DNA from: Acidimicrobiia bacterium
GTDB taxonomy: Bacteria; Actinomycetota; Acidimicrobiia; Acidimicrobiales; Bin134
Length of the DNA: 64,000 nt
Direction of reading: 5' to 3'
Assembly (NCBI GenBank): GCA_022826705.1
Contig: JAJDUJ010000018.1
Span: forward strand, 92,379 to 156,378
The position numbers were made by a program, and so were the translations under genes. Under the pieces are notes generated by a model that had not been told where the DNA came from, searched no databases, and saw only the letters and a list, made by a program, of their open reading frames with translations. Shown one piece after another: positions 1 to 64,000 of the stretch. The first letter of the stretch is position 1. Every line of letters starts with the position of its first letter.

Positions 1-212
1 TCGTTCCCGGAGGTCTTCAGATCGACGCCCGCCACGAACGACTTGTCACCGGCCCCGGTGAAGACGGCGACCCGCACATCCCGATCGTCGCCCAATGTGG
101 AGAACACGTCTCGGATCTCGGCCATGGTGGTGGTGGTGACCGCATTGACCGGGGGGCGGTCGATGGTGACGGTCACAATGTGGTCGCGCTTTTCTACCTG
201 GAGATCGGGCAC
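1..212 (-). CDS. Enoyl-CoA hydratase/isomerase family protein, N-terminal part
   Basis: The gene runs off the left edge, so only about 70 N-terminal residues are present. They read VPDLQVEKRDHIVTVTIDRP and, further on, AGVDLKTSG, which matches the crotonase fold: a first beta strand ending in a Pro-rich turn, then the oxyanion-hole segment usually written AGADLKE. The chosen start is GTG at 212; no ATG lies nearby in frame. Family members hydrate or isomerise enoyl-CoA thioesters in beta-oxidation. It is transcribed in the same direction as the P450 gene downstream of its start, 62 bp away. The family is clear; the substrate cannot be read. Confidence 0.8.
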   Translation of the reverse strand, partial: MPDLQVEKRDHIVTVTIDRPPVNAVTTTTMAEIRDVFSTLGDDRDVRVAVFTGAGDKSFVAGVDLKTSGN

Positions 213-274
213 TGATCGCCTGCTTTCGCTGTTGAGTTCGGCCCCCACAGTATCGGGGGGCTAAGCGAAGAAGG

Positions 275-1558
275 CTAGGCCGCTTCGGAGCTGGCCACTG
301 GGCCGTAGCGCACCGGTAGGTGTTTGATGCCGTGGACCAGCATGTCGCGCAGCCGTTCGGGCGGGCCGACCACCTCGATTTCGGGCAGGCGGTTAATCAA
401 CGCCTCGAAAAAGACCTCCAACTCAAGCTTGGCCAAGTTGGCGCCCAAGCAATGGTGGGCACCTCCGGCCCCAAAGGCCACATGGGGGTTTGGGGTGCGG
501 GTGATGTCGAAACGGTGGGGGTCGGCGAACACCTCGGGGTCGCGGTTGGCCGCCAAATACCACAGAGCTACCTTCTCTCCGGCGGCTATGTGCGCCCCGC
601 CCAGTTCGAGGTCTTCGGCCGCGGTGCGGCGAAAGTACCGGACCGGCGAGCCGTACCGCAGAATCTCGTCTACCGCGCTGGGCATCAGCTCGGGATGACG
701 ACGCAGCAGTTCCCACTGGTCGGGGAACTCCTGGAAGGCGAGAAGGCCGTGGGTGATGGCATTGCGGGTGGTCTCGTTGCCGGCGATGACGAGCAAGGTG
801 AAAAAGACCGAGATCTCCAGGTCGCTGAGCTCAGTCTCCATCCCGTCGGCCATGGTCACCTTGGCCTGTGTCAGCTTGGTCATCAGGTCGTCGCCGGGGC
901 AGCGGCGCTTGTCCTCGATGAGCTGCTGGGCGTAGATGGTCATGTTGAAGGCGTCCATCGGCCCGTTTAGCGGCGAGTAGGGATCGTCATGGTCTTGGAA
1001 CTCGGGATCGAAGCGCCCGATGGCCGAGTTGGTCCACTCGAACAGCTTGTGGCGGTCTTCCTGGGGGACGCCGACGATCTCGGCAATGACCATCAACGGA
1101 AGCTCGGAGGCGAGGTCGACCACGAAGTCGCCCTCAGTGCGACCGTCGAGCGAGTCGATGATGAGGTGGCTGCGAGCGCGGAGCCAGTGCTCCAGCTTGC
1201 GCACCATCCGAGGGGTGAACCCCCTGCTGACCAGCTTCCGGTAGCGGGTGTGATCGGGCGGGTCGGTCATGACCATCATGATTCCGGGGCCCATCTCGAC
1301 GTCGGGAAGGATGATCCCGCCGGTGCCATTGCGGCCCGGACCGGTCTGATGGGAAAGCACCGGGCCCATCCGGTGGGCTTGGGTGATGAGGTCGTGAGAG
1401 GTGACCAGCCAGAACGGCTCTTCGTGGGTGGCGGATTCGGGATGGCGCCAGATGGGGGAGTGGGCACGCAGTTCGTCGTACAGCTCGTAGGGCTCGCTCA
1501 CCGCGAACAAGTCCATGTCGGTCAGGTCGATCGCTGTGGCTAGTGTGGGGGGAGACAT
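275..1558 (-). CDS. Cytochrome P450, CYP125/CYP142-like
   Basis: This 427-residue haem monooxygenase has every expected landmark: the I-helix oxygen-binding motif AGNETT at 259-264, the K-helix ExxR at 298-301 (EILR), and the haem loop FGAGGAHHCLG at 362-372 with Cys370 as the thiolate ligand. The segment MMVMTDPPDHTRYRKLVSRG near 94-113 resembles the actinobacterial CYP125/124/142 group, which hydroxylates sterol side chains and methyl-branched lipids using ferredoxin-supplied electrons. That substrate class is an inference from similarity of the motif regions. No ferredoxin or reductase gene is adjacent. It is divergent from a TetR gene, separated by 75 bp carrying part of a 21-bp repeat array, so TetR control is likely. 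Confidence 0.9.
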   Translation of the reverse strand: MSPPTLATAIDLTDMDLFAVSEPYELYDELRAHSPIWRHPESATHEEPFWLVTSHDLITQAHRMGPVLSHQTGPGRNGTGGIILPDVEMGPGIMMVMTDPPDHTRYRKLVSRGFTPRMVRKLEHWLRARSHLIIDSLDGRTEGDFVVDLASELPLMVIAEIVGVPQEDRHKLFEWTNSAIGRFDPEFQDHDDPYSPLNGPMDAFNMTIYAQQLIEDKRRCPGDDLMTKLTQAKVTMADGMETELSDLEISVFFTLLVIAGNETTRNAITHGLLAFQEFPDQWELLRRHPELMPSAVDEILRYGSPVRYFRRTAAEDLELGGAHIAAGEKVALWYLAANRDPEVFADPHRFDITRTPNPHVAFGAGGAHHCLGANLAKLELEVFFEALINRLPEIEVVGPPERLRDMLVHGIKHLPVRYGPVASSEAA

Positions 1559-1575
1559 AACCCGCTTCTCCTCGG

Positions 1576-1722
1576 TGAGAATATCATTCTTACACGCGAG
1601 AACTAGAATATCAACTATGAGAACAGGAAAGACATGCCTGAGAACATAGATATCGACACTGAGAACAAAAATGTCGATGCTGAGAACGCAGAAACCGGTC
1701 TTGAGAACGTAGATACCGAATT
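1576..1722. repeat. Seven-copy 21-bp tandem repeat (TGAGAAC array)
   Basis: The heptamer TGAGAAC or a one-base variant recurs at 1576 (TGAGAAT), 1597 (CGAGAAC), 1618, 1639, 1660, 1681 and 1702, always exactly 21 bp apart. The 14 bases between copies are looser, several reading like atagatatcgacac. Twenty-one bp is two helical turns and also seven codons. The array starts in the P450-TetR intergenic region and continues into the first 30 codons of the TetR reading frame. Copy one also contains a perfect inverted repeat AGAAT-ATC-ATTCT at 1578-1590. Operator array or decayed minisatellite are both possible. Confidence 0.85.
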
Positions 1723-2374
1723 GGCTGCCCTCAGCTCGTGGGAGCAGCGCATGCTGGAGCGGTCGTTAGACCACGCTCGAGTGCAGGCCTTGGCTCGCAG
1801 CGGCGAGTTCGTCCACGCTGCATTAGCCCTGCTCGAAGAGGGGGGGTCGGTTGAATTTACCGTGCAAGATGTGGTGCAGCGCTCGGGAGGCTCGCTTCGG
1901 CGCTTCTACCAGCTCTTCTCCTCCAAGGACGACCTTGTTCTGGCCCTCTTCGAGGAGCTGATCATCCAGCTTGTTGAGCACATCCCTGGGACCGTGGAGG
2001 CCGGAGCCCCCCCGCTGGAGAGGCTTGAGATTTGTTCCCGGACCTTGTGGGACTTCATTAGAGGTCAGGATGCGCCGCCAGCCAAGACCGTCCGCACCAT
2101 GGCCGCACTCCACAACCAACTGGCTGTAGCCCGGCCCGATGGCCTGCGTCTGGCCTGGGATCCCTTGCGACAGCTCATTTCTGGCATCATCGCCGACGGG
2201 GTGGCCGACGGGTCGATCCGGTCGGACATTGAGGTGGAGGAATTGGCCGATCTCTTCTTCGACGTCTCGCTGGCCGCCCATCTCTTTGCACTTGGTCGAG
2301 TGGGTTCAGCTCACGCCCGGTTCGACGGGCTATGGGGCTTTTGTCTGGGGGCTCTGCGGCCTCCCCCCGCGTAA
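1634..2374 (+). CDS. TetR/AcrR-family transcriptional regulator
   Basis: A 246-residue regulator with a helix-turn-helix around residues 75-97 (FTVQDVVQRSGGSLRRFYQL, the usual tyrosine-bearing recognition helix) followed by SKDDLVLALFEEL and a helical ligand-binding C-terminal domain. The start is uncertain. ATG 1634 adds an unusual acidic tail with a seven-residue periodicity (ENIDIDT, ENKNVDA, ENAETGL, ENVDTEL) encoded by the 21-bp repeats. TTG 1721 (residue 30) or ATG 1751 (residue 40, MLERSLDHARV) would give the ordinary TetR length and leave the repeats in the 5' region. It is divergent from the P450 and probably represses it and itself. Confidence 0.85.
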   Translation: MPENIDIDTENKNVDAENAETGLENVDTELAALSSWEQRMLERSLDHARVQALARSGEFVHAALALLEEGGSVEFTVQDVVQRSGGSLRRFYQLFSSKDDLVLALFEELIIQLVEHIPGTVEAGAPPLERLEICSRTLWDFIRGQDAPPAKTVRTMAALHNQLAVARPDGLRLAWDPLRQLISGIIADGVADGSIRSDIEVEELADLFFDVSLAAHLFALGRVGSAHARFDGLWGFCLGALRPPPA

Positions 2375-2380
2375 AGGCGG

Positions 2381-3793
2381 TCAGCGCAGCTGGGCCTTGG
2401 CCTGTTTCTTGTACGCGGCGAGTTGAATGCGCTCTTCTCGCTGGTTGTAGAAGTCATCGAGCGGATAGCACCCCGAGATGAGGCCGCTACGAGGGGCGGT
2501 AGTGCAATCGGAGAAGGTGCGGCAGATGAGGCGCCGGTCGAGTTGGCGACCGGCCATCACGTCGGCGGGCATTTGGGGGTACGACAGGATCATGCGGCCC
2601 AAGCCGATGGCGTGGGCTGTGCCCTGGGCGACGAGAGCTTGGCCGACATTGGGCAGCCATTCCTGGAGATAGGACAGGCCGGCGGCCACCACTGTTGTGT
2701 CCGGGTGTTGGCGGGTTATCTCGGCAGTGCTGGCGATCAGTCGGGCCACCCCCTCCAGGGGATCCTCGGGGGGCTGGTAGCCGTCGGAGGGCGGGAAGTA
2801 GGCGGGCCGCTGGATGTGGGGGACGTAGTACGGGCTGCCCGCGGTGGCGCACACCAAGCCGACGCCCAATTCACCCAGCATGTCGAGCACCTGGTGGGTC
2901 TCGGCTAGGTCGATGCCCACCCCCGAGCCGTCGCCCCCGAAGGCCAGTGGATAGGGGCCGGAAATTTCGGGAGTGCCGACGCCCTCGCGGCCCGCGGTGT
3001 GGGGGACGAAGTCGAACAGCGAAAGGCGAACGGCCACCCCCAGGGTGGGGGCTTTGGCGCGGATGCCGGCGATGATGGATCGCAGGAAGCGGGTGCGGCC
3101 CTCCAGGTTGCCGCCGTAGGGACCGGGGCGGTCGATGGCGGAGAGGAACTCGTGTCCCAGATAGCCGTGGCAAGCCTTGATGTCGACGAAGTCGAACCCG
3201 GCCTGGTGGGCTAGCACCGCCCGGTGGATGAACTGCTCCACCATCTCGTCGAGCTCGTCGTCGGTGAGCACCTCGGCTGCGCCTGATGCGACCCGGGCAT
3301 CCAGCAGCGGGTGCTGGTACACCGTCTTGGGGGCGGGGCTGGCGGCGGTGGGGCGGGCGTAGCGGCCGGAGTGGGTGAGCTGGAGCAGCGCTACTTGCGA
3401 CGGGTCGAGCCGGGCTCGCAGGGCGGCGAAGTCGTCGACGGTGGTCTCGTTGAGCACCAGTTGGCGAGGGTTGGCCCGGCCGTCGGGGCGGATCGCGGTG
3501 GCCTCGCCCCACACCAGTCCGGCCTCGCTGGCTGCGAACCGGTCCCAGCGGCGGCGAACCAGATCAGAGGGCCGCCCGTCGGTCTCACCGTCCCATCCCT
3601 CCATGGGCAGAACCGCCCAGCGGTTGGGGGTGGTGTGAGTGCCGGCTGAACCGTCGGTGATGGCCAGGGATTGGGTCAGCGGACCGGTGGGGTCCGCCTC
3701 GTCGTCGAGGGGCATTTGAACGCCCAGGCTCTCGAGATGGCTGCGCAGCGCGGCCACGCTGGTCAAGTTCTTCACTTGGGTCCAGCGGGGCAT
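2381..3793 (-). CDS. NADH:flavin oxidoreductase, Old Yellow Enzyme family
   Basis: A 470-residue FMN TIM-barrel enzyme. The segment LQLTHSGRYARP corresponds to the FMN-contacting HxGR region, and FDFVDIKACHGYLGHEFLS followed by RPGPYGGNLEGR is the typical active-site and phosphate-binding region of the 2,4-dienoyl-CoA reductase/OYE family. A C-terminal Cys cluster (CRTFSDC, then GCYP) recalls the iron-sulfur region of dienoyl-CoA reductases, but the second NAD-binding half of those proteins is absent. It should reduce an activated C=C bond. It is the last gene of a minus-strand operon behind two sulfatases and an aldolase (3-bp gap to the latter) and converges on the TetR gene with a 6-bp gap. 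Confidence 0.85.
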   Translation of the reverse strand: MPRWTQVKNLTSVAALRSHLESLGVQMPLDDEADPTGPLTQSLAITDGSAGTHTTPNRWAVLPMEGWDGETDGRPSDLVRRRWDRFAASEAGLVWGEATAIRPDGRANPRQLVLNETTVDDFAALRARLDPSQVALLQLTHSGRYARPTAASPAPKTVYQHPLLDARVASGAAEVLTDDELDEMVEQFIHRAVLAHQAGFDFVDIKACHGYLGHEFLSAIDRPGPYGGNLEGRTRFLRSIIAGIRAKAPTLGVAVRLSLFDFVPHTAGREGVGTPEISGPYPLAFGGDGSGVGIDLAETHQVLDMLGELGVGLVCATAGSPYYVPHIQRPAYFPPSDGYQPPEDPLEGVARLIASTAEITRQHPDTTVVAAGLSYLQEWLPNVGQALVAQGTAHAIGLGRMILSYPQMPADVMAGRQLDRRLICRTFSDCTTAPRSGLISGCYPLDDFYNQREERIQLAAYKKQAKAQLR

Positions 3794-3796
3794 GGG

Positions 3797-4720
3797 CTAG
3801 AGCACTCCGAGGCGCTCGCCGATGTCGCGCAGGATCTCTCGGTCGCTGTCGGGGCGGGTGGGGGCGCCGTGGGGGACGGCGTCACAGCTGGCCCAACCCC
3901 GCATCTGCAAGAACATGGCCGCGCTGTGGCGATAGGCCGGTACGGGTGGGCGGAACGTGAAATGGCCCAGGTATTGGAGAACGTCATTGAGCTGGTAGAA
4001 GCCGGGGTCGCCCTCGGCCCACAGGCGATCGCGCTTGGCGAATCTGTCGGGGGCGAACGTGGACAGACCCAGCAGGTAGTCGGAGCCGTACATCACCATG
4101 TCGATGGCCAGGTCGTTGCCAGTGAGCACCATGAAGTCGGGGCGCACTTCGTTTCGCAGCGCCAGCCGGTCCCACTCCAGCTCCCGGTTGAGTGACGAGT
4201 GCTTGGCCCCGATGCACTGGGGGATTTCCAGCAGCCCCCGGTAGGTGTCCAGTGACACGATGCGGCCGTAGGGCACGAACATGGGGCCGAGCTCGAACCC
4301 GATGAACCTTTCCAGGTGGGAAGCGATCTGGCCGTGGGCGTCGAGCCAGGCAGCATCGCCGTGGTCGTTCAATCCGTGCGACGGGAAGATCACCGGTAGG
4401 CCGCCCCGTTCGGTGATCTCTTCGGCGGCTCGCCGGTAGGCGTCAAGGTCGAATGTCGCCCCTGGCTCGTCGGCCACGAACGCGCCGGCCACGAAATCGC
4501 TGCCGGCGACTTCCTCCGCTCTGTCGAGTACCCGCTTCCGGTTGACAGGTTCAAGCAGCTGGACGTAGCCGGTATCCATATTCACGGCTGGGGTGAGTCC
4601 CGCTTCCTGGGTGCGGGCGATATGGGCTTCCAGCGAAGCCCAGTCCACTGCGGCCGAGTCGAGATGGGGCAGCAGAATGGCCGACATCCCGGTGATGGCC
4701 CGACCGGGCAAAACCTGCAC
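3797..4720 (-). CDS. DapA/NanA-like class I aldolase
   Basis: The 307-residue protein fits the dihydrodipicolinate synthase/N-acetylneuraminate lyase superfamily. The motif CIGAKHSSLNR places Lys173 as the Schiff-base lysine, and LTGNDLAIDMVMYG is the next strand and loop of the (beta/alpha)8 barrel. The true DapA pattern (GTTGE near residue 45) is not present, so a sugar-acid or hydroxy-keto-acid lyase is more likely than a lysine-biosynthesis enzyme. The GTG start at 4720 overlaps the TAG stop of the upstream sulfatase by one base (TAGTG), which implies translational coupling and a shared pathway with the sulfatases and the flavin oxidoreductase. Confidence 0.75.
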   Translation of the reverse strand: MQVLPGRAITGMSAILLPHLDSAAVDWASLEAHIARTQEAGLTPAVNMDTGYVQLLEPVNRKRVLDRAEEVAGSDFVAGAFVADEPGATFDLDAYRRAAEEITERGGLPVIFPSHGLNDHGDAAWLDAHGQIASHLERFIGFELGPMFVPYGRIVSLDTYRGLLEIPQCIGAKHSSLNRELEWDRLALRNEVRPDFMVLTGNDLAIDMVMYGSDYLLGLSTFAPDRFAKRDRLWAEGDPGFYQLNDVLQYLGHFTFRPPVPAYRHSAAMFLQMRGWASCDAVPHGAPTRPDSDREILRDIGERLGVL

Positions 4721-6243
4721 TAGTTGTCGACTCCTAGGCGCTCCAGAACGTCATTGGGGATCCCAGACAGGCCGGTGGATGTGTTGTCCCCTGGATGGCG
4801 CTCTCGCAGAATTGCCGCCGCATCGGATCGACCGGTGGCTTCGAGGCGCTCCAGATATTCGGGCAGGTGCCCCTTGCAGTGGAAGGGGCCGCCTTCGGCC
4901 AGCACAATCTTGAGCGGATCGACGGGGGAGTAGCTGCGGGTCATCTGGTCGTCAGTCCACGACAGCAATTGATCTCGGCCGTCGGCCATCACCGAGGGGG
5001 CCTGGTCGGCCAGGTCGGTGGTCTCGTGGGGGTCGGCGGCGATGTCGAACAGCATTTCCTCGTTCCAGGCCGCGTGGTAGCCGTCGTGCCAGGTCCGCAG
5101 ATAGAGGTGGTCGCCCCAGCGGACCCCCCGCTGCACCGACCACGCCCCCTGCGAGAGCACTAGGTAGTCCCGTCCACCGTGGTTGCCGGTGCGGACTTCC
5201 TCGGCCACCGATCGGCCGTCCCAGAGGAAGGGGATGTCGATGCCGGCCAGGTCGACCACGGTGGCCCCGATGTCGAGGTGGTAGAGCAGTCCCTCGTGGA
5301 CTTGGGGTTCCAGCCCCGGCCAGCGCAGCACCGAGGGGATGTGGCAGGTGGCCTCATCGGCCGCCTGATGGTCGGCGTACACGCCCAACTCGCCGAACGC
5401 CTCGCCGTGGTCGGAGGAGACCAGGATGGCGGTGTCGTCCAACACGCCCTGGTCGGCAAGCGTGTTGACCAGCGTTCCCACCGCATCGTCGGCGTAGCGG
5501 ATCCCGGTGTCGTAGCCGTCGAAGGTCTGCTTCACCTCGTCCATGTTCGACAGGTTCCAGGGGTGGCGGGGCGGGGGAGGGCCCCATTCATCGGGTTTGA
5601 ACCCCCAGGGCTCCTGGGCGGAATGCGGCCCGGCCAGCGGCCAGTTGCGGGCCCGCACCTCCTCGGTATGCCATGCCGGGGCCGGATCGCCCTCGAACGG
5701 ATTTCCGTACTCTTCGGGGATGTTGTATGGGGTGTGGGGATCCCACAGGTGTACGTGGAGGAACCAGTCTTCCTGCGCGGAGTTGTCGTTGAGCCAACGC
5801 AGCGCTCCGGGCAGCACCTGGTCGGCCCGCTCGCCGCCGAAGCCCCGCATCAGGTTCATCGACTCCATGAAGCCACTGTTCCACCAGGTTGCCGAGTGGC
5901 GGAACGGAAAGCTGGAGATAGAAGCGGTGTGGTACCCCGACCAATAGAAGCGAGAGGCCCAGGAGTTGGCTGCGATCGAGGAGAAGAAGCTCCGCTCCGC
6001 CCCCTGAGGCCGCAGGTCGGCGGCCATCCCCCCGTGGTTGGCCACCCCGTTGCGGATCCCGAACATACCGGTGATCAAGGCGGTGCGGCTCGGCAGGCAG
6101 GGCACGTCCGACGCATAGACGTTGGAAAACCGCACCCCCTCGGCGGCCAGCGCGTCGATGTTCGGGGTGGTGTTGCGGTGATACCCCGCACACCCCAGGT
6201 GATCAGCCCGAAGGGTGTCGATGTCGATGTAGAGGATTCGCAT
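4720..6243 (-). CDS. Sulfatase, formylglycine-dependent (type I)
   Basis: A 507-residue arylsulfatase-family enzyme. Residues 1-40 read RILYIDIDTLRADHLGCAGY and TPNIDALAAEG, the metal-binding N-terminus, and Cys49 lies in CLPSR, the CxPSR signature in which Cys is oxidised to formylglycine. Later SSDHGEAFGELG supplies the second metal-site Asp-His pair. No signal peptide is visible, so it is probably cytoplasmic. It hydrolyses a sulfate ester; the alcohol is unknown. A ribosome-binding sequence GAAAGAAG precedes the ATG. It sits second in an operon with another sulfatase (40-bp gap) and an aldolase (1-nt overlap). No maturation enzyme (FGE or anSME) lies in the window. Confidence 0.88.
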   Translation of the reverse strand: MRILYIDIDTLRADHLGCAGYHRNTTPNIDALAAEGVRFSNVYASDVPCLPSRTALITGMFGIRNGVANHGGMAADLRPQGAERSFFSSIAANSWASRFYWSGYHTASISSFPFRHSATWWNSGFMESMNLMRGFGGERADQVLPGALRWLNDNSAQEDWFLHVHLWDPHTPYNIPEEYGNPFEGDPAPAWHTEEVRARNWPLAGPHSAQEPWGFKPDEWGPPPPRHPWNLSNMDEVKQTFDGYDTGIRYADDAVGTLVNTLADQGVLDDTAILVSSDHGEAFGELGVYADHQAADEATCHIPSVLRWPGLEPQVHEGLLYHLDIGATVVDLAGIDIPFLWDGRSVAEEVRTGNHGGRDYLVLSQGAWSVQRGVRWGDHLYLRTWHDGYHAAWNEEMLFDIAADPHETTDLADQAPSVMADGRDQLLSWTDDQMTRSYSPVDPLKIVLAEGGPFHCKGHLPEYLERLEATGRSDAAAILRERHPGDNTSTGLSGIPNDVLERLGVDN

Positions 6244-6283
6244 AGGGGTGCTTCTTTCGCCTGACGCTTCCAGTATGGGCCAT

Positions 6284-7954
6284 TTATTCCACGACGAAGG
6301 TGGCTACCGACTCGGCGCTGCGCTGGTAGCCGATGCGGTGGGCGACGGCTCTGACGGTGGTCTCGCCGACCGGCAGTCGCAGGGGTTCGTGGTAGAGCAG
6401 GCGGCGAGGGGGCTCGCCGCCTCGGGGATCGTGGCCCAGCGCGGCAGCAAACTGGGCGTCGAGATCGGCCGGGGGGTCGGGCAAGGGGTCGTCTTGGAGT
6501 GTGTAGGCGATGGATGCCCCTTGGGTGCTGCTTTGCAGCTGGAGGATGGCTGGGCCCTTGAACGTGCCGCCCTCGGGGCTGGCCTCGGTGCCGTGGTGTT
6601 CGCCGCCCACCACGATGAACTTGGGGGTGTCGGTGGTGGGCTGCACTCCTCCCGGCCACATCTGGGCCACCATCATGTCCTCGGGCACCATGCCCAGATC
6701 GCCCACCTCGCGCTGCCACTGCTCCAGAGCCGTCCGGTGGCGCTCCAGCACCTCGCGATAGGCCGGGTCGCCGGCCAGATTGTTGATTTCGTGAGGATCG
6801 GCCTCGGTGTCGAACAACTCCTCGGCCGGCCGCTTGTCAGCCATGGCCTGCGCCGGCGGGCCTTCGAGCTTGCCGGCCGCGTACAGCCGCCACATCTCCT
6901 GCATGATCGGGTGGTTGTTCCTAAAGGAATTCCACATCATGTAGGGCCGGGCGGGGTCGTAATGGCGGATGTACTTGAATCGTTGGTCCCGGCTGGCCCG
7001 CACGGTGTCGTACATCTCGTCGTAGCGATCCCGGGAGACGAACACGTAGTCGCGCCCACCGTGGGCGTCTGGACCGAGGAACGGGCGGCCGTGAAGGTGT
7101 CGGGGCACTTCGGCGCCGCAAATCGATAGCACCGTTGGTCCCAAGTCCATGGTGCTCACCAACTCGTCGCTGATGGTCCCGGGTTCGATCATCCCCGGCC
7201 AGCGGACGATGAGCGGGCTGTGGATGCCGCTGTCGTAGGGCCACCGCTTGCCCCGGGGCAGGGGGCCGTGATCGGTCCACACGAACACCGCGGTTGAGTC
7301 GGCCAGCCCGTCCTCTTCGAGCTCTTCGAGGAGGTCGCCCAGCAGTCGGTCGCAGTGCTCGATGGCCGTGTACACCTGGGCCAGCGACTCCCTCACTTTG
7401 GGGGTGTCGGGGAAGTAGGGCGGCACTTCGATGGAGTCGAGGCTTATGTCGTTTTTGCCGAAGAAGCTCCCCTCCCATCCTGCCATCTCATGGGTTTCGT
7501 CCAGGTTGAACACCGAGAAGAACGGCTGGTCGGGGTCGGGCCGATCGCGCCAGTGGCCGCCCGGCAAGTCCCAGGCAGTGATGGGCGGGATGAACTGGTA
7601 GTCGGTCTTGTTGCGGTTGGTACAGAAGTAGCCGGCCGCCCGCAGGTATTCGGGAAAGCAGCGCACGTAGTGGGGGACAACCGCCTCATAGCGGGGAATG
7701 CCCTTCCCGCCGTGATGGGGACCGCTGTTGGTGCGCATGTGGTGGGTGCCGAGCGTCACCGGGTGCATGCCGGTGATCACCGCGCTGCGCGACGGCGCGC
7801 ACACCGGAGCGGTGGTGAAGGCCCTGGTCCAAAGGCCGCCCTCGGAGGCCAGCCGGTCGAGGTTGGGGGTGTGGGCCACCGGGTCGCCGTAGCAGCCGAA
7901 CCTCGGCGAGCAGTCCTCGAACGACACCCACAAGACATTGGGGCGTGTGCTCAT
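6284..7954 (-). CDS. Sulfatase with C-terminal chitobiase-like domain
   Basis: A 556-residue sulfatase. The N-terminus MSTRPNVLWVSFEDCSPRFG supplies the metal ligands and Cys52 in CAPSR is the formylglycine site; WTDHGPLPRGKRWPYDSG is the second metal and substrate region. After about residue 460 there is an added segment (SIAYTLQDD, then LRLPVGETTVRAVAHRIGY) that resembles the CHB_HEX_C beta-sandwich found at the ends of sulfatases and hexosaminidases. It lacks an obvious signal peptide. This is the promoter-proximal gene of the sulfatase operon and is divergent from an amidohydrolase; two palindromes lie in the 84 bp between them. Confidence 0.88.
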   Translation of the reverse strand: MSTRPNVLWVSFEDCSPRFGCYGDPVAHTPNLDRLASEGGLWTRAFTTAPVCAPSRSAVITGMHPVTLGTHHMRTNSGPHHGGKGIPRYEAVVPHYVRCFPEYLRAAGYFCTNRNKTDYQFIPPITAWDLPGGHWRDRPDPDQPFFSVFNLDETHEMAGWEGSFFGKNDISLDSIEVPPYFPDTPKVRESLAQVYTAIEHCDRLLGDLLEELEEDGLADSTAVFVWTDHGPLPRGKRWPYDSGIHSPLIVRWPGMIEPGTISDELVSTMDLGPTVLSICGAEVPRHLHGRPFLGPDAHGGRDYVFVSRDRYDEMYDTVRASRDQRFKYIRHYDPARPYMMWNSFRNNHPIMQEMWRLYAAGKLEGPPAQAMADKRPAEELFDTEADPHEINNLAGDPAYREVLERHRTALEQWQREVGDLGMVPEDMMVAQMWPGGVQPTTDTPKFIVVGGEHHGTEASPEGGTFKGPAILQLQSSTQGASIAYTLQDDPLPDPPADLDAQFAAALGHDPRGGEPPRRLLYHEPLRLPVGETTVRAVAHRIGYQRSAESVATFVVE

Positions 7955-7967
7955 CCTCGTTTCCTAC

Positions 7968-7980
7968 ACCGTGTCACGGT
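7968..7980. promoter_or_regulatory. Palindrome ACCGTG-T-CACGGT, possible operator
   Basis: A perfect 6-bp inverted repeat with one central base lies 14 bp upstream of the sulfatase start, between two divergent genes. Size and symmetry suit a TetR- or GntR-type operator. No regulator gene is adjacent. Confidence 0.45.
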
Positions 7981-7992
7981 CTCGGATCATGT

Positions 7993-8009
7993 TTTCACTC
8001 AATGTGAAA
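7993..8009. promoter_or_regulatory. Inverted repeat TTTCAC-TCAAT-GTGAAA, possible operator
   Basis: A perfect 6-bp inverted repeat with a 5-bp spacer lies 29 bp before the amidohydrolase ATG and 13 bp from the palindrome at 7968-7980. It is unrelated to that palindrome in sequence, so two different regulators could bind this 84-bp divergent promoter region. Confidence 0.45.
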
Positions 8010-8038
8010 CTAACCTCTTGCCATAAGGGGGCAGAGCA

Positions 8039-9262
8039 ATGAGCAACATGTCTTCAATACGCGGCATTACCGACAATGGGCGATACATCGTGGTGAGCGC
8101 TGACACCCATGGCGGGGGTCGGCTTGCCGACTACCGGCCGTACCTACCTTCTTCGCTGTATGACGAGTTCGACGCATGGGCTGCGGAGAAGCTGTCCGAT
8201 GGCGACCAGACCAATCCGAACAACTTCGATCACGATCAGCGCCGAGACGAACAGTTTGCCGATGGCGTGGTGGCCGGGGTCGTTTTGCCCAATACCGACA
8301 CACCGTTCGCATTCAATGTGTTCGAGAGGGGGCACGGTCGCCGGGAAGTCGAGCTCCAATGGGAAGGCTTCAAGGCTCACAACCGTTGGATGGCCGACCA
8401 TTGTGCCAGCGACCCAGACCGACTCCGCGGGTTGATACAGACCAGTCCGTTTCTTCCCGAGAAGGTGGCCGCCGAAATTCGGGCCATGGCGGCATCCGGG
8501 GTGATGACCGGCGGCGTGCTGGTCCGGGTTGCGCCCCCCGACGGGACCTTTCCCCAACTCTACGAGGAGCATTGGGAACCAGTGTGGGCCGCCGCAGCCG
8601 AAGTGGGATATCCGGTCACAACCCACGGCGGAAACGCGCCGGTGTACGCCCCCGGTTCTGGCCGGGCCGTCATTGAGCTGGCCGAATACTCATTTTGGAC
8701 GAAGCGGTCGCTCACCCAGTTCCTGCTCAGCGGCATCTTCGACCGCTACCGCGATCTCAAGTTGGTGCTCACCGAACAGGGGGTGGGCTGGATCAAAGCT
8801 GATCTCCCCATGATCGGCTGGTTTGCCAAACAAGTGAAGCTCAACCACGACGCCGCGGGCGCCGATCATCTGGAGCGGACCACACGACAGACCTTCCGAG
8901 ACCAGGTGCGATTTGGCGCCAGCTTCCCCAGTGCCGGTGAGATCGAATCGTTGGGCGATGACGCGGTCCATCACATCATGTGGGGCAACGACTATCCCCA
9001 CAACGAGGGCACGTGGCCTCACTCAATGGAGGCGTTGCGGGTGGCCTTTGCCGGGCGCGACGCCGCCGATGTGGCCCAGATGGTGTCCACCAACGCCGCC
9101 GACATCTACGGATTCGACCTCGAGGCGCTGGCACCACTGGCCTCGGAGGTCGGCCCCAGGGTGGAAGAAGTCGCCCGGCCCATAGGGGCTGAGGACTATC
9201 CGACCGACAGCTACTCCCCGGCGTTCACCTTGGGATCGGTTGGGATGATGGCGAACGCCTGA
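8039..9262 (+). CDS. Amidohydrolase-2 family metal-dependent hydrolase
   Basis: A 407-residue TIM-barrel hydrolase of the COG2159 (ACMSD/amidohydrolase-2) type. The N-terminal metal motif is VSADTHGGG (D-x-H rather than H-x-H); the later ligands are in PVTTHGGNAP and HIMWGNDYPHNEGTWPHS. Family members decarboxylate or hydrolyse aromatic and other small acids. Three further relatives occur in this window (34483, 48918, 53360), pointing to broad catabolism. A G-rich ribosome-binding sequence (AAGGGGGCAG) lies before the ATG. The gene is divergent from the sulfatase operon and may be co-regulated with it. Substrate unknown. Confidence 0.82.
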   Translation: MSNMSSIRGITDNGRYIVVSADTHGGGRLADYRPYLPSSLYDEFDAWAAEKLSDGDQTNPNNFDHDQRRDEQFADGVVAGVVLPNTDTPFAFNVFERGHGRREVELQWEGFKAHNRWMADHCASDPDRLRGLIQTSPFLPEKVAAEIRAMAASGVMTGGVLVRVAPPDGTFPQLYEEHWEPVWAAAAEVGYPVTTHGGNAPVYAPGSGRAVIELAEYSFWTKRSLTQFLLSGIFDRYRDLKLVLTEQGVGWIKADLPMIGWFAKQVKLNHDAAGADHLERTTRQTFRDQVRFGASFPSAGEIESLGDDAVHHIMWGNDYPHNEGTWPHSMEALRVAFAGRDAADVAQMVSTNAADIYGFDLEALAPLASEVGPRVEEVARPIGAEDYPTDSYSPAFTLGSVGMMANA

Positions 9263-9273
9263 CCACTTTCTGG

Positions 9274-9296
9274 GTCTGGCGTCGACGAAGCCGGAC
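9274..9296. terminator. Hairpin between convergent genes
   Basis: GTCTGGC and GCCGGAC (one G-U pair) flank a 9-base loop just after the amidohydrolase stop and before the end of the convergent solute-binding protein gene. No U-tract follows, so intrinsic termination is only a possibility. Confidence 0.35.
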
Positions 9297-9334
9297 CTTG
9301 TGGCCGTGGACCGGGTATTTGGTTTGGCCGTCTG

Positions 9335-10879
9335 TCAGCCGCCGGTGTCGATCAAGTCGGAGATGACGACGAAGTCGCCCGCGTTGTCATCACCGGCTTC
9401 GGGATCCCATTTCATGAGGACAACGCCATCTCGGGCGTCGTATTTCCCGACTCCCAGCGAGGCGAACGCCTCATTGGGCAGCTCGATTGGTCCAAAGCCG
9501 TCGATGGCCGCTTGCAGGGTTTCGTTGGTGAGGTTCGGGCCGGCCGCGGCGGCTAGTTGCACGAACAGGTCGAATACCCGGCACCAACCGCGTACCGGGG
9601 TGAACCAGTCGGTCTCGTCTTCCGGCAGCTGCTCGCTGGGGATCACCTCGATTCCCGATTGGCGCTCGAAGGCGTCTATGCAGTTCTCCGTCCGCTGGTT
9701 GTTGTCATCGCCGGCGTATGGCGAGCCGAGTGTGTAAGCCTCGAAAAAGGCCGGGTCGCTCGAACCTCCCAGGCCATAGGTGAACGTGCCTAGTTCTGCG
9801 TTGAACAGCTTGACGTCGAGCCCGTTCTGGATGAGCTGTTCCACCCCGAAGACATTGTCGCCATCGATGAAGACGGTGTTGATGTCGGCGTTCCGGTAGA
9901 TCTCCGCAAACGTCCGCCACACCGCGGCCCCGGCCTGGGTGTCTCCCGCCGGCACATCGATCACGGTCCGCTCGGCGATTTCCACCCCGGCGGCTTCAAG
10001 GGCGGGGACGAGTACGTTGTCCACCAATTCTTGGCGTCCGGCACCGGAGTGCACGGCCACATTTCCGAGATCGGTGAGCAGTCCAGCCTTGTCCAACGCG
10101 GCCACGAACACCTCCAGCACTCGGTCGGTGGCGATTTCCAGGTATACCCAGGGGGCATTGGCCCGGGCCCGATCCTCGGCGTTGAACGGGGCTCCGAGGA
10201 GCGCAGTGCTGTGGGTTTCGGTCACACAGATGTTTCCGGCCGGCACCCTGGTGAAACTGCCCAAGACTGCGAAGACCTGCTCGTCCTCGGTGAAGTAGAC
10301 GCAACCGGCCAGCGATGTGTCGGTACCGAAGGGAAGGAATTTGTAGGTCACCGTCTCCACCATGCGACCGCAGATTCCCCCGTTGTCGTTCAGCTCCTGG
10401 GCTAGGGCCTGGAGAATGACCTCATTGTCGCCTCGGTCGAGCTGAACGAGCCCCAGATTGCTCAGCTCCGCATAATCGATCTGAGGAGCACCGATCTTTA
10501 TCGTGTCCGCGGTGACGCCGGTGGCGGTGGCGCTGAGCTCGCCTTCTCCCTGGCACGTCGGCTGGAAGATGGGATCGGAGATGGCCGCCGGTACCTCTTC
10601 GGACAATGCGTCGCTTGATGGCTCTGGGCCGGCGGTGTCTTCGGGGGCTTCGTCCTCCCCGTCGTCTCCGGTGGTTTCTGGTGCATCGGCGTCATCGTTG
10701 ATGCCAGTGCCTTCGTCCGTGCCGGAGTCTTCGGTCGCTGGGGTCTCGGCGGCCTCGGTAGGGGGTGGCGCGTCGGGGGCGGCGCTATCCCTATTGCTGG
10801 CCTCATCGCCGGAGTCACCACCGGCGCAGGCCGCAACGAGCAGGCCCAAAACTGCGAAGAAAACGAGCAGCTTTTTCAT
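9335..10879 (-). CDS. Solute-binding lipoprotein of a Liv-type ABC transporter
   Basis: A 514-residue extracytoplasmic receptor. It has a lipoprotein signal, KKLLVFFAVLGLLVAAC, with Cys18 as the lipidated residue, then an Asp/Glu/Thr/Pro-rich linker to about residue 95, then a Peripla_BP_6-type two-lobed domain beginning near TIKIGAPQIDYAEL. It should capture a small organic solute (amino acid, amide or carboxylic acid) and deliver it to the membrane fusion encoded upstream. Its ATG lies in a 4-nt ATGA overlap with the stop of the LivHMG fusion, so the two are translationally coupled. It is the last gene of a three-gene operon. Confidence 0.88.
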   Translation of the reverse strand: MKKLLVFFAVLGLLVAACAGGDSGDEASNRDSAAPDAPPPTEAAETPATEDSGTDEGTGINDDADAPETTGDDGEDEAPEDTAGPEPSSDALSEEVPAAISDPIFQPTCQGEGELSATATGVTADTIKIGAPQIDYAELSNLGLVQLDRGDNEVILQALAQELNDNGGICGRMVETVTYKFLPFGTDTSLAGCVYFTEDEQVFAVLGSFTRVPAGNICVTETHSTALLGAPFNAEDRARANAPWVYLEIATDRVLEVFVAALDKAGLLTDLGNVAVHSGAGRQELVDNVLVPALEAAGVEIAERTVIDVPAGDTQAGAAVWRTFAEIYRNADINTVFIDGDNVFGVEQLIQNGLDVKLFNAELGTFTYGLGGSSDPAFFEAYTLGSPYAGDDNNQRTENCIDAFERQSGIEVIPSEQLPEDETDWFTPVRGWCRVFDLFVQLAAAAGPNLTNETLQAAIDGFGPIELPNEAFASLGVGKYDARDGVVLMKWDPEAGDDNAGDFVVISDLIDTGG

Positions 10880-13746
10880 GTTTCCCCCTCATTGAGAACA
10901 GTAGTTGGCGCGGCGAAACGAGCTTCCTCGTCTGAGGTGGTTGCCCCCGACCGGCGGATGGCCCGCTCGTCGGTTCCGAGGTAGGACGCGATAACTGCGG
11001 GATCGGTGCGAACCTCAGCCGGCGAGCCCACCGCGATCACGCGGCCGGCTTCCAGACAGTAGATCCGGTCGCTGATCTGCATGATCATGGGCATGTCGTG
11101 CTCGATCACCAGCAGAGCAGCGCCCAGTTGGTCTTTGATCGACAACAGCAAGGGGGCGAACGCCTCGACCTCGCGCTGGGCCACCCCACCAGTCGGCTCG
11201 TCGAGGCACAGTACGCGGGCCTCCAGAGCCAGGAGGCAGCCAAGTTCGACGATGCGACGGGTGCCGGTGGAAAGCTCGGAAGTGAACTTGTCGGCATAGG
11301 GGCCGAGGCCGAGGAAGTCGGCGACGTCTTGGGCGTGGGCCCGCTGGGCCCGGTCGCGGCGATAGCCGTTGGGCAGGTGGGCTACCGCGGCGGTGAACGA
11401 GGTTCGCTGGCGCGATTCGGCCGCCACAGCCAGGGTCTCGAGCACGGTCAGGTCGGGGAAGAGCCGAGACTGCTGAAACGCCCGGCCCAAACCGAGCGCC
11501 GCGCGCCGGTCGGCGGCCATCTTGTGGATGGGACGGCCTTCCAGTTCGATTCGACCGGAGCACGGGACGAACCCGCTAATGGCGTTCATCAGGGTGGTCT
11601 TGCCCGCCCCGTTGGTTCCGATAAGGCCCACTACTTCTTCGGCGTGGACTCGAATCGAGGCGTTGTCGACTGCGGTCAGGCCTCCGAATGCCACTGTCAC
11701 CTCTTCGGCGACCAGCACCGGCCCGGTGGCGGCGGCAGCGTCGGATCGGGATACAACGCTGGCCACCTCGCGTCTCGGCGGCGGCTCGGGTTCGGGAAGG
11801 CGGGCCGCGTACCAGCCCAGGAAGCGGTCGCGTCCGGTGAGCACTACTTGGGCGAATCCGCCCGGGAAGTACATCAGGAGAACCAGCAGCCCGATGGAGG
11901 ATGTCAAGAGCGGCACCAAGTTGTTGGCGGGCCACACGGCAGGAAGGCCCACGATCCACAGGGCGCCGAGGATCGGTCCTACCACGGTTCCGGCGCCGCC
12001 GATCACCGCGATGGCGACAATCTCTATGGAGTCTTGAAGCTGGAATCGCTCGGTCAGCCCCACGGAGACGTACAGACCGGCCAACAGTCCACCGCCGAGC
12101 CCGGCGATCACCCCAGACACCACAAAGGCCTGGATTCCCGCCCTGGAGGGCGAGATCGTGTACGCCGACGCGGCAGTACTGTTGTCTCGCACCGCCAGCC
12201 ATCGACGCCCAACCCCGGTGGCTCGCATTCTGGCCACCAGAACAATCACCACCACCAGGGCGATTACCGAGAAGAAGTAGTAGCTGCGCTGTTCGGTCAG
12301 GTCGACAGGTCCCGTGGCTCGGGGGAGTGAAACGGTGTAGGAATCGCCTGAGAAAAATGGTCGCCGCCAGAGAAACTGCTGCCCCAACAAGGCCAACGCC
12401 AAGGTGGCGATAGCAAGATGGAAGCCCCGAATCCGCAAGGCGCCCAACCCGATGACCACTGCGACGGCACCAGTAACCGCTGCGCCCACCAGCAAGGCCA
12501 ACAGGAAGTGGATGTCGGGTAGGGCCAGAGTGAACGATGCCCCGCCCAGGCCGATCCCGATATCGCGCCCGGCGACCAGTGCCGCGGTGGTCAGACCGCC
12601 GATGCCGGCCAGTGCGGCCTGCCCCAGCGAGATCTGACCGGTCCACCCGGAGAGCACCACCAACGAGATTCCGATCAGGGCAAATAGCAGCACTTCGCTG
12701 TACAGGAGTTGGCGCGATGCCTGGGTTATCAGGATGGGGAGGATCGCCGCGCCCGCAATGAGAAGGCCAATGCCGATGCGTGAGGAGTGGCGGACCCACC
12801 AGAGGCGGGCCACCGCGTGGGGAAGCGGGCGGGTGGTGGGCACGAACGAGAACGACTCGTCGCTTCCGGAGAGCCGCCGGCTGGCCACCAGCGTGGTGGC
12901 GATGACGATCAGGAAGAGTGATCCGTCGTAGAGCCCCGCGGTGGTCGGCCAGTTGAATACCAACAGCGATCGGAGCAGCCCCAGGGCCACTCCGGCAATC
13001 ATCGCCACTGGAAAGTTGCGAAGCCGCCCGATCAGGGCCGCGGCCAGAACCTGGACCAGGGTGGCCGGCCCCAGTGACCGAAATCCACTGGGCTGGCCGT
13101 TGATCCCCGCCACCAGGATCAGTGCTACTGCGGCCAAGAGTCCCGCAATGATCCATGTGATGGTCGAGATGATCTTGGGGCTGATGGCGGTGAGTCGGGC
13201 CAGGTCGGGGTTGGAGGCCGCGGCCCGAACTGCCCGCCCTTGTGCAGTGCGCTGGAGGTAGTAGGTGAGGGCCGCGGTGAGAACGGGAACCGCGATGATC
13301 ACGATCAGCTCGACGCCTCGCACTCGGAGCCCGAGAATCTCCCACTGGCCGGAAAGCGCCACCGGGTATCGGTTTGCCATCGACACTTCGATTTCGGGCA
13401 GTGCAATCTGGAGCAGTTCGCAGAGCTGGGCGATCCCGATGGTGGCCACCAGGAGAATGACCCTCGGGGCGCGGAACAACCGGGTGATCACGGTGAGCTC
13501 CAGCGCGGCGGCGATCAGGCCGCCCGCCACCACCGAAATGATGGCCGCGGGCCAGAACGGCCAGTCGTAGGTGAGCACCAACAGGGCCAGCAGGCTGGCT
13601 GACAGCACACCGAGCGATCCCACCGCGAAGTTGATGACCCCGCTGGCCCGGTAGATCAGCACGACGCCGAGGGCCAGCAAGCCTATGAGCAGGCCGTCGA
13701 TCACTCCCAGATAGACGATCTGGCTGGTGAGGGTGAAGGCCAGCAT
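10876..13746 (-). CDS. LivH-LivM-LivG fused ABC permease/ATPase
   Basis: One 956-residue polypeptide carries three subunits that are separate in E. coli. Residues 1-290 are a LivH-like permease (GVVLIYRASGVINFAVG), about 320-640 a LivM-like permease (LVVLSGWTGQISLGQAAL), and about 675-925 a LivG-like ATPase. In the ATPase, Walker A is GTNGAGKT at 710-717 and Walker B VLCLDEP at 845-851, but the ABC signature reads LSTGT (825-829) instead of LSGGQ. It forms the channel for the Liv-type importer of this operon. The start (TGATG) overlaps the upstream MFS-ATPase stop by one base and the stop overlaps the binding-protein start. I am confident in the domains. Confidence 0.92.
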   Translation of the reverse strand: MLAFTLTSQIVYLGVIDGLLIGLLALGVVLIYRASGVINFAVGSLGVLSASLLALLVLTYDWPFWPAAIISVVAGGLIAAALELTVITRLFRAPRVILLVATIGIAQLCELLQIALPEIEVSMANRYPVALSGQWEILGLRVRGVELIVIIAVPVLTAALTYYLQRTAQGRAVRAAASNPDLARLTAISPKIISTITWIIAGLLAAVALILVAGINGQPSGFRSLGPATLVQVLAAALIGRLRNFPVAMIAGVALGLLRSLLVFNWPTTAGLYDGSLFLIVIATTLVASRRLSGSDESFSFVPTTRPLPHAVARLWWVRHSSRIGIGLLIAGAAILPILITQASRQLLYSEVLLFALIGISLVVLSGWTGQISLGQAALAGIGGLTTAALVAGRDIGIGLGGASFTLALPDIHFLLALLVGAAVTGAVAVVIGLGALRIRGFHLAIATLALALLGQQFLWRRPFFSGDSYTVSLPRATGPVDLTEQRSYYFFSVIALVVVIVLVARMRATGVGRRWLAVRDNSTAASAYTISPSRAGIQAFVVSGVIAGLGGGLLAGLYVSVGLTERFQLQDSIEIVAIAVIGGAGTVVGPILGALWIVGLPAVWPANNLVPLLTSSIGLLVLLMYFPGGFAQVVLTGRDRFLGWYAARLPEPEPPPRREVASVVSRSDAAAATGPVLVAEEVTVAFGGLTAVDNASIRVHAEEVVGLIGTNGAGKTTLMNAISGFVPCSGRIELEGRPIHKMAADRRAALGLGRAFQQSRLFPDLTVLETLAVAAESRQRTSFTAAVAHLPNGYRRDRAQRAHAQDVADFLGLGPYADKFTSELSTGTRRIVELGCLLALEARVLCLDEPTGGVAQREVEAFAPLLLSIKDQLGAALLVIEHDMPMIMQISDRIYCLEAGRVIAVGSPAEVRTDPAVIASYLGTDERAIRRSGATTSDEEARFAAPTTVLNEGET

Positions 13747-15983
13747 CAGCTCTCGTCCAGATCAGTCTGAGGGCCGGTGGCCGCGTCGCGGCCCAGGAAC
13801 ACGGCGCGGGCCAAGTCGTCGCGCTCCAGGAGGCTCTGGGCCGACCCGGTGAACCGCACATGGCCCTTCTCCATGAACACCGCACGATCGGCCAATGTCA
13901 GCGCGACATTGAGCGACTGCTCCACGATGATCATCGTCTGACCGGCGTCGCGCAGACGTTCGACCACGGTCAGGAGGTCTTGGACTACGACGGGAGCGAG
14001 GCCGAGAGAGAGCTCGTCGATGATGAGCACCTCCGGGTCGTGCATGATCACCCGGGCCAGCGCCAGCATCTGCTTCTGCCCGCCGCTGAGGTCGTGAGCC
14101 AACGTCTTGGGCCGCTCCCCGAGCACCGGGAACAGCTCAAATGCCCGATCTAGCCGCCCGGTGATGTCGGGCTTGGATCCGGCGTCGCTGCGGATGATCG
14201 CCGCCGAAGTCTCGAGGTTCTCAAGGACGGTGAGGTGGGGAAACACCCCTTGGCCGCCGGGCAGCAAGAAGATGCCCTCCCTCACCCGCTGTTCGGGCGA
14301 CGCCAATGTCATGTTGCGACCGTTGAGCCGCACGACGCCCCGGGAGGGGATGCCCAAACCGGCGGCCACCCGCAGAGCTGTGGATTTGCCCGCTCCGTTG
14401 GTGCCGAGCAACGCCAGGGTCTCACCCCGGGCCACCTCGAGGTTCACGTCGAACAGAACCTGCACCGGGCCGTAGGAGAAGTCGATGTTGTGGAGCTGAA
14501 GCACCGGAATGTCGCTGGGGTCAGCCCTCATCCGGTCTTGCTCGGCCTTCTCCTCCCGAATCTCCTCTACCACCAAGGTGAGGTCGGCCCGAATGTGCCG
14601 GGCGCCGTTGATGGTCAACAAGCCACCCACGATCATGGCACCGGGAACAACGGCCAACAGGGCGGTGCGGGGTGATGTGGCATCGGAGATGAGGCCCATC
14701 ACGATGGCCCCGCCGAGACCGCCGACCCCGAAAACCAGCGACATCCCGATGGCCGAGCCCAGCGCCCGCATGCGGTAGGGGTTGATGTGGGCCAGAGTCG
14801 GCCCCAAAAGCGACAGGGCCGGGGCGGCAAACAGCGCCTTGAGCCCGGTCATCACCGCGAATGTGGCCGGTGATGGCATCAGCAGTTGGAGCACGGCGAA
14901 GAACGCCATCGGGAAGAACAGCGACCCCAGCAAGGCCATTGCCTGCGGAGGGGTGCGGCGGTAGAAGCCGTCGTACCACTTGGCCACGAAGGGGATCATG
15001 AACAGGGCGATCACGCCGGGGGTGCTGTTGGCCAGGGCCCGCTCGAACGGGCCGAGTTCGAAGCGCTCGTCGAGGTAGAGATTGAGGAAGAGGCCGTCGG
15101 ATATCAGGCTGAAGCCAAGGGCCACTGCGGCCATCAACGCCCATTTCATCGTTCGCACCTTGAATAGCCGCTGGAAGGCGGCGCCGAGCGAGATGGGTCC
15201 CGGCCTTAAGTCGGTGAGCGTCTCGCCGATGGCGGAGCGCTGTTCGAACTGGCCCCGCGGCGGGTCGGTGAGGAACAAGATGGCCACGCCGACGATCAGA
15301 GTGGGGACCGAAGCGGCGATGAACCCCCAGCGCCAGGCGTCGTCCCCGCCTATCAACGAGACCAGCCCGCCGACGGCCAGCGGCGCGATGAATGCACCCG
15401 ATCTTCCGGCCACATCCTTGGCGGCATACACCCGGGCCCGGGCCTCGACGGGATAGCTGTCGGCCATGATGGCGCCCTGCACCGAATGGGTCTGCGATCG
15501 GCCGAACGCGATGGCGCAATTGACGATGAAGAACCAGAACGCGGTCTGTACGAAACCGAGCAACAAGGTCATGGCCGACCAGAAGATGGTGGCCAAAGCC
15601 ACCAATCTGGCCCGGTTGCCGTTGTCGGCGATCCGGGACAGCAACAGGCCGCCGGCCACGATGAACACGTTGCCCCCCGCGGTGATGGTGCCCAGCACGG
15701 CGTCGCTGACCCCCAGCGACTCTTGGATGTCGGGGCCGAGGAGCCCCAAGGCGCTGATTCCAAGGGCGTCGGTAGCGTCGAGGGCTCCCAGCAGGACGAT
15801 GGTGGACACCCCACCAATCGAGATGGCCTCTTTCAGCGAGACTTCCTTGGCGCCGACGCCGGGGAGTTCGCTGTCGTCCAGAATCACCGGCTCTGCGGCC
15901 AGTTCCGCCTGGCGCTCAGCCTCCGCGGCCAGGATCTGGTCGCTCAGAGTGCTGGCTTCTGGACTGGGATCCCCCGTTCCCAT
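13746..15983 (-). CDS. MFS transporter fused to a LivF-like ABC ATPase
   Basis: A 745-residue chimera. Residues 50-470 are a 12-helix major facilitator domain (loop SRIADNGNRARL between helices 2 and 3, RSQTHSVQGAIMADSYPVEARARVY further on). Residues 494-730 are a complete ABC ATPase of LivF type: Walker A GTNGAGKS 527-534, Q-loop PGGQGVF near 578, signature LSGGQ 632-636, Walker B VLIIDE 652-657. The next gene carries LivH, LivM and LivG but no LivF, so this ATPase half most simply supplies the missing second nucleotide-binding domain. What the MFS half does in the complex is unknown; a second transport route or a membrane anchor are options. First gene of the operon. Confidence 0.9.
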   Translation of the reverse strand: MGTGDPSPEASTLSDQILAAEAERQAELAAEPVILDDSELPGVGAKEVSLKEAISIGGVSTIVLLGALDATDALGISALGLLGPDIQESLGVSDAVLGTITAGGNVFIVAGGLLLSRIADNGNRARLVALATIFWSAMTLLLGFVQTAFWFFIVNCAIAFGRSQTHSVQGAIMADSYPVEARARVYAAKDVAGRSGAFIAPLAVGGLVSLIGGDDAWRWGFIAASVPTLIVGVAILFLTDPPRGQFEQRSAIGETLTDLRPGPISLGAAFQRLFKVRTMKWALMAAVALGFSLISDGLFLNLYLDERFELGPFERALANSTPGVIALFMIPFVAKWYDGFYRRTPPQAMALLGSLFFPMAFFAVLQLLMPSPATFAVMTGLKALFAAPALSLLGPTLAHINPYRMRALGSAIGMSLVFGVGGLGGAIVMGLISDATSPRTALLAVVPGAMIVGGLLTINGARHIRADLTLVVEEIREEKAEQDRMRADPSDIPVLQLHNIDFSYGPVQVLFDVNLEVARGETLALLGTNGAGKSTALRVAAGLGIPSRGVVRLNGRNMTLASPEQRVREGIFLLPGGQGVFPHLTVLENLETSAAIIRSDAGSKPDITGRLDRAFELFPVLGERPKTLAHDLSGGQKQMLALARVIMHDPEVLIIDELSLGLAPVVVQDLLTVVERLRDAGQTMIIVEQSLNVALTLADRAVFMEKGHVRFTGSAQSLLERDDLARAVFLGRDAATGPQTDLDES

Positions 15984-16031
15984 GGGACGTTAACCTAGGG
16001 CTACAGGGGCATGGAAGGTGATGGCCTCTGG

Positions 16032-16037
16032 TACCGT
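16032..16037 (+). promoter_or_regulatory. -10 box TACCGT for a leaderless transcript
   Basis: TACCGT ends 8 nt before the ATG at 16046. A G-run (GAGGGGG) touches the ATG, too close to act as a normal ribosome-binding site, which favours leaderless initiation. Confidence 0.45.
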
Positions 16038-16045
16038 CGAGGGGG

Positions 16046-17005
16046 ATGCACGTTTCTGACCCGCCGATTCTGCTTACTGATGTGCTGGACGATGTTGGGG
16101 CTGCGATCAAGCTGCTGGCCCAAGAGGCCCCCTATGTGCCGCTGGGGGGTTGGTACAACCCCGGGGCTGATCCTCACGCCCGCACCCGTCCGCTGTGGTT
16201 CCGGGACGACTGGGTGAATGAGACCATCGCCGTGCCGGGGTCGGAGGTGTTCTTGGACAACCCGGCCTATATCGACTCGGCCAAGGCGTTCTACCGCGCC
16301 GAGATCGTGGAGCCCCACAGCGTGTATGTGAACCAGATGATGGCCATTCCGCAAGCGGGGCCGGCCCACACCGACAACCCCCGCTTCGCCGGACGCGACC
16401 GCACTAACACGCCCATGTGGCTGTTGCGGGCCATGCTGTGGTCGGGTCTGTTCGACGACCTGTCGTTCCCGCAGGCAACCGCCATCTGGTGGCTCAACGA
16501 TGTCGACGGTGGCGGGATCCGTTACTGGCCCTACGGGCCCGACCAACCACCCGAAGAACATGTGGGCAACATGGCCAACACTGCGCTGATGGGCGACAAC
16601 CACGGCATGTTCCACCAGGTCAACGCCATCGGCCCCTTCGATATCGGCACGCCCATGGTCACTCCGATGGCGGAGTTTGCGCCGACGGGCAGCCCCGATG
16701 GCGACTGGGTTGTCACCGACCACGGCGAGGAGGTGTACCGCACGCCGCTGGCCGATGTCCGGATCAGCGTGCTGTGGAAGGCCGATGTGTACATCGACGC
16801 CGACCACAAGAACCGGCTGGCCTCCAATCCCCTGAGCCGCGACGACATCGCCGCCCGCTTCAATGCCGACCTTGAGGAGCGGGGGATCGACGCTCGCTTC
16901 GATCCCAACCGCATCGACGACGACCCCGACCACGCGGCCATGATCGCCGAGCACTACCCCGAAGCCCGTCCCATGGACGCGCTGCCCTCGGTGTTCGACT
17001 ACTGA
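16046..17005 (+). CDS. Hypothetical protein, possibly Fe(II)-dependent oxygenase
   Basis: I do not recognise this 319-residue family with certainty. There is no signal peptide or membrane segment. A sequence AGPAHTDNPRF gives H108-x-D110, and HGMFHQV supplies His186 and His190, with RISVLWK near residue 245. This order (HxD, later His, later Arg) is the layout of the 2-oxoglutarate/Fe(II) oxygenase metal and co-substrate sites, so a small-molecule hydroxylase is plausible. Without a structure match this stays an inference. It is convergent with the DUF1214-like gene (18-bp gap) and has its own leaderless-type promoter. Confidence 0.6.
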   Translation: MHVSDPPILLTDVLDDVGAAIKLLAQEAPYVPLGGWYNPGADPHARTRPLWFRDDWVNETIAVPGSEVFLDNPAYIDSAKAFYRAEIVEPHSVYVNQMMAIPQAGPAHTDNPRFAGRDRTNTPMWLLRAMLWSGLFDDLSFPQATAIWWLNDVDGGGIRYWPYGPDQPPEEHVGNMANTALMGDNHGMFHQVNAIGPFDIGTPMVTPMAEFAPTGSPDGDWVVTDHGEEVYRTPLADVRISVLWKADVYIDADHKNRLASNPLSRDDIAARFNADLEERGIDARFDPNRIDDDPDHAAMIAEHYPEARPMDALPSVFDY

Positions 17006-17023
17006 TCAGCCGCCGCTGCCGCG

Positions 17024-18190
17024 TCAGCCCAGATCGGAAAAGCGCACCAGCTTCGTGGTGATCACGGGGACCGACTCGTGCTCCACGAAGCGCAACCCCA
17101 TCACTCCGTGGTCGCGGCCCGCGGAATCGACCCAGACGCCCGTTGCCGGCTTCTCGGCCGCCACCACCAGCCGCACCACTCCGTCGGCGTCGGCCTCCAC
17201 GTCTTGAGACGATGCGTAGCCCTGGCCGGTGAAGTAGTTGGCCAGGTTTTCCATCCAGTGGTTGCACAGCTGGAAGTTCCAATGGCGGCAAACCGGGGGC
17301 TTGAACTCCACCAACAGCGCCTCCCCCTCGCCAATGCGCCAGTAGCCGAACTCGAAGTGGCGGTCGTCGGGGGAGCCGCCCACCCGGAGATAGTGCTCGG
17401 TGGTGAGCTGTAGCTGGTTCTCTTCCTTGAGCAGCGTGTCGGTCCAGTCGGCGTAGTCGGACTGCACCGACAGCACCATCTGGGCCGCGAGGGCCAGCCG
17501 CTTCGACATCTCGGCCGCGTCCGGCGTGTCAATCACCGGGGTGGGCTCGAGTGGCTCGATCATCAGCCGAGGCGACGACTGAGAGTCGCGGTCGTCGTAG
17601 ACGATTCGCATCATCAGCTCTCGGGTCTGTGGGGCGACCGGCATCCAGTTGTCGACGCCGGGATCGTCCACCGACAGCACGAAATCAACGTTTCCGGCGC
17701 CGTCGGTGAACTCGTCGAGCAGGGCGGTGAACGGTGTCTGCGACCAGCTCGGATTGAACTCCTCCAGCACGGCGACGGCCCGGTCGCCCACTGATTCCAC
17801 CCCGACCCAGTCGGGCACCTTCGGGGTCCACGCCGACATGTGGACGTAGGGGGCGGAGCCCCTTTGGCCGGTGACCCGGTACCGCTTGGTGGCGTCTATG
17901 GGCTGCACCACGTGATCCTGGTCGGGCGACTGGACCCCCTGGCCGCCCTTCATGGGCGGCGGGATGATCCAAATCGCCCTCTTCTCCATCGGGGGGAGGT
18001 TCTCGATGCAGCGCATATAGGCCATCAGCGACATGCGGGTCAGGTAGCGGAACCCCTCCACCCGGTCTTGCTCGTTGGCGTCGGGAGTGCGTTCGACCAC
18101 CACCTGGCCGGCGGCTCGCATCGTGTCGCAGAAGTCGTTCCACGCCTCCCCGGTCATCAACCGATCTCGTGCCGCAGCCTCATTAGTCAT
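17024..18190 (-). CDS. DUF1214-like protein
   Basis: A 388-residue protein when started at ATG 18190 (MTNEAAARD), which has GAGAAAGGT eight bases upstream; an ATG six codons earlier lacks this. The C-terminal part contains EALLVEFKPPVCRHWNFQL and CNHWMEN, a Trp-rich segment that I associate with the DUF1214 proteins common in mycobacteria and other actinobacteria. The biochemical role of that family is not established. No signal peptide is seen. It is divergent from a luciferase-like oxidoreductase gene with 74 bp between them, so the two may share regulation. Confidence 0.75.
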   Translation of the reverse strand: MTNEAAARDRLMTGEAWNDFCDTMRAAGQVVVERTPDANEQDRVEGFRYLTRMSLMAYMRCIENLPPMEKRAIWIIPPPMKGGQGVQSPDQDHVVQPIDATKRYRVTGQRGSAPYVHMSAWTPKVPDWVGVESVGDRAVAVLEEFNPSWSQTPFTALLDEFTDGAGNVDFVLSVDDPGVDNWMPVAPQTRELMMRIVYDDRDSQSSPRLMIEPLEPTPVIDTPDAAEMSKRLALAAQMVLSVQSDYADWTDTLLKEENQLQLTTEHYLRVGGSPDDRHFEFGYWRIGEGEALLVEFKPPVCRHWNFQLCNHWMENLANYFTGQGYASSQDVEADADGVVRLVVAAEKPATGVWVDSAGRDHGVMGLRFVEHESVPVITTKLVRFSDLG

Positions 18191-18264
18191 GGTTTGACCT
18201 TTCTCCACTCGGCGCTCACTCTATGTGGGCCCAGAGATGAAGATAGAAGCGTCGGAGGCAAGAC

Positions 18265-19104
18265 ATGAAGCTCGCGTTCAAGACCATGCCGCAGAACATC
18301 GAGTGGTCGGTCATGTTGGAGACATGGCAGGAGCTCGACGCTGATCCCCGGTACGAGTCGGCCTGGGTCTTCGATCACTTTTATCCCATCTACGGCGGCG
18401 AGGAGGGCCCGTGTTTGGAGGCATGGGTAACCCTGAGCGCGTTGGCCCAGGCCACCGAGCGCATTCGGATCGGGTCGATGGTCAATGCCGCCCCCTACCG
18501 GCATCCCGGGCTTTGCGCGGCCATGGCCTCGTCTCTGGATATCGTGTCGGGCGGCCGACTCGACCTGGGGCTCGGCGCTGGCTGGAACGAAGTAGAGGCC
18601 GGAGCCTACGGGATCAGCCTCGCCGAGCGCTTCGACCGGTTCGAGGAGTACCTGGAGTGCGTGGTCTCGCTGCTCAGCCAGCCGATCACCGACTTCCAGG
18701 GTCGCCACTACACCCTCACCAACGCCCGCAATGAGCCCAAGGGCCCCCAGCAGCCCACCCCGCCCATCGTGATCGGCGGCGCCGGCCCCCGCCGGACCAT
18801 GCCCTTGGTGGCGAAATGGGCCGACCACTGGAACTTCCCCGGCGGCGAAGTAGACAAGTTCTCCGAGGTCAAGGCCCGGCTGGTCGAGTGCTGCGAGGAG
18901 ATCGGCCGCGACCCCGCCGAGATCACCACCTCCACCCACCTCATCTACCAAGCCGAAGACCCCATCGACAAAGTCCTCACTCAAGCCGAGCAATACAAGG
19001 AAGCCGGCCTAGACCTAGCCATCCTCTACCCCTTCTCACCCGTCCCCCCCGCCTCCGTCCACGAAATGGCCGACGCTCTAGAACCCGTCGTCGATGCCGA
19101 CTAG
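18265..19104 (+). CDS. LLM-class (luciferase-like) oxidoreductase
   Basis: A 279-residue TIM-barrel flavin/F420 oxidoreductase. The N-terminal MKLAFKTMPQN, SAWVFDHFYPIYG, the strand RIRIGSMVNAAPYRHP, and SGGRLDLGLGAGWNEVEAGAYG are typical of F420-dependent members of the bacterial luciferase family (compare MSMEG-type oxidoreductases). IVIGGAGPRRTMPLVAKWADHWN is the conserved late strand. Cofactor choice (F420 versus FMN) is inferred from the actinobacterial setting. GAGGCAAG lies 7 nt before the ATG. Four genes of this superfamily occur in the window. Substrate unknown. Confidence 0.85.
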   Translation: MKLAFKTMPQNIEWSVMLETWQELDADPRYESAWVFDHFYPIYGGEEGPCLEAWVTLSALAQATERIRIGSMVNAAPYRHPGLCAAMASSLDIVSGGRLDLGLGAGWNEVEAGAYGISLAERFDRFEEYLECVVSLLSQPITDFQGRHYTLTNARNEPKGPQQPTPPIVIGGAGPRRTMPLVAKWADHWNFPGGEVDKFSEVKARLVECCEEIGRDPAEITTSTHLIYQAEDPIDKVLTQAEQYKEAGLDLAILYPFSPVPPASVHEMADALEPVVDAD

Positions 19105-19152
19105 GTGAATCTGGGCCCTGTCTTCAGGGGAGAAGCGGACTAGGTCTTCCGG

Positions 19153-19158
19153 TACAGT
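19153..19158 (+). promoter_or_regulatory. -10 box TACAGT for a leaderless transcript
   Basis: TACAGT ends 7 nt before the GTG at 19166. No ribosome-binding sequence is present. It would drive the dehydratase/acyl-CoA dehydrogenase operon. Confidence 0.5.
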
Positions 19159-19165
19159 CCGATGC

Positions 19166-20443
19166 GTGTCGGACGGGGGTGCGATAACCGACGAGGCTAT
19201 TGCTCGGTTGCGGGCTCGGATCGGGATTGCTCAGCCGCATCCTCAGCCTCCTTGGTATCGCGAGCCCAACACCGACGCGTTTCGCCAGGTGGCGGAGGCA
19301 TTCGGCGACGACAACCCGCTGTGGTGCGATCCCGATTACGGGGCGGGCACCGTGTGGGGAGGGCCGATCTCGTCGCCCAACATGAACGGGGGCGACACGC
19401 TCATTGGGGAGAACGAGGTTGAGAAGCTCGACCCCGACATCAAGGCGCTGCTGAAGGGTGATCCGCTCAAGGGGGCCCACGCCTATTACTCGGGCAGCTT
19501 TCGCGAGTGGTGGGCGCCGCTTCGCCCCGGGATGCGGGTCACCCGGCGGAATGCCCTGGTGGGCGTGCACGACAAGAAGAGCGAGTTTGCGGCCCGCACC
19601 GTGCACGAGTGGACGGCGGAGGTGTTCGCCACCCAGGGGGCGGTGCTGTCGGCCCAGTACCGGCTGATGATCCGAACTGACCGGGGGGCGGTGGAGCGCA
19701 AGGCCGACGAGGGCAGGGGCAAGTACGGCGACATCGAGATCGAGCCCTACACCGATGAGCAGATTGCCGAGATCACCGAGGCGGTTCGCGCCGAGCCGGA
19801 GCGCCGCCGGGGCGCTGAGCCGCGCTGGTGGGAAGACGTGGAGGAGGGCGACGAGCTGCCGCCGCTGGTCAAGGGGCCCATGCGGGTCACCGACATGGTG
19901 GTGTGGCACACCGGCATGGGCATGGGACTCTACGGGGTGAAGGCGCTGCGGCTGGGTGCGCAGCAGCGCCAGCGGGTGCCGGGGTTCTTCCGGCCTGACG
20001 ATCTCAACATTCCCGACGTGCAGCAGCGGGTCCACTGGGATCCCGAGTGGGCCCGGCGGGCAGGCAACCCGGCGATATACGACTACGGCCGTATGCGGGA
20101 AACATGGCTGGTGCACCTGTGTACCGACTGGATGGGCGACGACGCCTGGCTGGCCGCTCTCGACGTGGAGTTCCGCCGGTTCAACTATGTGGGCGACACC
20201 CACTGGATGCGGGGCACGGTGGCCCGCAAGTACCGCACCGACGAGGGCGCCCCCGCCGTCGACCTCGACATCTACGGCGAGAACCAGCGGGGCGAGACCA
20301 CTTGTCCCGGACACGCCACGATCCTGCTGCCGAGCCGGGAGCACGGACCGGTTAGGTTGCCCACCCCGCCGGGAGGGGCCACCACCGCGGCCGATGCGCT
20401 CGATGCGCTCGTCGAGCGGTTCGAGGCGATGTCGGCGGAATGA
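19166..20443 (+). CDS. MaoC/FAS1-like double-hotdog dehydratase
   Basis: A 425-residue protein with two hotdog-type halves. The N-terminal half (AFGDDNPLWCDPDYG, WGGPISSPN) resembles the FAS1-like dehydratase domain; the C-terminal half (VTDMVVWHTGMG, WVHLCTDWMG, FRRFNYVGDTHWMRGTV) is a second MaoC-like hotdog. Family members hydrate or dehydrate acyl-CoA substrates. The GTG start is supported by a -10 box 7 nt upstream. The stop overlaps the next ATG (ATGA), so it is translationally coupled to an acyl-CoA dehydrogenase, a combination that makes beta-oxidation of an unusual acyl-CoA likely. In the GTG-started frame a CDS-internal ATG is not needed. Confidence 0.8.
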   Translation: MSDGGAITDEAIARLRARIGIAQPHPQPPWYREPNTDAFRQVAEAFGDDNPLWCDPDYGAGTVWGGPISSPNMNGGDTLIGENEVEKLDPDIKALLKGDPLKGAHAYYSGSFREWWAPLRPGMRVTRRNALVGVHDKKSEFAARTVHEWTAEVFATQGAVLSAQYRLMIRTDRGAVERKADEGRGKYGDIEIEPYTDEQIAEITEAVRAEPERRRGAEPRWWEDVEEGDELPPLVKGPMRVTDMVVWHTGMGMGLYGVKALRLGAQQRQRVPGFFRPDDLNIPDVQQRVHWDPEWARRAGNPAIYDYGRMRETWLVHLCTDWMGDDAWLAALDVEFRRFNYVGDTHWMRGTVARKYRTDEGAPAVDLDIYGENQRGETTCPGHATILLPSREHGPVRLPTPPGGATTAADALDALVERFEAMSAE

Positions 20444-21714
20444 ACTCCGAGCGGCTGTCGATCGACGCATCGAGCAGCGACGAGGAGATCAGGGCCGCGG
20501 TCACGGAGTGGGTTGCCGAGCACGTCCCCCAGGCATGGCGCGACGCCGCGCCTCGGGGGCGCCGGGCCATCCGGGAGGTGAGGCCCCGATCCGACTACGA
20601 GGCCTGGTATCCAGTCTTTGCCGCATCCGGGCTGGCGGTGGCCACCTGGCCGGTCGAATACGGGGGTCTCGATCTCCCACCGACCAAGGCCCGAGTGGCC
20701 GAAACGGTGATAGCCCCGCTCAATCTGGGCCGGCTCAATCCCCTGGGCCTGCACAACACGGCCCCGGCGCTGTTCGCCCACGGCACAGAGGAGCAGCGTC
20801 TGCGCTTTCTTCCCCCCATGGTGGCCAACCAGGAGCGGTGGTGCCAGATGTTCAGTGAGCCCGGCGCGGGCTCCGATCTGGCATCGCTGGCCATGCGGGC
20901 TGAACGAGACGGAGACGAGTGGATTCTCACCGGACAGAAGGTGTGGAGCACCTGGGCCCACGAGTCGGAGTTCGCCATCTGCCTGGCCCGCACCGATCCC
21001 ACCGTTGCCAAGCGCCGGGGCATCACCTACTTCCTGGTGGATTTGTCGTCGCCGGGAGTCGAGGTGCGCCCCCTGCGCCACATCGGCGGCGAGATCGACT
21101 TCAACGAGGTATGGCTGGAGGATGTGCGGGTTCCCGACTTCCACCGGGTCGGCACTGCGGGCGACGGGTGGCGGGTGGCCGGGGCCACCCTGGCCGGTGA
21201 GCGCCAGATGGTGGCCGGGGCCGGCTCGGGCGGCGTCGACCGCATAGGCGGCGGGGGAGTCGACAGCCTCCTCAACCAGGCTCGTCAGGCTGGCGTCGGC
21301 CCGGTGGAGCGCGACCGGCTCATGCGGCTCTATTCCGAGGAGAAGATTCGGGCGTGGACCAACGAACGGGTTCGGGCCACGGTCAAGGCGGGAGGCACGC
21401 CGGGGCCTGCGGCCTCGATCGGCAAGGTGCAGCAAAGCCAGCTCAACCAGGCACTCCAACTGGCCGCTGTGGATCTGGCGGGTATGGGATCGGTGGCCTG
21501 GATACCCGGCGAGCCGTCCGAGGGGCGAGACTCCATCGAAGCTTGGGCCGCTCACATGCCCTATGTGGCAAAGGGCATGCTGCGAAGCCGGGCCAACACC
21601 ATCGAGGGGGGAACCACAGAGGTCAACAAGAACGTGATCGGTGAGAAGGTGCTCGGGCTACCCCGCGAGCCCGACCCCTACCACGACATAGCCTGGCAGG
21701 ACGTCCCCAGATAA
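20440..21714 (+). CDS. Acyl-CoA dehydrogenase family protein
   Basis: A 424-residue FAD enzyme. The FAD/substrate-contacting strand is MFSEPGAGSDLASL, followed by GQKVWSTWAHESEFAICLART, and the C-terminal helical domain contains the NTIEGGTTEVNKNVIGEKVLGLPR segment that binds FAD in the partner subunit. It oxidises an acyl-CoA at C2-C3. The alpha-domain catalytic Glu cannot be placed with certainty. The start overlaps the dehydratase stop (ATGA). Downstream, 24 bp away with a good ribosome-binding site, is an SDR gene, so the three are probably one unit. Confidence 0.88.
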   Translation: MNSERLSIDASSSDEEIRAAVTEWVAEHVPQAWRDAAPRGRRAIREVRPRSDYEAWYPVFAASGLAVATWPVEYGGLDLPPTKARVAETVIAPLNLGRLNPLGLHNTAPALFAHGTEEQRLRFLPPMVANQERWCQMFSEPGAGSDLASLAMRAERDGDEWILTGQKVWSTWAHESEFAICLARTDPTVAKRRGITYFLVDLSSPGVEVRPLRHIGGEIDFNEVWLEDVRVPDFHRVGTAGDGWRVAGATLAGERQMVAGAGSGGVDRIGGGGVDSLLNQARQAGVGPVERDRLMRLYSEEKIRAWTNERVRATVKAGGTPGPAASIGKVQQSQLNQALQLAAVDLAGMGSVAWIPGEPSEGRDSIEAWAAHMPYVAKGMLRSRANTIEGGTTEVNKNVIGEKVLGLPREPDPYHDIAWQDVPR

Positions 21715-21738
21715 CTGGGAAGAAAGGGAGCGACATCC

Positions 21739-22476
21739 ATGTTCAATCTTGACGGCAAAACCGCGCTGGTCACCGGCGCAGGGCAGAATGTCGGCGCAGG
21801 CGTGGCCCACACGCTGGCGTCTCAAGGGGCCCACGTGTTGGTCAACGACATCGTTGCCGACCGCGCCGGGGAAGTGGCGGACGCCATAGTGGGAGCAGGC
21901 CACTCGGCCGAGGCGCTGCCGTTCGACGTCACCGATGGCGAAGCGGTGCGGGCGGAAATTGTCGAGCGGCCCATCGACATTCTGGTCAATAACGCTGGCA
22001 ATGGGGGAGCCGAGATGATGCAAGTCAAGCCCTTCGCGGAGACTGAACCGGCAGATTGGATCGGGCCTCTTGCCGTCAACCTCGGCGGCGTCTTGAACTG
22101 CACCCACGCGGTGCTGCCCGGAATGATCGAGCGGGGCTGGGGCCGGGTCATCGCCGTCGTCTCCGGGGCCGGGACTGTCGGCGTGAACATCGGGGTGGCG
22201 GCCTACTCGGCAGGCAAGGGCGGCGCGGCCGGGCTGCTCCGCTCCGTGGCGCTGGAGGTCGCCCAGACGGGGGTGACGGTGAACTCCATCGCCCTTGGCC
22301 TGATGTCCAACACCGGCGACACTGGCGTCACCGATCAACTGGCCAGGGCCATTCCCACCCGGCGGTTGGGCACCCCCGAAGACGTCGCCGCGCTATGCGC
22401 CTACCTCGCCTCTGAGGAAGCCTCCTGGATGACCGCCCAAACCATCCCCCTCGCTGGCGGCTCCATCACCAGCTGA
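21739..22476 (+). CDS. Short-chain dehydrogenase/reductase
   Basis: A 245-residue classical SDR. The cofactor motif TGAGQNVGAG is at 14-23, NNAG is present (DILVNNAGN), and the catalytic set is Ser in VVSGAG with Tyr-x3-Lys in YSAGKGG. The C-terminus EEASWMTAQTIPLAGG is the usual SDR end. It probably oxidises a 3-hydroxyacyl-CoA or related alcohol in the same pathway as the dehydrogenase and dehydratase upstream. AGAAAGGGAG precedes the ATG. The 38 codons directly after its stop, in the same frame, are a RelE toxin remnant. Confidence 0.9.
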   Translation: MFNLDGKTALVTGAGQNVGAGVAHTLASQGAHVLVNDIVADRAGEVADAIVGAGHSAEALPFDVTDGEAVRAEIVERPIDILVNNAGNGGAEMMQVKPFAETEPADWIGPLAVNLGGVLNCTHAVLPGMIERGWGRVIAVVSGAGTVGVNIGVAAYSAGKGGAAGLLRSVALEVAQTGVTVNSIALGLMSNTGDTGVTDQLARAIPTRRLGTPEDVAALCAYLASEEASWMTAQTIPLAGGSITS

Positions 22477-22590
22477 CGCCGGATACGCGTCTGCGACAAT
22501 AAGGTCATATACGAAGTGCTCGACATTGAACTGGTAGTCCTCGTCATGAGGGAGGGCTTCTGCCAGCGCGGCGAATCGCAGTCCCAATGA
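22477..22590 (+). pseudogene. RelE/ParE-family toxin, C-terminal remnant
   Basis: Read in the frame that follows directly after the SDR stop, this stretch gives RRIRVCDNKVIYEVLD then IELVVLVMREG, the last strands of RelE toxins (usually YRIRVGDYRVIYEV...LVVLVVRVGHR). Everything before that is missing and the last catalytic-side residues (VGHR) are changed. Its terminal TGA overlaps the ATG of the next CoA-transferase. The same bases recur with similar spacing in the second RelE remnant at 25.3 kb. No antitoxin gene is beside it. I call it a fossil. Confidence 0.7.
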
Positions 22591-23789
22591 GGCAGCCTCT
22601 GGCCGGGATCAGGGTGCTCGATATGGGTACCCGTGTGGCGGCCCCGTTCTGCGCCGGGATCCTGGGCGAGCAGGGCGCGGAGGTGATCAAGATCGAGGAC
22701 CCCGATCGCGGCGACAAAACCCGTCTGAACGGGCCCTTCACCGTTGACGACGACGGCAACGCTTACTCCCTCTATTGGTCGGTGGAGGGCCGGGGGCGCA
22801 AGTCGGTGACCATCGACCTTCGAAGCTCCGAGGGCCAGGATTTGTTTCGGCGCCTGGCTTCGGTGTCCGACGTGGTGTGCGAGAACTTTCGGCCCGGCAC
22901 GTTGGAGCGCTGGAACATCGACCCGAGCCAGCTCGACCCGAGGCTGGTCACGGCCCGCATCAGCCTTTACGGCCAGCAGGGACCCAAATCCCTCTACAAC
23001 GGATTCGACCACAACGCCGTCGCGTTCGCCGGGCTGACGCACCTCACTGGACAACCCGACGGTCCCCCAATACGGCCCGCCCTTCCCGTTTCCGACTACT
23101 TGACCGGGGTGTTCGCAGCTCAGGCCGTGACGAGCCTGCTCTATGAGCGCGACGCCAAAGGCACAGGAACCGGTGGCGTGATAGACGCTTACCTCTACGG
23201 CTCGGTGCTGCGGATCATGGAGTGGACGATTGCCGCCTACGACCGTTTGGACTCGGTGCGCCCCCGTACCGGCAACCGATCAAACAACGCTGCGCCGCTC
23301 GACAACTTCCAGAGCCGCGACGACCGGTATGTATGCATCGTGGCCGTGCGCCAAGCAGTGTTCGAACGCCTCTGCGAGGCGATGGACCGGCCCGAGCTGC
23401 TGGCCGACGATCGCTTCGCCACACCAAAGGCGCGTCGTCTCAACCGGGATGTCGTCAACCAGACCGTCGCCGAGCGGGCGTCGGGCCTCGACGCGGCCAC
23501 CATCGAAGAGCGCTGCCTTGGCCACGGCGTGCCCGTCAGCGTCATCTACGACGTGGCGGATGTAGTTGTCGACGACCAGGTGCGGGCCCGCGGAGATGTG
23601 TGCACCGTTGACGATCCCGTCATCGGCCCGGTCCGCCAGCAGGCTCCTTACCCCCGCTTTGACGGCGACCCGCTTCCGGTTCCAGCGGGCGCCCCCCGAT
23701 TGGGCGAGCACACCGACGAGGTGCTCTCGGGCCTGCTGGAACTCTCAGAAGCCCAGATCGCTGGCCTGAGAGAGCGCAACGTAATCTGA
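22587..23789 (+). CDS. Family III CoA-transferase (CaiB/BaiF), Asp-containing
   Basis: A 400-residue member of the CaiB/BaiF/formyl-CoA transferase family. Signatures are RVLDMGTRVAAPFCAGILG, GAEVIKIEDP, and RKSVTIDLRS. Asp170 in PVSDYLTGVFAAQA aligns with the nucleophilic Asp of formyl-CoA transferase. It transfers CoA between carboxylic acids, activating a substrate without ATP. The ATG sits in an ATGA overlap with the RelE remnant stop and has no ribosome-binding sequence, so expression probably depends on read-through from upstream genes. Its nearest relative is the next gene. Confidence 0.88.
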   Translation: MRQPLAGIRVLDMGTRVAAPFCAGILGEQGAEVIKIEDPDRGDKTRLNGPFTVDDDGNAYSLYWSVEGRGRKSVTIDLRSSEGQDLFRRLASVSDVVCENFRPGTLERWNIDPSQLDPRLVTARISLYGQQGPKSLYNGFDHNAVAFAGLTHLTGQPDGPPIRPALPVSDYLTGVFAAQAVTSLLYERDAKGTGTGGVIDAYLYGSVLRIMEWTIAAYDRLDSVRPRTGNRSNNAAPLDNFQSRDDRYVCIVAVRQAVFERLCEAMDRPELLADDRFATPKARRLNRDVVNQTVAERASGLDAATIEERCLGHGVPVSVIYDVADVVVDDQVRARGDVCTVDDPVIGPVRQQAPYPRFDGDPLPVPAGAPRLGEHTDEVLSGLLELSEAQIAGLRERNVI

Positions 23790-23823
23790 GCATGGCGAAT
23801 ACAGCTGTGGATTGGAGTAGGTG

Positions 23824-25023
23824 ATGAGACGCCCCCTGGAAGGATTGCGAGTGATCGACCTCGGTTCCCGGGTGTCGGCGCCTTTCTGCGCGGCGATATT
23901 GGGCGAGCAGGGGGCCGAGATAATCAAGATCGAGGATCCCGGGCGAGGCGACAGCCTGCGCTATCTCGGCCCCTACGTCGACCACGACGATCAGCTGTAC
24001 TCCCTCTATTGGTCGGTGGAGGGCCGGGGCCGAAAGTCGGTGACCATCGACCTGCGCCGTCCGCAGGGCCAGGAGATCCTCCGTTCTCTGGCCGCCTCCA
24101 GCGACGTGTTGTGCGAGAGTTTCCGCCCCGGCACCCTCGAACGATGGAACATCGAACCGTCCCGCCTTCAGCCGAGCTTGGTTACGGCCCGCTTCAGCGT
24201 GTTCGGCCAGGACGGCCCCAAGTCGCTCCAGCCGGGTCTCAATGGAAATGCGCTGGCCTTCAGCGGGCTGATGCACCTCACCGGCGATCCCGATAGGCCT
24301 CCGGCAAGGCCGGGAGTGAACATCGCCGGCTACCTGACCGGCCTGTTCGCGGCTCAGGCGATCACCAGCCTGCTCTATGACCGCGACGCCCGAGGCACCG
24401 GAATCGGCGGGGTCATCGACGTGTACATGTACGGCTCGGTTCTGCGCATCATGGAGTGGACAATCGCCGCCTACGACCGGCTGGACTTGGTCCGCAACCG
24501 CTCAGGCAACAGCCTCGACAACGCGGCGCCGATCGGCAACTACGCCAGCCGCGACTCGCGCTACGTGTACATCGTGGGCGGCAGCCAGGTCTTTTTCGAA
24601 CGGCTGTGCCAGGCCATGAACCGCCCTGACCTGGTTGACGACGAGCGTTTCGCCAACCCTGCGGCCCGAGCCCGCAACCGTGCTGAGATCAACGCGATAG
24701 TTGCCCAATGGGTGTCAGAGGAAGACGCCGACGAAATAGAGGCCCGCTGCGTGGCCCGCGACGTTCCCGCCGGCAAGATCTACGACGTGGCCGACTTTGC
24801 CGCCGACGAGCACGTCCAGGCCAGAGGCGACATCTGCACCATTCAGGACCCGATCATCGGACCGGTCCGCCAACAAGCCCCCTTCCCCCGCATGCTCGGC
24901 GAGACCCCAGCCGCACCCACCGGCGCCCCCCGCCTCGGCGAGCACACCGACGAAGTGCTGTCGGGAGTGCTTGGCCTGTCCAGCACCGAGCTAGACGACC
25001 TCAGATCCGACGGCATCATCTGA
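23824..25023 (+). CDS. Family III CoA-transferase paralogue lacking the catalytic Asp
   Basis: A 399-residue close paralogue of the preceding gene, aligning end to end with long identical runs (YSLYWSVEGRGRKSVTIDLR is shared). ATG 23824 was chosen over GTG 23821 because MRRPLEGLRV then aligns with MRQPLAGIRV. The decisive difference is at position 169: NIAGYLTG here against VSDYLTG in the first copy, so the nucleophilic Asp is Gly (codon GGC). It may be a non-catalytic partner in a heteromer, or inactive. Heteromeric family III enzymes such as BbsEF are known. A 13-bp gap separates it from the antitoxin gene. Confidence 0.85.
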   Translation: MRRPLEGLRVIDLGSRVSAPFCAAILGEQGAEIIKIEDPGRGDSLRYLGPYVDHDDQLYSLYWSVEGRGRKSVTIDLRRPQGQEILRSLAASSDVLCESFRPGTLERWNIEPSRLQPSLVTARFSVFGQDGPKSLQPGLNGNALAFSGLMHLTGDPDRPPARPGVNIAGYLTGLFAAQAITSLLYDRDARGTGIGGVIDVYMYGSVLRIMEWTIAAYDRLDLVRNRSGNSLDNAAPIGNYASRDSRYVYIVGGSQVFFERLCQAMNRPDLVDDERFANPAARARNRAEINAIVAQWVSEEDADEIEARCVARDVPAGKIYDVADFAADEHVQARGDICTIQDPIIGPVRQQAPFPRMLGETPAAPTGAPRLGEHTDEVLSGVLGLSSTELDDLRSDGII

Positions 25024-25036
25024 CCAAGGAGCCCGC

Positions 25037-25258
25037 ATGAGCCAGATCACCGCCTGGGTTCCCGATGAGCTTGTTGAGGCGCTGGATGCGGTCGCCGAGA
25101 ACTTGAAGCGCAGCCGGGCCGACATCATTCGCCAAGCCTTGGAACACTATTTGGAAGATTACGACGATCTCGATGTAGCCCTTGAGCGCCTGCGAGATCC
25201 ATCCGACCCGGTACTCGATTGGGACCAGGTCAGACATGATCTGCTCTGCACGGATTGA
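25037..25258 (+). CDS. Ribbon-helix-helix antitoxin (orphan)
   Basis: A 73-residue protein beginning SQITAWVPDELVEALDAVAE, then KRSRADIIRQALEHYLED: a beta strand, two helices and the turn of a ribbon-helix-helix DNA-binding dimer, with an acidic C-terminal tail that would wrap a toxin. This is the RelB/ParD/CopG type. The cognate toxin position directly downstream holds only a decayed RelE gene, so the antitoxin now stands alone; it may still repress its own promoter or neutralise another toxin. It follows the CoA-transferase gene by 13 bp, with AAGGAG in between. Confidence 0.82.
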   Translation: MSQITAWVPDELVEALDAVAENLKRSRADIIRQALEHYLEDYDDLDVALERLRDPSDPVLDWDQVRHDLLCTD

Positions 25259-25304
25259 ACGCCGCTCAACCCGAGCATGAGAGATGGTGCAAACGCCGTA
25301 GTCG

Positions 25305-25453
25305 ATGGCCGCATACTCAGTTCGGACTAAGCGCTGCGAGACCGCCGCCTACGCGTTGGCGACTACAGGGTCATATGCGAAGTCCTCGACAACTAACTGG
25401 TGGTCCTCATTGTTCGAAAAGCCCAACGCCGCGAGACCCATCTCCCCCATTAG
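25305..25453 (+). pseudogene. RelE toxin with internal deletion and nonsense codon
   Basis: ATG 25305 starts MAAYSVRTKRC, a normal RelE N-terminus. The frame then shifts and the C-terminus appears directly as RDRRLRVGDYRVICEVLDN, stop, LVVLIVRKAQRRET, ending at 25453. About 50 central codons are missing, and the GAA expected after Asp-Asn/Ile (as in the 22.5-kb remnant) is TAA. It sits where the toxin partner of the upstream antitoxin should be. This is a dead toxin, not a short gene. Confidence 0.75.
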
Positions 25454-25787
25454 TGCTCGGCGTGGAGATTATTTCCGGCAATGCAGTTCGGAAGGTGATA
25501 CGGGAGGTGATCATGTGACGCCCCAGAACGCCCTGAGAGGCCTTTGTTAGTGCCATGTAAACGAAGCGACGACGAGGCTGCCTACCAACGCTCTGCCCCA
25601 TTCGACAGGAGGAGCGGGCTGATGGAGGGACGGGCCGACCAATTGGAGTAAGAATGGGCGAGCACACCTTGGAAGGACAGATCCTCTGTATCTGTGCCAC
25701 ACCCCTTGACAGGCGCAGGGACCAGATGGAACAGCCTTATTCACAGTCATTCCCGATTGGTTGTTTCTGGGGGTAAACTCCGACCAA
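25454..25787. other. Intergenic stretch with no recognised gene
   Basis: I see no convincing coding sequence here. The only notable item is TTCGACAG at 25601-25608, which could pair with CTGTCGAA at 25963-25970 beyond the hairpin run. Eight bases is too short to establish a retron-type a1/a2 pairing. Confidence 0.5.
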
Positions 25788-25933
25788 CTGGCAAGAGCCA
25801 GCTAGGCAATGCAACCGAAACGGCTGCCTCGCAGCTGATGGGGTGGGGTGACCCACCTTGGGCTCCGGTCCAGTTTTTCCCTGTCCGGACTGCGTTGCCG
25901 CTATGTGGTGGGGGTGTGCACACCCCCACCACA
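25788..25933 (+). ncRNA. Putative structured RNA upstream of reverse transcriptase
   Basis: Within 146 bases five hairpins follow one another: CTGGC-aaga-GCCAG (25788-25801), GCTGC-ctc-GCAGC (25823-25835), GGTGGG-gtga-CCCACC with a GNRA tetraloop (25842-25857), TCCGG..CAG / CTG.CCGGA (about 25864-25890), and a 15-bp perfect stem (25904-25933). The run ends 23 bp before the RT frame opens. Retrons and several defence-associated RTs keep a structured template RNA in exactly this place. The direction is assumed to be that of the RT. Inference from structure only. Confidence 0.55.
25904..25933. repeat. 30-bp perfect palindrome
   Basis: TGTGGTGGGGGTGTG is followed at once by its exact reverse complement, giving 15 bp of dyad symmetry with no mismatch. 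As RNA it forms a long stem with a minimal loop; no U-tract follows on the plus strand, so it is not a standard terminator. It could also be an extended operator. Confidence 0.9.
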
Positions 25934-25956
25934 CTTTCGTTGAGTGAGAATCTGAG

Positions 25957-27513
25957 TTGCTGCTGTCGAAGTACATAAGAAGAGAGGCCACTAGGCTGCT
26001 CAAGCGTCACGAGCGCAACATGCACACAGGTTTTCTGGAATGGGAGCGGCGCCAGAGGCGGTCCAAGACCCGCCTGCAGCGTCTCCAAACACAAGAGCCT
26101 TCATGGTGGAAACTTGATCCCGGTTTCAACCCATATCACGTTCGTCGCCAAGCGGATGTGATTGGGCATGCGATGTGGCGGGCATTGAAGGAGGGCCGCT
26201 ATCAACCTCGCTCACCTGTTGAAGTCGAGATAGACAAGCCTGGCGGTGGCGTGAGAGGACTGTCAGTGTTTCAGATTGCCGATAGTGCCTTGTCCCGATT
26301 CGCATTCGATCAGATTCTTGCCAAAAACACCTCACGACTAAGTGGGAGAGCCTACGCCTACAGGAAGGACTTGTCAGCTCATGATGCCATTCACTTTGTG
26401 CGCACAGAGTGGGCTGGCAAGACTAGAGTGTTCATCGCCGAATACGATTTCAAGTCATTCTTTTCGAATATCTCACATGCACATCTCCTCGAGATGATCA
26501 AGCAGCGAAGCTTGTTTCTCACGGATTTGGAAAAGCAGATCATGACTGCCTTTATGCGGTCGATTCCCATACCCGAGGAGTCGTATGATCCGATCCCATC
26601 AAATGGTGCATCCAAAGGTATTCCTCAGGGGACCAGCATAAGCCTTGTCTTGGCGAACCTTGCTGCTAGTCGTCTCGACCAAAGGCTGGAGAGAATTGGC
26701 GTAGGATTCGTTCGCTACGCAGATGATACCCTCATCTGGGGAGATTCCTACGGCAGCATTTGTGAGGCTGTGGAAATACTCACTGAAGAGGCCGCTCTAA
26801 TGGGTGTGGAATTTAATAGAGAGAAATCGTCCGGAATAAGCTTGTTAGTCCCGCGGTCTTGGACACCCGACGGGGAGATCAGGACCAAAAGGAGGGTCCG
26901 CTTTCTTGGCTATGACTTGGGGCTCGAACATTGCGAGCTATCTAATGACGCTGAAGTCAGGATCAAGCAAAAGTGTCTCAAGTTGATCTATAACAATCTC
27001 CTGAGAGAACCACTCAATAGAAATCAAAACCCAGAGAGAATTACTGAACACCTTGATAGCGATTACATAGCGTTGCTAGCACAACTCCGAAGATACCTCT
27101 ATGGCGACCTGTCTGAGAAGAAAGTCAAGAGCTTCCAACGCAGCGAGGCTCCCTACCAGCATTTCACAGGCGTCATGTCATGCTATCCCTTACTGGACGA
27201 CTCAAACGCACTCGGACGATTGGATGGCTGGCTATTGCATAACATCCATCAAGCAATCGCAAAGCGGACAGCTCTGCTGCATGCTAGCGGGATACTTCCT
27301 TTTATCTCGGAACCAATTCCTCATGGCCGGTCGCCGGCTCAGCTTCTGAATCTTGAAAATCCAACGAGCAAATCTTCAGGCCATGCTATCGACGTAAGTG
27401 TGCCCAGCGTTCGCCGAATCGCATCTGTCATACGACGAGCTGCGGAAAAGTATGGTGCTGGATCCGTTGGCAACGAGCCAGAAATCGGTCTGTCAAATCC
27501 TTCGCGGTACTAG
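25957..27513 (+). CDS. Reverse transcriptase, probable defence-associated type
   Basis: A 518-residue RT. The polymerase motifs are present: [13 protein letters not shown] with Asp163 (motif A), [15 protein letters not shown] 221-235 (motif B), and [10 protein letters not shown] with YADD 254-257 (motif C), then FNREKSSGI and [10 protein letters not shown] for the thumb-side motifs. No maturase, HNH or retron-type VTG motif is seen, and about 190 extra C-terminal residues follow. This points to the abortive-infection/unknown-group RTs that act in phage defence rather than to group II introns. The frame opens with TTG 25957; ATG 26020 (residue 22) is an alternative start. Base composition is visibly lower in GC than in the flanking genes. 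A hairpin RNA lies upstream and a HEPN-like gene downstream. Confidence 0.88.
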
Positions 27514-27531
27514 TCGCTAAGTTGCGTGCCA

Positions 27532-27554
27532 ATTGTGTCACATCGGGTCACAAT
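27532..27554. promoter_or_regulatory. Inverted repeat ATTGTG...CACAAT
   Basis: A 6-bp perfect inverted repeat with an 11-bp spacer, containing GTCACA twice, lies between the RT stop and the HEPN-like gene. It could be an operator for the second gene or a small RNA stem. Confidence 0.35.
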
Positions 27555-27657
27555 GGACTACACAGATTGGATAGACGGTTAGTGCAAGCGGAATGAAGTG
27601 AATCTATTTGTACTTCTGCTGAAGCTGTGCCGCATCAACTCGATTGGGGAGAACGCC

Positions 27658-28443
27658 ATGCCAACGGTCGCCGAAGCTCTTGCACTCTCGCTTCCAGCTA
27701 AGTGGCAATTCGGTTTGAAGAAATTTGGGAGTGCTGTGCGTGCACTTGAGACATGGTTTGAGGGGCATGGAGAGACTGTGATGGCAGTCCTCGCTAACGC
27801 TACTGTACCTCTGGAGGAGCTGAGGACTCATCAGCTCGCTAGCTTCGTCCAGCTCGATCATCGACTCGTGCAAGTCTTGGTAGAGCGGGGCTGGTACCCC
27901 GACCCACGCATGGCTCCAATCCAGCTGGCCCTGCTCTTCTCATACAGCGCCAGCGAGCCTGACGCGGTTGAAGAGATCATGAAGAACGTGTTTCGAGAGC
28001 GTCTCGACGAGATTGAGGCGGAGTTGGTAGCCGCTCATCCAACACGTACAGCGATCATTCAAGATGCGTTCTACGCACATCGGGAGTCCAGGTACAACCT
28101 CTCAATTCCTGTCCTGCTGGCTCAAGCCGACGGTATCTGGCTTGAGCGGGTCAAGCGCAACTTGTTCAGTGGTGGCGCTGGAAGGGCTATTCAAGAGTTG
28201 GCCGACCAGATTGAGGATGCAAACTCTCGTGAATTGGTGTTTGCCCTCAGCAGCCCTGATTGGCCGCTAGCAGCCTCGGAAGGAGAAAGGCCCGAGAGCT
28301 TCAGCGGGCTTAATCGACATCAGGTTCTTCACGGCGAAGTGACAAACTACGGCATCGAAGAGAACAGCCTCAGGGCCGTCTCTTTCCTGAACTACTGCGC
28401 CTTCATACTTCCTGCACAAGAAGAGGAGGTTACCGCTTCCTGA
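27658..28443 (+). CDS. HEPN-like protein (R-x4-H motif), RT partner candidate
   Basis: A 261-residue protein started at ATG 27658, which has GGGGAG 6 nt upstream; a GTG 20 codons earlier lacks one. The C-terminal segment GLNRHQVLHGEVTNYG carries R220-x4-H225, the catalytic pattern of HEPN ribonucleases, followed by the helix SLRAVSFLNYCAF. The middle is helical, with RYNLSIPVLLAQADGIW before it. HEPN proteins act as RNases in toxin-antitoxin and abortive-infection systems. I do not know the exact family. It lies 144 bp after the RT on the same strand and meets the XamI-like gene tail to tail with a 1-bp gap. A two-gene RT-HEPN unit is inferred. Confidence 0.72.
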   Translation: MPTVAEALALSLPAKWQFGLKKFGSAVRALETWFEGHGETVMAVLANATVPLEELRTHQLASFVQLDHRLVQVLVERGWYPDPRMAPIQLALLFSYSASEPDAVEEIMKNVFRERLDEIEAELVAAHPTRTAIIQDAFYAHRESRYNLSIPVLLAQADGIWLERVKRNLFSGGAGRAIQELADQIEDANSRELVFALSSPDWPLAASEGERPESFSGLNRHQVLHGEVTNYGIEENSLRAVSFLNYCAFILPAQEEEVTAS

Positions 28444-28444
28444 A

Positions 28445-29398
28445 TCAACTACTGCTCTCTCTTGCTGAGCGGATGAAGTTCGCCAGGGCATTGAGGTCAT
28501 GGGCCCAGAAGATCGTGAGGTGCTGGGCCTGGGCCTGTTCGAGGTTTCGGGTTTTGAAGATGCCAGAAAGGACGGCGCTGGGGACGGTGGCTCCGCTACC
28601 AAATTCTTCGATCCAGGCTGCGGCCTTCGCGGCAGCGTCGTTGTTGAGTCGTTTCACCGAGTTCGTGGACGAGTTCGATACCTTGCACTCGATGGGCATG
28701 CACCGTCCGTCGTGAAGCCTGACAATGAGATCCGCTTTGCGCTGTCCGAACGGTGCTTCTCCGCAGAACTCGCCTGGTGCCGGGGCGTCCAGGAAGCCGG
28801 GTGAAACAGTCCGAGGTTCAACCTCGACCATGCCCGATCCCCGCAGGGAGGCCTTGACCAACTCTTCTTGCTCTTTGGACTGCATACGTCGAACTGTTTC
28901 CACCCGCCGAGTGGCCATAAGGGCCGCTGTTGCTATTGCAGCGGCAGTCCTTTCGTTGTCTTCGGCTCCGCGCCTTTGGCTGATCCACGGGAATCGCTTG
29001 GGGTCAAGGCCCTGGGCGATAGTTCCCACCACCCGGTCCGAAGCGTCAAGGTCATCAAGCAGTACGCCAGCAGCAAGCGAAGTATCGGCAAGCTCGGCCA
29101 GATCATCGGCTGAAATAGGAGGCCCGACAACGTAGCGGAGGGCTTCCAATAATTCGGGGTTGCCGAGCACCTCCAAGAGTCCAGGGTCGATTGACGTAAC
29201 GCTCGCCCGTGGTTGTAGTTGCGAGAGGTCGTCAGTCTTGTCCAGGAGCTCGTTGATGTATTCGAGACACTGGGCAAACGTCTCGGCGTAGACCCCCTGT
29301 GACTCGTTCAGCCTCTGGGAGCGGAAGATCTGCCTGGCGAGTTCTCGTTGCTCGTCGAATTCCTCGCTGGTCCAACGAGGCGGGTCTGTGAGGTTCAC
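28445..29398 (-). CDS. XamI-family type II restriction endonuclease
   Basis: A 317-residue protein resembling the XamI restriction endonuclease family. The core has Asp223 in RKADLIVRL and Glu237-Cys-Lys239 in MPIECKVSNSS, the D...ExK pattern of PD-(D/E)XK nucleases, and ends with GIFKTRNLEQAQ and TIFWAHDLNALANF, segments I recall as typical of this family. The prototype XamI recognises GTCGAC (SalI isoschizomer); the site here is not proven. GTCGAC does occur in this window (for example 1115-1120), so host DNA would need methylation. The GTG start overlaps the methylase stop (GTGA). Confidence 0.82.
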   Translation of the reverse strand: MNLTDPPRWTSEEFDEQRELARQIFRSQRLNESQGVYAETFAQCLEYINELLDKTDDLSQLQPRASVTSIDPGLLEVLGNPELLEALRYVVGPPISADDLAELADTSLAAGVLLDDLDASDRVVGTIAQGLDPKRFPWISQRRGAEDNERTAAAIATAALMATRRVETVRRMQSKEQEELVKASLRGSGMVEVEPRTVSPGFLDAPAPGEFCGEAPFGQRKADLIVRLHDGRCMPIECKVSNSSTNSVKRLNNDAAAKAAAWIEEFGSGATVPSAVLSGIFKTRNLEQAQAQHLTIFWAHDLNALANFIRSARESSS

Positions 29399-31050
29399 GA
29401 TGACATCTCAGCTAGCAAAGCGGGATTGGGAACCGGGATGCGTTCCATCTCCGAAGGCTCGAACTTGGTGAGTCCGCCGGCGTAGGTGCGTCCCTGTGCC
29501 ACAGAAGCGCTGGACCTCAGAGAGGCGGCCAGGGTGTCCAAAGCGTCATCGGACAGTGGGTCTCGGGGGTAGATCCCGTGGGCGACGTTAATGTGGCCCG
29601 CCCCGGCAAGGTTGCGGACGAACGCCGGGGGGCGTCTGGCCATGTAGGTAGCCAAGATCGGTGCGGGAGACCGCAGACCCACGGACCACCAGGGATTCCG
29701 GTGGCGGGCGACATACGACGAATGAGCACCGTTGCGCTCTGCGTTTCGCAAGAATCGTTTCACGAGCGCCCGGTCTTCCTCATCGAGTTCGCTGAGATCA
29801 GCAGGCAGGTCGATGACTGCCCGAAGGCTGCGAAGGCTCGACAGCACTCCGTCGTCGGCATCGAAGAGTTCCCGGGCCTTGGTAACCGATGGGAATAGCG
29901 TCCTTGTCGGCAGTTCGGGGTCGTTGGCGGTGGTGACCCAGGTTGCGTTGGCCCCGGTGACCGCGCCCCTGTGTACCCGGCAGAGTTCACCTAGCTCGAC
30001 AAATCCGTCCGGGGGCGAAGTTGCAGGGGACAGCAGCGGCGACCACCGCTTCTCTTGCATGAGGCGCTGTTTGCTCACTCGGCGTCCCTTGGAGAGATCG
30101 GCAAGGTCCCTGGCCTTCGCGACCCGGCGCATCTTGACAGAGCGGGCCTCCGAACCGATCTGAAAGCAGGTCACCGACGCGGTAGTAACCGCATCCTCAA
30201 AAGGCAATACCTCCGGAGCAAGGATGTGGACTGACTCACCGCCCAAACCGTCGGTGAGCATCCCGCGCAGCAACTTCCCGTAATTGACGTCCAACCACTC
30301 CGCAGAGGTGATGAAAGCTCCAATGTCTCCCGGCTTGGCTGCGAGAAGCGTCGCCAAGAAGAAGTGGACATGAAGCCCTGCAAGCGCGCTGACCGGCAGA
30401 TCTCGGCTCTTGGCGGTAGCTGTCAGCCACCGCTTCCACCGAGGCTCAATTTGATGGTGGCGCACATAGGGGGGATTGCCCACAAACGCCGTCACCCCAT
30501 CGCAACTACCAAAATCGGCCTCTCGGTAGTCGCCCACCATCACGGTAGATCGATCATCAAACCCCGCCGCGGTCAGGTTGGCCCGACACAACAGAGCAGC
30601 CAAAGGATCCAGTTCAACAGCGACCAACGAAGCATCAGGAAAAACTCGCCCTGCTTGGAGCAGAAAGCGCCCCGAACCTGCGCCAGGATCGACAACCCGA
30701 GCAGGTTGCTCCTTGGCCGCGATCCAGCCCACCATCGCCTCCACGATCCCCGGAGGCGTATACACCGCCCCAAATGGTCGCCTCTGCTTCGGGGACCGCA
30801 ACCGCACAAACGCATCCCCTAGGGGGTCGCCCCCTTTAAGGATCTTCGAAGCAAACTCGGCTGTGTCCGAAGCAGGTATCTCTGCTGCGGAATTAACAGC
30901 TTCGGACTCCGCGACGGTGAGACTGTCGAGAGCGCCATTACTGACAATCGCCCATGCAACAGCTGCCAGTTCTTGCTCCGACTCCAGCAGCGCTGCTGCT
31001 TTTGACGTGTCGTCGTGGTCGATCAGCAACATCTGCTTGAAGTCTGACAT
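29395..31050 (-). CDS. DNA adenine N6-methyltransferase of the XamI-type RM system
   Basis: A 551-residue class I methyltransferase. The SAM-binding motif is VVDPGAGSGRFL (121-127 core) after FGAVYTPPGIVEAMVGW, and the catalytic motif is NPPY at 192-195 (GNPPYVRHHQIEPRWK), as in gamma-type N6-adenine methylases. The C-terminal half (VHRGAVTGANATW, FVRNLAGAGHINVAHGIYPR) is the target-recognition region. ATG 31050 was chosen because GGGAGAAG lies before it; the longer frame to 31095 has no such site. It protects host sites from the coupled endonuclease, whose start it overlaps by four bases. Confidence 0.87.
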   Translation of the reverse strand: MSDFKQMLLIDHDDTSKAAALLESEQELAAVAWAIVSNGALDSLTVAESEAVNSAAEIPASDTAEFASKILKGGDPLGDAFVRLRSPKQRRPFGAVYTPPGIVEAMVGWIAAKEQPARVVDPGAGSGRFLLQAGRVFPDASLVAVELDPLAALLCRANLTAAGFDDRSTVMVGDYREADFGSCDGVTAFVGNPPYVRHHQIEPRWKRWLTATAKSRDLPVSALAGLHVHFFLATLLAAKPGDIGAFITSAEWLDVNYGKLLRGMLTDGLGGESVHILAPEVLPFEDAVTTASVTCFQIGSEARSVKMRRVAKARDLADLSKGRRVSKQRLMQEKRWSPLLSPATSPPDGFVELGELCRVHRGAVTGANATWVTTANDPELPTRTLFPSVTKARELFDADDGVLSSLRSLRAVIDLPADLSELDEEDRALVKRFLRNAERNGAHSSYVARHRNPWWSVGLRSPAPILATYMARRPPAFVRNLAGAGHINVAHGIYPRDPLSDDALDTLAASLRSSASVAQGRTYAGGLTKFEPSEMERIPVPNPALLAEMSS

Positions 31051-31324
31051 AGGACTTCTCCCGATCAGAGGAAATGAAAAACAGGTCTCCATCATCCAGA
31101 CAAGAGTGACAACGAGGCAGAACGAAGGTCCTCACGCTTACATTGGCTCTCGGGTTCGGACTTGATGATGCAGCCACCTTCGGGCCACTGGTAGGACGCT
31201 CCAGTGATCTTTCCTGCTCCCGTGGATTTTGGCCCGCCGATGAGAATGATGAGTAGCGATGGGCAGATAGCGCCTCATTAGGGTCGAGTGTGCTGCAAAC
31301 AGCTATGGGCTGAAGGGAGCCGCC
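31051..31324. other. Intergenic region upstream of the methylase
   Basis: This region must hold the promoter of the RM operon and of the secreted protein. On the minus strand a short open stretch reads GPKSTGAGKITG and SYQWPEGGC, which could be a gene fragment, but it has no good start and I recognise no family. Confidence 0.4.
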
Positions 31325-31849
31325 ATGCGCGGAATGTCGAAAATCGGGGCAACAATTGTCGCCCTGCTGATCATCTGTGGAGTGATTGCCGCGGTGTCAG
31401 TCGCGTCAGCCCACGACACAGACGGTGAAATTGCTTCCAGAGATGCCCTGATCAGTGCACAAGAGAATTTGCTGAACACCTACAGGTGCTTGTTCTCCAT
31501 CGACATGCAACTCGTACCGGGCGGCTGCGACCCCGACCGAGAGCTTGGACTGGTACCAACCCTCGGCGTGTCCGGCACTGGCTCCGGCGTCCGCACCGCC
31601 AGCCTCGAAGCTGGCCGCTACCAAGTGGACATCGACATCGAGGGGCCGAGAGGCCACATCAGCGTTTGGGCAAACGACAGCGCCCGATGCGAATTGCTGG
31701 CAAACGAGACTGTCGAAGGTTCATGGTCTGGATCGGTCGTGCTGATTGTCGGGGCTGACTATCTTGCTGACTGCGAACCCGGTGACCTGTTGATCGAAGT
31801 GGATGCCCCAGCCCAAGCCGCCTGGGAGATCATCTTCACTAACCGATAG
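31325..31849 (+). CDS. Secreted or membrane-anchored hypothetical protein
   Basis: A 174-residue protein with an N-terminal signal or anchor helix (KIGATIVALLIICGVIAAVSVASA) and a likely cleavage after SVASA. The mature part has two Cys pairs (YRCLF, GGCDP, ARCEL, ADCEP) that could form disulfides, and a strand-rich composition (AGRYQVDIDIEG, HISVWANDSARC). No known domain is recognised. AGGGAG lies 7 nt before the ATG. It sits between the RM pair and a DNA-repair-like gene; a defence role is not supported by anything in its sequence. Confidence 0.65.
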   Translation: MRGMSKIGATIVALLIICGVIAAVSVASAHDTDGEIASRDALISAQENLLNTYRCLFSIDMQLVPGGCDPDRELGLVPTLGVSGTGSGVRTASLEAGRYQVDIDIEGPRGHISVWANDSARCELLANETVEGSWSGSVVLIVGADYLADCEPGDLLIEVDAPAQAAWEIIFTNR

Positions 31850-31989
31850 CAGATCCTGCCAATTTACTGATCAGCTTATGAAGAAGTGGATTTAGGAATG
31901 GTCTCGCAGGGGGGATTGCGGAGCGGACTCCGATTCCTGCACCGGCCTCTGGGAGCAGGCTGAGGGCGACCATCTCCCCCTGATCGGCC

Positions 31990-31995
31990 TAGTCT
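31990..31995 (+). promoter_or_regulatory. -10 box TAGTCT for a leaderless transcript
   Basis: TAGTCT ends 7 nt before the GTG at 32003 and no ribosome-binding sequence lies between. The same CCTAGTCT string precedes the D-aminoacylase start at 54639. Confidence 0.5.
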
Positions 31996-32002
31996 CCCGG
32001 AC

Positions 32003-32755
32003 GTGGAACAGGCGGCATCGTTGGGCTCAGTTTGCGATCCACACTGCGGGCGGAGCGCCTATGACCACATCGACTTCACGGTGAGGGGGCAGTCTTGGGA
32101 TGTCGAGTGGGGCAACTATGAGGTGTTCGGCACTCCGGCGTTTTGGGTCAACCGCACGGCGATGGAGCGCTACGAGGAGCGTCTCGCAGAAAGGGCATCC
32201 GGCGGCCACATCGAGTCGGTGGTCGTGTTCGGCTTGCTTGGGGGTTCGGGGATATCCGCCGAGGTGGCTCGCGCAGCCCAAAGCGTCGTGCTTGATCTCC
32301 TTGCTGAGAACTCTGGGGCGACAGCAGGGGAAATAGAAGAGCGGCTGCAGAAGCCGCTGCCCGGCGGTTTGGGCCGCTACAGGTTCCCGCGGCAGCGGTC
32401 GCAGCGCATCGTCGCAGCCTTGGCCCAGCTCCGCTCAGAACCCCCTCCCGAGGACCCGCTCGATTTGAGGCAGTACCTCAGAAGGCTGCGGGGAGTCGGC
32501 CCGCAGACCTCCGCCCACATCGTCCGCAACCTGACCGGCAGCGCCGAGGTGGCGATTGTGGGCATTTGGCTAGTGCGAGCCTTGACCTGGGCGGGCATAT
32601 TCAAGCCGCAGTGGCGCGTCCAACGACACTACGACAGATTTGAACAAACATTCCTCCAGTACGCGGCGCACGGCAACGTCCAGCCCGGGGCGCTGGACCT
32701 GTGCATCTGGGAGAAAGCCCGAAGCGTGGAACCCTCGTACTTCAGCCTGGGATAG
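32003..32755 (+). CDS. HhH-GPD DNA glycosylase-like protein, Asp replaced
   Basis: A 250-residue protein whose C-terminal half has a helix-hairpin-helix, LRRLRGVGPQTSAHIVRN (G164-V-G166), as in the EndoIII/OGG1/AlkA superfamily. Where the catalytic Asp normally follows (pattern V-D-x-x), this protein reads AIVGIWLVRA, with Gly187. It may therefore be a non-catalytic DNA-binding member, or use a lysine as in OGG-type enzymes that I cannot place. The first 60 residues (CDPHCGRSAYDHIDF) are not recognisable. A leaderless -10 box supports the GTG start. It is separated from its neighbours by about 150 and 60 bp. Confidence 0.68.
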   Translation: MEQAASLGSVCDPHCGRSAYDHIDFTVRGQSWDVEWGNYEVFGTPAFWVNRTAMERYEERLAERASGGHIESVVVFGLLGGSGISAEVARAAQSVVLDLLAENSGATAGEIEERLQKPLPGGLGRYRFPRQRSQRIVAALAQLRSEPPPEDPLDLRQYLRRLRGVGPQTSAHIVRNLTGSAEVAIVGIWLVRALTWAGIFKPQWRVQRHYDRFEQTFLQYAAHGNVQPGALDLCIWEKARSVEPSYFSLG

Positions 32756-32815
32756 TGCGTGTTTCGCGAAATCGCCGGCTAGGCCGCGCCCCAGGCACCA
32801 CAGGACAGGGATCCT

Positions 32816-33428
32816 TCAGCACGTTTTGGGGTTCACCGGGGAGGGCGTTGCGGGGTTCTTCGCGCAGGAAGGTCTGTTGGCGGAGTTCCAGTGGGTGGGG
32901 GTGTCGTATATGCCTGGGGACTGGGTTAGGTCTTGGAGCCATTCGACGATGTAGCCCTCCAGAACCGGGGGGAAGTTGCATCGGTAGTTGCGCAAGCCTG
33001 AGAAGAGGTCCTGTTCGTCGTAGAACATGATGTGGGCGGGGATGTCGATGGCGCTCTTTCCGAAGTAGGCGAAATGTTCTGAGATGAGAACCCGGGGCGG
33101 ATTCGTGTCTGTCAAGACATGTTTTGGATCAGGAGTGCCGTCTTCGTGACTGTGGTAGCTGTGTTCTTGAATCCAGTCGTGGGAAATGGGGTGCCGATGG
33201 TAGGCGTTGTCGCCGCATCGCGACTCTTCGGCACCGTTTGGGTCCGGCTTCTTCTGCTGGAAGCGTTGGTCGGTCCAGTAGTCGTCGAACCACATGGCCT
33301 CTTCGACTCTCATGGCATAGATGAGCTTGCCAGTTTGATTGTTCTCTACGGCCCCGACACCGAGAATCCAGTCGCCTGTTTTCGCGCGCTTGCGAATCTT
33401 TGCTTTGCAGGTGGCGAGGGTGCACCAG
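32816..33428 (-). pseudogene. Nmad2-like protein gene truncated at tRNA-Leu
   Basis: Read from the tRNA boundary, the frame gives WCTLATCKAKIRKRAKTG, then DWILGVGAVENNQTGKLIYA, then MRVEEAMWFDDYW, the shape of the nucleotide-modification-associated domain 2 family (...CTLAxCKPxIRxxAxxGDWI). No start codon exists upstream: the frame meets a TAG inside the tRNA gene. The longest ATG-started piece begins at 33313 (165 residues) and lacks the core N-terminus. The C-terminal part (HFAYFGKSAIDIP) looks intact. I infer loss of the 5' end when DNA integrated or recombined at the tRNA 3' end. Confidence 0.7.
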
Positions 33429-33515
33429 TGCCCGGGGTGGGAGTCGAACCCACACGCCCTCTATGAGGGCTGGGGGGTTTAAGCCCCCTGCGTCTGCCTA
33501 TTCCGCCACCCGGGC
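33429..33515 (-). tRNA. tRNA-Leu(UAA)
   Basis: The 87-nt gene has acceptor arms GCCCGGG and CCCGGGC, D-arm GTGGCGGAATAGGCAGACGC, anticodon loop CTTAAAC (anticodon TAA) on a 5-bp G/C stem, a long variable arm as expected of tRNA-Leu, and the T-arm GTGGGTTCGACTCCCAC. CCA is not encoded (CTGG follows the discriminator A). A TACCGT -10 box lies 8 nt upstream. The 3' end abuts a truncated accessory gene, making it a probable integration site. Confidence 0.93.
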
Positions 33516-33571
33516 TTGATTCCACGGTACCGGGCGGGCGGTGGGGTGGCTGCTCAATTGTGGGGGCAGGG

Positions 33572-34420
33572 CTAGACCACCCGGAACACTCCTGATCCGG
33601 TGGTGATGGTGCGGTTGTCGCGGCCCTCGTCGAACAGGGTGAGGTTGACGTTGATTCGGCCGCTGCGGCTGGTGATGGCCTCGGCCTCACAGCGGAATGG
33701 GCCGACGAGGCCGGGCTTCACGAACATCACGTACCAGGTCTCCACCTGGATGCGGTTTGTGCCGGCTGCCTGTTCAACCAGCTCATGGGCGGTGATGTCG
33801 AACACGATGTGGATGGGGCCGAGGTGGAGGGCGGCGTGGGGCGCGGAGAACTCCTTGGTGAGCTCGGGGAGCCGGTACCAGCCATCGTCGCCCTTGGTGA
33901 CGCCGAACACCTCGTGGAGGCGGGGCATGTCGGGGGAGTCCTCCACCGGGATGAGCGGGTTGTCCACCGCTTCGTAGCCGTCGGGCACATCGCCCAAGCT
34001 CACTCCCATTCCTGCTGACGTGGAGATGACCCGGGAGTGGTCGGCGGCATCCACCACTTTGGAGCGGGTGAATCCCATTGTGCGGCCGAAGTTGATCACC
34101 TCGCGGTACACCTCGATCCGGTCCACGCCTCGGGCGTCGTCCAGGATCTGGGTGTACGACACCACCGGGGCGGGCACTACCAGATCGTCGTTCCAACTCG
34201 GCTCGGGGCAGCCGATGGCCAGCGGGGCGGCCATGATCCCGCCGTGGGCGTTGCGCATGTCATGGCGCAGCGGCATCGACTCCAGTTCGTCGTCGGCGAA
34301 TCCGGTGTCCAGCGCCGGGGTGGTCTTGTTGAGGTACCGGTAGGACATCAGCCCCGTCCAGATCTCCTCGAACGCATCCCAATGCTGGTCGGGGGTCACA
34401 TCGCGGATGTCTTTGACCAT
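33572..34420 (-). CDS. Hotdog-fold protein, possible acyl-CoA thioesterase
   Basis: A 282-residue protein that appears to contain two hotdog-like halves. The segment MRNAHGGIMAAPLAIGC near 55-70 has the HGG motif at the start of the long hotdog helix in PaaI/acyl-CoA thioesterase families, and the C-terminal half ends in strands GRINVNLTLFDEGRDNRTI. An acyl-CoA or acyl-acyl thioester substrate is likely. AGAAAGG lies before the ATG. It follows the amidohydrolase gene 34483-35691 on the same strand after a 62-bp gap, so co-transcription is possible. Confidence 0.68.
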   Translation of the reverse strand: MVKDIRDVTPDQHWDAFEEIWTGLMSYRYLNKTTPALDTGFADDELESMPLRHDMRNAHGGIMAAPLAIGCPEPSWNDDLVVPAPVVSYTQILDDARGVDRIEVYREVINFGRTMGFTRSKVVDAADHSRVISTSAGMGVSLGDVPDGYEAVDNPLIPVEDSPDMPRLHEVFGVTKGDDGWYRLPELTKEFSAPHAALHLGPIHIVFDITAHELVEQAAGTNRIQVETWYVMFVKPGLVGPFRCEAEAITSRSGRINVNLTLFDEGRDNRTITTGSGVFRVV

Positions 34421-34482
34421 GAGCGTGCCTTTCTAGTTGCGTCCTTCGGCGGAAATTAGCCCGGCTGGTGCCGGCGTAAGCC

Positions 34483-35691
34483 CTACTTGCCCCAGAAGGC
34501 GGGGGAGGTGGCGTCTTTGGGGATGTCGGTGAGGGGTTCGGCTATCTCGGCCACCGTCGGGCCGTGCTCTGCGGCCAGGGGGGCCAGGGCGTCGAGGTCG
34601 AAGTTGTACACCTCAGCGGCGTTGCCGGCCAGGATGCGGCGCATCGACTCCTCGTCCCGGTCGTGCAGGGCGAAGCGGATGCCCTCGCGGCTGTAGGGGT
34701 AGGTGCCCTCCACGTGGGGGTAGTCCGATCCCCACATCACTTTGTGGTCGCCCACCCGGTCGAGCAGGCGCATCTCGTTGGGGCCGGGGAAGCTGATGCC
34801 GATCCAGATGTTGCGATCGAAGTAGAAGCTGGGCTTCTCGGGCAGTACCGAGTCGGCGGAGAAGCCGAGCTCGCCGGTGCGGCCGGTCATCGACATCTGG
34901 GCGTGGAGCCCGTCGAGGCGGCGCAAGATGTCGGGCACCCAGCCGAAGCCCTGCTCGGTGAACACCGCCTTGAGGCCGGGGTACCGCTCGAACACCCCGC
35001 CCATGATGAGGTGCCACATGGAGCGGTTGGAGAAGAACGGGGTCTCGATCACGAACATCGGCCCGGCCGCGGGGGAGTCGCCGTAGTCGGGCATCCCGGT
35101 TCCGCCCGAGTGCAGGGTCATCACCACGTCGTGCTCCTCGCACGCCGCCCACACCGGGTCGTAGCGGGGGTGGAACAGAGGGGGCAGGTCGGAGTTGGGG
35201 GCGATGCTGGGAATCAGCGCCCCGCCCCGCAGGTTGTGCTCGGCGATCCACTTCACGTCGGCCACGGCCTCGTCGATGTCGTTCAGGAAAATCTGGCCGA
35301 TGCCGGCACGGCGCTCGGGATACTCGGCGCAGAAGTCGGCCAGCCACCGATTGTGGGCCCGGATGCCGGCCAGGCGGCGGGGGAGGTCCTTGTCAGTGGG
35401 CTGGGGGGCGATAAGCGTGCCGGTGGGGAAGAACGGGGGCACGGTGTTGGGGAAGGTGATCTCGGCCACCACCCCGTCGGTGTGCTGTTCGGAGATGCGG
35501 CGGTCGTTGTCCCAGTTGCGGGACCGGCCGTCGTCTTGCAGGTCGCGGAACGGGTTGCGGTACTTGCCCCGCCAGGCGTCGAACTCGTCGTGCCAGGATG
35601 ACTCCAAATACTCCCGATACGTCTTGTGATTGGCTCCGGCGTGGCAGTCGGAGGAGATGATCGTGTAACGGTCTTCTGTGGCGGTGGTCAC
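34483..35691 (-). CDS. Amidohydrolase-2 family metal-dependent hydrolase
   Basis: A 402-residue COG2159-type TIM-barrel hydrolase. Metal ligands are in ISSDCHAGANHKTY (D-x-H), VMTLHSGGTG, and KVMWGSDYPHVEGTYPYS. It is the same subfamily as the gene at 8039, with which it shares the spacing of these motifs. The GTG start at 35691 is backed by a TAGCCT box 7 nt upstream. The likely reaction is hydrolysis or decarboxylation of a small organic acid; the substrate is not readable. The acyl-CoA synthetase gene lies upstream on the same strand. Confidence 0.83.
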   Translation of the reverse strand: MTTATEDRYTIISSDCHAGANHKTYREYLESSWHDEFDAWRGKYRNPFRDLQDDGRSRNWDNDRRISEQHTDGVVAEITFPNTVPPFFPTGTLIAPQPTDKDLPRRLAGIRAHNRWLADFCAEYPERRAGIGQIFLNDIDEAVADVKWIAEHNLRGGALIPSIAPNSDLPPLFHPRYDPVWAACEEHDVVMTLHSGGTGMPDYGDSPAAGPMFVIETPFFSNRSMWHLIMGGVFERYPGLKAVFTEQGFGWVPDILRRLDGLHAQMSMTGRTGELGFSADSVLPEKPSFYFDRNIWIGISFPGPNEMRLLDRVGDHKVMWGSDYPHVEGTYPYSREGIRFALHDRDEESMRRILAGNAAEVYNFDLDALAPLAAEHGPTVAEIAEPLTDIPKDATSPAFWGK

Positions 35692-35698
35692 GTAGGAA

Positions 35699-35704
35699 AG
35701 GCTA
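35699..35704 (-). promoter_or_regulatory. -10 box TAGCCT for a leaderless transcript
   Basis: On the minus strand TAGCCT ends 7 nt before the GTG start at 35691, inside the 35-bp gap after the acyl-CoA synthetase stop. Confidence 0.5.
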
Positions 35705-35726
35705 TCGGGCTGGCGGGTTCGGTCGC

Positions 35727-37412
35727 CTAGGGCGACAGCAGTTCATCGCGGACTTGGCGTTTCAGATATTTGCCGGAGGCGTTGCGGGGGAGGGGGGTTT
35801 CTTGGAACCAGATGTGGGCGGGGATCTTGTGGGAGGCGATGAGGCTGTCGAGGTGAGCTCTTAGGCCGTCGGCGTCGAGCTGGTGGCCGGGGCGCAGTAC
35901 GACGGCGGTGCCGGGGACCTCGCCGAGGCGCTCGTCGGGCACCGCGAACACGATGGCCTCGGCTACTGCGTCGTGCTGGTATATGGCGTTCTCCACCTCG
36001 GCGCAGGCGATGTTCTCACCCCCTCGGATCACCAGGTCTTTGGCCCGGTCCACGATGGCGATGAAGCCGTCCTCGTCGATGACCGCGACGTCGCCGGTGT
36101 GCAGCCAGCCGTCGGTTATGGCCTCGGCGGTGGCCTCGGGCTTGTTGAGGTAGCCCCGGATGACGATGGGGGATCGAATCAGTAGCTCTCCCGGTTGGCC
36201 AGAGGGCAGATCGGCGCCGCTGTCGTCCACCACTTTGGCCTCGACGGTGGGAAGCGGCTGGCCCACTGTTGTGGGCTTGCCCTTGTAGATCGCCCCGATG
36301 TTCATGGTGACCACGCCGCTGGTCTCGGTCAGGCCATAACCGGTGCCGGGGTTGCCGCTGGGGATCTTCCGGGAGATCTTGTCCACCAGGTCAGGGTGAA
36401 GCGGCGAGCCCCCGCCTCCCAACGAGCCGAGGCTAGTGGTGTCGTATCGGTCGAAGTCGGGGTGCAGCACGATCTCACGGGACATAGCCGGCACTGCGGC
36501 CAGGGTGCTGGGCCGCTCGGCATCGATCAGCTTCAGGGCCTCGGTGGCGTCCCAGCGGTACATGAGCACCAGCTTCCCGCCGACGGTGGTGGTGGGGTGC
36601 AGGTAGCAGTTGCACCCGGTGACATGGAACAGCGGCACGCAAACCAGCCCGGCCGGCTGGTCGCGTTGGTCGCGGGGGACGGGCTCCTTCTCGTTGATTA
36701 TGCCAAGCGCCGCCGAGTAGAAGCCCATGTTCATCACGTTGTGCACCGCGGCCCGATGGGTCATCACCGCCCCCTTGGGGAAGCCGGTGGTGCCCGAGGT
36801 GTAGAACACACACAGGTCGTCGTCGGGTTCGATGACCACGTCGGGGAGCTCAGGCGGGTCGGGGTCGGCCACCGTGGCGTCCCAGCGGATTACTTCGTGG
36901 GGCAGTTCCTCGTCGCACCGGGTCACCAGCACCGGCATCTCTGGACGGTCGTCCAGTGAAGCCAGGCGCTCCCAGCGCTCGCCGTCGATCACCAGCACTT
37001 TGGGCGCGCTGTCGTCGAGGCCGTAGGCCATCTCCGCTGGAGTCCACCAGGCGTTCAAGCCCACCACCACTGCCCCCATCGACACCACCGCCCAGTAGGC
37101 GATGATCCACTCGGGGTAGTTCCGCATGGAGATGGCCACCCGGTCGCCCTGGCCGACATCATTATCGGCTAGCCACCTGGCCAAGGCCCTTACCTGGCGG
37201 TGGACCTCGGCATACGAAAGGCGTTCGTCGCGGAATACCAGGTAGTCGGCCTCCCCGTGAGTCGCGGTCCCGACAAAGAGGTCCCGCATGGAATCCGGCG
37301 CGTTGTCGAAAATCCGCAGGGGGACACCGTTCACCTGCTTTACCGACCAGGAGAAGAGCTGGCCCGGCGCGGTGACTTGCGCCGCGGCCTCGTTCCAGGC
37401 GGTGAGGGTCAT
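35727..37412 (-). CDS. AMP-dependent acyl-CoA synthetase
   Basis: A 561-residue ANL-superfamily ligase. The phosphate-binding loop YTSGTTGFPKGA is at 204-215, followed by GYGLTETSGVVTMN, GWLHTGDVAVIDEDGFI, DRAKDLVIRGGENI, and the C-terminal catalytic Lys in PLPRNASGKYLKR. It adenylates a carboxylic acid and forms the CoA thioester. Length and motifs match medium- or long-chain fatty acyl or aryl acid ligases. Its ATG overlaps the stop of the beta-lactamase-like lipoprotein gene by one base (TAATG), so the two are translationally coupled. Confidence 0.93.
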   Translation of the reverse strand: MTLTAWNEAAAQVTAPGQLFSWSVKQVNGVPLRIFDNAPDSMRDLFVGTATHGEADYLVFRDERLSYAEVHRQVRALARWLADNDVGQGDRVAISMRNYPEWIIAYWAVVSMGAVVVGLNAWWTPAEMAYGLDDSAPKVLVIDGERWERLASLDDRPEMPVLVTRCDEELPHEVIRWDATVADPDPPELPDVVIEPDDDLCVFYTSGTTGFPKGAVMTHRAAVHNVMNMGFYSAALGIINEKEPVPRDQRDQPAGLVCVPLFHVTGCNCYLHPTTTVGGKLVLMYRWDATEALKLIDAERPSTLAAVPAMSREIVLHPDFDRYDTTSLGSLGGGGSPLHPDLVDKISRKIPSGNPGTGYGLTETSGVVTMNIGAIYKGKPTTVGQPLPTVEAKVVDDSGADLPSGQPGELLIRSPIVIRGYLNKPEATAEAITDGWLHTGDVAVIDEDGFIAIVDRAKDLVIRGGENIACAEVENAIYQHDAVAEAIVFAVPDERLGEVPGTAVVLRPGHQLDADGLRAHLDSLIASHKIPAHIWFQETPLPRNASGKYLKRQVRDELLSP

Positions 37413-38842
37413 TAGCTGGCTAGTCCCCAGCTCTCCATCACGATCGGGAGCAGGGCGTCGATGAACTCGTCCATATCGGGGTCGGGAGGCAAGACGTTGG
37501 CCGTTGCGGCCAGCGTCAGGTCCAATTCGGGGATGTAGAGCGCGCGGGTGCGGAATGCCGGGGTGCCGCCGCCGTGGCTGTAGGCCAGCATGCCGCCGAT
37601 GTCGTCTATCCCCACACCGAGGCCGTACCCGGGATTGACCCCCGCAGAAGTCATCTCAGTCAGCAACTCATCGCTTATCAGCCCTCCGGTGAACAGCCCC
37701 CGGAACATCGTCGGAACATCGCCGATCAGGGTCTCGATGCCTCCGCCAGTCCAGCCGGCCGTCTGCAAGAACTCCTGGGGATAGTCGTCGGTGGAGAGGT
37801 AGTCGTTGCCCATGAAGTTGTACCGGGCGCCGTCGGGAACTCTTGTCAGCGATGTGAACGCGGAGTACAGGAGCCCTCCGTTGTAGCTGTCGATCACCGG
37901 AACGGGCGGAAGCTCATTGGGGGGCAGATAGGTGTTCTCCAAGCCCAGCGGCTCCAGCACGCGGGACCTGATCTCGACGTCGGCGGGATTGCCGGTGACC
38001 GCCTCGATGATCATCCCCGCGATGACGTGTCCGGCGGTGCTGTAGTTGTACTCGGTTTCGAATTCGGCCACCGGCCCGTAGTTGGTGGTGAACCGCACGA
38101 TCTCCTCGGGGGCGATAGGCACGCCGAGCCGGGCGGAGCCCAGTACGAAGAACCCCGGGTCGAAGGCGTACTCCACGAAACCGGTGGTGTGTCCCAAGAG
38201 ATGCCGGAGAGTGATTTGGGGGCCGTGCTCGTATTTGCCATACCAGTCGTCGCCCAGATAAGCGGTAACCGGAGTGTCCAAGTCGACGAGGCCTTCATCC
38301 ACCATCGACAGCACCGCGACGGTGGTGACCGGCTTGGTCACCGAGCCGATGCGGACGTAATCGCCCGGTGTTATGGGCTCTTGGGTACCGAGATCACTGA
38401 CGCCCCATCCGAACGTCCACGGGTCCTCGCCTCCCCGGGCCACGGCCAGCACTAGGCCGGGGATTCGGGCATTCTCCATCCAGTCGGCTGCTGCGGCCTC
38501 GATGGAGGCGATGTCGAGCTCTGACGGGTGCGTTTCGGGTGCGGGAGCGGGCGTGGCCTCGGGGGTCGGCTCAGCAGTGGGCTCTGGTTCTGGGGTGGCC
38601 TCGGGTGCGGGTACTGGGGTCGGTGCCGACGTGGCCTCGGGGGTTGGCTCCGGGGTGGGTTCTGGTTCGGGTGTGGCCTCACGCGTAGGGGCTTGGGTGG
38701 GAGCGGGCGTGGCCACAGCGGTGGTGGTGGCCACCGGTTCTGGCTCAGTGGTTCCTCCGTCGTCGTTCCCACAGGCGCCAGCCAGCAGCGCCAGAACCAG
38801 CAACAACGCCCAGCACAGCCTGGCGGCAGAAGATCGCATCAT
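37412..38842 (-). CDS. Beta-lactamase-family serine hydrolase lipoprotein
   Basis: A 476-residue secreted lipoprotein. The signal ends in LLAGAC with Cys24 lipidated; a Pro/Glu/Thr-rich linker spans about 30-106; a class C beta-lactamase-like domain follows. The active-site motif is S167-V-T-K170 (RIGSVTKPVTT), and YNYSTAGHVIAG gives Tyr267 of the YxN-like motif (Y-S-T here). These proteins are usually esterases, peptidases or D-stereospecific amidases rather than antibiotic-resistance enzymes. A TAGCCT box 6 nt before the ATG suggests a leaderless mRNA. The gene is coupled to an acyl-CoA synthetase downstream, which fits an exported hydrolase releasing acids for activation. Confidence 0.87.
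   Translation of the reverse strand: MMRSSAARLCWALLLVLALLAGACGNDDGGTTEPEPVATTTAVATPAPTQAPTREATPEPEPTPEPTPEATSAPTPVPAPEATPEPEPTAEPTPEATPAPAPETHPSELDIASIEAAAADWMENARIPGLVLAVARGGEDPWTFGWGVSDLGTQEPITPGDYVRIGSVTKPVTTVAVLSMVDEGLVDLDTPVTAYLGDDWYGKYEHGPQITLRHLLGHTTGFVEYAFDPGFFVLGSARLGVPIAPEEIVRFTTNYGPVAEFETEYNYSTAGHVIAGMIIEAVTGNPADVEIRSRVLEPLGLENTYLPPNELPPVPVIDSYNGGLLYSAFTSLTRVPDGARYNFMGNDYLSTDDYPQEFLQTAGWTGGGIETLIGDVPTMFRGLFTGGLISDELLTEMTSAGVNPGYGLGVGIDDIGGMLAYSHGGGTPAFRTRALYIPELDLTLAATANVLPPDPDMDEFIDALLPIVMESWGLAS
38525..38680 (-). repeat. Two-copy Pro/Glu/Thr linker repeat
   Basis: Residues 55-80 and 81-106 of the lipoprotein are near copies, both starting EATPEPEPT and continuing EPTPEAT. They make a 78-bp tandem duplication coding a flexible spacer between lipid anchor and catalytic domain. 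Confidence 0.7.
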
Positions 38843-38848
38843 CGTGTC

Positions 38849-38858
38849 AGGCTACGCT
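38849..38858. promoter_or_regulatory. Overlapping divergent -10 boxes
   Basis: The ten bases AGGCTACGCT hold TAGCCT on the minus strand (38854-38849, 6 nt before the ATG at 38842) and TACGCT on the plus strand (38853-38858, 5 nt before the ATG at 38864). The two boxes share two bases. Only 21 bp separate the two start codons. Confidence 0.5.
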
Positions 38859-38863
38859 GCGGC

Positions 38864-39334
38864 ATGGCCAAAATGCGCTTCAACCACATGGAACTGACGC
38901 TTCCCTTGGGTACCTTGACCGACGACTACCGGGCTGAGGTGCGCGAGTTCTATGGCGATGTCTTCGGCTGGACCGCCACCGACACCCAAATCCTCAAGCA
39001 GACCGCGCTGCTTCTGTCCACCGATCCGGCCACCAGCCAGTTCATCCTGTTGGCCGAGCACAAGGAGCCCATGGCCCCGCCGCCGTTCGATCATCTCGGA
39101 CTGCTGTTCGACACTCGGGAAGAAGTCGATACGTGCCTGGCCAAGTGTGAGGCCTGGCAGGAGAAGGATCCCAGGGTGGAGATCAAGCGCTACAACGACC
39201 TGGAGATGCCCACCGTAACCGTGCACGCCTTCTACGTGCGTCACCTGCTGCCCATCCATTTGGATGTGCAGTGCATGGAGCGGCCCGAGGGAGTGGCGGC
39301 GCCGTCGGGCCGCTGGGTTTGGGTTGAGGACTGA
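38864..39334 (+). CDS. VOC-superfamily (glyoxalase-like) protein
   Basis: A 156-residue vicinal-oxygen-chelate fold protein. It opens RFNHMELTLPLG and continues VREFYGDVFGWTATD, the strand-helix pattern of a VOC module, with PPPFDHLGLLFDTREEVD as the second. Potential metal ligands are His9 and His in FDHLG. Members are dioxygenases, lyases or binding proteins; function is open. ATG 38864 was chosen over longer upstream extension because of the leaderless promoter. Its stop overlaps the next gene by one base (TGATG). Confidence 0.75.
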   Translation: MAKMRFNHMELTLPLGTLTDDYRAEVREFYGDVFGWTATDTQILKQTALLLSTDPATSQFILLAEHKEPMAPPPFDHLGLLFDTREEVDTCLAKCEAWQEKDPRVEIKRYNDLEMPTVTVHAFYVRHLLPIHLDVQCMERPEGVAAPSGRWVWVED

Positions 39335-40575
39335 TGGCTGATGAGCGGGTCTCGGAGCTGATTGGGAGGGACGGCCCCGAGACAGCGAACGAGGTAGCCG
39401 ACCGGATTTGGATGGCGGAGGGCACGGCCAACGCCTACAAAGTGACCACCCCTGAGGGCAGCGTGATGATCGATGCCGGACTGGCCGGCGACGCCCGCCG
39501 CTTCCATCGCCAGCTTTCTGCCGCTCCCGGCAACCCGGTGCGCTACATCGTGCTCACCCACGCCCACGAGGATCACATCGGCGGCCACCGGCTCTGGTCG
39601 CGAGAAGGAGCACAGGTGGTGGCTCACCGGCTGTGCCTTCAGCGCGATGAGCAGTACCGTCGGCTGACTCAGTTCCGGGTGGATCGGGCCAAGATTCTGT
39701 GGGGAGCGGCCATGAACCTCCGCACCGAATCCGGCCGGGTTGAGCCCACCCCGCCGATAGAGGCCGACATCGTGGTCGACCGCTCCCACACCCTTGAGGT
39801 GGGCGATCTCACCTTTGAGGTGATGCACACTCCCGGCGCGGAGGGTCCCGACGGGCTCACGGTGTGGGTTCCCGAGCTGCGGGCGGCCTTCGTAGGCGAC
39901 CTTTGGGGCCCGATCATCGACGCCTTCCCCAACCTGTTCACCTTGCGGGGCGAGCCATACCGCGACGCTCAGCAATACATGGAGTCGCTGCGCGAGGTTC
40001 GCGACCTGGAGCCGGAGGTCGCCCTGGCCGGGCACTTCGAGCCGGTGGTGGGCCAGGAGCAGGTCAAAGAGGTGCTCACCCGGATGCACGACGGGGTGGA
40101 GTGGGTGTGGGATCGGGTGATCGACGGGATGAACGAGGGCAAAGACCCCTTCACGCTCATGAAGGAGATCCGCCTCCCCGATGATTCTCGCTTGAATGAG
40201 ACATATGGTCGGGTGGACTGGGGCGTTCGGGCCATCTGGGAGGGGCTGGCCGGTTGGTTCACCTATCAGTCCACTGCTGACTTGTACGCCACGTCCCCCG
40301 AGGCGGTCTACCCCGATGTGGTGGACTTGGCCGGGGCCGATGCCCTGATGGCCCGCTCAGAAGAACGGCTGGCTGCCGGTGAGGTACTCGAGGCCCTGCA
40401 CCTGGCCGACATGGTTCTGGCCGTCGATGCGGCCCACGTTGGAGCGCTCTCTGCCAAGCTCGCTGCCCTTCAATCGATGGCGGAGCAATTCGGTCTGCGC
40501 AACTTCCAAGAGGCCGGGTGGTATCGGAGTGAGATCGCCCGAGTAGAGCAGGAACTGGAGGCGGCACAGGCGTGA
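39334..40575 (+). CDS. MBL-fold hydrolase with alkylsulfatase-like C-terminus
   Basis: A 413-residue metallo-beta-lactamase-fold enzyme. THAHEDHIGGH gives the two-metal motif H76-x-H78-x-D80-H81, and further ligands are in VMHTPGAEGPD and ALAGHFEPV. The last 80 residues (LAAGEVLEALHLADMVLAV, then EQFGLRNFQEAGWY) resemble the dimerisation region of SdsA1-type class III alkylsulfatases, which hydrolyse alkyl sulfates such as SDS. No signal peptide is seen. With the two type I sulfatases at 5-8 kb this suggests organosulfate use, but a hydrolase for another ester is possible. It is coupled to the VOC gene. Confidence 0.78.
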   Translation: MADERVSELIGRDGPETANEVADRIWMAEGTANAYKVTTPEGSVMIDAGLAGDARRFHRQLSAAPGNPVRYIVLTHAHEDHIGGHRLWSREGAQVVAHRLCLQRDEQYRRLTQFRVDRAKILWGAAMNLRTESGRVEPTPPIEADIVVDRSHTLEVGDLTFEVMHTPGAEGPDGLTVWVPELRAAFVGDLWGPIIDAFPNLFTLRGEPYRDAQQYMESLREVRDLEPEVALAGHFEPVVGQEQVKEVLTRMHDGVEWVWDRVIDGMNEGKDPFTLMKEIRLPDDSRLNETYGRVDWGVRAIWEGLAGWFTYQSTADLYATSPEAVYPDVVDLAGADALMARSEERLAAGEVLEALHLADMVLAVDAAHVGALSAKLAALQSMAEQFGLRNFQEAGWYRSEIARVEQELEAAQA

Positions 40576-40603
40576 CCAGCCGTTGGAGGGGAGGCAGAAC
40601 CTG

Positions 40604-41611
40604 ATGAGGGCTGCGGTCATTGCCGAGGACAGGAAGCTGGAAGTAGCCCAGGTGGACGACCCCGCGCCGAGGCCGGGCGAACTGGTATTGGCCGTAAAGG
40701 GATGTGGCATCTGCGGGTCGGATCTGAAGGTGGTCAACCACCTGCCCATCGGCTACACCATGGGCCACGAGTTCTCCGGCGAGGTGGTGGCGGTGGGCGC
40801 CGATCCGGTGGGGGACTGGAAGACCGGCGATGCAGTGTGTGCGCTGCCGCTGGTGGGGTGTGGGGGCTGCCAGTTCTGCTGGGACGCGCTGCCGGTCCAC
40901 TGCCCCCACTCGGAGATGATCGGGACGGGCGTCCGACCCGGGGCCTACGCCGAGTATGTGACCGTGTCCAGCGCGCAGACGTTCCGCCTGCCGGAGAGTT
41001 GCGGCTATGACGTGGGCGCGTTGGTGGAGCCCCTGGCCGTGGGACTGCACGCGGTGGACACCGCGGGCATCGCCCCCGGGGACAACGTGCTCATTGTGGG
41101 AGCCGGGCCGGTGGGCCTGGCCGTCGCCCTGTGGAGCCGACACGTGGGGGCTCGCAGCGTGGTGGTCAGCGATCCGGTGGCCGTGCGCCGTGATTCCGCG
41201 TCAGACTTCGGGGCCACCGGGATCATCGACCCCGAAAGCGAGGAGTTGGGGCCGGCCTTCGAGCGCCTGGCCGGCGCTCCGCCCGACGTGGTGGTAGAGG
41301 CGGTGGGCAAACCGGGCATCATCCAAACCTGCATCGAAGCGGTCGCCCACCGAGGGCGGGTTGCGGTGGTGGGCATCTGCTCTGGACCCGACCCCATCAT
41401 CCCGGTGTTCGCGTCGCTGAAGGAGCTGACCATGACCTTCCCCGTGTACTACCGCCATCAGGACTATGCCCACACTTTGGCCATGATCGAGCAGGACCGC
41501 ATCAATCCGGCCCCGTTCATCACCCACACCGTGGACCTCGACGGTCTCCCTAGTGCTTTCGAGGCCATCAAATCGCCCACCGACCAGTGCAAAGTGATGG
41601 TTCGCCCCTAA
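40604..41611 (+). CDS. Zinc-dependent alcohol dehydrogenase
   Basis: A 335-residue medium-chain dehydrogenase. CGICGSD holds the catalytic-zinc Cys37, GHEF supplies the zinc-site His/Glu, and GCGGCQFC followed by HC forms the four-Cys structural zinc lobe. The Rossmann motif is VGAGPVGLAVAL. The enzyme oxidises an alcohol with NAD(P). ATG 40604 was chosen because GGAGGGGAGG lies just before it; a TTG at 40583 is less likely. It follows the MBL-fold gene by 28 bp, so an alcohol released by sulfate-ester cleavage is an attractive substrate (inference). Confidence 0.9.
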   Translation: MRAAVIAEDRKLEVAQVDDPAPRPGELVLAVKGCGICGSDLKVVNHLPIGYTMGHEFSGEVVAVGADPVGDWKTGDAVCALPLVGCGGCQFCWDALPVHCPHSEMIGTGVRPGAYAEYVTVSSAQTFRLPESCGYDVGALVEPLAVGLHAVDTAGIAPGDNVLIVGAGPVGLAVALWSRHVGARSVVVSDPVAVRRDSASDFGATGIIDPESEELGPAFERLAGAPPDVVVEAVGKPGIIQTCIEAVAHRGRVAVVGICSGPDPIIPVFASLKELTMTFPVYYRHQDYAHTLAMIEQDRINPAPFITHTVDLDGLPSAFEAIKSPTDQCKVMVRP

Positions 41612-41614
41612 CCT
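41609..41614 (+). promoter_or_regulatory. -10 box TAACCT for a leaderless transcript
   Basis: TAACCT overlaps the stop codon of the alcohol dehydrogenase gene and ends 6 nt before the GTG at 41621. No ribosome-binding sequence lies between. Confidence 0.48.
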
Positions 41615-41620
41615 GTCCCC

Positions 41621-42829
41621 GTGGATTTCGGCGACACCCCCTTAGAAGCGGCGTTTCGGGCTGAGGCCCGGGCTTGGCTGGAGGCCAACGCGCCGGCCAA
41701 GGGGTCGCCCGAGGCGTTCGATCACATGAGCACACCAGGACGGAACCCAGAACTGGAAAGGGAGCTGGCCGAACGGGCCCGGACCTGGCAGGCGAAGCTG
41801 GCTGACGGCGGCTGGGCTTGTTTGGACTGGCCGCCGGAGTACGGGGGACGGGGTGCCTCCACGGTGGAAACGATCATCTTTGAGGAAGAGCAGAGCCGCT
41901 TCGGCATTTCTAGGTCGATCTTCATGGCCGCGCTGGACATGGCTGCTCCCACCCTCATGTCGTGGGGCACCGACGAGCAGAAGCAGAAATTTCTGAACCC
42001 CATCCGCCAGGGAGAAATGGTGTTCGCCCAACTGTTCAGCGAGCCGAACGCCGGCTCTGACTTGGCCGGACTCCAGACCAGAGCAGTCCTTGACGGAGAC
42101 GAGTTCGTGGTCAACGGCCAGAAGGTGTGGAACTCCTATGCCCATCTAGCCGATTGGGGCATTCTGTTGGCCCGCACCAATTCCGATGTTCCAAAGCACC
42201 AGGGGCTTTCCTATTTCTTTGTGAAGATGGACAGTGAGGGCTTGGACCCGCGACCGCTGCGCCAAATGACTGGCGGGGCCGAGTTCAACGAGACCTTTTT
42301 CGACAATGTGCGAATCCCGGTTGAAAACTTGATCGGCGGCGTCAACAACGGATGGGCGGTAGCCCAGACCACCCTCAACAGTGAGCGGGCCGCGGTGGGC
42401 GCCCAGACCTCGGTCGTCGATGTCCCCACATTGGTGGATCTGGCCAAACAGAAGGACCAGGCAGACGACCCAGTGGTCCGCCAGGCATTGGCTGAAGCGT
42501 GGATCAGATCAGAGGTGCTCCGGTATCTGGGCATGAGGGTATACACCGCGCTGAGCCAGGGCACAGAGATCGGGCCCGAAGCCTCGATCATGAAGATCCT
42601 GACTGGCGACCACATACGCGACACCAGCCAAACGGCCATGGAGCTGCTGGGACCGGAGGGGATGCTGAATGACGATGTCTGGGTGACGCGGATGATCAGC
42701 CATTTCGCCCACAAGATCGGTGGGGGCACACCGGAGATCCAGCGCAACGTGATTGGCGAGCGCATCCTCGGCCTGCCCCGCGAGCCGCGAGCCGACAAGG
42801 GCGTTCCCTTCCGCGACCTCAAGGTGTGA
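41621..42829 (+). CDS. Acyl-CoA dehydrogenase family protein
   Basis: A 402-residue FAD enzyme. FSEPNAGSDLAGLQTRA is the FAD-binding strand, GQKVWNSYAHLADWGILLART the next, and IGGGTPEIQRNVIGERILGLPR the C-terminal FAD-contact segment. It dehydrogenates an acyl-CoA. It differs from the 20440 paralogue in having a normal-length N-terminus (EAAFRAEARAWLEANAP). GTG start with a -10 box 6 nt upstream. Its stop lies within a 35-bp tandem duplication that separates it from the lipoprotein gene. Confidence 0.9.
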   Translation: MDFGDTPLEAAFRAEARAWLEANAPAKGSPEAFDHMSTPGRNPELERELAERARTWQAKLADGGWACLDWPPEYGGRGASTVETIIFEEEQSRFGISRSIFMAALDMAAPTLMSWGTDEQKQKFLNPIRQGEMVFAQLFSEPNAGSDLAGLQTRAVLDGDEFVVNGQKVWNSYAHLADWGILLARTNSDVPKHQGLSYFFVKMDSEGLDPRPLRQMTGGAEFNETFFDNVRIPVENLIGGVNNGWAVAQTTLNSERAAVGAQTSVVDVPTLVDLAKQKDQADDPVVRQALAEAWIRSEVLRYLGMRVYTALSQGTEIGPEASIMKILTGDHIRDTSQTAMELLGPEGMLNDDVWVTRMISHFAHKIGGGTPEIQRNVIGERILGLPREPRADKGVPFRDLKV

Positions 42830-42887
42830 TGAGTCCGCCCGGCGCTCGGCCGCTCAAGGTGTGATGAGTCTGCCCGGCGCTCGGCCG
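42818..42887 (+). repeat. 35-bp tandem duplication across a gene boundary
   Basis: Positions 42818-42852 and 42853-42887 are identical except one base (C versus T in GAGTC(C/T)GCCC). The unit holds the end of the acyl-CoA dehydrogenase gene, its TGA, and an overlapping ATG (TGATG). Because 35 is not a multiple of three, copy one now encodes an 11-codon open frame. Confidence 0.95.
42829..42864 (+). CDS. 11-codon leader frame made by the duplication
   Basis: ATG 42829 overlaps the dehydrogenase stop (TGATG) and reads MSPPGARPLKV before a TGA that overlaps the ATG of the lipoprotein gene in the same way. It is a copy of the lipoprotein N-terminus fused to the dehydrogenase C-terminus. Translating it would restore coupling between the two genes. 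Whether it makes a stable peptide is doubtful. Confidence 0.3.
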   Translation: MSPPGARPLKV

Positions 42888-44126
42888 GTGCTGCTGGTTT
42901 CGGTAGTGCTGTTGGTGCTGTCGGGGTGTGGCCTGTTCAGCGAGGGCACGGTGGTAAGCCCCGCGCCTATCGCAGGTGAACAGGATGAACAGGTGGAAAA
43001 TGCGCCTGCGTTGCCCACTGCCACTCCTGATGGGGTGCCACTCTCAGAAGACGCCATCGTGATCGGCGCCCTGATGGCAACCACCGGGTTCCTGGCGGCT
43101 TATGACGAGCCCGCACTAGTGGCTGCCCAAACTCGAATCGACGCGTTGAACGAGGCTGGTGGCCTGCTGGGCCGGCCGGTGGTTCTGCGGCACATCGACA
43201 GCCACACTGAGTTGTCTGCGATGCACAAGGGTGCCGAGCAGCTATTGCTGGACGGCATCGACATGGTTTTGATGACCTGCGATGCCGCTTATGCAGAGCC
43301 GGCCCTTAAGGAGCTGGAGAGCTCGGGGACCCTGGTGATCAGCCCTTGCGGCACCGACGCCTCATGGACGACTGGGGAGCTGGGGGATCGGGTCTTCTCC
43401 CTGGGCACACCCGTGGGCACCGAAGCCCAGTACTTGGTTGCGTTGGTGGCTGATCGCGGGTTCACCACCGCGGCGGCAATCATCGACGAGACCAGTTCAG
43501 AAGCGGTTGCCGTATGCGAAGCCTTCAAGCTGAGATTCGAGGCCGTTGGAGGCCGGGTGACCGGTCTCTACCGCTATCAGCCCACCGATCCTGGCCTGCT
43601 CGAACCCGTGCTTTCGGGGCTGGTCAACAACAGTCCCGAGGCCATCGCGTTCTGCGGGACTCGGCTCGTGGCCCCGGAGATCCTGGCCCCGATTCGGGCT
43701 TCTGGCATCCTCCAGCCCATTTTCGCCAACTCCACCATGGACGGGGACTTCTGGATCGGGCACGTTCCCGGTGTTGGCGACTTCACCATGCTCTCGTACG
43801 CCTCGGTCTACACCAATTCTCCCGATCCCAGCCCCGCGGTTCGCCAGGTACTGGCCGACTATTTCGCGGCTGAAGGTCACATTGCCAGAGACGGGCGGGC
43901 TATCACCGGCGCCGACACCGTTGAGGCCTATATCCGGGCAGTGGAGCGGGCCGGCACTGTCGACCCGGGGGCGGTGGCCGTCCAGCTCCGGCGATTTGAT
44001 GGCGAGGATCTGGCCGCCGGGCCGGTCACCTTCGGCCCCGGCCTCCACGCGCCCACCGATCGTCCCATGCGAGTCATCACCATCGAAGAGCCTTCCGCCA
44101 AGTTCGACCTGATCATCGGTCCCTAG
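42864..44126 (+). CDS. Solute-binding lipoprotein, Peripla_BP_6 type
   Basis: A 420-residue receptor. The signal SLPGARPVLLVSVVLLVLSG ends at Cys22 (LSGC). The mature domain starts at AIVIGALMATTGFLAAYDEP and continues ALNEAGGLLGRPVVLRHID, the Leu/Ile/Val-binding-protein fold, with DMVLMTCDAAYAEPAL and AVQLRRFDGEDLAAGPVTF later. No permease or ATPase gene is adjacent, so it may feed a transporter encoded elsewhere or act as a sensor. ATG 42864 is used; the upstream frame belongs to the duplicated region. Confidence 0.83.
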   Translation: MSLPGARPVLLVSVVLLVLSGCGLFSEGTVVSPAPIAGEQDEQVENAPALPTATPDGVPLSEDAIVIGALMATTGFLAAYDEPALVAAQTRIDALNEAGGLLGRPVVLRHIDSHTELSAMHKGAEQLLLDGIDMVLMTCDAAYAEPALKELESSGTLVISPCGTDASWTTGELGDRVFSLGTPVGTEAQYLVALVADRGFTTAAAIIDETSSEAVAVCEAFKLRFEAVGGRVTGLYRYQPTDPGLLEPVLSGLVNNSPEAIAFCGTRLVAPEILAPIRASGILQPIFANSTMDGDFWIGHVPGVGDFTMLSYASVYTNSPDPSPAVRQVLADYFAAEGHIARDGRAITGADTVEAYIRAVERAGTVDPGAVAVQLRRFDGEDLAAGPVTFGPGLHAPTDRPMRVITIEEPSAKFDLIIGP

Positions 44127-44141
44127 TCCGGAACGCCCAGG

Positions 44142-45059
44142 TCAGTACCCGAGGTCGACGTCGATGGGGCCGAGCAGCTCCTGGCCGGCGATGTAGCGGC
44201 GGACATTCTCGGTGACCCGATTGGCGAGCAGCTTCAAACCCATCTCGGGAGTGTTGCCCACATGGGGGGTGATGAGGCAGTTGTCCAAGCTCCAGAGGGG
44301 ATGGCCCTCGGGCAGGGGCTCGGGGTCGGTCACGTCCAATGCGGCGCCGCCGATGGACCCGGCAGACAGCGCCTCCACCAGATCGTCGGTAACCACATGA
44401 CGGCCCCGCCCCACGTTGATCAGCCAGGCGTGGGCAGCCATGGCGTTGATCGCGGCGGCGTCGATGATGCCGGTGGTCTCTGGGGTCAGCGCCAGTGCTA
44501 CCACCACCACATCGGCGTCGCTCAGCGCATCGTGCAGGCTTTCGGGGGCGACCACCCGCTCGACCCCGTCCATGGGCAGAGGATGGCGGCGCAGCACGGT
44601 GATCCGGCAGTCCCACGGTTCCAGCAGCCTCACCAGCGACTCGGTGATGCCCCCGCCGCCCAGCACGGTTACCCGGCCGCCCAGCAGGTTCCGGCCCTCC
44701 GGCGGCGACCAGTTCTGAGCCCGGGCAAAACTCCCCATTCCCCGCAAGCCGGCCAAGGCCAGCATCAGCACATGCTCGGCCACCGGTTCGGCGTACACCC
44801 CCTTGCCGCAGGTCCAGCGGTGGTCGCGGTCGAGCAAATGGGTCAAGTTCTCGATCCCGGCGTAGGGGAGCTGCACCCACTCGATGCCCGCCCCATCCTC
44901 CAGCACACCGGGCAAGAGCTCGGGGGCCGCGGGCTCGGCCCAAACCAGCGCCTCGGCCTCGGAGGGGGCCGTCACCCGGCCGCCGCCGGCAATCACTGCG
45001 TCGGCCAGCGCAGGTCGCCGCCAGCAGTCGGGCTCTACTGCGATACAAGGCGGTTCCAT
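44142..45059 (-). CDS. D-2-hydroxyacid dehydrogenase family protein
   Basis: A 305-residue NAD(P)-dependent oxidoreductase. The dinucleotide motif is VTVLGGGGITESL; the catalytic set is Arg in LINVGRGRHVV, Glu in DVTDPEPLPEGHPLW, and His in ITPHVGNTPEMG. It interconverts a 2-oxo acid and a D-2-hydroxy acid. The N-terminal part is short and diverged from SerA, so phosphoglycerate is not assured. ATG 45059 was chosen because the longer frame would run through the divergent transsulfuration gene. It converges on the lipoprotein gene with a 15-bp gap. Confidence 0.87.
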   Translation of the reverse strand: MEPPCIAVEPDCWRRPALADAVIAGGGRVTAPSEAEALVWAEPAAPELLPGVLEDGAGIEWVQLPYAGIENLTHLLDRDHRWTCGKGVYAEPVAEHVLMLALAGLRGMGSFARAQNWSPPEGRNLLGGRVTVLGGGGITESLVRLLEPWDCRITVLRRHPLPMDGVERVVAPESLHDALSDADVVVVALALTPETTGIIDAAAINAMAAHAWLINVGRGRHVVTDDLVEALSAGSIGGAALDVTDPEPLPEGHPLWSLDNCLITPHVGNTPEMGLKLLANRVTENVRRYIAGQELLGPIDVDLGY

Positions 45060-45068
45060 ACCGCCGGG

Positions 45069-45075
45069 TAGTTTA
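45069..45075. promoter_or_regulatory. Heptamer TAGTTTA serving as -10 on both strands
   Basis: Plus-strand TAGTTT ends 6 nt before GTG 45081; minus-strand TAAACT ends 10 nt before ATG 45059. The small divergent gap leaves room for little else. Confidence 0.4.
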
Positions 45076-45080
45076 TGGGC

Positions 45081-46457
45081 GTGGAGGTCGCAGACTCGAT
45101 CCTCGATCTCATCGGAGACACTCCGTTGGTGCGGATGCCGCGCATCGCCGACGGGGTGTCGTGTGAGGTGCTGGCCAAACTGGAGATGCTGAACCCGGGC
45201 GGCAGCGTGAAAGACCGGCCTGCGGTGGCGATGATCGACGCGGCCGAGCGAGAAGGGCTGCTGAAGCCAGGCGGAACCATTATCGAGCCAACCTCGGGAA
45301 ACACCGGTGTGGGCCTGGCTCTGGTGGCCGCCCAGCGTGACTACCGCTGCATCTTCGTGATGACCGACAAGGTAAGCCAGGAGAAGGTGCAGCTGCTGCG
45401 GGCCTACGGGGCCGAGGTGGTGGTGTGCCCGGTGGCGGTGGATCCCGAAGACCCCGATTCGTACTACTCCACCGCGGAGCGGCTGGTGGCCGAGACTCCC
45501 GGCGCCTACCGGCCCAACCAGTACTTCAATCAGGTGAATCCCCTGTCGCATGAGCTGACCACCGGCCCGGAGCTGTGGAAGCAGACCGGGGGGCGCATTA
45601 CCCATTTTGTGGCTGGGGCGGGAACCGGCGGCACTCTCAACGGGGTGGGGCGCTATCTCAAGCAGCAGAACCCCGATATCCAGATAGTGGCCGGAGACCC
45701 GGAGGGCTCGGTGTTCAGCGGCGGGTCGGGTCGGCCCTACCTGGTGGAGGGGATCGGCGAGGACTTCTGGCCCGAGACCTACGACCCCGAGGTGGTCGAT
45801 CTGGTGATCCCCATCTCCGACCAGGCCTCCTTCGACATGGCTCGGATGGTGACCCGGCGGGAGGGCCTGCTGATCGGCGGCTCAGGGGGCACCGCAGTGT
45901 GCGCCGCTCTGGAGGTGGCCCAAGACTGCAGACCCGATGATGTGGTGGTGGTGTTGCTGCCCGATGCCGGCCGGGGCTATCTGTCCAAAGTGTTCAACGA
46001 CGACTGGATGGCGTCGTATGGCTTCCTGATCGGTGAGCACCCCTGTGTGAAGGACGTGCTCGACGCCAAAGAAGGGGCGCTGCCCCCGCTGGTATACGTG
46101 AAGCCCGAAGATCCGGTAAGTGTGGCGGTGACCCAGATGCGCGACCACGGAGTCAGCCAGCTGCCGGTGGCCAAAGGCGAGATGCCCTTGGCTGCCGCTG
46201 AAGTCATGGGGGCGGTCCACGAGCTTCAGATCATGGAGTTGGCCTTCAACGGCGATCTACTGGGCCAGCCGGTGGAGAGCGTGATGAGCCGTCCTCTGGA
46301 ACAGATCGGCATCGGCGAATCGGTGGCGCTGGCGGTGACCAAGCTGGAGCGCTCTCCGGCCCTGCTGGTGCTCGACGGTGGCCGTCCCCGGGCGGTGATG
46401 ACCAGCACCGACGTGCTGAGCTTCTTGTCGTCGGGCCCGTCGGATCCTGGTTCATGA
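45081..46457 (+). CDS. Cystathionine beta-synthase with CBS domain pair
   Basis: A 458-residue PLP enzyme (460 if started at ATG 45075). NPGGSVKDRPA holds the PLP lysine, TSGNTGVGLAL binds the substrate carboxylate, and GAGTGGTLNGVGRYL binds the PLP phosphate. Two CBS motifs follow from about residue 330 (PVSVAVTQMRDHGVSQLPV and ESVALAVTKLERSPALLVL). It condenses serine or acetylserine with homocysteine or sulfide. GTG 45081 is preferred because TAGTTT is 6 nt upstream; ATG 45075 would abut the -10 box. The stop overlaps the next gene (ATGA). Confidence 0.93.
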   Translation: MEVADSILDLIGDTPLVRMPRIADGVSCEVLAKLEMLNPGGSVKDRPAVAMIDAAEREGLLKPGGTIIEPTSGNTGVGLALVAAQRDYRCIFVMTDKVSQEKVQLLRAYGAEVVVCPVAVDPEDPDSYYSTAERLVAETPGAYRPNQYFNQVNPLSHELTTGPELWKQTGGRITHFVAGAGTGGTLNGVGRYLKQQNPDIQIVAGDPEGSVFSGGSGRPYLVEGIGEDFWPETYDPEVVDLVIPISDQASFDMARMVTRREGLLIGGSGGTAVCAALEVAQDCRPDDVVVVLLPDAGRGYLSKVFNDDWMASYGFLIGEHPCVKDVLDAKEGALPPLVYVKPEDPVSVAVTQMRDHGVSQLPVAKGEMPLAAAEVMGAVHELQIMELAFNGDLLGQPVESVMSRPLEQIGIGESVALAVTKLERSPALLVLDGGRPRAVMTSTDVLSFLSSGPSDPGS

Positions 46458-47599
46458 GCGCCGGCGACTGGGGTTTCGACACTCGGGCCATCCACGTCGG
46501 CCAAGAGCCCGACGAGGCCACCGGCGCCATCACCGTTCCCATCCACCTGGCCACCACCTTCGTGCAGGCCGCACCGGGCCAGCACCAGGGCTTCGAGTAC
46601 GCCCGCACTTCCAACCCCACCCGGGTGGCGCTGGAGCGGTGCGTGGCCGGGCTCGAGGGGGCCGAGCATGGAATGGCGTTCGCCAGCGGCATGGCCGCAG
46701 AAGACGCGGTAGTGGGCATGATGCGCCCCGGCGACCATGTTGTTCTGGGCACAGACGCCTACGGGGGGACGTTCCGGCTCATTGCCCGGGTGTACGGCGA
46801 GCGGGGCATCGAGTGGTCGGCAGTGGACATGGCCGACCTGGACGCGCTGGCCGGGGCGATCCGCCCCGAAACTCGCCAGATATGGGTGGAGACCCCCACC
46901 AATCCCATGCTGGCCGTGGTGGACATCGCTGCGGTGGCCGATGTGGCCCACGCTTCGGGGGTCGACGTGGTGGTGGACAACACCTTCGCCACGCCGTACC
47001 TCCAGAACCCGCTGGAGTTGGGGGCTGATGTGGTGGTGCACTCCACCACCAAGTATCTGGGCGGCCACTCCGATGTGGTCGGGGGGTTTATCGCCGTGAA
47101 TCGGGATGATCTGGCCGAGCGGCTGTCGTTCGTCCAGAACGCAGTGGGCGCGGTGCCCAGCCCGTTCGACTGCTACTTGCTGCTGCGGGGGGTCAAGACG
47201 CTGGGGGTGCGCATGGACCGCCACTGCGACAACGCCCAAGCGGTGGCCGAATTCCTGGCCGGGCATCCTGGGATCGACCGGGTGCTCTTCCCCGGCCTGC
47301 CTGATCACCCGGGTTTCGATATCGCGTCTCAGCAGATGCGCCGCCCCGGTGGGATGGTTTCGTTCATCCATGCCGGGGGTGAGGAGGCTGCGGTGGCCGC
47401 AGTGAGCGCCACCAAGGTCTTCCGGCTGGCCGAGTCTCTGGGTGCGGTGGAGTCGCTCATCGAGCAGCCCTCCACCATGACCCACCTGTCGGTGGCCGAA
47501 TCTCCGCTAGCAGTGGACCCCGGCTTGGTGCGCTTGTCGGTCGGCATCGAGACCGCCGACGATCTTTTGGCCGATCTGGAGCAAGCCCTCGGCTCGTAG
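46454..47599 (+). CDS. Cystathionine gamma-synthase/gamma-lyase
   Basis: A 381-residue Cys/Met-metabolism PLP enzyme. VHSTTKYLGGHSDVVGG contains Lys200, the PLP Schiff-base residue; EYARTSNPTR, ETPTNPMLAVVD and TMTHLSVAES are family signatures. With the coupled cystathionine beta-synthase it completes transsulfuration between homocysteine and cysteine. Synthase and lyase activities cannot be told apart by motif; the partner favours lyase. Sulfate freed by the window's sulfatases could feed sulfur metabolism, but no direct link is visible. Confidence 0.93.
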   Translation: MSAGDWGFDTRAIHVGQEPDEATGAITVPIHLATTFVQAAPGQHQGFEYARTSNPTRVALERCVAGLEGAEHGMAFASGMAAEDAVVGMMRPGDHVVLGTDAYGGTFRLIARVYGERGIEWSAVDMADLDALAGAIRPETRQIWVETPTNPMLAVVDIAAVADVAHASGVDVVVDNTFATPYLQNPLELGADVVVHSTTKYLGGHSDVVGGFIAVNRDDLAERLSFVQNAVGAVPSPFDCYLLLRGVKTLGVRMDRHCDNAQAVAEFLAGHPGIDRVLFPGLPDHPGFDIASQQMRRPGGMVSFIHAGGEEAAVAAVSATKVFRLAESLGAVESLIEQPSTMTHLSVAESPLAVDPGLVRLSVGIETADDLLADLEQALGS

Positions 47600-47604
47600 C
47601 CGCC

Positions 47605-48501
47605 TCAGTCCTGCAACGGCAGCAGGTCGTCGGCCAAGGCTTCGATCTCGGCCTTCCAGTCCGGGGGCTCCCCCAAGGGCATGACCACGAACTTTGAGGC
47701 GCCGGTCTCGATGAACGCCTCGATCTTGGAGCGGAGTTCCTGTCGATTCGACGCCACTAGGTCTCCGGGATTCTTGTCGGGCTGGCGCAGCTTGATGAGC
47801 TCGAGGAAGCGGTCGGGTAGCGGGCTATCGGTGTAGGTCAACAGCGCTCCGTAGTGCTCGGGGTCGATTTCCCGTTCGGCCTCGTCGGCGTGCTGTTTGA
47901 TGGCGGTGATGCCGCCTCGCACGTCGTCGGGGGTGACGAAGGAGGGCAGCCAGCCGTCGCTCAGCCGGCCGACCCGGCGGAGCTCAGAGGGGGCGATGCC
48001 CCCCATCCACACTTCCAGCGGCTGCTGGACCGGCTTGATGTCCACCCGGGCAGCGTCGAGATTGAAGCGGGGGCCATGGTGCTCCACCACGTCCTCGGTC
48101 CACAGCCGGCGCATGAGCGGCAGCGCCTCGTTGAACCAGGCCGCCCGATCCATGCGGGCCACCCCGAAGGCCTGGTGCTCGGCGGCGTCGGCCACCCCGA
48201 GCCCGAATGCAGGAAGCAGCCGGCCGTTTGAGATGCGATCGAGGCTGGCCATGGATTTGGCCAACAGCACTGGGTTGCGGCCGGGCAGCACCATCACGCT
48301 GGGACCGAATTTGAGATGGGTGGTTCGAGCCGCAGCGAAGGTCATGGCCACCACCGGATCCAGCGCGGGACCGCTGGCCCGCTCGGCCACCCACAGCGAG
48401 TCGAACCCCAGCCGCTCTAGCCCGTCGACCACTGCGCCGAACACCTCTGGGTCTCCCGACGCCGTCCCGCCTCCCACTCCAACGCCGATTCGGACTCTCA
48501 T
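47605..48501 (-). CDS. LLM-class (luciferase-like) oxidoreductase
   Basis: A 298-residue F420/flavin TIM-barrel enzyme beginning RVRIGVGVGGGTASGDPEVF. LERLGFDSLWVAERAS, LKFGPSVMVLPGRNPVLLAKSMASLDRISNGRLLPAFGLG and EVWMGGIAPSELRRVGRLSDGWL are the family blocks. ATG 48501 lies 1 bp after the RpiB-like stop; the longer frame to 48597 runs inside that gene. It is the last gene of a six-gene operon and may reduce or oxidise an intermediate of the amidohydrolase pathway. Substrate unknown. Confidence 0.87.
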   Translation of the reverse strand: MRVRIGVGVGGGTASGDPEVFGAVVDGLERLGFDSLWVAERASGPALDPVVAMTFAAARTTHLKFGPSVMVLPGRNPVLLAKSMASLDRISNGRLLPAFGLGVADAAEHQAFGVARMDRAAWFNEALPLMRRLWTEDVVEHHGPRFNLDAARVDIKPVQQPLEVWMGGIAPSELRRVGRLSDGWLPSFVTPDDVRGGITAIKQHADEAEREIDPEHYGALLTYTDSPLPDRFLELIKLRQPDKNPGDLVASNRQELRSKIEAFIETGASKFVVMPLGEPPDWKAEIEALADDLLPLQD

Positions 48502-48502
48502 A

Positions 48503-48913
48503 TCAGGAGAGCTTGGCGATCTCGGCGGACTCGCCGGGGTCGGGCTCGGTGGCCAAAAAGGCGTCGAGCATCTCAGTGGCCACTTCCGAGGAAACAAGGC
48601 GCAGGCTCAAGGCCAGTACGTTGGCGTCGTTCCAGCGGCGGGCGCCGCGGGCGGTCTCCGCGTCGGTACACAAGGCGGCCCGCACCCCAGGCACCTTGTT
48701 GGCTGCGATCGACACCCCGGTTCCCGTCCAGCAGCACACCACCCCGACTTCGGCGCTGCCATCGACCACGGCCTCGCCGACCGCTCGGCCGACATCGGGC
48801 CACGGTGCTCCTTCTGCTGCGGCCGCCACCACGTTGTGGCCACCGTCGGCCAGATGCTGCTTGACGGCGTCGGTCAGTGCGGTGGACTCATCGGTGCCGA
48901 ACGCAATGCGCAT
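48503..48913 (-). CDS. RpiB/LacAB-family isomerase
   Basis: A 136-residue protein of the ribose-5-phosphate isomerase B family. The core GVVCCWTGTGVSIAANKVPGVRAA places Cys60/61 at the catalytic Cys site and the anion-binding loop after it; ARRWNDANVLALSLRLVS is the usual C-terminal helix. The typical N-terminal DHxG phosphate motif is replaced by GTDES, so the substrate may not be ribose 5-phosphate. Gaps of 1 and 4 bp tie it to its neighbours in a catabolic operon, which also argues for a special substrate. Confidence 0.83.
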   Translation of the reverse strand: MRIAFGTDESTALTDAVKQHLADGGHNVVAAAAEGAPWPDVGRAVGEAVVDGSAEVGVVCCWTGTGVSIAANKVPGVRAALCTDAETARGARRWNDANVLALSLRLVSSEVATEMLDAFLATEPDPGESAEIAKLS

Positions 48914-48917
48914 CCCG

Positions 48918-50084
48918 CTATCCCGAGAGGTCGGCTGCGAGCAGGTCGAGGTCGAAGCCGTAGAGGGCGGCGCAGTTGTCCCTCAAGATCAGCTGCTGCT
49001 CGTCGTCGGGCACATCGGCCAGGGTCTCGGCCACCACCTCCCGAGAGCGGGGGAAGGTGGACTCGGTGTGCGGGTAGTCGGAGCCCCACATGAGCGTGTG
49101 GGTGCCGAAAGTGTCCCGCACTCGCACGCCCACCGCGTCCTCCTGGAAGCTCACGAAGCAGTTAGACGTGAAGAAGTGGCTGGGACGGGCGTCGGGATCG
49201 GCGAAGCGGTGCCAGTCGCCCCGCAGAGGACGGTCGGTGTAGCAGTAGTCCATCTGGAACAGCCAGAACGGGATCCAGCCCACCTCGTGCTCCACCGATC
49301 CCACCTTGAGCTGGGGATGGCGCTCGAACACGCCGGCGAAGATCATCTCGCCCAGGGATTTCCGCACGAAGTGGTCTTGCAGGTAGAACGCCGCCTCCGA
49401 TACCGCTCGGACGTCGTTTTTGGTCTGACCGCTGGCGCTGGCAAGGTGTCGGCCGGTGGCCACGTGCATGGACAGAGGCACGTCCAGGTCGACCGCGGCC
49501 GACCAGAACGGCTCGTAGCGGGGGTGGTCGTAGCCCTGGCCCGCCGGGGGCATCACGCTGATCATCGCGCCCGACAAGCCCATGTTGCGGCAGCGGGTCA
49601 TCTCGGCGATGGCCTCGTCGATGTCGTCCACGTTGATGAGGGCGATGCCCTTCAACCGCTGGGGGTCATAGGCGCAGAAATCGGCGATGAAGTCGTTGTA
49701 GGCGGCCATGGTCACCGAGCACAGCTCGGAATCGGGGATGCTGTAGGCCAGCAGCGCCTCGCTGGGGTAGATCACCGAGGCGGCCACTCCGTCGGTGCGG
49801 TTGTCGGCGATGAATTTCTCGGGGTCGTAGGCCCCGGGGCGGACCTCATCGAATGACGCCTCGATGCGGAGCTTGGTGGGGTCTTGGTCGAACCGGTTGC
49901 CGGCCTGGAAGCCCAGAAACGACATGGAGCGCTGTCCGTCGATGTACCACCAGTCGCCGCCGGGTTCGCGGCGCACCTGCGGCACCCGCTCGGCCATCGG
50001 CCCAGAGGTCACCCGCTCGGTCCACAGGTCGGGCGGCTCGATGATGTGGGAGTCGGACGAGATCATCATGGCGGTGGGGCTCAT
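48918..50084 (-). CDS. Amidohydrolase-2 family metal-dependent hydrolase
   Basis: A 388-residue COG2159-type hydrolase. MISSDSHIIEPPDLWTERV supplies the D-x-H ligands and the EP motif, VPLSMHVATGR the next His, and TLMWGSDYPHTESTFPRSREV the final Asp. It resembles the gene at 53360 more than those at 8039 and 34483 (both begin with SHxxEPPxxW). The ATG overlaps the D-aminoacylase stop in an ATGA. The substrate is probably an amide, lactone or carboxylate handled together with the other operon enzymes. Confidence 0.83.
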   Translation of the reverse strand: MSPTAMMISSDSHIIEPPDLWTERVTSGPMAERVPQVRREPGGDWWYIDGQRSMSFLGFQAGNRFDQDPTKLRIEASFDEVRPGAYDPEKFIADNRTDGVAASVIYPSEALLAYSIPDSELCSVTMAAYNDFIADFCAYDPQRLKGIALINVDDIDEAIAEMTRCRNMGLSGAMISVMPPAGQGYDHPRYEPFWSAAVDLDVPLSMHVATGRHLASASGQTKNDVRAVSEAAFYLQDHFVRKSLGEMIFAGVFERHPQLKVGSVEHEVGWIPFWLFQMDYCYTDRPLRGDWHRFADPDARPSHFFTSNCFVSFQEDAVGVRVRDTFGTHTLMWGSDYPHTESTFPRSREVVAETLADVPDDEQQLILRDNCAALYGFDLDLLAADLSG

Positions 50085-51832
50085 AGCGCTCCTTGTTGGC
50101 TGTTGGGGGTTGAGCGGCGAGTTGCCAGGGTCACCGGTTCAGTATCGCGCCCCGCTCGCAGTAGATGCCCGGGCCGGGCGTCGGTGAATCGGCCATTGGC
50201 AACTACTTCGGCGCCGTTCACGATCACCGACGCCACCCCGACGGCTTCGCCGTGAAGCCGACCTGCGTCGGCGGGCAGGTCGTATCGGGTGTGGACCGGA
50301 CCCGGTGCCACGGCGTCGGGGTCGAAAACCACCAGGTCGGCGTGCCAGCCTTCGGCGATGCGGCCTCTCCCGGCCAAACCGTAGAGCCGGGCCGGAACAT
50401 CGGTGAGCTGCCGGACGTGCTCCTCCAGGCCCAGCAGGCCGAACTCGCGGCTCGCGGCCAATGATCCGGTGGTGTAGGTGAAGAAGTCGAGCTGGTCGAG
50501 GTGGGCGCCGGCATCGGAGGCCCCCATCACCACCCGGTCGTCAGTCCAGAATCGGGCTCGGGCTTCCCAGTCGGCTCGGTCGGCCCCGTTGGCCGACGAC
50601 ACCAATACGGTTCGCAGGTCGTCGGCCACCGCGATGTCGCACAGGGCATCCCACGGGCTCACACCCCGCTCGGCGGCCACATCGCCGACGGTGCGGCCTT
50701 CCAGCGGCTTGGTCTGCGAACTGAACCCCTCGCCGATCACATAGGCGCCCCAGTCGGCGAGGTGGGACAGGCGCATCTTCACCGACCGCGCCGATCGGTC
50801 GAGCTCTTGGCGGCGCACGGGGTCGGCCAGCAGGTCCCGTCGTTCGTGGTGGGGGAGGGCCATCGGATCTTCCCAGCCGGGCAGGGCGGCCAGCACCGAG
50901 GGGGTGGCCAGGCAATGGCGGGCGGTGATGGCCAGCGGAATGGTGAGAGCGAGCACCTCGGCACCCCGTTCGGCGGCTGCATCCGACATGCGGAGCCGGT
51001 CCCAGCCCCCGGCTTCGGTGGCCGCATCCACGATCACCGGATTCCAGTTGAGGGGCCGGTCGGCAGCCAGCGACATGTCGGCCATCAGCTCGGCTAGCTC
51101 GAGATCGAACCCCTCGACGCCCGGTGAGATTTCCACCACTGTGGCCGCCGTGCCCTGGACTGCCCGGCACAGGGCCATGATCTCGTCTCGGGAGGCGGCC
51201 CGGGAGGGCACCGGCCGACCATTGCCGTCGTGGTGGGTGTTGGATGTGGAGGTGGAGAACCCCAGCCCACCGGCGGTCAGTCCGGCCCGCAGTAGCTCGA
51301 CCATGGCCTCGACCTCGGCGGCGGTGGCCAACTCCGAGGACCGCTCTCCCATCACCGTGCGGCGGATGGCGGAGTGGCCCACCAGGAATCCGGTGTTGGC
51401 GGCCAGCGGCCGATCGGTCCGGTCCAGGTATTCGGCGGTGGTGCCCCAGTTCCAGTCCAAGCCGGTGGCCAGCGACTCGGCGGGCATGCCCTCCACCCGG
51501 GCCAGCATGGCCAGCAGATAGTCGCGGGCCTCGGGGGTGATAGGGGCCACGGTGAACCCGCAATTGCCCCCGATAACCGTGGTCACCCCATGGAGGGGCG
51601 ACGGGCTGAGGGTGTCGTCCCACAGCACGGCAGCGTCCAAGTGGGTGTGGATGTCCACAAATCCCGGGGCCACCACCAGACCCTGGGCGTCGATAGTGCG
51701 GACAGCGGTGTCGCTCAGCCGAGGACTGATCTCGGCGATGCGCCCACCGGCGATGCCGACGTCGGCCGGTTGGCCTGGTGCGCCGGTGCCGTCGATCACC
51801 GTGCCGCCTCGAATGGCGAGGTCCAAGCTCAT
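50081..51832 (-). CDS. N-acyl-D-amino-acid deacylase (D-aminoacylase family)
   Basis: A 583-residue zinc amidohydrolase. IRGGTVIDGTG is the N-terminal beta-domain, VDIHTHLDAAVLWDDTLSPSPLHGVTT carries the H-x-H metal pair, GGNCGF follows, and GASDAGAHLDQLDFFTY holds the late Asp-His. The D-aminoacylase family removes acyl groups from N-acyl-D-amino acids or related ureido and amide compounds. Start and stop both lie in 4-nt overlaps with operon neighbours. Two more members lie at 54639 and 56426; this copy is the most diverged of the three. Confidence 0.88.
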   Translation of the reverse strand: MSLDLAIRGGTVIDGTGAPGQPADVGIAGGRIAEISPRLSDTAVRTIDAQGLVVAPGFVDIHTHLDAAVLWDDTLSPSPLHGVTTVIGGNCGFTVAPITPEARDYLLAMLARVEGMPAESLATGLDWNWGTTAEYLDRTDRPLAANTGFLVGHSAIRRTVMGERSSELATAAEVEAMVELLRAGLTAGGLGFSTSTSNTHHDGNGRPVPSRAASRDEIMALCRAVQGTAATVVEISPGVEGFDLELAELMADMSLAADRPLNWNPVIVDAATEAGGWDRLRMSDAAAERGAEVLALTIPLAITARHCLATPSVLAALPGWEDPMALPHHERRDLLADPVRRQELDRSARSVKMRLSHLADWGAYVIGEGFSSQTKPLEGRTVGDVAAERGVSPWDALCDIAVADDLRTVLVSSANGADRADWEARARFWTDDRVVMGASDAGAHLDQLDFFTYTTGSLAASREFGLLGLEEHVRQLTDVPARLYGLAGRGRIAEGWHADLVVFDPDAVAPGPVHTRYDLPADAGRLHGEAVGVASVIVNGAEVVANGRFTDARPGHLLRAGRDTEPVTLATRRSTPNSQQGAL

Positions 51833-53343
51833 CGCAGCAGCTCCGCGGCCCGCTCGCCCACGGCGATGCAGGTCAAGTTGGTGTTGGCCCGGGGGATCAT
51901 CGGCAGGATGGAGGCGTCGAACACCGACAGGCGGTCGATGCCGTGGACCCGGCCGAAGTTGTCCACCACGTCGCCAGCGTCGGGGTCGGGTCCCATCCGA
52001 CAGGTGCCCGAGGCGTGGTACCAGGGAAAGCTGAACTGTCGGGAGTAGTCGGCCAGGGCATCGTCGTCGCTGTTGGCGAAGGCGGCCTCGTCGAGAACGG
52101 CCACCCGCTCGAACCTCTCCGACAGTGCCTCATGGGTGGCCAACCGGTGGCAGAGGCGCAGGCCGTCGACGAGCTGGGCGATGTCGTCGGGGCTGTCCAG
52201 AAGGTTGAGGTCGATCACCGGCGGGCGGTCAGGGTCGGGCGACAGCACCCGCAGGCGTCCCCGGGACCGGGGGACCTGGATGCCAGCGCAAATGCCCCAG
52301 ATCAGCTCCGAGCCGCACACCTCGGCCAAGGGCTCGTTTTGGCTCAGGTCCCAATGGTTCATCATGCCGATCTGCATGTCGTTGGTTACCGGGCTTTCCG
52401 GCGAGCTGTAGCGGATGAGCAGCTGGTGCTGCACCATGTCGGTGGTCACCGCTCCCTCGGGCGGAACCACGAAGATGAACGCTCCCACGTGCTCCATGAG
52501 GTTGGCGCCCACGCCGGGGAGGTCGACCACAGAGCGGATGCCCAAGGCCTCCAGGTCTCGTACCGGGCCGATGCCGGAGCGCAAGAGCAGTGCGGGGGAG
52601 TTGAACGCTCCCGCGCACACCACAATGTGGCGGCCCCGAGCTTGCTCCAGGGTGCCGTCGCGAGGCGAAAAGGCCACCGCAGTGGCCCGGTCCCGCTCGA
52701 TCACGATGTGGTGGGCGTAGGCCCCACCGATGATGTGGAGGTTGCGCCGCCCGTCGGCCGGGCGGAGGTACCCCATCGCCGTGGACACCCGCACGCCGTC
52801 CACCACATTCTGGGGTGACGGGCCTATGCCTTCAGACACTCCGTCGTTGTGGTCGTCTACCCAGGTCAGCCCGTTGTCTTCGGCGGCGGCCAAGAGTTGC
52901 TGCTGGGGGGCGACCAGATCATCTTTGGCTGCCCGCCGGATGGGGATGGGGCCGCCTGTTCCGTGGAGGTCGCCGCCGAGGGGGTCGTCTTCCAGTCGCC
53001 GGAAGCAGGGGGCCATGGCCTCCCAACTCCAGTTGGGGCTGGCCCAGGCGTCGTAGTCGCTGGGCATCCCCCGCAGTGCCACGCCGCCGTTCACCGACGA
53101 CCCTCCGCCCAGGGTTCGGCCCTGGGGGTAGGGGGCGGTGGCGTCTCCGGTGGTGCGGGCTTGAAAGCCCCAGTCGCGCCCGGTGTGGGAGAAGTCCACC
53201 GCGCCCAGGCGGTCGGCTTCGGGATCGGGTTCGACAGGCCCGGCTTCCAGCAACAGCACTGAGGTGCCCGAGTTCTCCGTCAGCCGGGCGGCCAACACCG
53301 CGCCGGTGGAGCCTCCGCCGACGATCACGAAGTCGTAGATCAT
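51829..53343 (-). CDS. GMC-family FAD oxidoreductase
   Basis: A 504-residue glucose-methanol-choline oxidoreductase. The N-terminal FAD motif is FVIVGGGSTGAVLAARLTE; GGGSSVNGGVALRG is the FAD-attachment/signature region; HIVVCAGAFNSPALLLRSGIG is the second signature; and the C-terminal WYHASGTCRMG plus NTNLTCIAVGERAAELL holds the active-site His region. It oxidises an alcohol to an aldehyde or ketone. Its stop overlaps the D-aminoacylase start (ATGA), so alcohol oxidation and amide hydrolysis are linked. Confidence 0.92.
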   Translation of the reverse strand: MIYDFVIVGGGSTGAVLAARLTENSGTSVLLLEAGPVEPDPEADRLGAVDFSHTGRDWGFQARTTGDATAPYPQGRTLGGGSSVNGGVALRGMPSDYDAWASPNWSWEAMAPCFRRLEDDPLGGDLHGTGGPIPIRRAAKDDLVAPQQQLLAAAEDNGLTWVDDHNDGVSEGIGPSPQNVVDGVRVSTAMGYLRPADGRRNLHIIGGAYAHHIVIERDRATAVAFSPRDGTLEQARGRHIVVCAGAFNSPALLLRSGIGPVRDLEALGIRSVVDLPGVGANLMEHVGAFIFVVPPEGAVTTDMVQHQLLIRYSSPESPVTNDMQIGMMNHWDLSQNEPLAEVCGSELIWGICAGIQVPRSRGRLRVLSPDPDRPPVIDLNLLDSPDDIAQLVDGLRLCHRLATHEALSERFERVAVLDEAAFANSDDDALADYSRQFSFPWYHASGTCRMGPDPDAGDVVDNFGRVHGIDRLSVFDASILPMIPRANTNLTCIAVGERAAELLR

Positions 53344-53359
53344 GCGCGGTGACTGCCCC

Positions 53360-54562
53360 TTACTGATCGAAGGGCAGGTTGAGCATCTTGATGGCGTTGC
53401 CCCGCATGATCTTGTAGATCACCTCGTCGGACAGCCCTTCGCACAGCTTTTCGGCCACTTCTTTGGTGTGGGGCCAGGTGCTGTCGGAGTGGGGGTAGTC
53501 GGTTTCGAAGGTTACGTTGTCTTCCCCGATGGCGTCGAGGTTGGCCAGTCCGAAGCGGTCGTCGAAGAAGCACCCGTACACGTGGTCGGCGAAGTAGCTG
53601 CTGGGGGGCTCGGGGATCACCCCCCACACCCGGTTCCACCCCCGGTTGTGCTCCCACACCACGTCGGCCCGCTCCAAGACGTAGGGAATCCAGCCGATTT
53701 GGCCCTCGCTGTAGGCGATCTTGATGTCGGGATAGCGGATGAACGCCCCGGAAAAGAGCCAGTCGGCCAGCGACCCCATGGCGTTGTTGAACGTGAGGGT
53801 GGAGGGCACCGCAGGCGGCGCATCGGGGGAGGTGGAGGGCATGCGCGACCCCGAGCCGATGTGCATGCACAGCACGGTGGCGGTCTCCTCGCACGCCGCA
53901 AACAGCGGCTCCCAGTGTCCGTCGGCATCGTGGATGGACGGCAGACCCAGGTTGGTGGGCAGCTCGGTGAAGGCCACCGCATGGGCACCCCGAGCAGCGT
54001 TGCGCCGCACCTCGGCGGCGGCCAGGTGGGGGTCCCACAGGGGCATCAGCGGCAGCGGGATGAGCCGGCCGCCGGTGCCGGCGCACCACTCATCGATCAT
54101 CCAGTCGTTGTAGGCCTGCACGCACAGCAGGGCCAGCTCCTTGTCGGCTGCCTCCATGAACGTCTGGCCGCAGAAGCGGGGGAACATCGGGAAGCACATG
54201 GCGGCCTCCACGTGGTTGAGCTCCATGTCGTCGAGGCGGGCCTGTTGCTGCCAGCAGCCGGGGCGCATGTACTCGTAGCTGATGGGTCGGGCGTCCACCT
54301 CCTCTTTGGGGTACCCGGAGGCGGCGCTCAGCCGGGTGACGGCCCGCTTGAGATCCTCGTAGAGCCAGAAATCCACCACCCGTTCCACGTCGCTTTCCAC
54401 CCAAACCGGCTCGTGGTCGATGATCATCAGGTCTTTGCGGACGGTCTCCCGCACCACTCGGGGCCCGACATCCTGGTATTTCCGGGGCAGACGGTCAGTC
54501 CACACCGTGGGCGGCTCCACCACGTGGTCGTCCACCGAGATGATCTTGGGGATCTCAGGCAT
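53360..54562 (-). CDS. Amidohydrolase-2 family metal-dependent hydrolase
   Basis: A 400-residue COG2159-type hydrolase with IISVDDHVVEPPTVWTDRLP at the N-terminus (D-x-H, then EPP), VLCMHIGSGSRMPS in the middle and VTFETDYPHSDSTWPHTKEVAEKL near the end. It is the promoter-proximal gene of the six-gene operon, with a TACGCT box 6 nt before its ATG and a 16-bp gap to the GMC gene. It is divergent from the tandem D-aminoacylases across 76 bp. Confidence 0.83.
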   Translation of the reverse strand: MPEIPKIISVDDHVVEPPTVWTDRLPRKYQDVGPRVVRETVRKDLMIIDHEPVWVESDVERVVDFWLYEDLKRAVTRLSAASGYPKEEVDARPISYEYMRPGCWQQQARLDDMELNHVEAAMCFPMFPRFCGQTFMEAADKELALLCVQAYNDWMIDEWCAGTGGRLIPLPLMPLWDPHLAAAEVRRNAARGAHAVAFTELPTNLGLPSIHDADGHWEPLFAACEETATVLCMHIGSGSRMPSTSPDAPPAVPSTLTFNNAMGSLADWLFSGAFIRYPDIKIAYSEGQIGWIPYVLERADVVWEHNRGWNRVWGVIPEPPSSYFADHVYGCFFDDRFGLANLDAIGEDNVTFETDYPHSDSTWPHTKEVAEKLCEGLSDEVIYKIMRGNAIKMLNLPFDQ

Positions 54563-54568
54563 GGGCTG

Positions 54569-54574
54569 AGCGTA
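54569..54574 (-). promoter_or_regulatory. -10 box TACGCT for a leaderless transcript
   Basis: On the minus strand TACGCT ends 6 nt before the ATG at 54562. It should drive the six-gene operon down to 47605. Confidence 0.5.
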
Positions 54575-54626
54575 CTCTGCGACCCGAAGGCGACGGCTCG
54601 CTGGGGACCATGTCAGCGGCCTGGCC

Positions 54627-54632
54627 TAGTCT
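54627..54632 (+). promoter_or_regulatory. -10 box TAGTCT for a leaderless transcript
   Basis: TAGTCT ends 6 nt before the ATG at 54639, with TGCCCC between and no ribosome-binding sequence. Confidence 0.5.
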
Positions 54633-54638
54633 TGCCCC

Positions 54639-56354
54639 ATGCTAGATCTGATCATCAAGGGCGGCTCGGTGGTGGATGGCACCGGATCGCCGGGGTTCGC
54701 CGCCGACGTAGGCATCAGCGGGGGGAAGATCACCGCCGTCGGCGAAGTTGGCGAAGCCGCGGCCCAGGTCATCGACGCCGATGGTCTGGTGGTGGCGCCG
54801 GGATTCATCGACGCCCATACCCACTACGACGCCCAGCTTTTCTGGGATCCGCTGGCCTCTCCCTCCAACGAGCACGGGGTGACCACGGTGCTGGGCGGCA
54901 ACTGCGGCTTCACGCTGGCCCCCTTGAAGGCCGACGATGCCGACTACATCCGCCGAATGATGGCCAAGGTGGAGGGGATGCCCCTGCCTGCGCTGGAGCA
55001 GGGTCTGCCGTGGAGCTGGTCGAGCTTCGCCGAGTACCTGGATGCACTGGACGGGCGCATCGGGGTGAACGCCGGTTTCCTGGTGGGCCACTCGGCGCTG
55101 CGCCGCTATGTGATGGGAGCCGAAGGCACCGGGAACGCGGCCTCCGCTGAGCAGGTTGCGGAGATGGTGCGGTTGCTGCACGAGGCACTGGAGGCTGGCG
55201 GTCTGGGGTTCTCGTCGTCGCAGTCCACCACCCACTCCGACGGCAACAATGATCCCGTTCCGTCTTATTTTGCCGACCGAGACGAGATGCTGGCCCTGTG
55301 TGGCGCGGTGTCCGATCATCCCGGCACCTGGCTGGAGTTCATCATCACCGGCTGCAACGCGTTCTTCACCGACGAGGAAATCGACCTGATGACCCAGATG
55401 TCGGTGCGGGCCCAGCGGTCGCTCAACTGGAACGTCCTCTCTCACGCTTCCACGATGATGGACCGCACCCAGCACCAGCTTCGGGCCTCGGATGTGGCCG
55501 CCGAGGCCGGAGGGCGCATTGTGGCGCTGTCGATGCCGTCGATCGGCGGGCTGAAGATGAGCTTCGGCAGCTATTGCGCCCTGTATTTGCTGCCCAACTG
55601 GGGCGATGTGCTGTACCTGGACCACGACGAGAAGAAGGCCAAGCTGGCTGATCCCGCCGTGCGGCAGTGGCTGGATGAGCAGGCTCGCAGCTCCGAAGGG
55701 CCATTCCAGTTCATCTCCACCTGGGCCAACATGGAGATCGGCGACACCTACGCCCCAGAGAACGCCGGGCTCACCGGTCGCAAGGTGGGTGACATTGCCG
55801 CAGAGCGGGGGGTCGAACCGTTCGACGCCCTGCTCGACATCGTGGTTGCCGACGACCTGCGCACCGCGCTGTGGCCGCTGTCGTCCGACGATATCGACGT
55901 GGCCTGGCAGCAACGAGCCGATCTGTGGCAGGACCAGCGAGTGCTAGTGGGCGGCTCCGACGCCGGCGCCCACCTCGACCGTATGTGCGGTGCCCGCTTC
56001 CCCACCGAGATGCTGGCCCAAGCAGTGCGCGACCGGGGACTGTTGTCGATGGAAGAGTGCGTGCGGCTCTTGACCGATGAGCCCGCCCGCTTGTTCGGGC
56101 TGAAGGGCAGAGGCCGGGTGGCCGAGGGCTATTGCGCCGACCTGGTGGTGTTCAACCCTGAGAGCGTGGCCTCCGGCCCTATCGTGGAGCGCACCGACCT
56201 CCCCGGCAGCTGCGAGCGCCTCTACGCCAGCGCCATCGGCGTGGAGCACGTGCTGGTCAACGGCACCGAGATCATCACCGCCGGCCAACCCACCGGCGCC
56301 ACCCCCGGCACCCTCCTCCGCTCCGGCCGCGACACCGAAACCGTATTGCCGTAG
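54639..56354 (+). CDS. N-acyl-D-amino-acid deacylase paralogue 1
   Basis: A 571-residue D-aminoacylase-family amidohydrolase. FIDAHTHYDAQLFWDPLASPS gives the zinc H-x-H pair, GGNCGFTLAP follows, and VGGSDAGAHLDRMCGARFPTE holds the distal Asp-His; the C-terminus LLRSGRDTETVLP closes the beta-domain. It aligns end to end with the next gene. Activity on N-acyl-D-amino acids or other acylated amines is expected; a cytoplasmic location is likely since no signal peptide is present. It has its own leaderless-type promoter. Confidence 0.88.
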   Translation: MLDLIIKGGSVVDGTGSPGFAADVGISGGKITAVGEVGEAAAQVIDADGLVVAPGFIDAHTHYDAQLFWDPLASPSNEHGVTTVLGGNCGFTLAPLKADDADYIRRMMAKVEGMPLPALEQGLPWSWSSFAEYLDALDGRIGVNAGFLVGHSALRRYVMGAEGTGNAASAEQVAEMVRLLHEALEAGGLGFSSSQSTTHSDGNNDPVPSYFADRDEMLALCGAVSDHPGTWLEFIITGCNAFFTDEEIDLMTQMSVRAQRSLNWNVLSHASTMMDRTQHQLRASDVAAEAGGRIVALSMPSIGGLKMSFGSYCALYLLPNWGDVLYLDHDEKKAKLADPAVRQWLDEQARSSEGPFQFISTWANMEIGDTYAPENAGLTGRKVGDIAAERGVEPFDALLDIVVADDLRTALWPLSSDDIDVAWQQRADLWQDQRVLVGGSDAGAHLDRMCGARFPTEMLAQAVRDRGLLSMEECVRLLTDEPARLFGLKGRGRVAEGYCADLVVFNPESVASGPIVERTDLPGSCERLYASAIGVEHVLVNGTEIITAGQPTGATPGTLLRSGRDTETVLP

Positions 56355-56412
56355 GGCAGACCGCAGCCGGTCGTTGAGCAACCCCAACAGTTGGGGATCG
56401 AATGGGCGCGCC

Positions 56413-56418
56413 TACTGT
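56413..56418 (+). promoter_or_regulatory. -10 box TACTGT for a leaderless transcript
   Basis: TACTGT ends 7 nt before the ATG at 56426; the spacer is GGGGGGC. It shows that the second deacylase can be transcribed independently of the first. Confidence 0.5.
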
Positions 56419-56425
56419 GGGGGGC

Positions 56426-58138
56426 ATGTTTGATCTGGTGATTCGGGGTGGCGCGGTTGTGGACGGGACCGGGGCCGAGCCGGTGGTGGCCGATGTGGCG
56501 GTTTCCGGAGGGCGGATTGCGGAGATCGGGCAGGTGGATGGGGCGGCGTCCCGGACGGTGGATGCCGACGGGTTGGCGGTGGCGCCGGGGTTCATCGATC
56601 CCCATACCCACTACGACGCCCAGCTTTTCTGGGATCCGGCGGCCACTCCATCGCCGATGCACGGAGTGACCACCGTGCTGGGGGGCAACTGCGGGTTCTC
56701 CCTGGCGCCGGTGAATCCCGACGACGCCCGCTACCTGCAAGAGATGATGGCCATGGTGGAGGGGATGCCCCTGCCCGCGCTGGAGCAGGGGCTGCCGTGG
56801 GACTGGGAGACGTTTGGGGAGTTCTTGGACAGCCTCGACGGCAACACCGCAGTCAACGCAGGGTTTTTGGTGGGCCACTCGGCCCTGCGCCGCTATGTAA
56901 TGGGGTCTGACGCCGATCAGCCGGCGAGCTCTGATCAGCTCGACCAGATGGTGCGGGCCCTCCACGACGGGCTGGCTGCTGGCGGCATGGGATTTTCCAC
57001 GTCGCTGGCCCATACCCACTGGGACGGCGACAACGAACCCGTCCCCAGCCGATTCTCCTCCACCGAGGAGGTGCTGGCCCTGGCCGGGGCGGTGGCCGAC
57101 CACCCGGGCACCTGGCTGGAGTTCATCACCTCCGGATGCCTCAGCATGTTCAGCGACGAGGAGATCGAGCTGATGAGCCAGATGTCGGCCCGGGCCCAGC
57201 GTCCGCTGAACTGGAACGTGCTCACCGTCAGCGCCGACGCCAAAGACCGCACCAACCACCAGCTTGGGGCCGCCGATGCGGCTGCTGAGGTAGGCGGGCG
57301 CATTGTGGCGTTGTCGATGCCCACCATCGGGGGGTTGAAGCTGTGCTTCGCCACCTACTGCCCGCTCTACAACATGCCGGGGTGGAAGGACACCATGAAC
57401 CTTCCCCATGAGGAGAAGATGGCGGCGCTGGCCGACCCGGAGACTCGGCGGTGGCTGAACGATCAGGCCCAGACCGGTAGCGGCGGCTTCTACCACATGG
57501 CCCAGTGGCAGAACATGGAGATCGGCACCACCTATTCCCGGGAAAACGACGGGCTCACCGGTCGGCGAGTGGGCGACATCGCCGCCGAGAGAGGACAAGA
57601 GCCGTTCGACACGCTGTGCGACATCGTGCTGGCCGACGACCTGCGCACCGACCTGTGGCCCATCAATGCCGACGACTCGTCGGAGAGCTGGGCCCATCGG
57701 GCCGAGCACTGGCGTGATCCTCGGGTGATCGTGGGCGGCTCCGACGCCGGGGCCCATCTCGACCGCATGTGCGGCACCCGCTACTTCACCATCATCCTGG
57801 GCGACATCGTGCGCACCCGGGGGCTGCTGCCGCTGGAGGAGGCGGTGCGGCTGATGACCGACGTGCCGGCCCGCCTGTTCGGGCTCAAAGACCGGGGCCG
57901 GGTGGCCGAGGGCTGGCATGCCGATCTGGTGCTGTTCGATCCGGCCACCGTGGCCTCCGATCCCATCGAGGCCCGCACCGATCTGCCCGGCGACTGCATG
58001 CGCCTGTTCGCTGGCGCCCAGGGTATCCACCGGGTGCTGGTGGCCGGAACCGACATCGTGGTTGACGGCCAGGTGACCGGTGCCACCCCGGGAACCGTTC
58101 TGCGCTCCGGCCGCGACACCGAGACCGTATTGCCCTGA
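56426..58138 (+). CDS. N-acyl-D-amino-acid deacylase paralogue 2
   Basis: A 570-residue paralogue of the preceding gene with the same motifs (FIDPHTHYDAQLFWDPAATPS, GGNCGFSLAP, VGGSDAGAHLDRMCGTRYFT) and the same C-terminal end LRSGRDTETVLP. ATG 56426 (MFDLVIRGG) matches MLDLIIKGG of the first copy; the upstream ATG 56402 would add eight residues not shared. Both copies keep all visible metal ligands, so both should be active. A strong hairpin follows the stop. Confidence 0.88.
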   Translation: MFDLVIRGGAVVDGTGAEPVVADVAVSGGRIAEIGQVDGAASRTVDADGLAVAPGFIDPHTHYDAQLFWDPAATPSPMHGVTTVLGGNCGFSLAPVNPDDARYLQEMMAMVEGMPLPALEQGLPWDWETFGEFLDSLDGNTAVNAGFLVGHSALRRYVMGSDADQPASSDQLDQMVRALHDGLAAGGMGFSTSLAHTHWDGDNEPVPSRFSSTEEVLALAGAVADHPGTWLEFITSGCLSMFSDEEIELMSQMSARAQRPLNWNVLTVSADAKDRTNHQLGAADAAAEVGGRIVALSMPTIGGLKLCFATYCPLYNMPGWKDTMNLPHEEKMAALADPETRRWLNDQAQTGSGGFYHMAQWQNMEIGTTYSRENDGLTGRRVGDIAAERGQEPFDTLCDIVLADDLRTDLWPINADDSSESWAHRAEHWRDPRVIVGGSDAGAHLDRMCGTRYFTIILGDIVRTRGLLPLEEAVRLMTDVPARLFGLKDRGRVAEGWHADLVLFDPATVASDPIEARTDLPGDCMRLFAGAQGIHRVLVAGTDIVVDGQVTGATPGTVLRSGRDTETVLP

Positions 58139-58145
58139 GACCCCT

Positions 58146-58189
58146 CTCCGCCCCCGACCGCGCGGGGGTTGTCGCAGCCGGGGGCGGAG
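58146..58189. terminator. Strong GC hairpin after the deacylase genes
   Basis: CTCCGCCCCCG (58146-58156) and CGGGGGCGGAG (58179-58189) form an 11-bp perfect stem with a 22-base loop. It lies between convergent genes and could terminate both. There is no U-tract beyond CTTTGGGG. Confidence 0.6.
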
Positions 58190-58204
58190 GCTTTGGGGGT
58201 GGGG

Positions 58205-58420
58205 TTAGGCGGCGAATTCCTTGTCGATCTTGCGGTAGTACTCGTCCAGACCGCTGAGAGAGGGATGGCGTAACTCCGATGGGCGGAATCGGACGGCTCT
58301 GCCTATGCGATAGGCGGGCACGATGCCGTCGTTGATACCTCGAAGCAGGCTGCTTTGATCAATGCTGAGCATCTGGCACGCAGCAGCCGGGCCGATGAGG
58401 TCTTCCACAGTTTGGGTCAT
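58205..58420 (-). CDS. Small excisionase-like helix-turn-helix protein
   Basis: A 71-residue DNA-binding protein. GPAAACQMLSIDQSSLLRGI followed by NDGIVPAYRIGRAVRFRPSEL is the winged-helix layout of MerR/excisionase-type HTH_17 domains (helix, turn, recognition helix, then YRxGxxxRFxxxEL). Such proteins are excisionases, plasmid or phage regulators, or stand-alone repressors. No integrase lies nearby. Its upstream region is AT-rich and contains palindromic and repeated elements that may be its targets. Confidence 0.72.
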   Translation of the reverse strand: MTQTVEDLIGPAAACQMLSIDQSSLLRGINDGIVPAYRIGRAVRFRPSELRHPSLSGLDEYYRKIDKEFAA

Positions 58421-58735
58421 GAACTTGCTCCTCTCTCTCCTCCGCCTCAGCCTTAGATCACGGCAGCGACGGGAATGGAGCGGGCATTCTCGCGATCCAA
58501 ATTCTCAAATAATTCCCACCTGAGCGGTCTTTGGGAGCGGATAGTTGGGCATGCGTTACGTCGATCTGTGGAAATCTTCCTGTGGACGACGCAACACAAC
58601 CATTTGACCTGGGTTTTTGGTTCGCACTTGGGGAGTGGGTACCAAGGGGTAACCTGTGTAAAAGAAATTTCTTAAAAAGTCACGAAATCAACGCGAAATC
58701 AGCAGCTTTAGCACAGATTGTGTTGTAGCTCAGGG
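58421..58735. other. AT-rich intergenic region with palindrome and direct repeat
   Basis: No gene is recognised in these 315 bases. They contain a perfect 12-bp palindrome AAGAAATTTCTT at 58662-58673 and, just after, CGAAATCA twice with an 11-bp period. Composition is clearly more AT-rich than the flanks. It is upstream of the HTH gene and could hold its promoter and operators, or be the scar of a lost mobile element. Confidence 0.5.
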
Positions 58736-59629
58736 TTAGGTTCGGGAGATCACCTCGGTCGCGAAGCGGTCCAGAGTGGCTTTGGCAGAGTCCAGATCGG
58801 GGTCATGGGTGCTGTAGATCATGCGGGTCGCCCCCAGATCGGCCAGGAATCGGGCGTCGTCGAGAGTGGCGCCGAAGCCCTGAAGCTCACAGGCCTCAGC
58901 TCGCTCTGCATCCGCAGCCCACCGCTGCACCTCGGCCCACATCTCAGGCCAGCGATCCCTATTCTGCGAGGCTGAGAACGCGGGCAGGAACGCATCGCCC
59001 CGCTGGCCGGCTCGGCGCAGCGCCGGAGGGGAGTGGCCTCCCACGATGATGGGGATGCCGCCAGGCTGGCGGGGATGAGTCGTGAGTTGGACGCCTTCGA
59101 AGGCCACGGTCGGCCCGGCGAAGCTGGCCACCGGGTTGGTCCACAGCTCTCGCATGACATCGATGTACTCGTCGGTACGGGCACCCCGGTCGGCGAACGA
59201 ATATCCCAGAGCGTCGAACTCGTCGGCCAGCCATCCCGCGCCGATTCCGAGTTCGGCCCGGCCTCCCGACAGCACATCGACGGTGGCAAGCTGCTTGGCC
59301 AGCAGCATCGGGTGGCGCTGGGGCAGAACCAAGACCGCGGTGCCAAAACGCAGTGAGTGGGTGACCCCGGCCAGAAAGGCCATCAGTGCCAGCGGCTCGG
59401 GCAGTTGGGTGTGCTCGTTGTCCCACGGGTAGGCCCCCGATCCGGCGTAGGGGTACGGCGCCCTCTTGGCCGCGGGGAACACGATGTGGTCGGCGAAGAA
59501 CAGCGAATCGCATCCCACCTCCTCGGCGTGGCGGGCAAACCCGGCCAAAAACTCAGGGTCGGCGATGGGTGCCGCCGGTGGTCCCGACACTCCGGTTGCG
59601 GTGCCGATGAGATAGAGCCCGAATTTCAT
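58736..59629 (-). CDS. LLM-class (luciferase-like) oxidoreductase
   Basis: A 297-residue F420/flavin TIM-barrel enzyme. MKFGLYLIGTATG, CDSLFFADHIVFP, LRFGTAVLVLPQRHPMLLAKQLATVDVLSGGRAELGIGAGW and IIVGGHSPPALRRAGQRGDAFLPAF are the family blocks, closest in style to the MSMEG-type F420 oxidoreductases. ATG 59629 was chosen because GGAAGG lies 8 nt upstream; the longer frame adds 26 residues absent from relatives. It is divergent from the helicase gene with 46 bp between starts. Confidence 0.87.
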   Translation of the reverse strand: MKFGLYLIGTATGVSGPPAAPIADPEFLAGFARHAEEVGCDSLFFADHIVFPAAKRAPYPYAGSGAYPWDNEHTQLPEPLALMAFLAGVTHSLRFGTAVLVLPQRHPMLLAKQLATVDVLSGGRAELGIGAGWLADEFDALGYSFADRGARTDEYIDVMRELWTNPVASFAGPTVAFEGVQLTTHPRQPGGIPIIVGGHSPPALRRAGQRGDAFLPAFSASQNRDRWPEMWAEVQRWAADAERAEACELQGFGATLDDARFLADLGATRMIYSTHDPDLDSAKATLDRFATEVISRT

Positions 59630-59675
59630 TCCCGTAGCCTTCCACGCCTTATCTGCCTCTAGCCTCAATCTCGCC

Positions 59676-61781
59676 ATGGCTGTGCCTCCTGCTCTTGTCG
59701 ATTTCATGCCTGCGGTGGTCGATCCCGATGAGTTGCTGGGGGCGTTCTGCGATTGGGCCGAGGCGGCGGGGTTGGAGCTTTACCCCCACCAGGAGGAGGC
59801 GGTGCTGCGGCTGCTGGGGGGCGACAACGTGGTGCTGGCCACCCCCACCGGGTCGGGCAAGTCGCTGGTGGCGATGGCCGGGGCGTTTGCCGCGCTGGCC
59901 CAGGGTCGGCGGGCCGTGTACACCGCGCCGATCAAGGCGCTGGTGAGCGAAAAGTTCTTCGAGCTGGTAGCGGCGTTCGGGGCTGAGCGGGTGGGGATGG
60001 TCACCGGGGACGCCACCGTGAACGGGGGAGCACCGGTGATCGCTTGCACCGCCGAGATCCTGGCTCTGCGGGCCTTGCACGCGGGCGGCAACACCGACGC
60101 CGACCTGGTGGTGATGGACGAGTTTCACTATTACGGCGACCGGGACCGGGGCTGGGCCTGGCAAGTGCCGCTGCTCGAGCTGAACCAGCCTCAGTTCCTG
60201 CTGATGTCGGCCACCCTGGGCGACACCACTGCCCTGCGCCGGGACCTCAGCCAGCGCAACGGCCGGCCCACCGCACTGGTGGCCTCGGCCCAACGGCCGG
60301 TGCCTCTGGACGTGGAGTACCGGGAGACCCCGCTGCACGTGTCCATTGCCGAGCTGCTGGCCGCCGACAAAGCGCCGGTCTACATCGTCCACTTCACCCA
60401 GCGGGAGGCCACCGCCCAGGCCCAGAGCCTCACCAGCCTCGATGTGCTCGGTCCCCACGCCAAAGCAGATGTGAAGGAGGCAATCGGCGGCTTCCGCTTC
60501 GACACCCCGTTCGGCAAAGACCTGCGCCGCTTCGTGCTGGCCGGAGTGGGAGTACACCATGCCGGGCTATTGCCCAAGTACCGGCTGCTGGTGGAGAAGC
60601 TGGCCCAGCAAGGGCACCTGAAGCTGATCTGCGGCACCGACACGCTGGGCGTGGGGGTGAACGTGCCCATCCGCACCGTGCTGTTCTCCCGGTTGTACAA
60701 GTACGACGGCCGCCGCACCCGGGTGTTGTCGGTGCGGGACTTCCAGCAGATCGCGGGACGGGCAGGTCGCAAGGGGTTCGACGAGGAGGGCAGCGTGTGG
60801 GTGCAGGCTCCCGAGCACGTAATCGAGAACCGCCGGGCTGAGGCCAAAGCGGCGTCCGATCCGGTGAGGCGCCGCAAGCTGGTCAAGAAAAGGCCGCCCG
60901 AGCACAACTACGCCCACTACGACGGCGACACCCTGAACCGGCTTTGGCACGGCCAACCCGAGACCCTGGAATCGAGCTTCGCGGTGACCCACTCCATGAT
61001 GCTCAACGTGCTCGACCGGCCCGGCGACGGCTGCGCGGCCATGAAGCGCCTGCTGGTTGACAACCACGAGCCCCGATCCCGCCAGCGAACCCATATCCGC
61101 CGGGCAGTAGGGGTGTTCCGGTCGCTCATCGACGCCGAGATCGTCGAGGTGCTCGACGAGCCCGACGACTTGGGCCGCCCGGTGCGGGTGAACCTCGACC
61201 TCCAAGACGAGTTCCGGTTGAACCAGCCGCTCGGGCTGTTCGCGGTTGAGGCGCTGGAAGCGCTGGATATCGAGGCGCCCGATTATCACTGGCAGGCGCT
61301 CAGCGTGGTGGAGTCGGTGCTGGAAGACCCCACGGTGGTGCTGTTGGCCCAGCGGGACAAGGCCCGCGACGACCTCATGGCCCAGCTCAAAGCCGAGAGG
61401 GTGCCCTACGAGGAGCGCCTCGAGCGGCTGTCGGAGGTCACCTGGCCCCGCCCCGAGGTCGAGTTCATCGAGCCGGCCTTCGCGGTGTTCGCCCGCTACC
61501 ACCCCTGGGTGGGCCACGACCGCCCCAGCCCCAAGTCGGTGGCCCGCGATCTCATGGAGGTCGGAGACACTTTCAACCAGTACGTCTCCCGCTACGGCAT
61601 CAAGCGTTCCGAGGGCACGCTGCTGCGCTACTTGTCTGACTGCTACAAGGCTCTGGTCCAAACCATCCCCGCCGCCGCCGTCACCGACGCTCTCGGTAGC
61701 ACTACCGAGGAGCTCCGCACCCTTCTACGCACCACCGACTCCAGCCTCCTCGACGAATGGGAGAGCCTGCGCGAGGGGTGA
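59676..61781 (+). CDS. Ski2-like DEAD/DEAH-box helicase with DUF3516-type C-terminus
   Basis: A 701-residue superfamily 2 helicase. Walker A is ATPTGSGKS (56-63), motif Ia VYTAPIKALVSEKF, motif II DEFH (148-151), motif III MSATLGDT, then LICGTDTLGVGVNVPIRTV and QIAGRAGRKGFDEEG for motifs V and VI. The last 250 residues match the DUF3516-type extension of actinobacterial enzymes. It probably unwinds RNA or DNA in RNA turnover or repair. A TAGCCT box lies 10 nt before the ATG. A hairpin overlaps its stop. Confidence 0.9.
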   Translation: MAVPPALVDFMPAVVDPDELLGAFCDWAEAAGLELYPHQEEAVLRLLGGDNVVLATPTGSGKSLVAMAGAFAALAQGRRAVYTAPIKALVSEKFFELVAAFGAERVGMVTGDATVNGGAPVIACTAEILALRALHAGGNTDADLVVMDEFHYYGDRDRGWAWQVPLLELNQPQFLLMSATLGDTTALRRDLSQRNGRPTALVASAQRPVPLDVEYRETPLHVSIAELLAADKAPVYIVHFTQREATAQAQSLTSLDVLGPHAKADVKEAIGGFRFDTPFGKDLRRFVLAGVGVHHAGLLPKYRLLVEKLAQQGHLKLICGTDTLGVGVNVPIRTVLFSRLYKYDGRRTRVLSVRDFQQIAGRAGRKGFDEEGSVWVQAPEHVIENRRAEAKAASDPVRRRKLVKKRPPEHNYAHYDGDTLNRLWHGQPETLESSFAVTHSMMLNVLDRPGDGCAAMKRLLVDNHEPRSRQRTHIRRAVGVFRSLIDAEIVEVLDEPDDLGRPVRVNLDLQDEFRLNQPLGLFAVEALEALDIEAPDYHWQALSVVESVLEDPTVVLLAQRDKARDDLMAQLKAERVPYEERLERLSEVTWPRPEVEFIEPAFAVFARYHPWVGHDRPSPKSVARDLMEVGDTFNQYVSRYGIKRSEGTLLRYLSDCYKALVQTIPAAAVTDALGSTTEELRTLLRTTDSSLLDEWESLREG

Positions 61782-61813
61782 TCCGCCGCCCGGTTGCAGG
61801 GAGGCGGATCACC
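61777..61813. terminator. Hairpin overlapping the helicase stop codon
   Basis: GGTGATCCGCC (61777-61787) and GGCGGATCACC (61803-61813) form an 11-bp perfect stem around a 15-base loop. It contains the helicase TGA and lies just before the end of the convergent PIN gene, so it may end both transcripts. Confidence 0.6.
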
Positions 61814-61829
61814 TACCAATAGCACGCGG

Positions 61830-62246
61830 CTACCTCAGCGGCACGATCTCCAAGCGGCCAGTTTGATTGGCCCACGCCTGTATTCGGCGGTCGGCGGTGG
61901 CCAACGGGAGATTCTCGCTCAGTGCGGTGGCCACGATCATCTGGTCCATCGGATCGTCGTGGAAGCCGCTGTCAGCGAGTTCGATCCCGTCGATGAGGAC
62001 GTCGCCCGTGAGCGGGATCTCCCGCAGTCCGCTGCGCAGAAGGTCCTGTCGAAGCCCGGCAATCGGAGGCAGTTCGACCGCCGGGTTGTTCTTGCGACGC
62101 GCGTGTCTCATCTCCCAGAACGTGATCGCCGAGACTGCGGCATTGCCTACGGAGACCCGCGCATCGATCTCCGCTTGCACTTCAAGGCTGATTTTGGACG
62201 TGTCACCAATAACGCTCCACAGCAGGACATTGGTGTCGAGAATCAT
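61830..62246 (-). CDS. PIN-domain (VapC-like) toxin
   Basis: A 138-residue PIN ribonuclease when started at ATG 62246. Acidic metal ligands are Asp4 (ILDTNVLLW), Glu45 (SAITFWEMRHAR), Asp101 (MDQMIVATA) and Asp119 (LATADRRI). The start overlaps the antitoxin stop in an ATGA, the classic toxin-antitoxin arrangement; the longer frame to 62288 runs inside the antitoxin. It should cleave RNA (often tRNA) when the antitoxin is lost. Confidence 0.88.
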   Translation of the reverse strand: MILDTNVLLWSVIGDTSKISLEVQAEIDARVSVGNAAVSAITFWEMRHARRKNNPAVELPPIAGLRQDLLRSGLREIPLTGDVLIDGIELADSGFHDDPMDQMIVATALSENLPLATADRRIQAWANQTGRLEIVPLR

Positions 62247-62557
62247 TCGGTGTCGTCTGCCCTGGCGCTGTCTATGATGTCGGCCCACTCTGTGGCGGTG
62301 AATGCTTTGGGAAGGCCCTCTTCGGGTATCCGCACCCTGTCTTTGTAACGGCCGCAGATGCCGGGAGCTTCCGATGTGACCGGCATCAAAATCGACACGG
62401 GTCTGCCTCGCTTGGTGATGAGGATCGGCTCACCTGTCTGATCCACTTCATCCATGAGTTGGAGGCACTTGGTTTTGAACTCTCCCGCAGGAACAACCCG
62501 GGCAGCGTTGTTTGGTGTCACAGCTACCAGGCTAACGATTTCGACCATAGACGACAA
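62243..62557 (-). CDS. Phd/YefM-family antitoxin
   Basis: A 104-residue antitoxin. RVVPAGEFKTKCLQLMDEV then GEPILITKRGRPVSILMPV is the Phd/YefM DNA-binding fold; the C-terminus RIPEEGLPKAFTATEWADII is the toxin-binding tail. It pairs with the overlapping PIN toxin, whereas Phd-type antitoxins also partner RelE/Doc toxins; mixed Phd-PIN pairs are common. Start may be ATG 62557 or 62548 (MVEIVSL). Confidence 0.87.
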   Translation of the reverse strand: MSSMVEIVSLVAVTPNNAARVVPAGEFKTKCLQLMDEVDQTGEPILITKRGRPVSILMPVTSEAPGICGRYKDRVRIPEEGLPKAFTATEWADIIDSARADDTE

Positions 62558-62594
62558 CCATGGTCATCAATCCCCCGTCAATCCACGCCCGGCT

Positions 62595-63518
62595 TCATTG
62601 GAACCGGGGCATGACGTGGGCCGCGAACAACTCCATCGAACGGCGGATGTCGCTGTCATCGACACCGGGCATGTTCATTCCCAGCACCAGTGTCTCGGCC
62701 TCGCCCTCCCGCTCGGTGCGGAAGCCGCCGAGCTTATTCTCGATGGCCTCTATGGCGGTGTTCACATCGCCGGCGATGAAGTGGGCGCGGGGATCGGCGT
62801 CCCACCAGTCGCCTCCGGACTCCTTGGTCCACCGCATGTAGCGGGCGTGGACATGGGTCGCTCCCGCACCCCACTCCTCCCAAGCGGCATCGGCATCGTC
62901 ACTGACGTAGAGCCACAGCAGCTCGGGCTCCCGGGACCAGTTCATGTTCTCGACCACGAAGCGATGGCGGCGACGACCAGCGGGGGAGCCGCCGCCGTAG
63001 AAGATGCGGGGATGGGGCTGAGTGTGGGGCTTGGGATACACCGACACGTCCGACAAGGAGAAGTGCTCCCCGATGAAGGAGTAATGGTCGCCGCTCCAGC
63101 ACCCGTAGAGGATCTCCAGCGCTTCGTCGGCGATTTCTGACCGTCGGTCGAAGTCCACGTCCAAAGCAGCGAACTCGGAGGCCACATACCCCGCGGACAG
63201 CCCTAGAATGAACCGCCCTCGGGAGATGACGTCCACGGTGGCCGCGTCCTCGGCCAGCCTCACTGGGTTGTACAGCGGCAACAGGGCAATGAAAACGCCG
63301 ATATCGATGACCGACGTGTGGGCGGCCGCCGCTGCGGCGATAGGCAGCACCGACGGGGAGTAGCCGTCGTCACTGAAATGGTGCTCAGTCAACCACACCG
63401 AGTCGTAGCCCAGATCTTCTGCCAACCGCATCTGGGCGAAGCTCTCGTCATACACATCCGCCCACGGCTTCGAATCCCCAGGCAGCCTCCGAAACGAGAA
63501 ATACACCCCGAACTTCAT
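62595..63518 (-). CDS. LLM-class (luciferase-like) monooxygenase
   Basis: A 307-residue bacterial-luciferase-family enzyme. MKFGVYFSFRRLPG, AEDLGYDSVWLTEHHFSDDGYSPS and IDIGVFIALLPLYNPVRLAEDAATVDVISRGRFILGLSAGYVASEF place it in the alkanal-monooxygenase-like branch (TEHHF motif), different from the three F420-type relatives in the window. ATG 63518 was chosen because it overlaps the stop of a small upstream frame (ATGA); the 63536 start has no support. Substrate unknown. Confidence 0.87.
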   Translation of the reverse strand: MKFGVYFSFRRLPGDSKPWADVYDESFAQMRLAEDLGYDSVWLTEHHFSDDGYSPSVLPIAAAAAAHTSVIDIGVFIALLPLYNPVRLAEDAATVDVISRGRFILGLSAGYVASEFAALDVDFDRRSEIADEALEILYGCWSGDHYSFIGEHFSLSDVSVYPKPHTQPHPRIFYGGGSPAGRRRHRFVVENMNWSREPELLWLYVSDDADAAWEEWGAGATHVHARYMRWTKESGGDWWDADPRAHFIAGDVNTAIEAIENKLGGFRTEREGEAETLVLGMNMPGVDDSDIRRSMELFAAHVMPRFQ

Positions 63519-63628
63519 CGTTCCTCGACAACCCACGGAGATAGCAGAATGTGCTCCTCCCCATCCTGTACGCCCCGCTCGATCGGCAGGACCCAGACGC
63601 GGTGGTGATCATGAGTGGCGGTAGCCAT
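63515..63628 (-). CDS. Small hypothetical protein, 37 residues
   Basis: ATG 63628 opens MATATHDHHRVWVLPIERG, ending in LLSPWVVEER. The TGA lies in an ATGA overlap with the luciferase-like gene start, the same coupling used by real gene pairs here, which is the main support. No domain is recognisable. Confidence 0.42.
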   Translation of the reverse strand: MATATHDHHRVWVLPIERGVQDGEEHILLSPWVVEER

Positions 63629-63673
63629 AGGACTCAATTGTGCCCTTGTCTGTCGACGGGATGGTGGCACACT

Positions 63674-63847
63674 GTGGCGGTGATCCCTGATCAGATCGTG
63701 TGTGTGGACTGCGGAGGGCAGTGCCACCGGATCACGCACTGGCCGGAGGACGATCCGCCCGTGCCCGGTGACACCGTGGCCTATCGGTGCACAGACTGCC
63801 ACGACCGCTGGGACATAGTGCTGGATGCCGAGGACTTTGATGATTGA
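63674..63847 (+). CDS. Small zinc-ribbon protein
   Basis: A 57-residue protein if started at GTG 63674 (VAVIPDQIVCVDCGGQC). Cys10-x2-Cys13 with Cys17, and Cys39-x2-Cys42 (YRCTDCHDRW), form a likely zinc ribbon, and the tail is acidic (LDAEDFDD). GTG 63680 is nearly as likely; a longer frame to 63551 is not supported. It is divergent from the 37-residue frame. Such small ribbons are often found in actinobacteria without known function. Confidence 0.6.
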   Translation: MAVIPDQIVCVDCGGQCHRITHWPEDDPPVPGDTVAYRCTDCHDRWDIVLDAEDFDD

Positions 63848-63889
63848 TCGGGGCCGCCCCGCTTAGGGGCCTAGCGGATTGGTGGTTGG

Positions 63890-64000
63890 TCAGGGGTTCC
63901 ACCGGTTTTTGTGGTCGATGAGTTTTGCGGTGATCAAGATGGTGGTGGCGAGGCATAGGGCGGCGTGGCGGCAGTCGGGTTTTCGGTCGGTGTTGCGTCG
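63890..64000 (-). CDS. C-terminal end of a probable transposase
   Basis: The minus-strand frame entering from the right edge reads RRNTDRKPDCRHAALCLATT, then ILITAKLIDHKNRW, and stops at 63890. This resembles the last helix of IS5/IS4-type DDE transposases (...RTDRKPxHxxAxLxLAxxLI...). Only 36 residues are visible, so family and integrity are uncertain. CCCC-gctta-GGGG at 63857-63869 lies beyond its stop and could be part of an IS end. Confidence 0.45.
   Translation of the reverse strand, partial: RRNTDRKPDCRHAALCLATTILITAKLIDHKNRWNP

What the first reader, a model, noticed from the sequence alone, without database searches (positions are those of the whole stretch)
25788..28443. Candidate defence system: RT with hairpin RNA and a HEPN-like partner
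Seen: an RT with intact YADD catalytic motif, no maturase or endonuclease domain, preceded by a run of hairpins and followed on the same strand by a 261-residue protein with an R-x4-H motif. Known: retrons and defence-associated RTs (DRT, Abi) use a structured upstream RNA and often a toxic effector, and HEPN proteins are common RNase effectors. Inference: the RNA is the template or guide, the RT makes cDNA or holds the effector silent, and the HEPN protein is released on phage attack. I do not know a described system with this combination.
Basis: partly seen in the sequence, partly recalled or inferred. Interest (0 to 1): 0.88.

Follow-up and report, generated by a model that had tools for sequence, protein, structure and literature searches.

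The report
Serine-tailed DRT9 antiviral reverse transcriptase
This stretch holds a relative of the DRT9 antiviral reverse transcriptases with a region predicted to make its folded RNA, in a branch where the tyrosines reported to start DNA synthesis in DRT9 are replaced by a serine that likely starts it instead, while the toxin-like gene next door is probably only a neighbour.

Summary

The unexpected part is the RT tail. DRT9 is reported to prime poly-dA on C-terminal tyrosines (Y496/Y498). Of 112 aligned RTs, the window and 30 relatives form one clade (SH-aLRT 99, tail left out of the tree) with Ser and no Tyr at that distance in 31 of 31; 79 of the 81 others have Tyr. I infer serine-primed poly-dA synthesis; Ser and Tyr primers both occur in DRT10. 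A testable new variant of a known kind.

The parts
25784..25956 (+). predicted DRT9-type ncRNA region (conserved block begins at 25788)
   Evidence: 151 of 175 aligned columns identical to the G017 copy, against 102 of 217 for the 200 nt before it; 42 pairs, 9 with changes on both sides over 3 sequences, 123 of 124 cells paired. Transcription not tested.
25788..25801 (+). hairpin SL1 (CUGGC AAGA GCCAG)
25805..25899 (+). long-range stem 25805-25812 with 25892-25899, enclosing SL2-SL4 and the U-tract
   Evidence: two of eight pairs changed on both sides in G358, one broken there
25821..25837 (+). hairpin SL2
   Evidence: one pair changed on both sides
25842..25857 (+). hairpin SL3
   Evidence: one pair changed on both sides
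25860..25871 (+). hairpin SL4; GGGC-UCCG-GUCC here, GAGC-UUCG-GCUC in G017
   Evidence: two of four pairs changed on both sides
25874..25878 (+). U5 tract, predicted template for poly-dA (U5 in G017, U4 in G358, each followed by CCCUG)
   Evidence: template role only by comparison with PMC12483538
25904..25933 (+). 13-bp hairpin just before the RT gene
   Evidence: 3 of 13 pairs changed on both sides
25957..27513 (+). DRT9 (UG28) reverse transcriptase, 518 aa, TTG start
26716..26727 (+). YADD catalytic motif (residues 254-257)
   Evidence: D256 and D257 invariant, Y254 and A255 at least 90% in 112 rows
27466..27510 (+). C-terminal tail [15 protein letters not shown] (residues 504-518) in place of the tyrosine tail
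   Evidence: pLDDT under 50 for 509-518
27493..27495 (+). codon of Ser513, predicted priming residue
   Evidence: Ser in 31 of 31 rows of the clade at 12-13 residues after invariant G500
27658..28443 (+). HEPN-like protein, 261 aa, R220-x4-H225; judged a separate neighbouring gene
   Evidence: 182 homologues at E 0.001; the protein itself has no Pfam, NCBIfam or PADLOC hit up to E 1; not linked to RTs in the tests

Best explanation
This is a DRT9-family reverse transcriptase with a conserved, predicted structured RNA directly upstream, which after phage infection would copy a short U-tract of that RNA over and over into poly-dA, likely beginning the chain on a C-terminal serine (S513) in place of the family's priming tyrosines. 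Shown here: the RT belongs to DRT9; the upstream block keeps its pairing by compensatory change and has a U4-U5 tract in 3 of 3 loci; RNA plus RT is the stretch shared with the closest relative; one clade has a G-x-S-N tail where other DRT9 RTs have tyrosine. Inferred from the published SenDRT9 work: RNA as scaffold and template, multimeric complex, protein-linked poly-dA, abortive infection. Inferred here: the serine hydroxyl is the primer. The HEPN-like gene downstream is most likely an independent gene of the same defence island, not a component.
For: DRT9 identity. ncRNA; similarity to the G017 copy starts at the first base of SL1 and ends 16 nt after the RT stop. Tail: 31 of 31 rows have Ser at +13 (30) or +12 (1) from G500 and no Tyr at +8 to +14; 79 of 81 other rows have their first Tyr at +10 to +12, 50 of them with a second at +12 to +14. 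Around the Ser, positions -1, -3, -4 vary while Ser is 31/31, Pro(-5) 31/31, Gly(-2) 30/31; two proteins end exactly at this Ser, as several tyrosine-type proteins end at a Tyr. Tree without the tail columns: the clade is one side of a branch, SH-aLRT 99, one change, 0 of 500 shuffles as low. Precedent: Eco3DRT10 primes on C-terminal S456, Eco1DRT10 likely on Y444 (PMC12632851, section 7); DRT1 primes on S402 (PMC13275509, passages). Y496/Y498 as likely primers: PMC12483538 (section 5 and passages), PMC12489045 (passages).
Against: No structure places S513 at the active site: the tail is not confidently modelled, and in the superposition the last aligned residues are model 510 and chain 496, so S513 lies a few residues beyond. 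The window and its two nearest relatives also end in Tyr (Y518, +18), and 6 of 31 clade rows have a Tyr somewhere after G500. The ncRNA comparison rests on three loci, two of them close; one of its five measures, the number of further pair types, was reached by 52 of 500 shuffles. The tree is a quick one with SH-aLRT support only and has long end branches, one of them (P0152) inside the clade. Transcription, activity and defence are untested.
Confidence: 0.62

Rival explanations
1. A DRT9 RT and ncRNA as above, but priming uses something else: the terminal Y518 in the window, another active-site hydroxyl, or the RNA 3' end as in DRT2.
For: Y518 is the last residue of the window protein; the SenDRT9 double Tyr mutant keeps residual poly-dA, which its authors ascribe perhaps to other hydroxyl residues (PMC12483538, section 5); [quoted passage not shown]
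Against: 25 of 31 clade rows have no Tyr after G500 at all and none has one at +8 to +14, while the Ser is present in 31 of 31.
Confidence: 0.25
2. One reading: RT, RNA and the HEPN-like protein form one system in which the RT/RNA holds a toxic RNase silent until phage attack.
Confidence: 0.05
3. The clade makes a short tandem repeat (telomerase-like, as DRT10) and not a homopolymer, with the flanking CCCUG also copied.
For: CAG(U/C)UUUUCCCUG is conserved around the U-tract in 3 of 3 loci; DRT10 has a Ser primer and an ncRNA similar to that of DRT9 (PMC12632851).
Against: By eye there is no internal repeat that could realign; the UG17/DRT10 profile scores 71.8 bits against 537 for Drt9; a tyrosine-type DRT9 (G923) has, by eye, a similar GUUUCCCU.
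Confidence: 0.08

Closest known systems
DRT9 (UG28): SenDRT9 and E. coli DRT9 (PMC12483538, PMC12489045; PDB 9nlv, 9ioa, 9vma)
   Same: RT-only protein with N-terminal helix, YADD, upstream multi-hairpin RNA with U-tract, whole-chain fold match
   Different: tyrosines Y496/Y498 replaced by a G-x-S-N tail in a whole clade; 32% identity over the structural alignment
DRT10 (UG17) (PMC12632851)
   Same: protein priming from the C-terminus, Ser in one member and likely Tyr in another; ncRNA template in a loop
   Different: different RT family by profile (71.8 against 537 bits); makes tandem repeats and needs a SLATT protein, whereas none of the four neighbouring proteins scanned here hit a SLATT model in Pfam
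DRT1 (PMC13275509)
   Same: serine-primed DRT (S402)
   Different: template-free synthesis, with a nitrilase activity; another class
HEPN domains (Csm6, TM0613), for the neighbour gene
   Different: the window protein matches no solved chain up to E 10 and no named family up to E 1; its family occurs in chromosomes, viral contigs and plasmids

Membership tests
DRT9 (UG28) | RT falls in the DRT9/UG28 family by profile | tested here: met
   PDLC03766 Drt9 537 bits over residues 3-507; next: general RT 98.6, a Cas1-RT model 80.8, Drt3a 73 bits
DRT9 (UG28) | RT-only protein with N-terminal helical extension and YADD | tested here: met
DRT9 (UG28) | structured ncRNA immediately upstream | tested here: met
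   covariation over 3 loci; as DNA only, transcript not tested
DRT9 (UG28) | U-tract template in the ncRNA | tested here: met
   U5, U5, U4 in 3 of 3 loci; templating itself not tested
DRT9 (UG28) | two C-terminal tyrosines at the priming position (reported as conserved; the family was defined by RT phylogeny, not by them) | tested here: not met
   0 of 31 clade rows have Tyr at +8 to +14 from G500; Ser instead. Hence called a variant; placed in DRT9 by RT profile, fold and RNA
DRT9 (UG28) | multimer and poly-dA synthesis on infection | not testable with these tools
   needs biochemistry
DRT10 (UG17) | RT falls in UG17 | tested here: not met
   71.8 bits against 537 for Drt9
Retron | retron RT family model at its cut-off | tested here: not met
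   retron St85 44.3 bits, cut-off 235
Group II intron RT | maturase RT model at its cut-off | tested here: not met
   TIGR04416 122.1 bits, cut-off 300
HEPN (neighbour gene) | R-x4-6-H motif | tested here: met
   R220 and H225 invariant in 41 of 41 rows
HEPN (neighbour gene) | HEPN fold | tested here: inconclusive
HEPN (neighbour gene) | RNase activity | not testable with these tools
   needs assay

The most novel reading that the evidence does not exclude
A whole lineage of DRT9 immune polymerases has changed its primer chemistry once, between tyrosine and serine, and grows long poly-dA from a serine in the tail of the enzyme itself while keeping the folded RNA with its U-tract.
Probability: 0.58. 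Interest if true: 0.6.

Novelty: new variant of a known kind. Interest (0 to 1): 0.5.

Why it matters
DRT9 enzymes are, in the words of their discoverers, the only polymerases known to use an RNA template to make DNA homopolymers (PMC12483538, section 8), and their tail tyrosines have been described as conserved. A clade with serine in that place, and RNA and enzyme otherwise kept, is a natural experiment on what the primer must be; it would mean that the Ser/Tyr exchange reported in DRT10 also happened in DRT9; and a single point mutant can test it. It is also a caution that a toxin-like gene next to a defence RT need not be its effector.

Tried and rejected
Rejected: group II intron, retron, DRT10 and other UG classes for the RT; HEPN as partner. 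Led nowhere: Rfam on the window at gathering threshold found only a tRNA; viral-contig scans for the RT, as one protein and as alignment, found no relative; the first genome-contig scan with the single HEPN protein found none, the alignment then found 70 loci. Genome samples with the RT: 3 of 395 in the class at E 1e-30, 1 of 396 in the phylum (the window's own), 3 of 397 in the order, so the clade is rare in named genomes. Pfam on 41 HEPN-family members gave only scattered weak hits; the HEPN profile against solved sequences gave helical bundles and apolipoproteins on its variable N-terminal part. AF2 could not place the RT tail. I could not gather more than three RNAs of the serine clade; its other members came from a protein collection without DNA. 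Specificity scan: 15 positions set the clade apart at my thresholds, among them W152, T310 and P508; none explains the tail.

Rows dropped: P0148 (altered tail), P0153, P0155, P0185, P0192 (short; by eye all four show the x-S-N tail), P0206, P0208 and P0228 were left out of A5, which so holds 111 of the 119 other listed RTs plus the window. The two tyrosine-side exceptions P0205 and P0231 were kept in the tail count and left out of the change count only.

Full report
Observation. The RT, the hairpins and the R-x4-H protein are present at the stated place. The upstream region folds better than all 200 shuffles (z -3.7). GC falls to 0.50 here, against 0.64-0.70 upstream (18000-25000) and 0.57-0.64 downstream, and the HEPN-like gene is followed on the other strand by a type II restriction-modification pair: a defence island.

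What the hairpins are. Three serine-clade loci could be read as DNA: the window, G017:C34 (same genus, RT 83% identical) and G358:C49 (same class, 66%). The aligned RNA block has 42 pairs in six helices; 123 of 124 cells pair and 9 pairs change on both sides. No shuffle of 500 reaches the observed pairing, double changes or covariation score; the fifth measure, further pair types, is reached by 52 of 500. Sliding the partners by 1-3 columns leaves 35-51% paired and no double change. A U5 tract (25874-25878; U5 in G017, U4 in G358) lies inside the long-range stem, within CAG(U/C)UUUUCCCUG in 3 of 3. Published SenDRT9 uses U4 in a loop as template for poly-dA (PMC12483538, sections 3-6 and 8 read). 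A tyrosine-type DRT9 of the same order, G923, has by eye GUUUCCCU, only three U, in what looks like the same place. Limits: three sequences, two of them close; equivalence with the SenDRT9 loop is by resemblance; transcription not tested.

Boundary of the unit. DNA similarity between window 24000-33000 and 14 kb of G017 is one block, from 25788, the first base of SL1, to 27529, 16 nt past the RT stop, at 80.5% identity. The earliest HEPN start (27598) lies 69 nt further on. So what the two genomes share is RNA + RT.

The tail. SenDRT9 is reported to prime poly-dA on Y496 and Y498 in the tail peptide IMNPQSLNYDYE (PMC12483538), and both are described as conserved (PMC12489045, passages). I aligned 112 DRT9 RTs, drawn from the best 120 of 1168 matches. 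Counting from G500, invariant in all 112, 79 of 81 tyrosine-type rows have a first Tyr at +10 (49), +11 (12) or +12 (18); the two exceptions are P0205 and P0231. In the other 31 rows, the window included, no Tyr stands at +8 to +14; Ser stands at +13 in 30 and +12 in 1, mostly in the frame P-x-x-G-x-S-N-P. Two of these proteins end at that Ser; several tyrosine-type proteins end at a Tyr. On a quick tree built without the tail columns the 31 rows are one side of a branch, SH-aLRT 99, one change; no bootstrap was made, and the direction of the change depends on the root. Six of 31 rows have a Tyr somewhere after G500, among them Y518, the last residue of the window protein; for the window alone a Tyr primer is not excluded.

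Mechanism. By homology the RNA scaffolds the RT, its U-tract is copied repeatedly, and poly-dA stays attached to the RT, leading to abortive infection. The new inference is that the attachment is a serine. Precedent: Eco3DRT10 primes on C-terminal S456, Eco1DRT10 likely on Y444, and its authors call it, to their knowledge, the first serine-primed RT (PMC12632851, section 7); DRT1 primes on S402 (PMC13275509, passages); a DRT9 paper speaks of tyrosine and serine priming in Abi RTs (PMC12489045, passage). Whether the tail brings Ser to the active site is not shown: the model is disordered there.

Novelty. RT and RNA are a member of DRT9; the tail makes it a variant. Searches for DRT9 with RT and ncRNA (7 papers), DRT9 with serine (3 papers) and UG28 (6 papers) showed no serine tail in DRT9 in the listings and passages that I saw; a fourth search was too broad to count. 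I saw passages or sections of five papers, none whole; supplements and most subscription papers are outside the library. The myRT paper splits off a class UG28b associated with VirE_N (passages); I did not test whether it overlaps this clade.

Noticed in passing
28445-31095, - strand: Type II restriction-modification pair convergent with the HEPN-like gene: XamI-type endonuclease (Pfam E 9.3e-42) and N6-adenine methylase.
   Followed up: partly
25037-25258 + and the stretch after it: RelB/RHH-type antitoxin gene (44.9 bits, RelB-like cut-off 50); I recognised no intact toxin gene after it, and by eye the following 300 nt look like a decayed partner (not tested).
   Followed up: no
25858-25878: SL4 plus the U5 tract scores as an intrinsic-terminator-like site, so the presumed template sits where a terminator would; possible attenuation of the RT gene.
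   Followed up: no
G017:C20 (L124): The genome with the closest serine-type DRT9 also carries a second DRT9 with a tyrosine tail (..DPYRD by eye) that matches only from residue 135 of the query on, near a contig end.
   Followed up: partly
L133 5487-6122 (Thioclava plasmid NZ_CP149928.1): DRT9-like RT followed by an overlapping SLATT gene, the published occasional DRT9 companion.
   Followed up: no
27658-28443 and 94 related loci: Unnamed HEPN-like family with conserved P-V-L-L-A-Q-A-D-G and L-N-R-H-Q-V-L-H-G...Y-G-T motifs, found in bacterial genomes of many groups, viral contigs and plasmids; a candidate stand-alone defence or toxin family.
   Followed up: partly
Inference from lengths only.
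   Followed up: no
P0205, P0231: Two tyrosine-side DRT9 RTs with neither a tail tyrosine nor the serine motif; unexplained, perhaps altered tails.
   Followed up: no
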